Shown: one piece after another, positions 1 through 37,399 of the stretch
Layout: every line of letters starts with the position of its first letter
How positions within the stretch are numbered: position 1 is the stretch's first letter
Assembly (NCBI RefSeq): GCF_936916975.1
Contig: NZ_CAKZGO010000036.1
Coordinates: forward strand, 1-37,399
DNA length: 37,399 bases
DNA from: an uncultured Dongia sp.
GTDB taxonomy: Bacteria; Pseudomonadota; Alphaproteobacteria; Dongiales; Dongiaceae
Direction of reading: 5' to 3'
The notes under the pieces: model-generated
Told to the model about the DNA's origin: nothing
The model's input: the letters and a program-made list of their open reading frames with translations, nothing else
Database searches by the model: none
Program-made: the position numbers and the translations under genes

Positions 1-90
1 ACTTTTTGTGGGGGGTCTTGGTGTACCCTCTTTTTTTTTTTTTCCCCCACCTTTAAACCATTGTGGTGGTGGGCCCCCTTCCGCGGACCA
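1..90. other. Low-complexity window edge, probable contig-end artefact
   Basis: The first ~90 bases are dominated by homopolymer runs of T, C and G, including a T run of about 13 bases near position 30. This is unlike anything else in the window. Normal-looking GC-rich sequence begins around 90-100, shortly before the first gene. I read it as low-quality sequence at a contig end, not a biological element. No gene can be supported here. Confidence 0.55.
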
Positions 91-153
91 TGACGATAGT
101 GGGGTCGCCGACGCCCCTAGCCGCCATCATTTCCCTCGGCTAATCTCGCCGCC

Positions 154-1395
154 ATGCAAACATCCTGCGATCTTGTCATCATCGGCGCCGGTGCCGCCGG
201 TCTCGCCGCGGCAGATGCCGCGGGCAAGGCCGGGCTCAACGTCGAATTGCTGGAGGCAATGGACCGCATCGGCGGGCGCGCCTTTACCGATACCGTGAGC
301 CTGCCAGCCCCTTTCGACCATGGCTGTCAGTGGCTGCATTCGGCCGGCATCAATCCGTTCCGGGAGGAGGCCGACAAGCGCGGCTTCCGCTATTGGACCG
401 ACCCGTTCCAGATCCGCATCCATGACGGTAACGGATGGCTGGGTGATGACGCGAACGAGCAGTACGCGGCCTTTTCCGAGGCGACCTCCGACAAGATTGA
501 TGCAGCCGCTTTGGCCGGTGACGATGAGGCGGCGGCAGCCTTCATCGACCGGAACAATCCCTGGGCACAGCTCTTCGCACGCAATTACGCAGGCATTCTC
601 GCCGTGGCGCCGGAGCGTTCTGCGACCTATGACAGCGGTCGCTACACCGACACCGACGAGGACTGGCCGGTCGAAAACGGCTATGGCGCCCTCATCGCTG
701 CCACCTACGCCCATGTACCGGTCCACCTCAATTGCCCCGTGCAGTCGATCGACTGGAGCGGAGCAAAGATCGTGGTGGGCACGGCCAATGGCATGATCCT
801 CTGTCGCGCCGTCCTTGTGACGGTATCGATCCCGGTCCTGAAAGCCGGCCGCCTCAAATTCTCCCCGCAGCTTCCTGGCTGGAAGTGCCACGCCCTCGAC
901 CGTATCGAGATGGGCTATGCTGAAAAGGTGGGCTTCTGGCTGAAGCGTGATCCCTGCCCCGACATCGGCATGCATTACGCCATGCTGAACGGGCCCGAAG
1001 CGCCCGACGCTGCCTTCCTGGTAAAGCCCTATGGCAGACCGATGATCACCTTCTTCGCCGGCGCCGATTATGCCCGCGACCTGTTCGCCCAAGGCGAAGA
1101 GGTGGCCATCGCTGCGGCGCGAAAGCTGCTGGGCGATACGTTCGGGGCCGATATCGCCGGCGATATCGTCACGGCCAAGGCGACGCAATGGGTTGCCAAT
1201 CCCTGGGTGGGCGGCGGCTATTCGTCCCTGAAGCCCGGCGGCGGCGAAGCGCGGGCGGATCTTGCAAAACCTATCGACAACCGCCTGTTCTTTGCCGGCG
1301 AAGCTACCTCGCCGGATGCTTTCACGACCGCTCATGGCGCGCGCCAGAGCGGTATCGACGCCGTCAACACCATCTTGGCGGTGCTAGCCAAATAA
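154..1395 (+). CDS. FAD-dependent amine oxidase family protein (copy 1)
   Basis: This 413-residue protein has an N-terminal Rossmann dinucleotide-binding motif (G11-x-G13-x-x-G16, with E34 ending the second strand) followed by an IGGRA segment. Near the C-terminus it has the FFAGEAT segment that closes the FAD site in the flavin monoamine oxidase/polyamine oxidase family. It has no signal peptide, so it is probably a cytoplasmic flavoenzyme oxidising an amine or amino acid; the substrate cannot be read from sequence. The start is ATG at 154, preceded by a leader that is partly repeated before the next gene. That gene (1441) is a close paralogue in tandem, 45 bases downstream, and the pair is probably co-transcribed. 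The family call is secure, the reaction is not. Confidence 0.9.
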   Translation: MQTSCDLVIIGAGAAGLAAADAAGKAGLNVELLEAMDRIGGRAFTDTVSLPAPFDHGCQWLHSAGINPFREEADKRGFRYWTDPFQIRIHDGNGWLGDDANEQYAAFSEATSDKIDAAALAGDDEAAAAFIDRNNPWAQLFARNYAGILAVAPERSATYDSGRYTDTDEDWPVENGYGALIAATYAHVPVHLNCPVQSIDWSGAKIVVGTANGMILCRAVLVTVSIPVLKAGRLKFSPQLPGWKCHALDRIEMGYAEKVGFWLKRDPCPDIGMHYAMLNGPEAPDAAFLVKPYGRPMITFFAGADYARDLFAQGEEVAIAAARKLLGDTFGADIAGDIVTAKATQWVANPWVGGGYSSLKPGGGEARADLAKPIDNRLFFAGEATSPDAFTTAHGARQSGIDAVNTILAVLAK

Positions 1396-1440
1396 GGGTG
1401 CGGACTAGCCCGCGCCAATTCACTCCGCTAATCTCACCCC

Positions 1441-2679
1441 ATGCAATCTTCATGTGATCTGGTCATCATCGGCGCCGGTGCCGCGGGATTGGCGGCTGCC
1501 AAAGCCGCCACCGCCGCCGGGCTCAATATCGAAGTGGTCGAGGCCGCGGGGCGAATCGGCGGGCGGGGCCTGACCGACACCAGCAGTTTCCCGGCCCCTT
1601 TCGATCTGGGCTGCCAATGGCTGCATGCCGCCACCATCAACCCCTATACCAAGATCGCCGACCGGCTCGGCTTCCGCTATCGGCGCAGCAATTTCAACTA
1701 CCGCATCCATGACGGGACCTGGTGGCTGAACGACCAGCTCGTGCACGAGTTCAGCGCCGATCTCGGCAACTTCTACGACCGCGTCGCCACCGCCGGCCAG
1801 GCGGGCGAAGACGTGCCGGCCGCCAATTTCATCACGGCCGATGATCCCTGGGGCGCCCTCATCCGCCGTGCCTATACCGGCTATATGGCGGCGGCGCCCG
1901 AAACCGTCTCGACCTATGACACCGCGCGCTTCCGCTTCACCGAAGAAGACTGGCCGGTCGAGGATGGCTACGGCGCGCTCATCCAGCGTGATGGCGAAGA
2001 CGTCGAGGTAAATCTCGACTGCCCGGTGAAATCCATCGATTGGGGCGAGAAGGAGATCATGGTCGGCACCGCCAAGGGCATGATCTTCTGCCGCGCCGTC
2101 CTGGTCACCGTCTCGGTCGCCGTGCTGCAGGCCGAACGCATCAAATTCTTTCCGCTCCTCCCCGATTGGAAACTCGGCGCCATCGGCCGCATCCAGATGG
2201 GCCAGGCGGAGAAGGTCGGCTTCTGGCTGAAGCGCGATGTCCTCGCCGGCCTCGACCCGCATTTCGCCATGATGAACTGGGAGGGCGCCCCCACCGCCGG
2301 TTTTCTCATGCGGCCCTTCGACCGGCCGATGGCGACGATGTTTGCCAGCGGCGATTTCGCCCGCGATCTCTTCGCCCAAGGGTCGGATGCCGCCATCGCG
2401 GAAGCCAAATCCCTCCTCGCCAAGCTCTGCGGCGCCGACATCCTGAAGGAAATCAGCGCCGCCAAGGCGACCTCCTGGGTCACCGACCCCTTTCATCTCG
2501 GCGCCTATTCGGTCCTCTCGCCCGGTGGCGGCGAAGCACGCACCGAGTTGGCGCAACCCATCGACAACCGCCTGTTCTTCGCCGGCGAAGCCACCTCACC
2601 CGACGGCTTCTCGACCGCGCACGGCGCCTATAACAGCGGTGTGACGGCCATTGAGGCGATCAAGCAGGCGCTGGCCTAG
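1441..2679 (+). CDS. FAD-dependent amine oxidase family protein (copy 2)
   Basis: This 412-residue protein is a tandem paralogue of the upstream gene. It has the same length and almost identical FAD-binding ends: DLVIIGAGAAGLAAA at residues 6-20 and the FFAGEATSPD segment near the C-terminus. The middle of the protein, which in this family shapes the substrate pocket, is more diverged, for example around residues 90-150. The two copies may therefore act on different amines. The ATG at 1441 follows a short leader resembling the one before copy 1, so the duplication included the leader. No signal peptide or membrane segment is visible. The family assignment is strong; the substrate is unknown. 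Confidence 0.9.
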   Translation: MQSSCDLVIIGAGAAGLAAAKAATAAGLNIEVVEAAGRIGGRGLTDTSSFPAPFDLGCQWLHAATINPYTKIADRLGFRYRRSNFNYRIHDGTWWLNDQLVHEFSADLGNFYDRVATAGQAGEDVPAANFITADDPWGALIRRAYTGYMAAAPETVSTYDTARFRFTEEDWPVEDGYGALIQRDGEDVEVNLDCPVKSIDWGEKEIMVGTAKGMIFCRAVLVTVSVAVLQAERIKFFPLLPDWKLGAIGRIQMGQAEKVGFWLKRDVLAGLDPHFAMMNWEGAPTAGFLMRPFDRPMATMFASGDFARDLFAQGSDAAIAEAKSLLAKLCGADILKEISAAKATSWVTDPFHLGAYSVLSPGGGEARTELAQPIDNRLFFAGEATSPDGFSTAHGAYNSGVTAIEAIKQALA

Positions 2680-2762
2680 GCCCCGCCTTTTGCGTTCTCC
2701 CGCGCCAGTGCTAGAGTTGCCGCCAGGGGACTGAGGCGAAGACCGGGGAACATATCGCGGCC

Positions 2763-5057
2763 ATGAAAGTGCTTTACGGATTCATCGTGCCGCTTCTGTT
2801 GCTGATCGGCGCCGTTGCATTGCGTGTCGACGATCCCCAGCAAGTGCAACAGATCCGCAATCTCGTCTTTGACACTTATCAGCGCCTGAACCCACGCCCC
2901 TACGATCCCGCACTGCCCATTCGAATTGCCGATATCGACGAAGAGAGTCTCGATAAGTTCGGGCAATGGCCCTGGTCCCGGGGACAGATAGCAAAAATTC
3001 TAGACCGCCTGCGGGAGCTAGGCGCTGCAACTGTGGCAATCGACGTTATGCTGGTGGAGCCAGACCGCACTTCTCCCTCGGCCATCGCGCGCAATTTGCC
3101 GCCGGACGAAACTTTTTCAGCCGCGCGGGCTCTCATGGCGACCTTGCCGGATCCCGATCAGGAACTAGCGGACGCCATGCTTCGAATGCCGACAGTCATA
3201 CCGTTCGCGATGCTTTGGGATGACCCGCATCGATTCCAAATGCGACCCACAGCAAAGGCTGCCTTCGCCTATCAACAGGGAATTGATAAGGAGACGCCGG
3301 ATCGCTATATGGCGCAGCTACCCTATTGGGTGACCTCGCTGGACATCTTGCAAGAGCGCGCGGCCGGCATCGGAAGCGTTAACACGAGCCCGGATTCCGA
3401 TGGCGTTACTCGGCATGTGCCACTGTTCATGAAGATCCCGTCGCTTCCGACGCCTCATCCCAGCGAAAGAAATGATCCCTGGTATCGCAGCGAAGAACCC
3501 TATCGCGGATCCCTGGCAACAGAAGCATTGCGCGTCGCGCAACAGGCTACGACCTATCAGATAAAATTGGCTGGCGCCCAAAATGAAAACCTCTTTGGCG
3601 GGCAACTCGGCATAGCAAAGGTTCGGGTCGGCGAGATCACTGCACCTACCGCAAGCGATGGCTCAATCTACCTTTATGATTCCGGCCATAAGCCGGAGCG
3701 CTTCTTTTCATTAGCGGATCTATGGGAACCAGATTTCGACGCAGCGCAGGTAGCTGGCCGCATCATCTTCATCGGAACATCTGTACAAGGCCTCCGCGAC
3801 CAGAAACCTACCCCTCTTGATCCCGTAATGGCCGGCGTCGAGATCCATGCTCAGATCGCTGAGCAGTTGCTGACCGCACAGTATCTGGAACGGCCCTATT
3901 GGGCCGACATCGTAGAAATAGCTGGCCTTCTCGTATTTGGCATCGTCCTGCTCTTCTTTGCGCAAATCCGCGCGGCGCTATTTGGTTTCGGCGTCGCCTG
4001 TGTCGCGGTGGTCGGCTCGTTTGGTGTCTCTTACTATTATTTCAAAACCCAAGGCCTTCTGCTCGACCCGCTCTATCCTGCCGGCACTGCATTCTTTATC
4101 TTCGTTGCGACCACCCTCATCGGTTTCATCCGTACTGAACGCGAAAAGGCGCATGTGCGCGGGGCGTTCTCTCGTTATCTGTCGCCGATCCTGGTCGACC
4201 AGCTTTCCAAGAATCCGGAGAAGCTGAAGCTGGGCGGCGAATTGCGCGAACTGACCGTCATGTTCAGCGATATCCGCGGCTTCACCAAGCTGTCGGAGGG
4301 CCTCGATCCGCAGCGCCTGACCACCGTTATCAACAGTTTCCTCACGCCGATGACGCGGGTGATCCAGAACCGCCAGGGCACCATCGACAAATATATCGGC
4401 GATTGCATCATGGCGTTCTGGAACGCGCCCATCGACGTCGAACCGCATGGCCGCATGGCGATCCTCGCCGCCTTCGACATGCGTGAGGAACTCCTGCGCA
4501 TCAATGAGCGCTTTGCCGAGGAAGCGGCTAGGACCGGCGACAAGCTCATCGAGATCAAGATGGGCATGGGGCTCAATTCCGGCATCTGCTGTGTCGGCAA
4601 TATGGGATCCGACCAGCGCTTCGACTATTCGGTGCTGGGCGATACCGTCAACACAGCGTCGCGACTGGAAAGCCTGTCGCCGGCCTATTTCGTCGACCTC
4701 GTCATCGGCGAGGAGACGGCGTTGACCGTGCCGGATTTTGCGCTCCTCGAACTCGATCAGGTGCGGGTGAAGGGCAAGAACGTGCCGGTGCGCATCTATA
4801 CCGGCCTCGGCGATGAAAGTGTGGCGAAGGGCAACAGCTTCATTGGTTTGAAAGGCGTCCATGACGCCATGCTGGCAGCCTATCGCGGCCAGGCCTGGTC
4901 GGCGGCCCGCGCCTCATTGGCGCTGGCGCGCGAGGCGGCGCCCGATCACCTTGCGAAATTCTACGACATGTACGAAGCCCGCATCGCGGAATATATCGCG
5001 GTGCCACCGCCGGAAGATTGGGACGGCGTCTATGTGGCGACGACTAAGGGCGGGTGA
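2763..5057 (+). CDS. CHASE2-domain membrane adenylate/guanylate cyclase (class III)
   Basis: This 764-residue membrane signalling enzyme has a signal-anchor helix at residues 3-20. An extracytoplasmic CHASE2-like sensor follows to about residue 375 (IRIADIDEESL and the FIGTSVQGLRD segment are typical). A cluster of hydrophobic helices lies at about 380-460, then a class III nucleotide cyclase domain at about 490-690. Both metal-binding aspartates are present (D503 in FSDIRGF, D547 in KYIGDCIMAF), as is the LGDTVNTASRLE substrate/transition-state segment, so it should be active. It should make cAMP, or less likely cGMP, in response to a periplasmic signal. The sensor half uses far fewer G/C third positions than the catalytic half (see findings). 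The gene stands alone and converges on phoB across paired hairpins. Confidence 0.92.
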   Translation: MKVLYGFIVPLLLLIGAVALRVDDPQQVQQIRNLVFDTYQRLNPRPYDPALPIRIADIDEESLDKFGQWPWSRGQIAKILDRLRELGAATVAIDVMLVEPDRTSPSAIARNLPPDETFSAARALMATLPDPDQELADAMLRMPTVIPFAMLWDDPHRFQMRPTAKAAFAYQQGIDKETPDRYMAQLPYWVTSLDILQERAAGIGSVNTSPDSDGVTRHVPLFMKIPSLPTPHPSERNDPWYRSEEPYRGSLATEALRVAQQATTYQIKLAGAQNENLFGGQLGIAKVRVGEITAPTASDGSIYLYDSGHKPERFFSLADLWEPDFDAAQVAGRIIFIGTSVQGLRDQKPTPLDPVMAGVEIHAQIAEQLLTAQYLERPYWADIVEIAGLLVFGIVLLFFAQIRAALFGFGVACVAVVGSFGVSYYYFKTQGLLLDPLYPAGTAFFIFVATTLIGFIRTEREKAHVRGAFSRYLSPILVDQLSKNPEKLKLGGELRELTVMFSDIRGFTKLSEGLDPQRLTTVINSFLTPMTRVIQNRQGTIDKYIGDCIMAFWNAPIDVEPHGRMAILAAFDMREELLRINERFAEEAARTGDKLIEIKMGMGLNSGICCVGNMGSDQRFDYSVLGDTVNTASRLESLSPAYFVDLVIGEETALTVPDFALLELDQVRVKGKNVPVRIYTGLGDESVAKGNSFIGLKGVHDAMLAAYRGQAWSAARASLALAREAAPDHLAKFYDMYEARIAEYIAVPPPEDWDGVYVATTKGG

Positions 5058-5060
5058 GAG

Positions 5061-5157
5061 GGCCCCCACCTAACCTCCCCCTGAAGGGGGAGGGACCCGA
5101 CCGAGCCCGTCTCTTCTATCCCCTCCCCCCTTCAGGGGGGAGGTCGGGTGGGGGGCT
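5061..5157. repeat. Inverted pair of GC-rich hairpin repeats, likely bidirectional terminator
   Basis: Two perfect hairpins lie between the convergent cyclase and phoB genes. The first has an 8-base stem CCTCCCCC / GGGGGAGG at 5074-5081 and 5086-5093 with loop TGAA. The second has a 9-base stem CCTCCCCCC / GGGGGGAGG at 5122-5130 and 5135-5143 with loop TTCA. Their flanks match in inverted orientation: CCCCCACCTAACC on the left, and the complement of GGTCGGGTGGGGGG on the right. They are thus two copies of one REP-like element facing each other. Position suggests transcription termination for both genes. Neither stem is followed by a T-run, so a canonical intrinsic terminator is not shown. Confidence 0.7.
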
Positions 5158-5168
5158 CGCTGTCTCGC

Positions 5169-5918
5169 TCAATCCTCGATATCTAGCGCATACCCCGCCG
5201 ACCGCACCGTGCGGATGAGATCCGGCAGGCCGTCGACATTGATCGCCTTGCGCAGGCGCCGGATGTGGACGTCGACCGTGCGCGGTTCGACATAGATGTC
5301 GCGGCCCCAGACGTGATCCAGGAGCTGCTCGCGCGAGAAGACGCGGCCCTGGTTTTCCATCAGGAACTTCAGCAGGCGGAATTCGGTCGGCCCCAGATGG
5401 AGATCGTTCTTGTCGCGGCGCACGCGGTGGGTGGCAAGGTCCATCTCGAGATCGGCATAGGTCAGATTTTCTTCGCCCGATTGCGGGCGGGCGCGGCGCA
5501 AGGCGGCCTTGGCGCGGGCCATCAGTTCGGAGGGGCTGAACGGCTTGGTCACATAATCATCGGCGCCGGTCTCGAGGCCGCGGATCTTGTCGGCCTCTTC
5601 GCCCTTGGCGGTCAGCATGATGATGGCGGCCGATTTCAGGTCCGGCATGCGGCGGATCTGGCGACAGACCTCGATGCCCGACACCAGCGGTAGCATCCAG
5701 TCGAGGAGGATGAGGTCCGGCGTTTCTTCACGCGCCTTCACCAGCGCGTCTTCGCCATTGGTCGCTTCGACCACACGGTAGCCTTCGGCTTCGAGATTGT
5801 ATTTGAGCAAGGTGAGCAAAGCCGGCTCATCCTCGACCACCAGCACCACGGGCTTGGCGCGTTGGTCGGTCGCTGCTTCACCGCGGGGCGCATCCGCCCG
5901 GCGTGGGCGTTCAGCCAT
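5169..5918 (-). CDS. phoB: Phosphate regulon response regulator PhoB
   Basis: This is an OmpR/PhoB-class response regulator of 249 residues. The receiver domain spans about residues 23-145, with acidic pocket E29/D30, phospho-acceptor D73 (LILLDWMLP), T103 and K125 (VTKPF). A C-terminal winged-helix DNA-binding domain follows (about 150-245, ending RTVRSAGYAL). I chose ATG 5918 because it overlaps the phoU stop by 8 bases (ATGGCTGA), indicating translational coupling; a longer reading frame from 5975 would run deep into phoU. As last gene of the pst operon, its product is expected to bind Pho boxes when phosphorylated. A ~20-residue basic tail precedes the receiver domain. No phoR kinase gene lies in the window. 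Confidence 0.95.
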   Translation of the reverse strand: MAERPRRADAPRGEAATDQRAKPVVLVVEDEPALLTLLKYNLEAEGYRVVEATNGEDALVKAREETPDLILLDWMLPLVSGIEVCRQIRRMPDLKSAAIIMLTAKGEEADKIRGLETGADDYVTKPFSPSELMARAKAALRRARPQSGEENLTYADLEMDLATHRVRRDKNDLHLGPTEFRLLKFLMENQGRVFSREQLLDHVWGRDIYVEPRTVDVHIRRLRKAINVDGLPDLIRTVRSAGYALDIED

Positions 5919-6627
5919 TGATCGCAACATTGGTCGTATCTCCCTTGGGGCGCGTCTCGTCGATGGGCTTGCCATGGACCAGGAAGTGCACCGTTTCGGC
6001 GATATTGGTGGCGTGATCGCCGATCCGCTCGATGTTCTTGGCGATAAACAGCAGATGGGTCGACGCGCCGATGTTGCGCGGGTCTTCCATCATGTAGGTC
6101 AGCAATTCACGGAACAGCGAATTGTACATCTCGTCGATGCTCTCATCCGAGCGCCAGGCGGCGATCAGTCCTTCCGCATCGTCATTGGCATAGGCCGAGA
6201 GCACCGAATTGATCAACTTGATCGCCAGATCGCCCATGCGCGGGATCGAGCCCGTGGGCTTCAACGGCGCCTGCTGGTTGAGCTGCAGCGTCCGCTTGGC
6301 GATGTTCTTGGCGTAATCGCCGATGCGCTCGATATCCGACGAGATCTTGATCGCCGCGACGACTTCGCGCAGATCCTTGGCCATCGGTTGGCGCAAGGCC
6401 AGGATCTTGAGTGAATCCTGCGCCACCAGCATTTCGATGGCGTCGATGCCCTTGTCACTCTCGATGACCCGGACGGCCTTGTCGGAATCGCGCTTGGCCA
6501 GCGCATTGATGGCGTCGGCAAACTGGGCTTCGGCGCGGCCACCCATGGCCAGGATCTGCTCGCGCAGCTTGCGCAATTCGTCGTCGAAGCTCTTGACGAT
6601 ATGGTCGGGGGCTTTCTGCGGCATCAT
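5911..6627 (-). CDS. phoU: Phosphate signalling complex protein PhoU
   Basis: The 238-residue product is the length expected for PhoU. It shows two repeated helical-bundle halves, each with an E/D-rich R-I-G-D-x-A-x-N-I-A motif (IERIGDYAKNIAKR and IERIGDHATNIAET), which bind metals in known PhoU structures. PhoU is a peripheral cytoplasmic protein linking the Pst transporter to the PhoR-PhoB phosphorelay and dampening it when phosphate is plentiful. The start is placed at ATG 6627, with a GAGGAG ribosome-binding site six bases upstream, immediately after the pstB stop at 6638; the longer frame to 6711 overlaps pstB. It overlaps phoB by 8 bases. Confidence 0.95.
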   Translation of the reverse strand: MMPQKAPDHIVKSFDDELRKLREQILAMGGRAEAQFADAINALAKRDSDKAVRVIESDKGIDAIEMLVAQDSLKILALRQPMAKDLREVVAAIKISSDIERIGDYAKNIAKRTLQLNQQAPLKPTGSIPRMGDLAIKLINSVLSAYANDDAEGLIAAWRSDESIDEMYNSLFRELLTYMMEDPRNIGASTHLLFIAKNIERIGDHATNIAETVHFLVHGKPIDETRPKGDTTNVAING

Positions 6628-6637
6628 CAATTGCTCC

Positions 6638-7414
6638 TCAGCCGAACCGGCCGGTGATGTAGCCCTGGGTCCGTTCGTCCTTCGGGCTGGTGAATATCTG
6701 TTCAGTATCACCCCATTCGATCAATTGTCCGAGGTGAAAAAACGCGGTTTTCTGGCTGACCCGGGCGGCCTGCTGCATGGAATGGGTCACGATCACGATC
6801 GTGAAGTTCTCGCGGAGCTCGTCAATCAGCTCCTCGATCTTGGCGGTGGCGATGGGGTCGAGGGCCGAGCAGGGTTCATCCATCAGGATGACTTCGGGGC
6901 TGACCGCGATGGCGCGGGCGATGCACAGGCGCTGCTGCTGGCCGCCGGAGAGGCCGGTGCCAGGCTGGTCGAGACGTTCCTTGACCTCTTTCCAGAGGCC
7001 GGCTTTTTCCAGGCTAGCGCGGACAATTTCGTCCAGCTCGCCCTTGGTCGACGCCATGCCGTGGATGCGCGGGCCATAGGCCACGTTGTCGTAGATCGAT
7101 TTCGGGAACGGATTCGGCTTCTGGAACACCATGCCGATGCGCGCCCGGAGCATCACGACGTCGAGCTTGGTATCATAGATGTCCTGGCCGTCGAGGGTGA
7201 TCTCGCCACCCACCTTGCAGCCGTCGATAACATCGTTCATGCGGTTGAGGCAGCGCAGGAAGGTCGACTTGCCGCAGCCCGACGGGCCGATCAGCGCTGT
7301 GACCATGCGCTCCGGCACGTCAAGGTCGACGTCGAACAGCGCCTGCTTGGAACCGTAATGCACGGTCACCTTGCGGCCATGCATCTTCGCGAGTGTGGGG
7401 GAGATTGCGTTCAT
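6638..7414 (-). CDS. pstB: Phosphate ABC transporter ATP-binding protein PstB
   Basis: The 258-residue ATPase subunit of the high-affinity phosphate importer has all catalytic motifs: Walker [10 protein letters not shown], signature LSGGQQQR, Walker B VILMDEP followed by the D-loop SALD, and the switch histidine in IVIVTHS. Length and motif spacing are normal for PstB. It should energise the PstC-PstA channel from the cytoplasmic face. It sits six bases downstream of the pstA stop and ten bases upstream of phoU, within one co-directional operon. It is a conventional member, in contrast to the fused gene at the head of the operon. Confidence 0.97.
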
Positions 7415-7420
7415 GGGATC

Positions 7421-8725
7421 CTACCAGCGCCGCTCGAATTTGCGGCGGACAAAGATGGCGATGGCGTTCATGGAGATGAGGAAGGCCAGCAGCACCATGA
7501 TGCCGGCGCTGGTCTTTTCGATAAAGGCGCGCTCCGGGCTGTCTGCCCAGAGATAGATCTGTACCGGCAGAACCGTGGCCGGGTCGGTCGGGCCATGCGG
7601 CACGTCGACGATGAAGGCCACCATGCCGATCATCAGCAATGGCGCCGATTCACCAAGTGCGCGTGCCAGGCCGATGATGGCGCCGGTCATGATGCCCGGC
7701 GTGGCCAGCGGCAGCACATGGTGTGACACGACCTGCAAAGGCGAGGCGCCGATCCCATAGGCCGCTTCCCGGATCGAGGGCGGGACGGCCTTCAGTGCCG
7801 CGCGGGTCGCGATGATGATGGTGGGGAGCGTCATCAGCGCCAGCACCATGCCACCGACCAGCGGCGCCGAACGCGGCAGGCCAAAGACACCCAGCAGCAC
7901 CGCGAGACCAAGGAGACCGAACACGATCGAAGGGACGGCGGCCAGATTGTTGATATTGACCTCGATGATCTCGGTGATGCGGTTCTTCGGTGCGAACTCC
8001 TCAAGATAGATGGCGCTCATGACGCCCAAGGGCAAGGCCAGCAGCACCGTCACCAGCATGGTGAAGATTGACCCCATCAGCGCGCCTAGGATGCCAGCCT
8101 GTTCCGGCTCGCGTGAATCGCCCGCCGAGAAGAAGACTGCGTTGAAGGCCGTGCGCAGCTGGCCACTCTCATCCAGCTTGTCATACCAGGCGATCTGCGT
8201 GTCGGAGACGACACGTTCGCCTTCCGGCAGATCGCGCTTGATGAAGCCCTTGGCCAGCATGTCCATGTCGTCGGCCGCGACCACCCAGAAGCGCTGTGTG
8301 CTGCCGATGAGGCTTGGATTGGCCAGCACCGCCTGGCGCACTGTGTTCCCGGCGCCATTGCTGACCAGATTGTAAAGATTCTTGCGGTCGCCGCGGCTGG
8401 TCACGTCCGGAAATGCCGTCTTCAGTGCCTCTTTGATCAAGCCCTGATAGTCGGCAGCCCCCAGCGTCTCAGCGTCGCTTTTGCCGTCCGGCGTGATGAC
8501 CGCCGGATCAAGCATGACGTCGAGCGCAATTTCCGTGCGGTAGAACGCGCTGTAGCCCTTGCTGCAGACCGAGATCAGCAGCACCGCCAGCATGGCGATA
8601 GCCAGACCCACGGCCAGCTGGCCATAGAGCTTGAAGCGGCGTTCGGCGGCGTAGCGACCGCGGATTCGCTTTTGGCTGAGATCCGGGCGTTTGATGCCGG
8701 TCGCAGGTTGTGCCATCTCACTCAT
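7421..8725 (-). CDS. pstA: Phosphate ABC transporter permease PstA
   Basis: This 434-residue inner-membrane permease has a first membrane segment near residues 35-55. A long periplasmic region follows to about residue 210, then a binding-protein-dependent permease domain (about 215-430). The domain contains the cytoplasmic EAA-type loop that docks PstB (REAAYGIGASPLQVVSHHVLP). PstA of enteric bacteria is shorter; an enlarged periplasmic loop of this kind is, to my knowledge, common in alphaproteobacterial PstA. The start codon overlaps the end of the PstS-PstC fusion gene by 8 bases (ATGAGTGA), so translation of the two channel halves is probably coupled. A second ATG at 8716 is a possible alternative start. 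Confidence 0.93.
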   Translation of the reverse strand: MSEMAQPATGIKRPDLSQKRIRGRYAAERRFKLYGQLAVGLAIAMLAVLLISVCSKGYSAFYRTEIALDVMLDPAVITPDGKSDAETLGAADYQGLIKEALKTAFPDVTSRGDRKNLYNLVSNGAGNTVRQAVLANPSLIGSTQRFWVVAADDMDMLAKGFIKRDLPEGERVVSDTQIAWYDKLDESGQLRTAFNAVFFSAGDSREPEQAGILGALMGSIFTMLVTVLLALPLGVMSAIYLEEFAPKNRITEIIEVNINNLAAVPSIVFGLLGLAVLLGVFGLPRSAPLVGGMVLALMTLPTIIIATRAALKAVPPSIREAAYGIGASPLQVVSHHVLPLATPGIMTGAIIGLARALGESAPLLMIGMVAFIVDVPHGPTDPATVLPVQIYLWADSPERAFIEKTSAGIMVLLAFLISMNAIAIFVRRKFERRW

Positions 8726-11036
8726 ATTGCTCTCGATATTTCTTGACGATGCGAAGGGCGACGATGTTGAGGATCAGCGTGATGATGAAGAGCAGGAGGC
8801 CAAGGGCGAAGGCAGCCAGTGTCTTCGGGCTGTCGAATTCCTGATCGCCCACCAGCAGGGTCACAATCTGCACCGTCACCGTGGTGACCGCTTCCAGCGG
8901 GTTGGCGGTGAGGTTGGCGGTGAGGCCCGCCGCCATCACCACGATCATGGTTTCGCCGATGGCACGGCTGACCGCGAGGAGCACACCGCCCATGATGCCG
9001 GGGAGGGCTGCCGGCACGACGACCTGGCGAATGGTTTCCGATTTGGTGGCGCCCAAGGCATAGGCACCATCGCGCATCGCCTGCGGCACCGCGTTCATCA
9101 CATCATCGGAGAGCGACGAGATGAAGGGAATGATCATGACGCCCATCACGAGGCCAGCGGCCAGCGCCGATTCGGACGCGACATCGAGACCGATACTGGC
9201 GCCGAAGCCGCGAATGAGCGGCGCCACGGTCAAGGCGGCGAAGAAGCCGTAGACCACGGTCGGGATGCCGGCCAGGATTTCGATGAGGGGCTTCGCCCAG
9301 GCACGTGTGGCGCGGCTGGCATAGTCGGAGAGGTAGATTGCCGACATGAGGCCGACCGGAACCGCCACCACCATGGCAATGACCGTGATGAGCAAGGTGC
9401 CGGCAAAGACCGGGACCGCGCCGAAGGCGCCGGACTGGCCGACCTGATCGGCACGGATAGCCATCTGGGGCGACCATTGCAGGCCGAACAGAAACTCGAA
9501 CACCGAGACCTGGGCGAAGAAGCGCATCGCCTCGAACACCAGCGACAGCACAATGCCGACCGTGGTCAGGATCGAGAGCAGCGAGCAGACGATCAGCAGC
9601 ACCATGGTGGCGCGTTCGACCGCATTGCGGGCGCGGAAATTGGCGCTGACATGGCGCTGCGCCCAGGCCAGGCCGAGGGCGGCAACACCGAGGGTCGATG
9701 CCGCGATGGCTGCCCAGATGACGTCATGGCCGGTCCGGCTGTCGCCCGGCAAATAATGCGCAGCGACGGCACCCAGGACAAGCGCCACGGCACCCGGCAG
9801 GAAAGCGCCGAGGCCGACGAAGATCCCGTGATAGCCGGGCAGCGAATGCAGCTGGCGTGTCGCCCCCCGCACGCTGGCAAAGGCGCGGCGACGGCCAAGC
9901 TGGAAACCGACCGAGCTGAGCAGCAGCAGCAGGCCGGCGGCAATCCAGGGCAGCAGGGCCGAGGTCGCACCGAGATCGATGCCGGCCCCTAACGTGCTGG
10001 CAACCGGCAAGGCAGCGAGGACGGCGGCTTTCACCGTCGCATGCTCCGTCTCCGGCATCGGCACCATGCCCTTATCAGCAAGGTAGCCCTGCGGACCGGA
10101 CGCTTTTTCGCTCATGAACTCTGCGACGAATTCGGCGAGGCCCGGCACGATCGCACGGTGCTGTTTCTTGACATAGAGGTAGAGCTTGCGCGCCACCTCA
10201 TAGCTGCCGTTGATGATGTTGTCTTCGGAGGGCGCCACACCGTCCATGACGCTGCCCTGCAGCTTGTCGCGGTTGTCGGCGAGGAACGAATAGCCGAGCA
10301 CGCCGAAAGCATCCGGATTGCCGGCAAGCTTCTGGACGATGAGGTTGTCGTTCTCACCGGCATCGATATAGGCGCCGTCTTCGCGCAGCGTCTGGCACTT
10401 GGCCTTGCGCGTCTTGTCATCCGTGATGGCCGTGATTTCCGGGAAGACGTGACAGGCCTTCTCCATCACCAGTTCCAGGAACGCATCACGCGTGCCAGAG
10501 GTGGGCGGCGGGCCAAGCACTTCGATCTTCTGCGCCGGCAAGCTGGGGTCGATTTCCGACCAGAATTGATAGGGGTTGGCGAGCAGGACGCCGTTGACCG
10601 GGACTTCCTTGGCCAGCGCCAGATAGAGCGCCCGCACGGTCAGCGCCCGTGCCGGCGCACTGCTGGCGGAGGCCAGCACGATACCGTCATAGCCGATCTC
10701 GACCTCGACGATGTCGCTGACGCCGTTCTTCTGGCAATCGGCGACCTCGCCTTCCTTGATCGGGCGCGAGGCATTGGCGATATCGGGGAAGCCTTCACCC
10801 ACACCGCTGCAGAACAGCTTCAACCCGCCGCCGGTGCCGGTCGATTCCACCACCGGGGCCTTGAAGCCCATCTGGCCGAAATGCTCAGCCACGGCGGTTG
10901 CAAACGGATAGACCGTGGAGGATCCCACGATATGGAGCTGGTCGCGCGCTGCGGCTGCACTGGGCAGCAGATTGGCGAAGAGCAGGCCAAGACCCAGAAG
11001 CGTCGAAATCCCCAGGAAGCCGCGTTGGCGAGGCAT
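8718..11036 (-). CDS. pstC: PstS-PstC fusion: phosphate-binding protein joined to permease
   Basis: One uninterrupted 772-codon frame encodes two subunits that are normally separate. Residues 1-30 form a signal peptide (LPSAAAA). Residues ~33-340 are a PstS-type phosphate-binding domain with the ligand motifs GSSTVYP (38-44), STGTGGG (65-71) and TSGTR (179-183). After a ~20-residue linker comes a membrane helix (~361-380) followed by GRRR, placing the N-terminal side in the periplasm. PstC-like helices and the permease domain fill 400-772, with the EAA loop DGAYALGATKSETIRQVVVP at about 656-675. The topology is self-consistent: the binding domain would be tethered next to its channel. No separate pstS is in the window. 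A candidate Pho box precedes the ATG. Confidence 0.92.
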   Translation of the reverse strand: MPRQRGFLGISTLLGLGLLFANLLPSAAAARDQLHIVGSSTVYPFATAVAEHFGQMGFKAPVVESTGTGGGLKLFCSGVGEGFPDIANASRPIKEGEVADCQKNGVSDIVEVEIGYDGIVLASASSAPARALTVRALYLALAKEVPVNGVLLANPYQFWSEIDPSLPAQKIEVLGPPPTSGTRDAFLELVMEKACHVFPEITAITDDKTRKAKCQTLREDGAYIDAGENDNLIVQKLAGNPDAFGVLGYSFLADNRDKLQGSVMDGVAPSEDNIINGSYEVARKLYLYVKKQHRAIVPGLAEFVAEFMSEKASGPQGYLADKGMVPMPETEHATVKAAVLAALPVASTLGAGIDLGATSALLPWIAAGLLLLLSSVGFQLGRRRAFASVRGATRQLHSLPGYHGIFVGLGAFLPGAVALVLGAVAAHYLPGDSRTGHDVIWAAIAASTLGVAALGLAWAQRHVSANFRARNAVERATMVLLIVCSLLSILTTVGIVLSLVFEAMRFFAQVSVFEFLFGLQWSPQMAIRADQVGQSGAFGAVPVFAGTLLITVIAMVVAVPVGLMSAIYLSDYASRATRAWAKPLIEILAGIPTVVYGFFAALTVAPLIRGFGASIGLDVASESALAAGLVMGVMIIPFISSLSDDVMNAVPQAMRDGAYALGATKSETIRQVVVPAALPGIMGGVLLAVSRAIGETMIVVMAAGLTANLTANPLEAVTTVTVQIVTLLVGDQEFDSPKTLAAFALGLLLFIITLILNIVALRIVKKYREQYE

Positions 11037-11072
11037 GATAAAACTCTTTCCCTTGTCGTCGCCGGGCTGAGT

Positions 11073-11090
11073 ACGACACTAATGTTACAG
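11073..11090 (-). promoter_or_regulatory. Candidate Pho box upstream of the pst operon
   Basis: On the minus strand the sequence CTGTAAC-ATTA-GTGTCGT resembles two PhoB-binding heptamers (CTGTCAT-like, allowing CTGTAAC) separated by four A/T bases, the standard Pho box layout. It ends about 37 bases upstream of the pstS-pstC start codon and lies in the 168-base gap shared with the divergent HIT gene. The second heptamer is imperfect. Position before a pst operon whose last gene is phoB makes autoregulation plausible. Confidence 0.45.
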
Positions 11091-11204
11091 CTTGATGAAC
11101 CCCCAAAAAGGACGATCTGACAAGGGCTTAGAATCGAACGGCCTTGACGAAGGGCGCTGGAATCGGCCAGTTTCGCCCCTTCGCAGCAGATTTCAGGGTG
11201 CGCC

Positions 11205-11564
11205 ATGGCCTATGACACCAACAACATCTTCGCCAAGATCCTGCGCGGCGAGATCCCCTGCGACAAGGTCTATGAGGACGACCATGTCCTGGCCTTCCGC
11301 GACATCCGCCCCCACGCCAAAGTGCATGTCCTTCTCATCCCCAAGGGCGCCTATGTCTCCCTGGAGGATTTTGCGGGCAAGGCATCGGAGGCCGAGATCG
11401 TCGCCTTCCACCGCGCCATCCCCAGGATCAGCGAAAAGGTCGGCATTGCCGTCACCGGCTACCGCGCCATCGCCAATAGCGGCGCCGACAGCCACCAGGA
11501 GGTGCCGCACTACCACCTGCATTTGCTGGGCGGACAGAGGCTGGGGCCGTTGCTGAGTTTGTGA
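11205..11564 (+). CDS. HIT family (histidine triad) nucleotide-binding protein
   Basis: This 119-residue protein has the histidine-triad motif H102-Y-H104-L-H106-L-L-G-G near its C-terminus and the N-terminal IFAKILRGEIP signature of the HINT branch. HINT proteins are small cytoplasmic purine phosphoramidases and AMP-lysine hydrolases. Length is typical. The ATG at 11205 is the first start of the frame in good context. The gene is divergent from the pst operon and upstream of a GST-like gene in the same direction. Function beyond nucleotide hydrolysis cannot be inferred. Confidence 0.94.
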   Translation: MAYDTNNIFAKILRGEIPCDKVYEDDHVLAFRDIRPHAKVHVLLIPKGAYVSLEDFAGKASEAEIVAFHRAIPRISEKVGIAVTGYRAIANSGADSHQEVPHYHLHLLGGQRLGPLLSL

Positions 11565-11673
11565 GTTGGCCGACCTGTGACGCCCGCTCACAACTGCTGC
11601 AACATTTCGTCAGTTGTGGGAATCGGCTGCAGCCGTCATGAACGGCGCATCTCATCGATCAGGAGCTGCCGCC

Positions 11674-12276
11674 ATGCTGACCCTTTACGACAGTGCGATT
11701 TCCGGCAACGCCTATAAGGTCCGCCTGCTGCTCAGCCATCTCGGGCTCCCCTGCCAGCGCATCGAGATGAATGTCGATGACGGCTCCACCCGCACGCCGG
11801 ATTTCCTCAAGGTGAACCGCAACGGCAAGGTGCCGGCCATTGTGCTGGAGGACGGAACGGCGCTCTCCGAATCCGATGCGATCCTCTATTACTTTGCGGA
11901 AGGCACGCCGTACTGGCCGGCGGCGAAGCTCGACCGCGCCCGAGTACTCCAATGGATGTTCTTCGAGCAGTACAACCACGAGCCGACCATCGCCGTGGTG
12001 CGGCATTGGGTGGCGCATCTGGGCAAGACACCCGCGAACGAGCCGGCCTTGCCGGGCAAGATCGCTGCCGGCTACCGCGCGCTCGATGTGATGGAAGACC
12101 ATCTCGCCCGCCACAGCTTCTTCGTGGCTGAGCGCTACGGCATCGCCGACATCGCGCTCTATGCCTACACCCATGTGGCGCATGAAGGCGATTTTGATCT
12201 CGGCCGCTATCCCGCCATCACGGCCTGGCTCGGGCGTGTCGCGTCGCAGCCAGGCCATATCCGCATCACGGACTGA
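11674..12276 (+). CDS. Glutathione S-transferase family protein
   Basis: The 200-residue protein has an N-terminal thioredoxin-fold GST domain (about residues 1-78). It contains the conserved cis-proline region (GKVPAIVLEDG) and the glutathione-contacting E-S pair (LSESDAIL). An all-helical C-terminal domain (about 85-195) contains the YGIADIALYAY segment with the N-capping/hydrophobic-staple aspartate. It probably acts in the cytoplasm on an electrophilic substrate, with Ser or another residue near S10 as catalytic residue; this is uncertain. ATG 11674 was chosen because AGGAG precedes it at 11661 and the family fold begins there. A frame extension from 11614 lacks support. It converges on the lipoprotein pair with four bases between stops. 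Confidence 0.9.
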   Translation: MLTLYDSAISGNAYKVRLLLSHLGLPCQRIEMNVDDGSTRTPDFLKVNRNGKVPAIVLEDGTALSESDAILYYFAEGTPYWPAAKLDRARVLQWMFFEQYNHEPTIAVVRHWVAHLGKTPANEPALPGKIAAGYRALDVMEDHLARHSFFVAERYGIADIALYAYTHVAHEGDFDLGRYPAITAWLGRVASQPGHIRITD

Positions 12277-12280
12277 GCCA

Positions 12281-12640
12281 TCAATCGACGATCTCGTAAT
12301 CCACCTGGATGGTGGTGCCCTGGGCGAAGACCAGGCATTTGACGCCGGCCTTTTCGCACAACTCAATGGCACCTTGCGTGAAGCTGCCGGGCCGGCAGCG
12401 ATCGGCGGGGCAATAGGAATAGCCCGAGCCGGTGCCGGTTTCGGTCACCACGAAGGCGCCGCCACCACGGCCGAGCTTCAGCTTATAGGCTTCGTAATCC
12501 TGCCAGACATTGCGCGTGATCTGCAGCTTTTCATCCGGGCCGAGATCGATCCGGCCCATCTGCGGCTGGCAGGCGGCGAGCAAGCTGCCGCCCATGACAA
12601 AGACACATAGAAGAAGCAATATGGTACGTGGCCGGGACAT
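12281..12640 (-). CDS. Small predicted lipoprotein (paralogue 1)
   Basis: This 119-residue protein starts with a classic lipoprotein signal: a basic N-terminus, a hydrophobic stretch and a lipobox LLAAC at residues 20-24, so it should be lipidated at Cys24 and anchored in a membrane. The mature part contains QPQMGRIDLGPDE right after the lipid anchor and four more cysteines that could pair. I do not recognise a characterised family. It is 9 bases downstream of a paralogue (12650-13006) sharing the post-lipobox segment, similar spacing of the later cysteines (SYCPA / TYCRA, KCLVFAQ / KCIVFAK) and the VDY ending. Function is unknown. Confidence 0.8.
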   Translation of the reverse strand: MSRPRTILLLLCVFVMGGSLLAACQPQMGRIDLGPDEKLQITRNVWQDYEAYKLKLGRGGGAFVVTETGTGSGYSYCPADRCRPGSFTQGAIELCEKAGVKCLVFAQGTTIQVDYEIVD

Positions 12641-12649
12641 GCAGAAATC

Positions 12650-13006
12650 CTATGGTGCGATGGAATAGTCGACAACGATCTCGTCATCCTTGGCGAAGAC
12701 GATGCATTTCTGCCCGTCCGACGCGCAATCCTTGACCGCCTCCGCCGAGTAGTTGATGTAGGAGAAGCAGGCCTGCGCTGCGCGGCAATAGGTGTAAGCG
12801 GCGTAATAGCCATCTTCCGATACGGCAAAGGCGCCGCGGCTGCCGCCACTGATCACCTGCAGGTATTTTTGATAATAATCCCAGGTGCCGCGCGAGATGA
12901 TGAACTTCTCATCCGCGTTAAGACTGACGCGCCCAGTCTGCGGCTGGCACCCGGCCATGATGATAAGCGACAGCGCGGCCAGAACCGGCTTGGTAATCTT
13001 CAGCAA
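12650..13006 (-). CDS. Small predicted lipoprotein (paralogue 2)
   Basis: The 118-residue product has a lipoprotein signal peptide with lipobox IMAGC (residues 16-20), followed at once by QPQTGRVSLNADE, which parallels the next gene. The C-terminal half shares the conserved KCIVFAKDDEIVVDY block with that neighbour. The only start codon upstream of the signal peptide in this frame is TTG at 13006; an in-frame TAA lies just before it, so a TTG start is required. The two genes look like a tandem duplication and probably form a short operon. No known domain is recognised. An envelope-associated role is inferred only from the lipobox. Confidence 0.78.
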   Translation of the reverse strand: MLKITKPVLAALSLIIMAGCQPQTGRVSLNADEKFIISRGTWDYYQKYLQVISGGSRGAFAVSEDGYYAAYTYCRAAQACFSYINYSAEAVKDCASDGQKCIVFAKDDEIVVDYSIAP

Positions 13007-13083
13007 CAGCGCACCCCATTAGTTTACCTACCCGGGGCATGCTCGCATATTCCGATTGGCGCGCCAAGTGTTGCTGGATTGCC

Positions 13084-14268
13084 TCAGCGATAAGGATCGG
13101 CCGCGTCACGCAAGCCGTCGCCGAGGAAGTTGAAGGCGAGCACCACCACGATAACGGGGAGGATCGGCAGCATCAGCCACGGATAGAGCGCCACCACGTT
13201 GATGTTCTGCGCCTCATTCAACAGCACACCCCATGACGTGATCGGCGGCCGGATGCCAAGGCCGAGGAAAGAGAGCGCGGTCTCACCGAGGATCATGCCG
13301 GGAATGGCCAGGGTCGCCGAGGCGATGAGATGGCTCATGAAACTCGGCATCAGATGACGGAAGATGATGCGGCCGGGCGAGGCGCCCATCAATTGCGCGG
13401 CGACGCAGAAATCCTCCTCGCGCAAGGAGAGGAGTCGCGAGCGCACCGCGCGCGCAAGGCCCGTCCAGTCGATGAGGCCCAGGATGATGGTGATGCCGAA
13501 ATAGACCAGCATCGGCGACCAGGTGACCGGCAGGATTGCGGCCAAAGCCAGCCACAGCGGCAGATGCGGGATCGAGCGCAACACCTCAATCGCCCGCTGC
13601 AGCAGATCGTCGACCCAGCCGCCGTAATAGCCGGCAAGACCACCCAGGGTGATGCCGAGGATGAAGCTTACCGACACACCGATGAGGCCGATGGTGAGCG
13701 AGATGCGCATGCCGTAGAGGATGCGCGAGAGCATGTCGCGGCCGAGGCGGTCGGAGCCCAGCAGGAACAGCGGCGTGTCATTGTCCGGCGGGCAGAAGAG
13801 ATGCACATTGCCTTCGACAAGGCCCCAGAATTTGTAGGTGTCGCCCTCGCAGAAGAAGCGGATCGGCCGCGGGTCGATCACGTTCTCGGTATAGACGCGC
13901 TGCAAATTCTCCATGTCGAGCTTGTAATCGAGCGCATAGACGAACGGCCCGATGAACTCGCCCTGATGCCTCCAATGCACTTCCTGCGGCGGAGCATAGA
14001 TATAGTCGACATTGCGCGCGTGCTGGCCATAGGGCGCCAGGAATTCGACCACCAGGATCGCCGCATACATGAGCGCCAGCACCAGACCGGCCGCGACCGC
14101 AACGCGGTGCCGGCGGAAGCGCAGCCACATCATGCGCCATTGCGACGCCATGTAGATCTTCTCGAGCTCGGGGCTCACCTTGTCGACGGCATAGGGGTCG
14201 AACGGCGCCTGGCTGACGAAATGCGTCATCGGCGAACCGTGCGGCACGTGGGTGCGAACGTCGGTCAT
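13084..14268 (-). CDS. Peptide-type ABC transporter permease (OppC/DppC/YejE-like)
   Basis: This 394-residue inner-membrane permease has an N-terminal cytoplasmic segment and a first helix at about 55-75. A long periplasmic loop (about 80-175) follows, with FLLGSDRLGRDMLSRILYG, the hallmark of the OppC branch. The permease domain holds four to five helices and the ATPase-docking loop CVAAQLMGASPGRIIFRHLMP. It should pair with the OppB-like protein encoded directly upstream; the genes overlap by 4 bases (ATGA). It is the last gene of an importer operon also containing a fused ATPase and a binding protein. Family substrates are oligopeptides, but related systems carry other solutes, so the cargo is undetermined. 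Confidence 0.93.
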   Translation of the reverse strand: MTDVRTHVPHGSPMTHFVSQAPFDPYAVDKVSPELEKIYMASQWRMMWLRFRRHRVAVAAGLVLALMYAAILVVEFLAPYGQHARNVDYIYAPPQEVHWRHQGEFIGPFVYALDYKLDMENLQRVYTENVIDPRPIRFFCEGDTYKFWGLVEGNVHLFCPPDNDTPLFLLGSDRLGRDMLSRILYGMRISLTIGLIGVSVSFILGITLGGLAGYYGGWVDDLLQRAIEVLRSIPHLPLWLALAAILPVTWSPMLVYFGITIILGLIDWTGLARAVRSRLLSLREEDFCVAAQLMGASPGRIIFRHLMPSFMSHLIASATLAIPGMILGETALSFLGLGIRPPITSWGVLLNEAQNINVVALYPWLMLPILPVIVVVLAFNFLGDGLRDAADPYR

Positions 14269-15296
14269 TTTTCCGCTCCCGCACCGAGACGAATGCGTGG
14301 ATCAAGCAGCGCCAGCAACACGTCGGAGATGAAGATGCCGATGACGGTGAGGAACGCCATGAACATCAGGAACGAACCGGCGAGATACATGTCCTGCGAG
14401 CGCAAGGCTGCGAGCAGCATCGGCCCGGTAATGGGCAACGACATCACGACCGAAACGATGACCGAGCCCGAAATAAGTTCCGGCAGCAGCGAGCCGATAT
14501 CGGCAATGAACGGGTTGAGCGAGATGCGCAGCGGATAACGCAGCAGCAGCGTCATGGGCGCAAGCCCTTTGGCGCGCCCGGTCGTGACATATTGCTTGTT
14601 GAGCTCATCCAGCAGATTGGCGCGCAGGCGCCGGATCATGCCGGCGGTGCCTGGCAGGCCGATCACCAGGACCGGAATCCACATATGCTCGAAGACGCTC
14701 ATCACCTTGGCCAGCGACCAGGGTTGGCCGACATATTCCGGTTCCATCATGCCGCCGATCGATGTCCCGAACCAGATATTGGCGAAATAGAGCATCACCA
14801 GGGCGATGAGGAAGCTGGGTGTGGCAAGGCCGATATAGCCGAGGAAAGTGAAAACATAGTCGAACAGTGAATACTGATGCGTCGCCGAATAGACCGCGAT
14901 CGGGAACGACACGACCCACACGAACAGGATCGATGCCAAGGAGATGATCACGGTCAGCGTCAATCGGTCGCCGACAACTTCCGAGACCGGCAGATTGTGC
15001 TCGAAGGAATAGCCGAGATCGCCGAACAGAAGTCCGCCGCTTTTATACTCCAGCCCATCCCAGCGGCCGAACATCCAATGCAGGTATTGGATATGCACCG
15101 GCTCGTCGAGGCCATAGGTCTTGCGCAGGAACTCCATCTTGTCCTGGTCCATGTTCTCGCCGCGCGCCTGCATCTCGGCCATCATGGTCTCGAGGAAATC
15201 GCCCGGCGGCGCCTGGATGATGGTGAAGACCAGCATGCTGATAACCAGCAGTGTCGGGATCATGACCAGCACGCGCTGAATGAGATAGCGAAGCAT
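14265..15296 (-). CDS. Peptide-type ABC transporter permease (OppB/DppB/YejB-like)
   Basis: This 343-residue permease begins with MLRYLIQRVLVMIPTLLVIS, the typical OppB/DppB first helix. The periplasmic loop (LRKTYGLDEP, then a GDLGYSF segment) is also characteristic. Five further helices and the docking loop YVTTGRAKGLAPMTLLLRYPLR follow. It forms the transmembrane channel with the downstream OppC-like subunit, whose start overlaps this gene's stop. The binding-protein gene ends 12 bases upstream, and AGGA lies just before the ATG at 15296. The family call is secure and substrate specificity unknown. Confidence 0.94.
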   Translation of the reverse strand: MLRYLIQRVLVMIPTLLVISMLVFTIIQAPPGDFLETMMAEMQARGENMDQDKMEFLRKTYGLDEPVHIQYLHWMFGRWDGLEYKSGGLLFGDLGYSFEHNLPVSEVVGDRLTLTVIISLASILFVWVVSFPIAVYSATHQYSLFDYVFTFLGYIGLATPSFLIALVMLYFANIWFGTSIGGMMEPEYVGQPWSLAKVMSVFEHMWIPVLVIGLPGTAGMIRRLRANLLDELNKQYVTTGRAKGLAPMTLLLRYPLRISLNPFIADIGSLLPELISGSVIVSVVMSLPITGPMLLAALRSQDMYLAGSFLMFMAFLTVIGIFISDVLLALLDPRIRLGAGAEK

Positions 15297-15308
15297 ATGT
15301 GCTGGTTC

Positions 15309-17243
15309 CTATTGCAGCCGGCTCTCGACCGGGCTGAGTTCCTTGGCCGTGTCTTGCCAGAAGGTGTCGGGTTTGTAGAGACCGAAATGCGCGCCCGGTT
15401 CCCAGGACCAGATGCCCTTATCGGGGATGTTGTGCATGCCCTTGGCGACCACGACCGGCTGCGGGATGTTGGCGACCGTACCGATGCTGTAGACCTGCTC
15501 GGACCATAGCTGCAGCATATCGCCCCAGATCGCGGTACGCCCGGCGGTATCGGGTGACGCGCGCCAATCCATCAACAGGCCCTCGAGCTTCTTGGCTTCC
15601 GGCATGTCGATCTCCGTGCCGTTCATGCCGCCGGTCTCAAGATATTGCCCCCATTTCGGCCACATCAACTGCTGCTGCGTGAAGGGCGCGAATTCCTGCG
15701 GGCTCATATCGGCGGTGGGCAGGCCGTTATCGACACCGAAGAACACCGACATGATGCTGTCGCCGGCAAAGACGCGGTCGCGGAACACTTCGCGCTGCGA
15801 TGGCTTCACGAACATGTCGATGCCGATCTCGCGCCAGGTGTCCTTGATCAGTTCCAGGATGTCTGATTCCTCGGTCGATTCACCGGCCGTGTCGATGATG
15901 ATGGTCATGCGCCGGCCATCGGGCAGCAGTCGGAAGCCGTCATCATCGCGTGCCGTCAAGCCCATCTCGTCCAGCAGCCGATTGGCGGTCGAGGCGTCAT
16001 AACTCGACCAGGCCTTCTGGTAATGCGGCTTGAACAGCGGCGACAGCGCCTGGATCGTGTTGGCGCCTTCCTTGCCCAGGCCATAATAGATCGCCTGATT
16101 GATCTCGTGCCGGTCGATGCCGAGCGAGAGCGCGCGGCGGAAACGCACATCGCGGTTCACGGCGCGCCAGGCCTCGTCATTGCAGTTGAGATTAGGATAG
16201 AGCGCGAAGTTCGACCCGCGGCTGTCATCCCACAGATGCAAGCTGAAGCGCCCCTTCTTTTCCGCCTGCTTCAGGAAGGTGTAATTGTCGAAGCGGATAT
16301 AGCGCGCCTGCAGATCGGTTTCGCCGGCGCCGGCTTTCGCGGGAATGAGCTTGCTCTCTGTCACGTCGAACACGACCTGGTCGAGATAGGGCAGCTGCTG
16401 CCCCTGGGTATCCACGCGGTGGTAATAGGGGTTGCGCACGAAAACCAGCCGGTCCGCCGGCGGCTTGATCCGCAGCACCCAGGGATCGAGGGTGGGCAGT
16501 TTCGGATTGTCGTTGCGATAAAGATTGCCGCGCCGGTTGAGAAGCGCGCCCCAACTCGGCTGCCCGCTATCCTTGACGGCCGCTTCCAGTTCCGCGGCAT
16601 CGGCGTATTTGGCGTGGAACTTCTTCAGATATTTGGACGGTGCGTAGATATAAAGCGGCCCGGCCGCCGCCAGCGCCGGCAGGAATTCCGTGTTGGGCTT
16701 CTGCCAGCTGTAGCGGACGGTGGTATCGTCGATCACCTCGAATTTGGGTGCCTGCCCGTCGACCATCATGGTCTTGGGGGGACCGGCCGGCATCAACTCC
16801 GTATTGTTGGCCATGTCTTCCCACCAGAAACGGAAATCCTCGGTGGTGAAGGCCTTGCCATTGGACCATTTGTGGCCCTTACGCAGATGCAGCGTGAAGA
16901 TGCGCCCTTCCTCGACATCGAAGCTCTCGAGCAAATCGGGCACGATTTTGTAGTCGCGGTCGTAACCGACCAGCCTTGAATAGGAATAGGCGGTGAGGAT
17001 GCGGCTGTCTTTGGGGCTGGCCATCAGCATGCGCAATTCGCCGCCCTGATGCCCCAGATCGTTCATGCTGGCGACGGCCGGATTTTCCGGCAGGCGTTCC
17101 GTCACCGGCGGCAATTCCCCCGCCGCCTCGTCCTTGGCGAAATAGGCCGGACTGACATAGCTGCCGGCCTCGGCCGCGAATGCCGCGCTGGACGACAACA
17201 TCAACGTCGTGGCGACGAGCGCCTGAAGCAACATTCTCTTCAT
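15309..17243 (-). CDS. ABC transporter periplasmic substrate-binding protein, family 5 (peptide type)
   Basis: This 644-residue secreted protein has a signal peptide (residues ~1-23, ending AAFAAEA) and a family-5 solute-binding fold. Recognisable segments are DLLESFDVEEGRIFTLHLRKGHKWSNGKAFTTEDF near residue 105-140 and VRFRRALSLGIDRHEINQ in the second lobe. It is longer than the ~500-540 residues usual for this family, like the microcin-C/oligopeptide binding proteins of the YejA type. ATG 17243 overlaps the stop of the fused ATPase gene (ATGA) and opens directly into the signal peptide; an in-frame extension to 17510 has no such features and was rejected. It delivers substrate to the two permeases downstream. 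Confidence 0.93.
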   Translation of the reverse strand: MKRMLLQALVATTLMLSSSAAFAAEAGSYVSPAYFAKDEAAGELPPVTERLPENPAVASMNDLGHQGGELRMLMASPKDSRILTAYSYSRLVGYDRDYKIVPDLLESFDVEEGRIFTLHLRKGHKWSNGKAFTTEDFRFWWEDMANNTELMPAGPPKTMMVDGQAPKFEVIDDTTVRYSWQKPNTEFLPALAAAGPLYIYAPSKYLKKFHAKYADAAELEAAVKDSGQPSWGALLNRRGNLYRNDNPKLPTLDPWVLRIKPPADRLVFVRNPYYHRVDTQGQQLPYLDQVVFDVTESKLIPAKAGAGETDLQARYIRFDNYTFLKQAEKKGRFSLHLWDDSRGSNFALYPNLNCNDEAWRAVNRDVRFRRALSLGIDRHEINQAIYYGLGKEGANTIQALSPLFKPHYQKAWSSYDASTANRLLDEMGLTARDDDGFRLLPDGRRMTIIIDTAGESTEESDILELIKDTWREIGIDMFVKPSQREVFRDRVFAGDSIMSVFFGVDNGLPTADMSPQEFAPFTQQQLMWPKWGQYLETGGMNGTEIDMPEAKKLEGLLMDWRASPDTAGRTAIWGDMLQLWSEQVYSIGTVANIPQPVVVAKGMHNIPDKGIWSWEPGAHFGLYKPDTFWQDTAKELSPVESRLQ

Positions 17244-19144
17244 GCCGCAATGCTCCGAATCGAAAGAGCCGCACGCACCCAATGCCCATTGCCGATATCG
17301 ACCAGCGTCGGCTGGTTGTCGGCATCGATGGTGAAGGGTGCTTCCCAGGCGGAGGGCAACGAGGTCTTGCCCTCCATCACCTTGTTGAAATCGAGCGGGT
17401 TCTCGAGCGACGGGTTGGGGACGGCCGCCAGCAACGCCTTGGTATAGGGATGGACCGGGTTGCGGAACAATTCCCGCGTCGGCGCCAGCTCGATGATCCG
17501 GCCGGCGCACATCACCATGATCCGATCGGCCACATAGTCGACCACGGCCAAATTGTGCGAAATGAAGATATAGGTGAGACCCAGTTTGTCCTTGAGATCG
17601 CGCAGGAGGTTGAGGATCTGCGCCTGGATCGAGACATCGAGCGCCGAGACCGGCTCGTCGCAGATGATGAGGTCGGGTCGCAGCGCAAGTGCCCGCGCGA
17701 TGCCGATGCGCTGACGCTGACCGCCGGAGAAACTATGCGGATAGCGCCGCAGATGCCGGATATCGAGCCCGACCAGCGCCATCAGCTCCTTGACCATCTC
17801 CTTGCGCGTTTCCGGCGTGCCCACATTGTGGATCACCAGTGGCTCGCTGATGATGTCGAATACCGTCATGCGCGGGTTGAGCGATCCGATCGGGTCCTGG
17901 AACACGAACTGCACGCGCTTGCGGTATTCGGCAAGGTCGCTGCCGCCCATATTGCGCACGTCGATCTGGCGGCCGCGATCGTTGTAGAGGATCTCGCCGC
18001 TATCCGGCCCGATCGCCTTCATGATGATCTTGGAAAGTGTCGTCTTGCCGCAACCTGATTCACCCACCAGCCCCAGGCATTCGCCGCGCTGCACGTCGAA
18101 GCTGACATCGGAAACGGCCATCACCGATTTCTGCGCCTTCATCGACCATAGCCCGCTCTTGCGGATGGTGAAGCCCTTCGAGACGTTGCTGACGTTGAGC
18201 AGCGGGCCGGCATCGTCGGCGCCCTGCGGCCAGGCCAGCTTCTCGGCAAAGAGCGGCCCGGCTTCGCTCTTGATCTCGCGGATCGGTACCAGCCGTTCGT
18301 CCTTGTGCATGCCGAAACGCGGGACGGCGTGCAGCAGCGCCTTCAGATATGGATGCTCGGGCGCCCCGAAAATGCTTTCGACCGGACCCGCTTCCATCAC
18401 CTCGCCCTGATACATCACCACCACTTCGTCGGCGATGTTGGCGACGACGCCAAGATCATGGGTGATCATCAGCATCGCCATGCCGAGCTCGGACTGCAGA
18501 TCCGCCATCAATTTCAGGATCTGTGCCTGGATGGTAACGTCGAGCGCGGTGGTGGGTTCGTCGGCGATAAGGAGTGCCGGCTTGCACACCAGCGCCATGG
18601 CGATCATCGCGCGCTGCCGCAACCCACCGGAAAGTTCAAAGGGATAGATCTTGAGCGCCCGCTCGGGGTCCGGGAAACCCACCGCGCGCAGCATGGCCAG
18701 CACGCGTTCACGGCCCTCGGCTTCGGACAGTTTGGAATGAAGATGCAGTGCCTCGCTGATCTGGAAGCCCACGGTATGAACCGGGGAGAGCGAGGTCATC
18801 GGTTCCTGGAAGATGATCGAGATGGCGCCGCCGCGGATGGCGCGCATGGCCGGGCCATTGCGGTCGAGCTTGGCGATGTCGACGATGCCGCCCTGGGCAC
18901 CCCAATCGCCGCCGCTGCCGGCCCGCCGGTCGAACAGGATTTCGCCGGACCGGATGCTGGCCGATTTCGGCAGCAGGCCCATGATCGCCTGCGCGCAGAC
19001 CGATTTGCCGGAACCCGATTCGCCGACCAGCGCCACGGTCTTACCCGCCGGCACCCGGAACGACACACCCCGCACCGCCTGGATGGAACCGCCTTCCAGC
19101 GCAAAATCAACGGCAAGATTACGGATGGCAAGAAGGTCGGTCAT
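17240..19144 (-). CDS. Fused double ATPase of a peptide-type ABC importer (DppD-DppF-like)
   Basis: The 634-residue cytoplasmic protein contains two complete ABC ATPase domains. The first (about 1-270) has Walker A GESGSGKS, signature LSGGLRQR and Walker [13 protein letters not shown]. The second (about 315-590) has [17 protein letters not shown] and [12 protein letters not shown]. Each is followed by the oligopeptide-transporter C-terminal extension ([12 protein letters not shown] and [12 protein letters not shown]). Both sites look catalytically competent. The tandem form resembles GsiA/YejF and replaces separate DppD and DppF. It is the first transporter gene in the operon, starting in a 4-base overlap with a small membrane-protein gene and ending in a 4-base overlap with the binding-protein gene. 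Confidence 0.95.
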
Positions 19145-19632
19145 GCCGGCACCTCGATGCCCAGTGACAGCAGATTATGGGCGGTATAGGCGTCCACCAG
19201 CACACCGTTTTCCTTGGCAGCGAGAGCCGCCTTGGTTACCAGGCTCTGGAAATGCGGCAAATCGGAATCGATGTTGATGCTGCCAGTCCCCGATTTCAGC
19301 TTCAACGTCATCCACCCCCCCTTGTTCCGCCCTATCACCGACCTTACCGCGTAAAAGCGCAAACTCAACCCTTGGAGCTCTTTCCAGGCGATGAAACGGC
19401 GCGCCCAAGGGCCGGAAGAGATGCCATCTTCACTGACTGTGATGCGCGTCACATGTCGGTTGGCCGCGTTGGCGGTGACGATCAGGAAAAACCCGCCCAG
19501 CGCGATGAAGAACCAGTAGATCCCGGTACCGCTTTCGGTGCTCGAAAGGATCTGAATGGAAGCGGCAAGTCCCAGAACCCCGAGGAGGTAATCCTTGACC
19601 AGTGCCGACAACGGATAGCGAAACTCAAGCAT
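19141..19632 (-). CDS. Small membrane protein of unknown function at head of importer operon
   Basis: This 163-residue protein has two adjacent hydrophobic helices, at about residues 14-32 and 37-55. A soluble C-terminal part follows (VTRITVSEDGISSGPWARRFIAWKEL), which resembles the beta-strand pattern of bacterial PH-like/DUF domains attached to membrane hairpins. ATG 19632 is preferred; a TTG at 19659 in frame would add nine residues without a ribosome-binding site. Its stop overlaps the start of the double-ATPase gene (ATGA), so it is transcribed and perhaps translated with the importer. I do not recognise a characterised family, and no transport role can be assigned from sequence. Confidence 0.7.
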   Translation of the reverse strand: MLEFRYPLSALVKDYLLGVLGLAASIQILSSTESGTGIYWFFIALGGFFLIVTANAANRHVTRITVSEDGISSGPWARRFIAWKELQGLSLRFYAVRSVIGRNKGGWMTLKLKSGTGSINIDSDLPHFQSLVTKAALAAKENGVLVDAYTAHNLLSLGIEVPA

Positions 19633-19666
19633 GCAAAACGAACCCCTAAACCCCGACAATCACCCG

Positions 19667-20434
19667 CTAAAGCGGTGGCCATACGGCCGATGGTAGCACG
19701 AAAGCGTCACCCTCCCCCCGGCGGGCCAGCCAATCTTGCAGGTTCTCGAGAAATCGCCAAGTGGCGGTATCATGAACCAGATGATGCGTCAGAATGCCAG
19801 TCGGCAGATGCGGATCGGCCCGCCCCTCGCGCCGCGCTGCGAGATGCCCGACCAGGCGCCCCAAAGCCGCCTCAATGCCCACAAACCCCCGGCTCCCGCG
19901 CCAATCGATCACATCAACCTGCGTATTAACCTCGTTGAGGCCGATAATTTCGCTGTTCCGGCGATAAGGCGGCTCGTCGAAACGGGTCAGGCCTCGGAAG
20001 CCCTGGGCCGGCAAGGCGGGCAGGACAGTGGCATCGATCCGGTTCCAGGGCGGTGTCAGCACCGGCAAAAATTGTGATCCAAATGCCTCCTGCAACCGCG
20101 CAAACCCTGCCGCTAAATCCGGCCCTGGATCGCGCCCCGCCGGGAACTCGTTTTTCTTGGCACCGGCAGCGGCAAAGCTCTGATGGCTGATGCCGTGCTG
20201 CAGCACAAAAGCCTGCGGCCAATCCGCCACGAATTCGCTGAGACTGTCCTGCAGCGGCCGGTCGGGTGCAGATGGAATCACCGCCAGCGCCAGCGCTCCC
20301 CGGGCCGTGCGCTTCAGCTGATCCAGCGCCAGCGTCGCCGCCACCGCATCGTCATCGCGCCACCATAGGGTCGGCCGGCGATCCGCCACGCGCCACAGAT
20401 CAAACTCGTGCGTGAGGCTGTCCCAATCAGTCAT
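19667..20434 (-). CDS. Polysaccharide-deacetylase-like protein
   Basis: This 255-residue protein has motifs resembling the NodB-type carbohydrate esterase fold: an early acidic cluster LWWRDDDA (residues ~22-29), HGISH as a metal-binding H-x-x-x-H candidate, then PPWNRID and a late LTHHLVHD segment. The order is that of polysaccharide deacetylases, which remove N-acetyl groups from glycan chains. No signal peptide is present, so any activity would be cytoplasmic, perhaps on a lipid-linked or nucleotide-linked precursor. ATG 20434 overlaps the upstream glycosyltransferase stop by 8 bases (ATGACTGA); a start at 20455 is rejected. It is the last gene of a four-gene glycan operon. A catalytically inactive relative cannot be excluded. 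Confidence 0.8.
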   Translation of the reverse strand: MTDWDSLTHEFDLWRVADRRPTLWWRDDDAVAATLALDQLKRTARGALALAVIPSAPDRPLQDSLSEFVADWPQAFVLQHGISHQSFAAAGAKKNEFPAGRDPGPDLAAGFARLQEAFGSQFLPVLTPPWNRIDATVLPALPAQGFRGLTRFDEPPYRRNSEIIGLNEVNTQVDVIDWRGSRGFVGIEAALGRLVGHLAARREGRADPHLPTGILTHHLVHDTATWRFLENLQDWLARRGEGDAFVLPSAVWPPL

Positions 20435-21587
20435 GATTCTTGGCAGCCAAGGCATCCAGCAGAATGCGCGCCGATTGTCTTGCGCCGTCGAGATTGAGGT
20501 CGATCGGCAAGGCGCCGGTCTGCGCGCGCCGCGTCAAGGTCGCGGCCAGCAGGGCCGGATCCAGATTGTCAAAATCGAGCACATCAAGCGCATCGCGTTC
20601 CGCCAGCAGTTGGGCGCGCAAACCCTGCTCGCTCTCCTGGCCTTCTGCGAACGGCACGATCACCGCCGGCGTCTGCAACGCCAGCAATTCCATTACCGTG
20701 TTGTAGCCGCCTTGGCTCAGCGACACATGACAGCTGGCCAGCAGGTCGGTGAAATCCGGCCGGAAGCGATCGACGACGATGCCGGGATCGATTGCCGCGG
20801 CCTGGGTGAGCAGCGCGAAATCCGCCTCAGGCAAATTGCGCCCGGCCACAAAGCGCCAGCGCCGTTCCTTCAAGCTCGACAGGCGCCGCGCCGCCAGGGC
20901 GACGGCAAAGAGCGGCCCGCCCACGGCCCCGCCGCCGGCTGAAACCAGCACCTCGCCATTGGTGCGGTCGGCGACCGGCGCCACCTTCGGCTTCTCGACC
21001 ACATAGCCGGTATAGTGCAGGCGGTCGGCGATCGAGGTCGCGCGCGGAAAGGTGCGCTCGAACGGCACCAGCCGCGCATCGCCATGCACCAGCACCAGAT
21101 CGAAATAGCGCCGCACCAGATCGGCTGCTTCCATGACACGGTCGTCGCGACCCTTATCGACCAGGATGTCGCGCACCGAGCTTGCAATGAGAATCTTCGC
21201 ATTCTGCGCCCAATAGAGCAGTGGCAGCAATTCGAAGCGGAACTGCCGCCGCCCGAACGGATACATCTCGATCAGCAGCGCATCGGGCTTGAACGCCGCG
21301 GTTGCCTTCAGCAGCGCATCGCGGCGGCGGTCCTTCCACTCGCTGTCGATGACGCGGCCCGCATCATCCAGCAGATTGGAAAACGCCGCATCCGCCGCGA
21401 GACAAGGCGGCAATTGCAGGATGTGCGCCGTCCCGAAATCGATATCGGCAACCGGAATGCCACCCGACAAGACCAGCACCTCGGCCCCGGCATCACCGAA
21501 CGCCCGCGCCAGCGCCGCCGCCCGGCGCAGATGCCCGATGCCCAGCAGATGCTGCACATAAAGCGCAATACGCGGCGCCTTAGCCAT
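20427..21587 (-). CDS. MurG-like predicted glycosyltransferase (COG4671 type)
   Basis: This 386-residue GT-B glycosyltransferase-like protein has an N-terminal acceptor-binding lobe starting IALYVQHLLGIGHLRRAAAL, a glycine-rich LGIGH loop as in MurG/UGT relatives. The C-terminal donor lobe has VSAGGGAVGG and SQGGYNTVMELLAL, the nucleotide-sugar-binding region of GT28-like enzymes. No membrane helix is evident; such enzymes usually act at the inner face of the inner membrane. The start overlaps the histidine-phosphatase stop by 8 bases (ATGGCTAA), and the end overlaps the deacetylase start. A second protein of the same type is encoded at 27627-28844, suggesting two steps on one glycan. Donor and acceptor are unknown. 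Confidence 0.85.
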   Translation of the reverse strand: MAKAPRIALYVQHLLGIGHLRRAAALARAFGDAGAEVLVLSGGIPVADIDFGTAHILQLPPCLAADAAFSNLLDDAGRVIDSEWKDRRRDALLKATAAFKPDALLIEMYPFGRRQFRFELLPLLYWAQNAKILIASSVRDILVDKGRDDRVMEAADLVRRYFDLVLVHGDARLVPFERTFPRATSIADRLHYTGYVVEKPKVAPVADRTNGEVLVSAGGGAVGGPLFAVALAARRLSSLKERRWRFVAGRNLPEADFALLTQAAAIDPGIVVDRFRPDFTDLLASCHVSLSQGGYNTVMELLALQTPAVIVPFAEGQESEQGLRAQLLAERDALDVLDFDNLDPALLAATLTRRAQTGALPIDLNLDGARQSARILLDALAAKNHD

Positions 21588-22182
21588 GGGCCGCCCCCAT
21601 CGCGATATTCAGTTCCGCCACGTCCGGCCTGCCATCCTGTGCCACGCGAAAGAGATGCGCGCGTCCGTCCTTCAATTTCACCGGCGGCTTCTCGGTCATC
21701 TGCCAGCCGGTGGCAAGGGCATAGAGCGCCCGCTGCACCGCCTTGTGGCTGACCAGCACCACATCGCGACCGTCTTGTGCCAGACGCTGCAGTAATGGCA
21801 GGAGGCGCGCCTGCACCTCGCGCGGGCTCTCGCCATTGGGTGCGCGGAAATCCAGGCCCATCGACTCACGCACCTCGGCATCCGATCCCGGCGCGCCGCG
21901 CAGATCGACGAGGCTCTGCCCCTCCCAATCACCGAAGCTCATCTCACGCAGATCCGGCTCGATCTCAGGCATCGAGTTCGGAAACAGAATGGCCGCCGTC
22001 TCCCGCGCCCGCACCAGAGGGCTCACCAGCAGCCGCCATTCCTGCCAGGCGGACGGCACTGCCCAGCTTGCCGCCACGATGCGCCCCTGTGCGCCCAAGC
22101 CGATATCGGTCCGCCCCTGCAGGCGCCTCTCGACATTCCATTGCGTCGGCGCGTGGCGGATGATGGCGCAGTTAATGCTCAT
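21580..22182 (-). CDS. Histidine phosphatase (phosphoglycerate-mutase superfamily)
   Basis: This 200-residue protein begins with the phospho-histidine motif as RHAPTQWN (residues ~9-16; the superfamily motif is RHG, here RHA). The conserved ERRLQGRTDIGL, the acidic EMSFGDWEG and the second catalytic histidine in VVLVSHKAVQRALY all follow. These form a complete active site for removing phosphate from a small molecule or sugar phosphate. It sits between two glycosyltransferase genes and overlaps both (4 bases with the upstream GT4, 8 with the downstream MurG-like gene). A role in dephosphorylating a sugar or lipid-phosphate intermediate is therefore plausible but inferred. Phosphoglycerate mutase itself is unlikely in this context. 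Confidence 0.9.
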   Translation of the reverse strand: MSINCAIIRHAPTQWNVERRLQGRTDIGLGAQGRIVAASWAVPSAWQEWRLLVSPLVRARETAAILFPNSMPEIEPDLREMSFGDWEGQSLVDLRGAPGSDAEVRESMGLDFRAPNGESPREVQARLLPLLQRLAQDGRDVVLVSHKAVQRALYALATGWQMTEKPPVKLKDGRAHLFRVAQDGRPDVAELNIAMGAAHG

Positions 22183-23321
22183 GCGCCGACCACCTTGGCA
22201 AAGACCTTGCGCAATGTGGCGGCCGCCGCATCCATGTCATGAAATTTCAGCGCATGGGCGCGCGCCGCCATGCGCACGGGCGCCAATTCCCGCTCCAGCG
22301 CAAAATCCACATCCGCCGCGAAGGCTGCCATGTCGCCCGGCGGCGACAGCCAGCCGGTCTCGCCATCGGCGATGATGGCGGGCACACCGCCCGACGCCCC
22401 GGCAATGACCGGCGTGCCGCAGGCCTGTGCTTCCAGCAGCGCCATGCCGAACGCCTCGTTGATCGCCGGCCAGACGAAGAGATCGGCCGCCGCATAGATT
22501 TCCGGCAATTCGCTGGCGGGCTTCAATCCCAGCCAGGCGACGCGTTTCCGGATCGGCTCGAAGGCTTGCTCGACCGCCGCGCGCGCCGGCCCGTCACCCA
22601 CGATCAGCAGCTGATAGGCCCGCGTCACATGCCGCAGCGCATCGGCCAGCATATGATAGGACGCCAGCTTGTCGCCCTTGCGCATCATCGCAACGGTAAG
22701 GAGCCACGGCATGTCTGGATCGAGATGATAATGCTGCGACAGCTTCAGCCGTCCCAGAGATCGGTCAGGCCCGCGCGCATCATGATGGCCGACGAAGGCC
22801 GCGATATCGAGAAACGGCGGCAAATCGATCAGCCGCTTCGCCTTCACGATGCCGGCCAGGCATTCCTTGTCGCTGGGGTTGAGGCAGAAGATCGCCGCCG
22901 CCTGTTTGATGGCCGCTTCCGCCGCCGCATGGGAAAAGGCAAAGGCACCCGTGGCGCGCTTGGGTGCATGGCTCGCTTCCGCCACCAGATAGGGAATGCC
23001 CAGCGCCGTCGCCACGCGCGGCCCGATCCAATCCACCGCCTTGTAATAAAGATGATAGGTGAACCAGGCCTGCGGCCGCTTCGCCTTGGGCAGCTTCTTG
23101 TATTTGGCGATGAGCTTGTCGGCGGTCGCATGGCCCTTGGCCGCCAGGCGCCGCTGCTCGGCCTCCGTCTCGCCGGCAAGCCGCGCCCGGAACCGGCTTA
23201 CCAGCATTGGCTCGATCCCGGCCCGCCGCAGCGCCTGCAACAGCAACCGCGCCACCGTCCGATCCCCGGAGGGGTCAGGATGGTCGGGTGCTTTCAAGGG
23301 GGCATAGAACGCGATTTTCAT
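22179..23321 (-). CDS. Glycosyltransferase family 4 protein
   Basis: This 380-residue GT-B retaining glycosyltransferase has its N-lobe starting at MKIAFYAPLKAPDHPDPSGDR. The C-lobe has the family E-x7-E donor motif (EAFGMALLE) followed by AQACGTPVIAGASGGVPAII and DGETGWL, which bind the nucleotide-sugar. ATG 23321 opens directly into the fold, and a 36-codon extension upstream was rejected as non-coding. It is the first gene of the four-gene operon and overlaps the phosphatase by 4 bases. It probably adds a sugar to a surface-glycan precursor at the cytoplasmic membrane face; donor and acceptor are unknown. The intergenic region to the divergent propeller gene holds a tandem 16-base repeat. 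Confidence 0.9.
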   Translation of the reverse strand: MKIAFYAPLKAPDHPDPSGDRTVARLLLQALRRAGIEPMLVSRFRARLAGETEAEQRRLAAKGHATADKLIAKYKKLPKAKRPQAWFTYHLYYKAVDWIGPRVATALGIPYLVAEASHAPKRATGAFAFSHAAAEAAIKQAAAIFCLNPSDKECLAGIVKAKRLIDLPPFLDIAAFVGHHDARGPDRSLGRLKLSQHYHLDPDMPWLLTVAMMRKGDKLASYHMLADALRHVTRAYQLLIVGDGPARAAVEQAFEPIRKRVAWLGLKPASELPEIYAAADLFVWPAINEAFGMALLEAQACGTPVIAGASGGVPAIIADGETGWLSPPGDMAAFAADVDFALERELAPVRMAARAHALKFHDMDAAAATLRKVFAKVVGA

Positions 23322-23422
23322 GGGCCGGATGGTGCCGGGCGAAGTGCGGCGGGTAAAGTTAAAAGTAGCGGTCACCGTTGATTGGCTTGGGATTACCTGG
23401 CATCGCGACCAGGCCGCACCCA

Positions 23423-23454
23423 CCCTCACGCCAATGTGCCCTCACGCCAATGTG
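23423..23454. repeat. Perfect tandem 16-base direct repeat in divergent promoter region
   Basis: The 16-mer CCCTCACGCCAATGTG occurs twice back to back at 23423-23438 and 23439-23454 with no mismatch. It lies in the 195-base gap between the glycosyltransferase operon (minus, start 23321) and the propeller gene (plus, start 23517). It could be a pair of regulator-binding sites or a recent slippage duplication. No known consensus is recognised. Confidence 0.85.
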
Positions 23455-23516
23455 TTGGGTGGCGGCACGTAAATATTGTAGGATGCTGCTGGGGACGTTG
23501 CGCGCTGGAGGCTTCG

Positions 23517-25277
23517 ATGCTTTTCCAATCTGTGCGACCGCGATCCCGCTATCTCCATTTGATCCTTGCCACTGCGGCGGCCCTGACCGTCGCCATGCCC
23601 GCTGCCGCCTGGGAACGGTCCCATGCCGATGGGCCCAATAGCGGCTTTGCCGATGTCGAAACCATGCCGGCAACGAATCCCGGCGGCGTTGGCGGCATCG
23701 GCACCTTCGCGCCGGGTGCCGGTCCCGTCACCGCCGCCGATGGCACGCTTTATCTCGGCAACCAGCAAGGACAGCTGATGGCCTTCCAGCCCGATGGCAC
23801 ACGGCTCTGGTCGGGCAATATCGCCCCTGGCCATGCCATCCTCGCAGCACCGGCGGTGGATTCCGAAGGATCGATCTATGTCATTGGCACAAGGACCGTG
23901 CGCAACGATCTGGTGAGCCCGCCGCTCGTCCGGCACGATTCGACGCTCTACAAATTCTCATCCGCCGGCGCCCTCGCCTGGCAGGCGGCATTTCCCAACC
24001 ATGCACTGGGGCCAACCACCAGCGCACCGCCCAATATCTGGAAGTCCGGCAATGTCGAGGTGATCATGGCGCCGGCCTACTACCCGGATCGCTACGGCTA
24101 TGCGGCCCATCTCGTCGCCTTCTCGAAAGCCGGCGCGCGCCTTGAGGACATCAAATTCTTCACCATGGTCCAGGAGGTCACCGGCGGCTATGAGGGCTCG
24201 GATTGGTGCCTGGTACCGCCGATCAGCGCGATGTGCTGGCTGATGCCGGGCTTCAACCCCAGCGGCGGCGATTACATCGCCGACCCGGCGACGCAATTGC
24301 CAAGCGGCATTGCCGTCCCGCATCCCGGCGTTGCCATCTTAAACTATGCCAGCGCCGGCACGCCCTTCGTGCTGGTGGCCGACCAAATGCATGAACTCGT
24401 CGCCTATACCTTCACGGGCAACCGGTTCAACGAGATCTTCCGCATCCACGATAAGAACCGCTGGATGTCGTCGCCGCCCATGGTCCTGCCCGATGCGCAT
24501 ACCGCGATCAACACCTCCGACCGGGACAAGCAGCGCGGCACGGTCTTTTATGCCGGCCCCAACATGACTCCAAAATCGCCGACCGAGATTCCCTATTCCG
24601 TGGCAACACCCACCCGCATGGCGGACGGCCGCATCGTCATCGTCGGCGTGGATCGCAAGATGGCCGTCTTTGGCGGTACCGGCATTGGCGCGCTCGTCAA
24701 TCGGCAGGTTGCGTTGCCGGGACAATCCATGGTCTCGGCTGCCGCCTCACGCACGCATCTCTTCGTCTCCACCGCAGGATCATTTCTCACCTACGATGCC
24801 AGCACGCTGGAAAAGGTCGCCGAGATTTCCTGGGTGGGCGGTGGCACGGTCCAGCCCATTATCGGCCCCTTCGGCCATGTCTATGCCATGGCATCCAACA
24901 CCCTGCTCGTCTTCCCACCGCCGACCGGACGCAGCGCTGCGCCCGATCTGGCCGATCCGGGTGCCCCCGTGCTAGCACCCGAGCCCGGCGCGCCGGCACT
25001 CTCGCCGAAGCCAGCTTCGCCCAAGGCCACGGCGCAGAAATTCGACCCGCCGCTGACCGTGGGCGGCAACCGCCTGTTCGCCTGTGAGAAGCTCGATGGC
25101 GATGATTGCGGCAAATCCGATGCACGCAACATCGCCCAGGCGTTTTGCGAGACCCAGGGCTTCGCCAAAGCCGGCAATTACGCGGTCGAGCAGCGCAAGG
25201 GAAAAGCCGAAACCCTCGACGGCCAGTTCTGCTCGAAGAACAAGTGCAAGGTGTTCGACCGCATCGCCTGCGAGTGA
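23517..25277 (+). CDS. Secreted PQQ-like beta-propeller protein with six-cysteine C-terminal tail
   Basis: This 586-residue exported protein has a signal peptide over about residues 1-31 (AMPAAA, then WERSH). Blades of the PQQ/BamB-like propeller type follow: DGTLYLGNQQGQLMAFQPDG, then VDSEGSIYVIG, with further blades to about residue 470. A proline/alanine-rich linker (about 475-510) leads to a compact C-terminal domain at 520-586 with six cysteines (523, 531, 544, 572, 577, 585), likely disulphide-bonded in the periplasm. ATG 23517 is preceded by GGAGG. No catalytic quinoprotein-dehydrogenase residues are identifiable, so a binding or scaffold role is more likely than an enzyme. It is divergent from the GT operon. 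Confidence 0.85.
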   Translation: MLFQSVRPRSRYLHLILATAAALTVAMPAAAWERSHADGPNSGFADVETMPATNPGGVGGIGTFAPGAGPVTAADGTLYLGNQQGQLMAFQPDGTRLWSGNIAPGHAILAAPAVDSEGSIYVIGTRTVRNDLVSPPLVRHDSTLYKFSSAGALAWQAAFPNHALGPTTSAPPNIWKSGNVEVIMAPAYYPDRYGYAAHLVAFSKAGARLEDIKFFTMVQEVTGGYEGSDWCLVPPISAMCWLMPGFNPSGGDYIADPATQLPSGIAVPHPGVAILNYASAGTPFVLVADQMHELVAYTFTGNRFNEIFRIHDKNRWMSSPPMVLPDAHTAINTSDRDKQRGTVFYAGPNMTPKSPTEIPYSVATPTRMADGRIVIVGVDRKMAVFGGTGIGALVNRQVALPGQSMVSAAASRTHLFVSTAGSFLTYDASTLEKVAEISWVGGGTVQPIIGPFGHVYAMASNTLLVFPPPTGRSAAPDLADPGAPVLAPEPGAPALSPKPASPKATAQKFDPPLTVGGNRLFACEKLDGDDCGKSDARNIAQAFCETQGFAKAGNYAVEQRKGKAETLDGQFCSKNKCKVFDRIACE

Positions 25278-25280
25278 CGC

Positions 25281-25371
25281 TTAGCGGGACCCGTCGAGAT
25301 CCGCATTCAATCGGCGATCCAGATCCTCGATCCCCGCATCCATGGCAAAGTGGCTGCGGATGCAGGTGAAG
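25281..25371 (-). pseudogene. Remnant 3' end of a GT4 glycosyltransferase gene
   Basis: Bases 25306-25371 align without gaps to 26221-26286, the 3' end of the intact GT4 gene, with 56 of 66 positions identical by my count. Read on the minus strand in the same frame, the fragment encodes FTCIRSHFAMDAGIEDLDRR, matching the intact tail FTRLRGHFAMDAGIEDLERR. It then runs to its own TAA at 25281-25283. The homology breaks off upstream, 15 bases from the end of the AAA ATPase gene. Frame and protein identity are conserved, so it is a decayed gene end. The ATPase gene therefore lies between an intact GT4 gene and the tail of another. Confidence 0.8.
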
Positions 25372-25386
25372 TGGTCTGGTACCGCA

Positions 25387-26157
25387 TCAGTCTACCGCCA
25401 GCGCCTCAGTCACCATTTTATCTGGATCGGCAAAGAACTGAGCCATCATTTCGAAATGCGGAGTTGCGCGATAGTTGACCTCCGCAATGCCCCCTTGCGT
25501 AAGGTGGAGCAATGTCGCTCCCGGCAAAGCCATCAGCAAAGGGGCGTGTGTGGCAAGCACGATTTGCACCTTGCCCGACTGCCCCCAGGCATGGATCAGT
25601 CGCATCAACTGCAATTGCCGCGATGGCGATCGGGCGCTCTCCGGTTCGTCCAGCAGATAAAGCGCCTGTCGACTGCCTTTCAGGCGATTTTCGAACAGCG
25701 CCAGAAAAGATTCGCCATGGCTCTGCTGATGAAGATGCCGCGCGCCATAGAGTCCGCGCACCTCCGCCCAATCGACCGCTAACTCCTCAACATAGGTCGT
25801 GAGGTTGATGTAGGCGTCGGCGCGAAAAAAGAAACCCTGCGTCACCTTGGGCAGCCAGGCTGCGCGCAGATGCTGTGCCAGTTGCGATCGTTCTGTATCC
25901 GGCGCATGGTAATTGTGATCGCGACTACCTCCACCGGCATGAAATCCGGCAAGTTCAGCCAATGCTTCCAGCAAGGTCGACTTGCCAGTCGCGTTTTCGC
26001 CAACCAGGATGGTAACCGGTTTGGTGAAAAGCAGTTCGAAAGCAGCCTCCCGAAAGATCGGCAAGTCAAACGGATAGCCGTCTTTTGGCCGGTTCTCGTC
26101 ACGCCATCTGATCGACCGCAAGAATGGCGCGGTCAGAATTTGGGGTCTGGCAGCCAT
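25387..26157 (-). CDS. AAA/ABC-type ATPase, stand-alone (AAA_21-like)
   Basis: This 256-residue ATPase of the OLD/RecF-like ABC class has Walker A GENATGKST (residues 53-61), a signature-like QSHGES (145-150), Walker B ALYLLDEPES (D170, E171) and a switch histidine in LATHAP (H204). There is no Zn-hook or long coiled coil, and no TOPRIM nuclease domain, so it is not a full OLD protein. A GAGGGTGG ribosome-binding site lies six bases before the ATG. It sits between an intact glycosyltransferase gene and the remnant tail of another, suggesting a later arrival. Third-position GC in its first 40 codons is 26/40, somewhat below the neighbouring gene (30/40). Similar lone ATPases occur widely; the cellular role is unknown. 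Confidence 0.85.
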   Translation of the reverse strand: MAARPQILTAPFLRSIRWRDENRPKDGYPFDLPIFREAAFELLFTKPVTILVGENATGKSTLLEALAELAGFHAGGGSRDHNYHAPDTERSQLAQHLRAAWLPKVTQGFFFRADAYINLTTYVEELAVDWAEVRGLYGARHLHQQSHGESFLALFENRLKGSRQALYLLDEPESARSPSRQLQLMRLIHAWGQSGKVQIVLATHAPLLMALPGATLLHLTQGGIAEVNYRATPHFEMMAQFFADPDKMVTEALAVD

Positions 26158-26204
26158 ATTATTCCACCCTCATATCACGGGAGAATAATCGCAATAGTTT
26201 TAAA

Positions 26205-27422
26205 TTACATCAGGTCTTTCTTGAACCGCCGCTCCAGATCCTCGATCCCCGCGTCCATCGCAAAATGGCCGCGGAGGCGGGTGAAGCCGGCTTCGGCCAG
26301 GGCCTGGCGCCGCGCGGGATCGTCGATCAGTGACCCGATTGCCGCCGATAGTGCCGCCGCATCTTCCGGCGGCACCAGCAGACCGGTCTCGCCATCGCGA
26401 ATGAGTTCCGGAATGCCGGAGATGTTGGTGGTGATGCACGCCAGACGCTGGCTCTGCGCTTCCATCAGCACGTTGGGCAGGCCGTCGCGGTCGCCATCGG
26501 CGGCGATCTGCGCTGCCAGCACAAAAAGATCAGATGTGCGATAGGCGGCGAGCACCCGCTCCTGCGGCAAGGCGCCGAGCCAGGTGATGCGGTCGGCAAT
26601 CCCAAGCGCCAGCGCCTCGGCCTTCAGCCCACCTTCGAGTGGCCCGCCGCCAATATGCGTCAAGTGCCAGGAGTGCCCCGCCGGCAATTCCGCCAGCGCC
26701 TCGAGCAACACGGCATAGCCCTTCTTCGGCACCAGCCGGCCAACGGACAGAATCTCCACCGGCGCACCGGGCACAGGAACACGCAGCGGTGGTTCCGGGA
26801 AGCGCGTGAAATCGAGGCCATGATAGACCAGCGCCACCTTCTGCGGATCATCGGCGAGGTTTTGCAGATGCGCATGCCCGCTCGCCGTGCACGTTACCAG
26901 CCAATCGAGGCTCTTCAACTTCTCCCGCTTGTCCCAATCAGGCGAGGTCCAGATATCCTTGGCATGAGCCGAACAGCTCCACGGCGTCCCGCTGATGAGA
27001 TGGGCGTAATAGGCGACCGAGGCCGGCGTGTGCAGGAAATGCGCATGCAGCCGCACGACATCATGCGGCATTTCCGCGAGCAGCACGCAGGCTTGGCCAA
27101 AGCGCCGCCCGCGATTGGGCGTCGGATCGCGGATGAGATCCTTCAGCCATTGCCATGTCGCGCGGCCAAAACCGCGCTTGGCACAGCAGCGCAGCACCGC
27201 GCGCAGCACACGCATCGGCTCCTGATAGAGATATTCCGGCAGATAGGTGACCTTCGCCTTGATCTCGTCATGCACCGGATGGCGGTATTTGTCGGTCGGA
27301 AACCGCAGGCTCCAGATCTCAATGGGAATCCCGCGCTGCTCCAGTGCCAGGATCTCCTGGGCGATGAAAGTTTCGGAAAGGCGCGGATAACCCTTCAAAA
27401 GGAAGACAATGCGGCCGGTCAC
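26205..27422 (-). CDS. Glycosyltransferase family 4 protein (exopolysaccharide type)
   Basis: This 405-residue GT-B enzyme has an N-lobe beginning IVFLLKGYPRLSETFIAQEIL, a segment typical of exopolysaccharide/colanic-acid-type GT4 proteins. Its C-lobe has ILSVGRLVPKKGY, then the DGDRDGLPNVLMEAQ donor motif and SGIPELIRDGETGLLV. All expected donor-site residues are visible. The start is GTG at 27422 with only a weak ribosome-binding site. The gene lies ~200 bases downstream of a MurG-like glycosyltransferase in the same direction, with paired hairpins between them. Its 3' end is repeated as a remnant at 25281-25371. It probably builds the same surface glycan as the other glycosyltransferases; donor and acceptor are unknown. 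Confidence 0.92.
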   Translation of the reverse strand: MTGRIVFLLKGYPRLSETFIAQEILALEQRGIPIEIWSLRFPTDKYRHPVHDEIKAKVTYLPEYLYQEPMRVLRAVLRCCAKRGFGRATWQWLKDLIRDPTPNRGRRFGQACVLLAEMPHDVVRLHAHFLHTPASVAYYAHLISGTPWSCSAHAKDIWTSPDWDKREKLKSLDWLVTCTASGHAHLQNLADDPQKVALVYHGLDFTRFPEPPLRVPVPGAPVEILSVGRLVPKKGYAVLLEALAELPAGHSWHLTHIGGGPLEGGLKAEALALGIADRITWLGALPQERVLAAYRTSDLFVLAAQIAADGDRDGLPNVLMEAQSQRLACITTNISGIPELIRDGETGLLVPPEDAAALSAAIGSLIDDPARRQALAEAGFTRLRGHFAMDAGIEDLERRFKKDLM

Positions 27423-27466
27423 GGCTGTCGTTCAACTGTCAAGGCGTTGCACACAACAGACACATT

Positions 27467-27580
27467 CCCTCTCCCCTTGCGGGAGAGGGTGAGGGTGAGG
27501 GGGTGGAGGGAACGGACTCGTTGAGAGATCCCCCTCCCCGGTTCGCTTTGCTCGTCACCCTCTCCCGCGAGGGGAGAGGG
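27467..27580. repeat. Inverted pair of hairpin repeats between two glycosyltransferase genes
   Basis: Two perfect hairpins share the same 9-base stem. CCCTCTCCC / GGGAGAGGG lies at 27467-27475 and 27481-27489 (loop CTTGC), and again at 27558-27566 and 27572-27580 (loop GCGAG). The spacer includes CCCCTCCCCGGTTCGCTTTGCTCG in two blocks around 27530-27555. This general type of intergenic element is, to my knowledge, common in alphaproteobacterial genomes. It is different in sequence from the pair at 5061-5157. It occupies most of the ~200-base gap and may attenuate or terminate transcription between the two genes; no T-run follows either stem. Confidence 0.75.
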
Positions 27581-27626
27581 TTCAAACAGTTGCGGCAATA
27601 TTGGCCGTTTTTGGAAACGCAATTGT

Positions 27627-28844
27627 TCAGCGCTTGCGCTGGGCAAGCCGCAGCGACGCCGGGCGGCGGCCGCGTTCCAGCGCGTGCTGGGCGAGGCGGT
27701 TGACGTTGTTGAGGCCATCAAGCAGCCCCGGCACCACCACGTCCGAGGGCAGTGATTGCTGCGGCAATTGCCGCAAGGCCGTGGCCATCTTGCGCCCGTC
27801 GCGGATGCCGTCATCTTCCAGCATGGTGACAAGGCCCAGCTCCTCGGCCTTGCCGGCGCGCAGGAATTGCTCCATGCGCGGCCGCGTCCGGGGCACGATG
27901 AGGGCGCGCTTGTCGAACGACACGATTTCGCAAAATGTGTTGTAGCCGCCCATCGCCACCACGCCGATGGCGCGCGACATGACATGCTCCATCTGGGCAT
28001 CGAAGGTGATCGCTTCGACCTTGTCGAGCTTGGCGGCGCGCGCCAGGAATTCGGCCTGGCGGTCGGAATGCATGAACGGCCCCAGCACCATCAAGGCCGG
28101 GTATGGCAGGCGCGGGTCGCATTCATAGGCGCGGAGCACCCAATCGACCATGTCCTCGCCATCGCCGCCGCCGCCGGTGGTGACCAGAATATAGGGCGCC
28201 TCGATTTTCTGCAGCGGCACCGGTGTCCCCGGCCCCTGCGGCAAGGACCGGTGCAGATAGCCGGTATAGACCATCTTGCGCTGCACCGATTTCGGCAGCT
28301 CGATGCCCTCCAGCGGATCGCAGATCTGCGGCAGGCCGTAGACCCAGATCGCGTCATAATAGTCGCGCAGCGCCGGCATGACCTTTTTGCGGCGCCATTC
28401 CGGGACCAGCGCCGCCGGCTCGTCCATGATGTCGCGCAGACCCAGTACCAGATGCGTGCCACGCTCTTTCAACATCTCCAGCGTCTCGGTCACCTCGCCG
28501 CGCAGGCCCAGCGGTTCCTTATCGACGATGAAGATGTCCGGATCGAAGATTTCCGCGGTGTGCTTGATGATCGAGGCGCGCAGCGCCAGCGTTTCCTCGG
28601 TGTCGATGAGGAGCGACAGCGAGGTATAATCGCCCGAACGCAGCTTGATGACGCCAGGAATGCGCACAAAATCGACGCGTGCACGGAAGTTGAAGCTGCC
28701 GATGATCGGCGAGCCCGTCAGAATGATGACCGACATGTCCTTGTTCTGCTCGACCAGCCAATGAGCAATGGTCTGGCAGCGGCGCAAATGTCCGAGCCCG
28801 AAGGAATCATGCGAGTATATAAGGACGCGGGCGCCCCTAGTCAT
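27627..28844 (-). CDS. MurG-like predicted glycosyltransferase (COG4671 type), second copy
   Basis: This 405-residue GT-B-like protein opens with VLIYSHDSFGLGHLRRCQTIAHWL, the counterpart of the LGIGHLRRA loop in the gene at 20427. It also has the donor-lobe segments VTTGGGGDGEDMVDW and AMGGYNTFCEIVSF. The pair are clearly related in architecture and probably act on the same glycan or lipid. ATG 28844 is chosen, with GGAAG five bases upstream; ATG 28856 and TTG 28871 in frame are alternatives. It is divergent from the ABC-like gene at 29081, across a ~240-base control region. It is likely cytoplasmic or membrane-peripheral. Substrate unknown. Confidence 0.87.
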   Translation of the reverse strand: MTRGARVLIYSHDSFGLGHLRRCQTIAHWLVEQNKDMSVIILTGSPIIGSFNFRARVDFVRIPGVIKLRSGDYTSLSLLIDTEETLALRASIIKHTAEIFDPDIFIVDKEPLGLRGEVTETLEMLKERGTHLVLGLRDIMDEPAALVPEWRRKKVMPALRDYYDAIWVYGLPQICDPLEGIELPKSVQRKMVYTGYLHRSLPQGPGTPVPLQKIEAPYILVTTGGGGDGEDMVDWVLRAYECDPRLPYPALMVLGPFMHSDRQAEFLARAAKLDKVEAITFDAQMEHVMSRAIGVVAMGGYNTFCEIVSFDKRALIVPRTRPRMEQFLRAGKAEELGLVTMLEDDGIRDGRKMATALRQLPQQSLPSDVVVPGLLDGLNNVNRLAQHALERGRRPASLRLAQRKR

Positions 28845-28987
28845 GGCGTCTTCCATTTCCACGCGTCCCAAGCCCCCCGAACGTCGCGAATTTGCAATCT
28901 ACCGGCCACCGCATGGCCGGTGGCGGAGTATGGCACAGGAGAATTGCCGCTCGAAAGTTAAACTTTGGTCGCGTCCTCACAAACCGA

Positions 28988-28999
28988 CTTTGGCCAAAG
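28988..28999. promoter_or_regulatory. 12-base palindrome in divergent promoter region
   Basis: CTTTGGCCAAAG is a perfect 12-base palindrome between the glycosyltransferase gene (minus, 28844) and the ABC-like gene (plus, 29081). The half-site ACTTTGG also occurs at 28962-28968, 25 bases before the palindrome copy. A TTGACA at 29002-29007 follows within three bases, but a good -10 element at 16-18 bases is not evident. It could be an operator for a dimeric regulator. This is a weak, position-based call. Confidence 0.3.
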
Positions 29000-29080
29000 C
29001 ATTGACATCGTGTGATAATTCAGTTCCATTGCGCATGGATGGTTGAGTGATGGATCACGTTTCGGGGGGCTGCCGGGTTC

Positions 29081-31795
29081 ATGGAGCCTAGATTATTCAA
29101 ATATATCTGGCGGTTTTCCAAGCGTGATCAGCGGGTCATCCTTGTCATCGTCGTCATACAGCTGCTGGTCTATTTCGTCTCGCTGGATCTGCCCAAGCGG
29201 ATCATCAATGACGCGATTCAGGGCGGGGCCTTCAAGGAATCGACCACCGCCCAATTCATGGATCTCACCTTGCCGCTGCCAGACTTTCTCGGCGGCCCGA
29301 TACATATCTTCGACGGCATTCCCCTGCCTCAGGTTGAATACCTGTTCGCTCTCTGCTTCTCCTATCTGTTCTTCGTCATCCTCACCGGCTGGATAAAGCA
29401 GCTGGTCAACACGGAAAAAGGGCGGCTCGGCGAACGCATGCTGCGCCGGCTGCGTTTCGAACTCTTCGACAGGGTGCTGCAATTTCCGCTGCTGCATTTC
29501 CGGAAAGTGAAGCAGGCCGAAATCGCCACCATGATCAAGGACGAGGTGGAGCCGCTCGGCGGCTTCATCGGCGACGCCTTCATCACGCCAGTCCAGCTTG
29601 GCGGCATGGCCCTGACGGCATTGATCTTCGTCTTCATTCAGAACGTCTGGATGGGCCTCATCACCATCTCGATGCTGCTCATTCAGTTCACGATCATTCC
29701 CAGGCTGCGCGTGAAGATCCTGCAATTGGGCAAGCAGCGCCAGATCACCGCGCGCCAGCTGGCCGGACGCATCGCCGAAGCCGTCGACGGCGCCGTCGAG
29801 ATCCACGCCAACGACACCTCTAATTACGAACGCGCCGATATCATCGCTCGCCTCGGCAATATCTTTCAGATTCGTTTCGAGCTCTTCAAGCGCAAGTTCC
29901 TGGTCAAATACATCAACAACATGCTGGCGCAGACGACGCCGTTTCTCTACTTCGTCATCGGCGGCTATTTCGCCTTGAAGGGCCAGTTCGATGTCGGCAC
30001 GCTCTTTGCCGCGATCAACGCCTATAAGGACCTCCCCTCGCCAATCAAGGAATTGATCGACTGGGACCAGCAGCGCCAGGACGTGCAGATCAAATACGAC
30101 CAGGTGATCGAACAGTTCACGCCAGGCGGCATGCTGGATCCCAAGGTCCAGGCGCTGGATGGCGATAACACGATCGATCTCGCACCGCTGGTGCTGGAGC
30201 GCGTGGTCTATATCGATGAAAGTGGTGCTGTCCTGGTCGAGGACGCCTCGCTGGAGGTGGCACCCGGCGAACATGTCGCTTTGGTCGGCGACAGCAACAG
30301 CGGCAAGGAGGCGTTGGCGGCCCTGATCGGTCGCCTTGTTCGACCCGCCAGCGGCAATATCCGCTATGGCGACCGGGATCTGGCCGAGCTTCCCGAAGCC
30401 GTGACCGGCCGGCGCTTTGCTTATCTGGGCGATGAGACCTATCTGTTGCCGCTCTCGCTGGAGGACAATCTCCTCTACAGCCTCAAGCACCGGCCGATAC
30501 GCCAGGCGCAATACGAAGGTTCGCAGCTCGCGGCTTTCGAGCGGCGCTTGTACGAAACGCGCCGCGCTGGTTCGCCGGAGCTTGACATCAATGCCGATTG
30601 GCTCGATCTCGAAGGTGCCGGCGTCGCGGACCGCGCCACGCTGGAGGCGCGCGTCATGACCCTTCTCGGCGTGGTCGAATTCGAGGACGACGTCTACCAG
30701 TTCGGCCTGCGCGGCCGGGTCGACCCCAAGGACAATAACGGTCTCGCCAACCAGTTCCTGCATGCCCGTGCCGCGGCGCGCGAACGCCTCGCCGAACCGC
30801 AGATGGCAGCCTTGGTGGAACCGTTCGACCCGGCGCGCTACAACCGCAACATGACGGTCGCTGAGAACGTGCTGTTCGGCACGCCGCTCGGTCTCGAATT
30901 CGCCCCTGAGGCCCTGGCCGGCAACGCCCATGTCGCTGGTGTGCTGGGTGCCGCCAGCGTTACCAACGACCTTATCGCGCTCGGCCAGAAGATCGCCGAG
31001 ACGATGGTCGAATTGTTCGCCGATCTGCCTGCCGGCCATCCCTTCTTCGAGCAGTTCAGCTTCATCTCGGCCGAAGACTTGCCGCGCTTCCAGCAATTGA
31101 TTGCCCGTGTGCAGCGGAGCGGCCTCGAAGCAGCACCCGCCGAGGACAAACGCCGACTCATCGCCCTCACCTTCCCTTATATCGAGGCGCGCCATCGCTT
31201 GGGACTGATCAACGACAAGCTTGAAGAGAAGCTGCTGCGGGCACGAACGCTGTTCCGGGAAATGCTGCCCAAGACCCTCAATGGCGCCATCGAATTCTAC
31301 GATCCGGAGCGCTACAACACCGCCGCCACCGTGCAGGATAATATCCTTTTCGGCCGTCTGGTTTACGGCCAGGCCCAGGCCGCCCAGAAGGTGGGTGCCG
31401 TCCTCTCCGAGGTGATCGACGGCCTGACCTTGCGCAGCCGGGTGATCGCGGTGGGCCTTGGCTTCAATGTGGGTGCCGCCGGGCGGAAACTCTCGGTCGC
31501 CCAGCGCCAGAAGGCCGGCCTCATCCGCGCCTTGCTGAAACGGCCGCAGCTTGTCATTCTCAACAACACGATTTCCCATTTCGACGAGGCCAGCCAGCGC
31601 CGCCTCATCGGGCGTATCCGGGATGACGTCAAGGAAGCTGCCCTGGTCTTCGTCACGCATACCGCGGCCCTGGCCCGCGAGCTCGACCGGGTGGTGGTCA
31701 TGCAAAACGGCCGGATCGCCGAAATGGGCACGCCGGCGGAACTCGACCGGCCCAACTCGATTTATCAGGCGATGCTGGGTGCGCCGGAAAGTTAA
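29081..31795 (+). CDS. Aberrant ABC exporter-like protein with degenerate, insertion-split ATPase domain
   Basis: This 904-residue protein has a type-1 ABC exporter membrane domain at about residues 15-320 (helices near 19-36, 87-105, 175-206 and 283-298). The nucleotide-binding domain begins near 370. Its Walker A is GDSNSGKE (403-410), with Glu in place of the Mg-binding Ser/Thr. The signature is LSVAQ (804-808) instead of LSGGQ. Walker B ends in NN (828-829) instead of DE. The switch histidine (H860) remains. Nearly 400 residues separate Walker A from the signature, where about 100 is usual. The insert carries two further copies of the post-Q-loop motif: EDNLLY (461-466), then AENVLFG (594-600) and QDNILFG (752-758). 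ATP hydrolysis looks unlikely. It heads the plus-strand block with a cyclic-nucleotide-binding protein next. Confidence 0.88.
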   Translation: MEPRLFKYIWRFSKRDQRVILVIVVIQLLVYFVSLDLPKRIINDAIQGGAFKESTTAQFMDLTLPLPDFLGGPIHIFDGIPLPQVEYLFALCFSYLFFVILTGWIKQLVNTEKGRLGERMLRRLRFELFDRVLQFPLLHFRKVKQAEIATMIKDEVEPLGGFIGDAFITPVQLGGMALTALIFVFIQNVWMGLITISMLLIQFTIIPRLRVKILQLGKQRQITARQLAGRIAEAVDGAVEIHANDTSNYERADIIARLGNIFQIRFELFKRKFLVKYINNMLAQTTPFLYFVIGGYFALKGQFDVGTLFAAINAYKDLPSPIKELIDWDQQRQDVQIKYDQVIEQFTPGGMLDPKVQALDGDNTIDLAPLVLERVVYIDESGAVLVEDASLEVAPGEHVALVGDSNSGKEALAALIGRLVRPASGNIRYGDRDLAELPEAVTGRRFAYLGDETYLLPLSLEDNLLYSLKHRPIRQAQYEGSQLAAFERRLYETRRAGSPELDINADWLDLEGAGVADRATLEARVMTLLGVVEFEDDVYQFGLRGRVDPKDNNGLANQFLHARAAARERLAEPQMAALVEPFDPARYNRNMTVAENVLFGTPLGLEFAPEALAGNAHVAGVLGAASVTNDLIALGQKIAETMVELFADLPAGHPFFEQFSFISAEDLPRFQQLIARVQRSGLEAAPAEDKRRLIALTFPYIEARHRLGLINDKLEEKLLRARTLFREMLPKTLNGAIEFYDPERYNTAATVQDNILFGRLVYGQAQAAQKVGAVLSEVIDGLTLRSRVIAVGLGFNVGAAGRKLSVAQRQKAGLIRALLKRPQLVILNNTISHFDEASQRRLIGRIRDDVKEAALVFVTHTAALARELDRVVVMQNGRIAEMGTPAELDRPNSIYQAMLGAPES

Positions 31796-31886
31796 TGGCG
31801 TAAGTTAATAACCGAAGAAGACCAGGGATGGCCAGGATTTGGGATCGTTTGGATCTGGGTGAGATGGAAATGCTGTATCTATCGGG

Positions 31887-32348
31887 ATGGATGAGATGAG
31901 TATTCAGGAAGACGTCGAGGCGCTGAAGCGCATTCCGCTCTTTGCCAAGGTCGAACCGGCCAAGCTGAAATTGATGGCCTTCGCCAGCGAGCGGGCGCAG
32001 TACCAGCCAGGCGACCAGCTGTTCCACCAGGGCGATGTGGCGGATGCCGCCTTCATCATCCTCGGCGGATCGGCCGATATTCTGGTGGAGACGCCGGGTG
32101 GTCCGCTGAAAGTGGCCGATGTCGGCATCGGCGCCTTCGTGGGCGAGATCGGCATTCTCATGGACGTGCCGCGCACCGCCACCATCCGCGCCACCGAACC
32201 GATGACGGTCCTCAAGATCACCAAGGAACTGTTCTTCCGCATGGTGACCGATTTCCCCTCGATCGGCATCGAAGTGATGCGCGTCCTCGCCCAACGCATC
32301 GAGCACATGAACGTGCAACTCCGCGAAGCCGTGGCGGCCAGAAAATGA
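31887..32348 (+). CDS. Stand-alone cyclic-nucleotide-binding domain protein
   Basis: This 153-residue protein consists of one cNMP-binding beta-barrel (about residues 18-135) and a short C-terminal helix, with no helix-turn-helix or kinase domain. The phosphate-binding cassette is intact: VGEIGIL (G86, E87) followed by PRTATI (R96), the glutamate and arginine that hold ribose and phosphate in CRP and PKA regulatory subunits. It should bind cAMP or cGMP in the cytoplasm and must act on a partner. The ABC-like gene ends 91 bases upstream and a methyltransferase gene begins 25 bases downstream, making these the best partner candidates. The start is uncertain: ATG 31887 or ATG 31896, the latter giving MSIQEDV. 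Confidence 0.9.
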   Translation: MDEMSIQEDVEALKRIPLFAKVEPAKLKLMAFASERAQYQPGDQLFHQGDVADAAFIILGGSADILVETPGGPLKVADVGIGAFVGEIGILMDVPRTATIRATEPMTVLKITKELFFRMVTDFPSIGIEVMRVLAQRIEHMNVQLREAVAARK

Positions 32349-32373
32349 TTGGGCGAAAAATGATCGGGTCCAA

Positions 32374-32865
32374 TTGAGCCGGCTCGACAGTTTCATCCGC
32401 CGCCTGGAAGCGCAGCGCAGCTGCCTCGGTTTTGCGCAGGAACGCAGCAGCTATATTCCCGGCGTGGTGCTGGAACTGGGTCTCGGCAACGGCCGCACCT
32501 TCGACCATCTGCGCGAGATATGCCCGGGCCGCGAGATCTACGTGTTCGATCGCCAGGTGGCAGCGCATCCTGATTGCATCCCCGCGGCCAATCGCCTGTT
32601 CCTCGGCGATTTCGGCGACACATTGCCCCGCGCCGCGCAGCAATTGGGCGCCGGCTCCGCCGCCTTGATCCATGTCGATCTCGGCAGCGGCGATGCGACA
32701 GCCAGCCAGGCGCTCGCCGCCCAAATTACGCCGCAAATTGCCGCTCTGATGGCCGCAGGCGCCATCCTGATCAGCGACCAGCCGATGCCGGATCCGACAC
32801 TCAAACCCCTCGACCTGCCCACCGGCGTCAAGCCCGGCCGCTATTTCATGGCCGAGAAGCGATGA
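32374..32865 (+). CDS. Small class I SAM-dependent methyltransferase
   Basis: The 163-residue protein has the SAM-binding motif I as VVLELGLGNGRT (residues ~31-42), a strand ending in an acidic ribose-binding residue (IYVFDRQ) and a later HVDLGSGD segment. This is the minimal class I fold, and shorter than most. It resembles the Pfam family of small SAM methyltransferases sometimes named Methyltransf_17, an assignment from memory that I could not check. The first usable start in frame is TTG at 32374, 25 bases after the cyclic-nucleotide-binding gene. It overlaps the protease gene by 4 bases (ATGA). The methyl acceptor is unknown. Confidence 0.82.
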   Translation: MSRLDSFIRRLEAQRSCLGFAQERSSYIPGVVLELGLGNGRTFDHLREICPGREIYVFDRQVAAHPDCIPAANRLFLGDFGDTLPRAAQQLGAGSAALIHVDLGSGDATASQALAAQITPQIAALMAAGAILISDQPMPDPTLKPLDLPTGVKPGRYFMAEKR

Positions 32866-34982
32866 TTCCCCACCCCCAGCTGGACATGAATATGCGCCTC
32901 GCCAAGGTTCTTGCCGCCCTCCTCTGCCTCATCGCCCTGCTGCCGGCAGCAGCCTTCGCCAAGGTCGCCGACGACCGCATCAGCAAACCGCGCGAGGCTG
33001 GCTCGCCGATGGGCGCCATCGGCATGGTGCTGCGGCTGGAGGCCGACGGTTCGGCACTCGGCACCGGCTTCCTGGTCTCGCCCTGCCATGTGCTGACGGC
33101 AGCACATGTCGTGGCCGGGCCCGAAGGCATCAGCGCCGATCAGGTGATGCTGTTCTTCGCCGGCAGCGGCGAACTGGGTCCCGAATACAAGGAAGCGCGC
33201 TCCTTCGCCGCCCTTAGTCCGGCGCGGCCGTTGGTCTGGGGTGAGTCTCACAATTTCGACCAGGGGTCGACCGCCGACCGGCGCGACGCCTGGAAAAAGG
33301 CCGGCTGGGACGATTGGGCGCTCCTCAAGCTCGATCGCTGCCTTGGTGATGAAGGCTTCGATTATTTCCGGCTGCTGCCGCAGACCACTTCGGAACTCGC
33401 ACAAGGCGGCGCCCGCGCGGTCATCTCCGCCGGCCTCCCCGCCGATCACAACAACGACAAGCTCACGGTCGACCCCGCCTGCACCATGCTGGGCCAGGTC
33501 GACAGCACCGGCTGGCAGCATGACTGCACCACCATGCCAGGAAATTCCGGCGGGCCGATCATCGCTGCCAAGCCCGAGCCCGGCGAAGCATGGCCGCGCG
33601 TCGTCGCCATCACCGTCATCGGCAAGAACGAGCATTGGGAGGAGATGAAAGCCCAGGTGATCGACCCCAAGAGTCCCGATTACCTCGAATTGCTGCCGAC
33701 CGCCGTCCCCGTCTCCGCCTTCCTCGACAAGATCGTGCCCTATCTGCCGAAGGATCCGGTGGTCGATGCCTATCTCGCCAAGCACCCGATTCCGGATCGC
33801 GGCTATGACATCGAGGCGCCAAAGCCGGCCATCGCCGACCTCACCGCCGCGCTGCAGAAGAACCCGCGCGCGCCGATGCTTCTCACCCGGCGCGGCTTCT
33901 GGCTGGAAGTGGCGGAAGACGAGAAGGCAGCACTCGTCGATTACTCCGCGGCCCTCCGCGCCGATCCCAGTTTTGCGCCGGCGCTCTACGCCCGCGCGGT
34001 TCTGCGCGGCAGTCGCGACGACAAGCTGCAGGGCGACAAGCGCGCCGCCATGGCCGATCTCGATCTTCTCATCAAACGCTTCCCGGACATTCCACGCCTG
34101 CGCATCACCCGGGGTTCGCTGCTGTTCGGCGATTACGATTACCGCGGCGCGCTGGTCGATTTCGACGCCGCGCTTCTCGCCGATCCCAACAATATCTCGG
34201 CCCGCCTCACCCGCGCCAATGCGCGCGTGGAGCTCGGCGATCTCGACGGCGCCGGCGAGGATTACGATGCCGTCATCAAGGCGCGCCCCGATACCGCATA
34301 TTTACGCGTGCAGCGCGCCCATTATCTGATGCGCGTGCGCGATTCAGATGCCGCCTTCGACGACATCGAAGCCGCCCTCGAGATCGAGCCGGACATGCCC
34401 TCGGCGATCAGCGCCCGCGCCATCCTCCATATCGACCAGGGCGACGCCGAAGCGGCACTTGCCGACGCCAATCTCGCCGTCAAGCTTGACCCGAAATCCG
34501 GCGGCCATGTCGCCCTCCGCGGCACGATCAAGCATGTGATGGGCGATCTTGCCGGTGCCATCAAAGACTACCGCGAAGCAGGCAAGCTCGATCCCACCGA
34601 ACCCTTCGATCCGCTGCTGCTGTTTGTGGCCCTGGGCGAAGCCGGCAAAATTTCCGAAGGCAGGCAGGAACTGCAAGGCCTCATCAAGCGCTGGCCGACC
34701 ACCGAATGGCCGGCACCGCTGGCCAGCTACCTTATCGGCGACAGCACCGAACAGGAATTGCAGCAGGCGGCACAGCAGGGCACCGAGGTTCTGCGCAAAT
34801 ACCAGGATTTCGACTGGCACTTCTATCTCGGCGCCGCCGCGATGATCAAAGGCGACAAGAAAAAAGCGCGCGCCTATTTCGACCATGTGGTCGATACCGA
34901 CATGCGCCAGTTCCTCGAATACAACCTCGCCCGCGTGTTCCTGGAGCGCCTCGGCGGCAGGTCATATCTGAAGACGAATTAA
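32862..34982 (+). CDS. Secreted trypsin-like serine protease with C-terminal TPR domain
   Basis: This 706-residue protein has a signal peptide ending AAAFA near residue 33. A trypsin-fold domain (about 45-300) carries a complete catalytic triad: H82 in LTAAHVV, D151 in DWALLKL and S229 in GNSGGP. Cysteines at 75, 160, 207 and 222 could form disulphides. From about residue 320 to 690 it consists of tetratricopeptide repeats. It is therefore probably a periplasmic protease with a protein-binding scaffold. ATG 32862 overlaps the methyltransferase stop (ATGA) and has GAGAAG upstream; ATGs at 32886 and 32892 are alternatives. It converges with the GNAT gene, overlapping by 4 bases. Its client is unknown. 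Confidence 0.9.
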   Translation: MIPHPQLDMNMRLAKVLAALLCLIALLPAAAFAKVADDRISKPREAGSPMGAIGMVLRLEADGSALGTGFLVSPCHVLTAAHVVAGPEGISADQVMLFFAGSGELGPEYKEARSFAALSPARPLVWGESHNFDQGSTADRRDAWKKAGWDDWALLKLDRCLGDEGFDYFRLLPQTTSELAQGGARAVISAGLPADHNNDKLTVDPACTMLGQVDSTGWQHDCTTMPGNSGGPIIAAKPEPGEAWPRVVAITVIGKNEHWEEMKAQVIDPKSPDYLELLPTAVPVSAFLDKIVPYLPKDPVVDAYLAKHPIPDRGYDIEAPKPAIADLTAALQKNPRAPMLLTRRGFWLEVAEDEKAALVDYSAALRADPSFAPALYARAVLRGSRDDKLQGDKRAAMADLDLLIKRFPDIPRLRITRGSLLFGDYDYRGALVDFDAALLADPNNISARLTRANARVELGDLDGAGEDYDAVIKARPDTAYLRVQRAHYLMRVRDSDAAFDDIEAALEIEPDMPSAISARAILHIDQGDAEAALADANLAVKLDPKSGGHVALRGTIKHVMGDLAGAIKDYREAGKLDPTEPFDPLLLFVALGEAGKISEGRQELQGLIKRWPTTEWPAPLASYLIGDSTEQELQQAAQQGTEVLRKYQDFDWHFYLGAAAMIKGDKKKARAYFDHVVDTDMRQFLEYNLARVFLERLGGRSYLKTN

Positions 34983-35440
34983 ACCAAATCCAGCTTCATC
35001 CCCTCATGGCTCGCCTTGAAGCCGAGGGATTCGTAGAAGCGCAGCGTGTCCAGGCGCGTCTTGTCCATGGCGAGCTGCACCAGTTCGCAATCGCGCGCAC
35101 GGCATTGCTCGATCGCCCAATCGAACATCTTGTGGCCTAAGCCACCGCCACGCTTGGATGACTTGATGCGCACACCTTCAATCTGCCCGCGCCACATGCC
35201 GCGCCGCGCGATACCGGGAATGAAGGTTAGTTGCAGGCACCCCACGATCTCACCATCCAGCTCCACAACCGCCATGAACTGGTTCTCATCGCGCGCGATC
35301 GCCTCGAACCCGGCGATGTATTTGGCATTCAACGGCCGCCCACCATCCTCGCGCTGGGCGCCGATCACGTCGTCGACCAGCAGATCGACGACGCTCTCGA
35401 GATCGGCGCGGACAGCCCGGCGGAAGATGAGTTCGCCCAC
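34979..35440 (-). CDS. GNAT family N-acetyltransferase
   Basis: This 153-residue protein has the GNAT acetyl-CoA-binding signature in motif A (VRIKSSKRGGGLGHKMFDWAI, the R/Q-x-x-G-x-G/A pattern as RGGGLG) and motif B (DTLRFYESLGFKAS). The length is that of a single GNAT domain. It transfers an acetyl group to an amine on an unknown small molecule or protein. The start appears to be GTG at 35440, three bases after the htpG stop, so it is probably co-transcribed with htpG. Its stop overlaps that of the convergent protease gene by 4 bases. Confidence 0.92.
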   Translation of the reverse strand: MGELIFRRAVRADLESVVDLLVDDVIGAQREDGGRPLNAKYIAGFEAIARDENQFMAVVELDGEIVGCLQLTFIPGIARRGMWRGQIEGVRIKSSKRGGGLGHKMFDWAIEQCRARDCELVQLAMDKTRLDTLRFYESLGFKASHEGMKLDLV

Positions 35441-35443
35441 GTC

Positions 35444-37360
35444 TCAGATCGCCTTCGCCAGCAGCGCGTTCAACCGCTTCACGAACAACGCCGGGTCCGC
35501 CGGCGGCTCGCCGTCCTGGATCTTCGCCTGATCCAAGAGCAGCCAGGCAGCTTCAGCCAACTCGGTCCAATTGCCGTCCTTGCTCGCCTGTTTGGTCATG
35601 GCGCTCACCAGCGGATGACGGCCGTTGATCTCCAGCACCCGCGGCAGGCTTGCTTCCAGCCGCTTGTGCTGGCGCAGCAGCCGTTCGAGATGCATGTCCA
35701 TGTCGCCGGAATCAGCGACCAGACAGCAGGCGCTGTCGGTCAGGCGTTCCGAGAGGCGCACATCCTTCACGCTATCCTTCAACGTCACCTTGAGGAACGA
35801 GATCAAGCTGTCGACGCCCTCGGCGACGGGCGCCTTTTTCTCGTCCTTTTTATCGTCGGGTGTCGCGACACCGTCGAGATCGGCACCCGAGCGGGTCACC
35901 GAGCGGAACTCCGCCTCGCCGAACTTCTCCACTGCCGGAATCCAGAACTCGTCGATGGGATCGGTCAGCAGCAGGACCTCGATCCCCTTCGCCTTGAAGC
36001 CTTCCAGCTGCGCCGAACGCGAGACGGTGTCGAGGCTGTCGCCGGCGATGTAATAGATCGCCTTCTGTCCTTCCTTCATGCGCGCCACATAATCGGTGAG
36101 GCTGACCCAGCCATCACCGGCCGTCGAACGGAAGCGCACCAGCTTCAATATCTCGTCGCGCGACGCCACATCCTCATAGAGACCTTCCTTGAGCACCGGG
36201 CCGAAATTATCCCAGAAGGTCTCATAAGGCGCCTTGTCGTCGTCATTGGCGCGCTTGTTGAGTTCAGAGAGAATGCGCTTCACCAGCGCCGCCCGGATCT
36301 TCGCCAGCAACGGGCTCGCCTGCAGCATCTCGCGGCTGATGTTGAGCTGCAGGTCCTCGCTGTCGACCAAGCCCTTCACGAAGCGCAGCCAGCCCGGCAA
36401 TATCTCATCCGACTGGTCGGTGATGAAGATACGCTTGGCATAGAGCTTCAGCGATTGTTTGCGCTCCGGGTTGAAGAGATCGAACGGCCGCTGGCTCGGC
36501 ACGAACAGCAGCGCTGTATAGTCGATCTTGCCCTCGGCCTTGAAATGGATCGTGGCCCAGGGTTCGTCAAAGGCATGGGCGATGTGCCGATAGAAATCGC
36601 GATACTGCTCCGCCGTCACCTCGGATTTCGACTTGGTCCAGAGCGCCGCCTGCTGGTTGACATGTTTCTCTTCCGTGCCGTCCTTGAGATGGATCGGCAG
36701 CGCCACATGTTCCGAATGCTTGGCGATGACATGCTCGATGCGCGCCGCCTCCAGCCATTCGGACTCGGCCTTCTTCAAATGCAGCGTGATCTCGGTGCCG
36801 CGGCCGGCCTTCTCGGCGGGCTCCACGGTGAACTCGCCGGTCCCATCCGACACCCAGCGCCAGCCCTGGCTTTCCCCGGCCTTCCTCGAAACCACCTCAA
36901 CCTTGTCCGCCACCATGAAGGCCGAATAGAAACCGACGCCGAACTGGCCGATGAGGCTGACCTTGTCCTCCTCCTTCTTGGCGTCCGCCAATCCTTCCAC
37001 GAACTTCGCCGAGCCGGACCGGGCGATGGTACCGAGATGGCTGATGAGGTCATCCTTACTCATGCCGATGCCGTTATCGGCAATGGTGAGTGTCTTGGCC
37101 GCCTTGTCGGTGGTGAGCGTCACGGCAAGCTCGCCGCCGCCTTCCAGCAATTCCGGCTGCGTCAGCGCCAGATAGCGCAATTTGTCGCAGGCATCCGACG
37201 CATTCGAAATCAGCTCGCGCAAAAAGACCGATTTATCGCTGTAGAGCGAATGGGCGACGATGTGCAGCAAGCGCGACACCTCGGCCTGAAATCCATGGCG
37301 TTCCTGCGTCATGACCGGGGATTCTCCTGGGATCGAAAATTGAACCATTTGAGCGCTCAT
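35444..37360 (-). CDS. htpG: Molecular chaperone HtpG (Hsp90)
   Basis: The 638-residue bacterial Hsp90 has a GHKL ATPase domain at the N-terminus (ELISNASDACDKLRY with E49 and N53, DNGIGM at 95-100, GQFGVGFYSAF). The middle client-binding domain contains NISREMLQ and the C-terminal dimerisation domain ends near residue 635. Length and motif order are normal. ATG 37360 has AGAGGG upstream. An internal ATG at 37312, after AGGAGA, would give the common start MTQERHGFQAEV, so the first 16 residues are uncertain. It folds or holds client proteins in the cytoplasm and is often heat-induced, though no heat-shock promoter is visible in the 39 bases upstream. A GNAT gene follows at once. Confidence 0.97.
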   Translation of the reverse strand: MSAQMVQFSIPGESPVMTQERHGFQAEVSRLLHIVAHSLYSDKSVFLRELISNASDACDKLRYLALTQPELLEGGGELAVTLTTDKAAKTLTIADNGIGMSKDDLISHLGTIARSGSAKFVEGLADAKKEEDKVSLIGQFGVGFYSAFMVADKVEVVSRKAGESQGWRWVSDGTGEFTVEPAEKAGRGTEITLHLKKAESEWLEAARIEHVIAKHSEHVALPIHLKDGTEEKHVNQQAALWTKSKSEVTAEQYRDFYRHIAHAFDEPWATIHFKAEGKIDYTALLFVPSQRPFDLFNPERKQSLKLYAKRIFITDQSDEILPGWLRFVKGLVDSEDLQLNISREMLQASPLLAKIRAALVKRILSELNKRANDDDKAPYETFWDNFGPVLKEGLYEDVASRDEILKLVRFRSTAGDGWVSLTDYVARMKEGQKAIYYIAGDSLDTVSRSAQLEGFKAKGIEVLLLTDPIDEFWIPAVEKFGEAEFRSVTRSGADLDGVATPDDKKDEKKAPVAEGVDSLISFLKVTLKDSVKDVRLSERLTDSACCLVADSGDMDMHLERLLRQHKRLEASLPRVLEINGRHPLVSAMTKQASKDGNWTELAEAAWLLLDQAKIQDGEPPADPALFVKRLNALLAKAI

Positions 37361-37399
37361 ATGCGGCCCTCTGGCGGGAGAATCAAGGGGTCTGAAGAG

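Follow-up and report, generated by a model that had tools for sequence, protein, structure and literature searches.

Locus and altered ATPase motifs

The stretch of DNA analysed here, 37,399 nucleotides from an uncultured Dongia sp. and called the window in the following, carries a gene for an ABC-exporter-like protein of 904 residues (table 1), in which the membrane domain typical of type IV ABC exporters (PF00664) is recognized by Pfam with 60.6 bits against a cut-off of 28 and the ATPase domain (PF00005) is detected only in its first part, residues 387–478, with no further Pfam matches. Walker A departs from GxxxxGK[S/T] by ending in GKE, the signature is LSVAQ in place of LSGGQ, and NN takes the place of the Asp and catalytic Glu of Walker B. 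Checked letter for letter, these are exactly the departures described in an initial sequence-only reading, and 394 residues separate the end of Walker A from the start of the signature, as compared with the approximately 395 given there. Its statement that every catalytic motif is altered holds for Walker A, the signature and Walker B, but not for the H-loop, the His of which is kept (His860, within THT 859–861).

Table 1. Positions in the window of the gene, of the motifs and domains it encodes and of genes around it.
Feature	Position	Strand	Basis
Pseudo-ATPase ABC-exporter-like gene, 904 aa, ATG start	29081..31795	+	ORF, Pfam, letter-for-letter motif reading
ABC transmembrane region PF00664, residues 39–311	29195..30013	+	Pfam
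Walker A GDSNSGKE, residues 403–410, Glu410 at the Ser/Thr position	30287..30310	+	letter-for-letter reading and alignment
First post-Q-loop motif copy EDNLLY, residues 461–466	30461..30478	+	profile comparison, letter-for-letter reading
Insert within the ATPase domain, residues 467–751, 285 aa	30479..31333	+	profile alignment, structure prediction, Pfam
Repeat unit A, residues 545–636, contains AENVLFG 594–600	30713..30988	+	E 8e-17 versus repeat unit B
Repeat unit B, residues 708–793, contains QDNILFG 752–758; normal ATPase domain resumes	31202..31459	+	
Signature LSVAQ, residues 804–808	31490..31504	+	letter-for-letter reading and alignment
Walker B VILNN, residues 825–829, Asn828 at the Asp position	31553..31567	+	letter-for-letter reading and alignment
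Cyclic-nucleotide-binding protein, 153 aa; phosphate-binding cassette GEIGILMDVPRTA at 32142–32180	31887..32348	+	Pfam
Methyltransferase PF12692, frequent neighbour	32374..32865	+	Pfam
Divergent glycosyltransferase, GT28 C-terminal domain	27627..28871	-	
Glycosyltransferase group 1 (GT4)	26205..27422	-	
Glycosyltransferase group 1 (GT4)	22179..23429	-	
Second GT28-type glycosyltransferase	20427..21587	-	
Oligopeptide-type ABC importer set	13084..19144	-	
Importer ATPase	17240..19144	-	
Importer binding protein	15309..17510	-	
Importer permease	14265..15296	-	
Importer permease	13084..14268	-	
CHASE2 and class III nucleotidyl cyclase, possible cyclic-nucleotide source, 24 kb away	2763..5057	+	

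The insert and its internal repeat

The insert, for which structure prediction is confident, was delimited as the 285 residues between the first and the last copies of a repeated motif. Shuffling of the protein, repeated 20,000 times, never gave three matches to [ED]N[VIL]L[FY][GS], a pattern fitted after the fact, and profile comparison aligns segment 557–632 with segment 715–795 over 74 columns (E 1.1e-19), and segment 425–500 with these two over 17 and 22 columns (E 1.3e-5 and 4.6e-6, respectively); in 24 control comparisons all E values were 0.012 or worse. The two further copies of the post-Q-loop motif that had been noticed in the letters are, thus, borne out. Positions 9–95 of the canonical NBD correspond to residues 381–467 and positions 62–230 to residues 725–899; since these alignments overlap, each junction of the insert carries the Q-loop helix segment, and the third motif copy (752–758) is the point at which the normal ATPase domain resumes. 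The profile repeat and this alignment support the proposal that the ATPase domain was internally duplicated and remodelled.

The likeness of the insert to an ABC helical subdomain is weak, only 35–40 columns per half matching the canonical profile (E 5e-4 and 1.5e-3); a whole extra helical subdomain was rejected on these grounds. The best Foldseek match of the insert fold in the PDB had an E value of 0.19, so that none reached 0.001, a PDB sequence profile search gave a single match at E 0.17 and, apart from the repeated segment, no Pfam family was found in the insert, a search with 27 members yielding one sub-threshold match in one member.

Motif loss and selection across the family

Homologues with canonical motifs, which according to the sequence-only reading would mark the protein as a local mutant or a sequence error, were looked for, and the complete set (K, S/T, D, E and H together) was found in none of the 188 aligned family sequences. 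The Walker A Ser/Thr position is occupied by Asp or Glu in 159 of the 188 (by Ser or Thr in 11) and the Walker B Asp position, 828, by Asn in 135 (by Asp in 22), so that E410, as an acidic residue, and N828 are family traits, whereas the second Asn, N829, is local, 109 of the 188 sequences having Glu at that position. The first and second Gly of the signature (G806 and G807) are found in 13/188 and 17/188, respectively, and the H-loop His860 in 32, being missing from the other 156. GKS and Asp828 occur together in L071 and L130–L132/L160, where other catalytic residues are missing; in one lineage (L143–L145, L147–L150) the P-loop is wholly gone, with membrane domain and insert retained. Since Lys or Arg is found at Walker A position 409 in 163/188 and Glu829 in the 109 sequences mentioned, the protein may still bind nucleotides.

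At the eight nearest loci, which are not all independent, GKE and NN were read in every case; a pattern scan gave 7/8 for each motif, those it missed being present in L004 and L092. A local mutation or sequence error is ruled out by such relatives with altered motifs. Across four regions, the median dN/dS of 42 disjoint pairs ranges from 0.08 to 0.16, indicating purifying selection in all of them, with the membrane domain as the slowest-evolving region (median 0.083); conservation is likewise seen in the membrane domain and in some stretches of the insert, not in the catalytic residues. These values, along with the lack of a canonical set in all 188 sequences, uphold the earlier view that the gene is not decaying. 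As far as sequences can tell, a conserved pseudo-ATPase is strongly supported.

Genomic neighbourhood and the cyclic-nucleotide-binding partner

The 153-residue protein encoded downstream matches PF00027 with 61.6 bits against a cut-off of 27.5, no other Pfam domain being found in it, and contains the phosphate-binding GE...RxA motif, which 130 of the 146 adjacent ORFs share. In 138 of 182 loci, the family gene is followed within 500 bp, on the same strand, by a cyclic-nucleotide-binding ORF. In a non-redundant set of 101 members, 78 have such a protein directly downstream and 12 carry a C-terminal extension of that kind (PF00027 at the C-terminus was confirmed in 8/8 long members tested); such a neighbour is missing in the remaining 11, among them L165, for which another locus survey gives such an ORF. 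In L145 and L209, the PF00005 match is gone and the PF00027 match is still present.

Class III cyclases were found in 11 of 203 loci, with approximately 5 expected, as a rough estimate, if they were as dense there as in the window's genome. They stand beside the family gene or the cyclic-nucleotide gene on the same strand in six loci, as against roughly 1.2 expected on either strand, these counts coming from few and partly related loci. A cyclase precedes the whole cluster on Rhizobium leguminosarum pR132502 and S. meliloti pSymB. From genome context, the link of the ABC-fold protein to a cyclic nucleotide is well supported. In HetC, an ABC exporter with a related cNMP-type domain, this domain bound ppGpp rather than cAMP (PMC10986499), so that the ligand may differ here.

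Relatives of the PF12692 methyltransferase occur within 500 bp on the same strand in 87/182 loci, and glycosyltransferase relatives in 51 of the 54 loci whose upstream sequence extends over 7 kb or more. In records of Sinorhizobium, Phyllobacterium, Rhizobium and Azospirillum, the relative likewise has an Opp-type importer set nearby. Other exporters are encoded elsewhere in the window's genome.

Distribution and a sister lineage

With a profile of the insert, the family was detected in 131 of the 385 genomes sampled from the class Alphaproteobacteria. In a sample of the phylum, 31 of 398 genomes have a match, each being the window's own genome or one of the same genus or the same class, and 262 of 72,556 records of a plasmid collection match, the genera among the matches listed being alphaproteobacterial. 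These counts suggest that the family is restricted to Alphaproteobacteria, the share of other classes among the 398 genomes being unstated. No paper on the family was found among open-licence papers, so that a prior description is possible.

A sister lineage has the membrane domain but lacks the ATPase domain altogether: in a tree with long-branch warnings and a small outgroup, 12 such stand-alone proteins cluster with the family rather than with 12 exporters from the same genome whose Walker A is intact (SH-aLRT 100%). At 12 loci of this lineage, no cyclic-nucleotide neighbour was found.

Comparison with known systems

The protein shares its PF00664 membrane domain and the framework of its ATPase domain with type IV exporters such as MsbA/ABCB, and MsbA is its best NCBIfam match, although with 161 bits against a cut-off of 602; for all 25 models among the matches listed, the score is far under the respective cut-off. 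Foldseek finds the structures of MsbA, TmrAB and TM287/288, with a TM-score (target length) of up to 0.60 among the matches listed. Unlike MsbA/ABCB, the protein lacks the Walker A Ser/Thr, LSGGQ and the Walker B Asp, and contains the insert. With TM287/288, TmrAB, TAP and CFTR it has in common the ABC exporter fold and impaired ATP sites, but here Walker A, Walker B and the signature are all altered in one chain, so that both sites would be impaired even in a heterodimer. CFTR is not known to have a cyclic-nucleotide-binding domain. Heterodimeric exporters with a degenerate site are described as keeping one canonical site (PMC7756269).

SbmA/BacA (SLiPT) combine an ABC-type membrane domain, without ATPase, with energization by the proton gradient (PMC13316013). 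By matching both PF00664 and PF00005 and keeping a pseudo-ATPase domain, the protein falls outside the SbmA-type family, which has a nearer parallel in the stand-alone sister lineage. In the ABC exporter HetC, the cNMP-type domain is N-terminal and essential, and the protein also contains a C39 peptidase and depends on a residue of its ATPase (PMC10986499); here, instead, the cyclic-nucleotide domain is C-terminal or separate and the ATPase set is absent. No Pfam match to a C39 peptidase was found in the 904-residue protein, and the NHLM-type model TIGR03796 scores 143.7 bits against a cut-off of 853.3, which sets the protein apart from the HetC/NHLM group. In cyclic-nucleotide-gated channels, a cyclic-nucleotide-binding domain follows a membrane domain of unrelated fold, so that the comparison concerns only the way of working.

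Functional interpretation

A gated channel, a sensor and a scaffold, the roles put forward in the sequence-only reading, are all still candidates; it is because of the cyclic-nucleotide-binding partner, absent from that reading, that a gated or sensing role is the leading one. The preferred explanation, held tentatively and with somewhat less than even confidence, is a cyclic-nucleotide-controlled, ATP-independent conduit or flippase of ABC fold for a glycosyltransferase (envelope glycan) pathway. It draws on the loss of the catalytic set, purifying selection, the repeats of the insert, cyclic-nucleotide linkage or fusion, the occasional adjacent cyclase and the ATPase-free sister. The system would have two parts, with the ABC-fold protein, most likely paired as an ABC-exporter-shaped dimer, as the membrane core, and a cyclic-nucleotide-binding subunit. 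The ATPase domain would no longer hydrolyse ATP and, together with the insert, may act as a receiver relaying to the membrane helices the binding of the cyclic nucleotide by the downstream protein or, in some lineages, by the fused C-terminal domain. The membrane part would then open or flip the substrate, passively or by an ion gradient, the substrate being probably a lipid-linked glycan or small envelope precursor from the adjacent glycosyltransferase pathway.

The same genomic evidence would also suit a regulatory scaffold or sensor that transports nothing, tethers either the glycosyltransferases or the importer of oligopeptides to the membrane and signals the cyclic-nucleotide level, much as SUR subunits play a comparable regulatory part for KATP channels. 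The conservation of membrane domain and insert parts rather than catalytic residues, and the glycosyltransferase and often Opp-type importer neighbours, fit this reading, which is nevertheless considered unlikely, if a serious contender, as the slow evolution of the membrane domain suits a conduit and stand-alone membrane domains persist without the ATPase domain.

That the ATPase still works after a charge swap, the metal-binding carboxylate having left Walker B, where Asp became Asn, for Walker A, where Asp/Glu replaced Ser/Thr, with the hydrogen-bonded pair kept but its polarity reversed, has a parallel in WNK kinases, which relocated their lysine. Asp/Glu410 goes with Asn/Ser828 in 143/188, Asp828 is found in 8 of 159 acidic-410 as opposed to 14 of 29 non-acidic members (Fisher p 1.3e-4 in the 101-member set), and Lys/Arg409 and Glu829 are often retained. 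However, tree-aware pairs are not significant (median p 0.375), on account of which the coupled E410/N828 swap is rated as a rival only; the signature Gly-Gly and the H-loop are also gone in most members, and one lineage dispensed with the P-loop altogether, making this reading improbable. Smaller still is the probability that the protein is the degenerate half of a heteromeric exporter and relies on the active ATPase domain of a different ABC protein: with all three motifs altered, impairment would extend to both composite sites, the window and the loci of five annotated relatives showed no half-exporter neighbour, and the ABC ATPase gene of the window is of the oligopeptide-importer type, even if exporters in which one site is degenerate are a familiar type (PMC7756269). 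The altered motifs taken by themselves could also reflect a decaying gene or a sequencing error, the probability of which is negligible in view of GKE and NN at all eight nearest, not all independent, loci, of purifying selection in every region and of the presence of the family in over a third of the sampled genomes of the class.

Concluding remarks

ABC transporters are defined by their ATPase, and how a pump turns into a gated conduit or sensor is a question known mainly from CFTR, SUR and SbmA. That an ABC exporter was here rebuilt as a cyclic-nucleotide-gated, ATP-independent conduit or flippase, with the ATPase domain converted into a signal receiver through the repeat-built insert and a cyclic-nucleotide-binding subunit, which is fused in one clade, replacing the control by ATP, is a doubtful proposition when taken in full. 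If true, the family would illustrate a route from primary pump to gated conduit or sensor, of which the separate, fused and, in the sister lineage, ATPase-free forms make the evolutionary steps testable one by one, and it may offer bacterial cAMP/cGMP signalling, in plant symbionts as well, a direct target in the membrane besides transcription factors.

The ATPase domain and its motifs

The pseudo-ATPase protein falls, as a whole predicted model (AlphaFold2, 27 sequences, mean pLDDT 84.2), among the ABC exporters in Foldseek, and the positions that the sequence-only reading gave for its motifs were each exact when checked against the sequence. Its top NCBIfam match is MsbA (161 bits versus a cut-off of 602), none of the best 25 of 158 matching NCBIfam families reaches its own cut-off, and the protein is covered by none of the NCBIfam models among the matches listed.

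Coordinates of the pseudo-ATPase protein, its neighbours and selected loci elsewhere
Feature	Position	Strand	Remark
Pseudo-ATPase ABC-exporter-like ORF	29081-31795	+	904 residues
ABC transmembrane region	residues 39-311		Pfam
ABC ATPase domain, first part only	residues 387-478		Pfam
Oligopeptide-type importer	13084-19144		window
Glycosyltransferases	within 20427-28871		window
Histidine phosphatase family gene	21580-22182	-	window
GT4 gene	22179-23429		window
Trypsin-like protease with TPR repeats	32574-34982	+	window
Stand-alone membrane domain	L211:7803-8822	-	own genome, C4; 339 residues
Cyclase with 2Fe-2S ferredoxin domain	L152:3361-5112	-	
Fused family member	L210:8666-11773		Ruegeria plasmid

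A scan of genome contigs gave 128 relatives, the best 80 of which were fetched (best-segment identity 47-85%; incomplete coverage of the protein in three). With loci from further genomes, and after leaving out one duplicate of the window's own gene and two ORFs shorter than 750 residues, 188 sequences including that of the window were aligned; some of them are near-duplicates, and a few genes were entered twice. The Walker A Ser/Thr site (410) is Asp in 82, Glu in 77 and Ser/Thr in 11; the Walker B Asp site (828) is Asn in 135, Ser in 17 and Asp in 22; the catalytic Glu (829) is present in 109, the H-loop His (860) in 32 and the two Gly of the signature in 13 and 17, respectively, while the Walker A Lys is found in 127 (Lys or Arg in 163). 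GK[S/T] occurs together with Asp828 in five sequences, in which other residues are missing, and Lys, Ser/Thr, Asp, Glu and His are combined in none of the 188. The altered motifs are a family trait and not those of a single mutant; as to the individual residues proposed for a conservation check, acidic 410 (159/188) and Asn828 are conserved and Asn829 is not. Among 101 members with less than 70% mutual identity, 410 is acidic in 79, and 828 is Asn/Ser in 72 and Asp in 19.

One lineage (L143-L145, L147-L150) lacks a recognisable P-loop. Three divergent copies in one genome (L145, L148, L150) and two in another (L146, L147) have cNMP-like C-terminal ends, the P-loop being gone. Scattered members (L071, L057, L130-L132) carry Asp828 with Ser or Arg at 410, possibly a partial return toward the canonical state.

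That the gene is not decaying, as had been argued from its open frame and codon use, is borne out by low dN/dS in all regions measured (Nei-Gojobori, 42 disjoint pairs of 80-97% identity), with medians of 0.083 in the membrane domain, 0.138 in the insert, and 0.159 and 0.105 in the two ATPase-domain parts.

The insert inside the ATPase domain

Profile-profile comparison identifies residues 545-636 and 708-793 as copies of each other (E 8e-17; 557-632 versus 715-795, E 1.1e-19), and segment 425-500 matches both copies (E 1.3e-5 over 17 columns and 4.6e-6 over 22). The 24 controls, a few of them with terminal overlap with the tested segments, gave E 0.012 or worse. When five ordinary exporter ATPase domains from this genome serve as the profile, its positions 9-95 correspond to residues 381-467 and its positions 62-230 to residues 725-899. 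By these alignments, the ATPase domain ends past the Q-loop helix, is followed by other residues, and restarts at the same helix. The internal duplication of part of the domain, suspected from recurring motifs, is supported by the repeat copies and by the Q-loop helix at both junctions. AlphaFold2 on residues 470-791 alone (27 sequences) gave a mean pLDDT of 90.7, and in a search of the predicted model with one program, Foldseek, the best PDB match to the insert had E 0.19, short of the 0.001 threshold.

With the insert profile, matches were obtained in 131 of 385 genomes of the class (E 1e-10) and, from the phylum, in 31 of 398 (E 1e-8), with none listed outside the class in the latter sample; 262 of 72,556 plasmid records matched, the genera named among the matches listed being alphaproteobacterial.

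The cyclic-nucleotide partner

Directly downstream lies a gene for a 153-residue protein, whose sole Pfam match is a cyclic-nucleotide-binding domain and whose phosphate-binding motif is GEIGILMDVPRTA. Of the 182 loci that extend 700 bp or more downstream, 138 have a relative of it on the same strand no further than 500 bp away. In the 101-member set, 78, including the window, have the adjacent gene, 12 have a C-terminal extension of at least 45 residues and 11 have neither in this count; one of the latter (L165) has an overlapping cyclic-nucleotide-type ORF, found in a separate examination. The 12 extension-bearing members cluster as a single clade (99% local support in FastTree), and PF00027 was found C-terminally in all eight long members tested by Pfam (L131, L157, L163, L145, L159, L150, L209, L210). 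In L145 and L209, PF00027 still matches and PF00005 does so no more; a cyclic-nucleotide domain that outlasts further decay of the ATPase domain points to a putative change of control signal.

Cyclases and other neighbours

The class III cyclase family has 16 matches in the genome, one of them, with a CHASE2 domain, in the window. A cyclase is found in 11 of 203 loci versus approximately 5 expected from the density in this genome, and adjoins the family gene or its cyclic-nucleotide gene on the same strand in six (L152, L157, L163, L165, L167, L168) versus approximately 1.2 expected on either strand, these expectations being rough and the loci partly related. PF00211 is present in all five of the six adjoining cyclases checked by Pfam. 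The L152 cyclase, directly 3′ of the cyclic-nucleotide gene, carries a 2Fe-2S ferredoxin domain, hinting at redox input.

On Rhizobium leguminosarum pR132502 a cyclase comes first, followed by a four-gene oligopeptide-type importer, three glycosyltransferases, the family protein and the cyclic-nucleotide protein, and S. meliloti pSymB is arranged similarly; importer, glycosyltransferases, pseudo-ATPase gene and cyclic-nucleotide gene are also found in the window. Where the locus reaches 7 kb or more upstream (54 loci), both glycosyltransferase genes nearest the pseudo-ATPase gene have relatives in 51, and the GT4 gene at 22179-23429 has one in 45. The histidine phosphatase family gene lies amid the glycosyltransferases and has relatives upstream in many loci; the TPR protease lies past a methyltransferase, with relatives near L001, L002 and L070 among the matches listed. 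The fused member on the Ruegeria plasmid stands beside a CPBP-family membrane protease, with no glycosyltransferase annotated in the 21 kb covered.

The stand-alone membrane domain

The genome also encodes an ABC membrane domain without an ATPase part (L211). A search of 142 genomes of the class gave 13 matches in short frames of 323-425 residues. The stand-alone kind takes the ten top-scoring places, followed by membrane domains of the long family, with the remaining short ones interspersed lower. Twelve, from 11 genomes, were examined, the thirteenth (genome G139), which may be cut by its contig, being left out. None has an ABC ATPase frame as immediate partner; such a frame lies 1.1-5.1 kb off in four loci (L235 has the nearest, at 1.1 kb and on the opposite strand) and is absent from the fetched stretch in eight. 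In a tree of these 12, 41 family members (the window's and 40 random of 100) and a small, long-branched outgroup of 12 intact-Walker-A exporters of the same genome, short proteins and family group against the exporters at 100%; 11 short proteins make up a separate branch (87%), the twelfth, long-branched, falling with the family, and the program warns of joins between long branches.

Functional interpretation

In ABC ATPases, the Mg ion is held by the Walker A Ser/Thr and the Walker B Asp, and each ATP site combines the signature of one chain with the Walker motifs of the other. As all three are altered in one chain, no intact site would form in a homodimer or a heterodimer. The protein may instead be a working ATPase whose metal ligands have been swapped, and acidic 410 is paired with Asn/Ser 828 in 143 of 188 sequences, a strong raw count, but the pairing is not significant once relatedness is considered. 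A regulatory scaffold would account for the same genomic facts as a conduit; the strong conservation of the membrane domain and the stand-alone lineage tilt toward the latter.

Partial parallels appear in the literature: exporters having one degenerate site (review PMC7756269), the exporter HetC, whose cNMP-type domain is essential and binds ppGpp (PMC10986499), SbmA, an ABC-like membrane domain with the proton gradient as energy source (PMC13316013), cNMP-type domains fused to MFS transporters (named in review PMC10710835), and S. meliloti cAMP signalling, known to depend on CHASE2-domain cyclases (PMC13001267). No description of the family was found among the listed matches of searches restricted to open-licence papers.

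The altered sites and the retained cyclic-nucleotide domain, taken together, favour a conduit or flippase that is not driven by ATP. The pseudo-ATPase protein would, on this favoured reading, form that ATP-independent conduit or flippase, and a cyclic nucleotide would control it.
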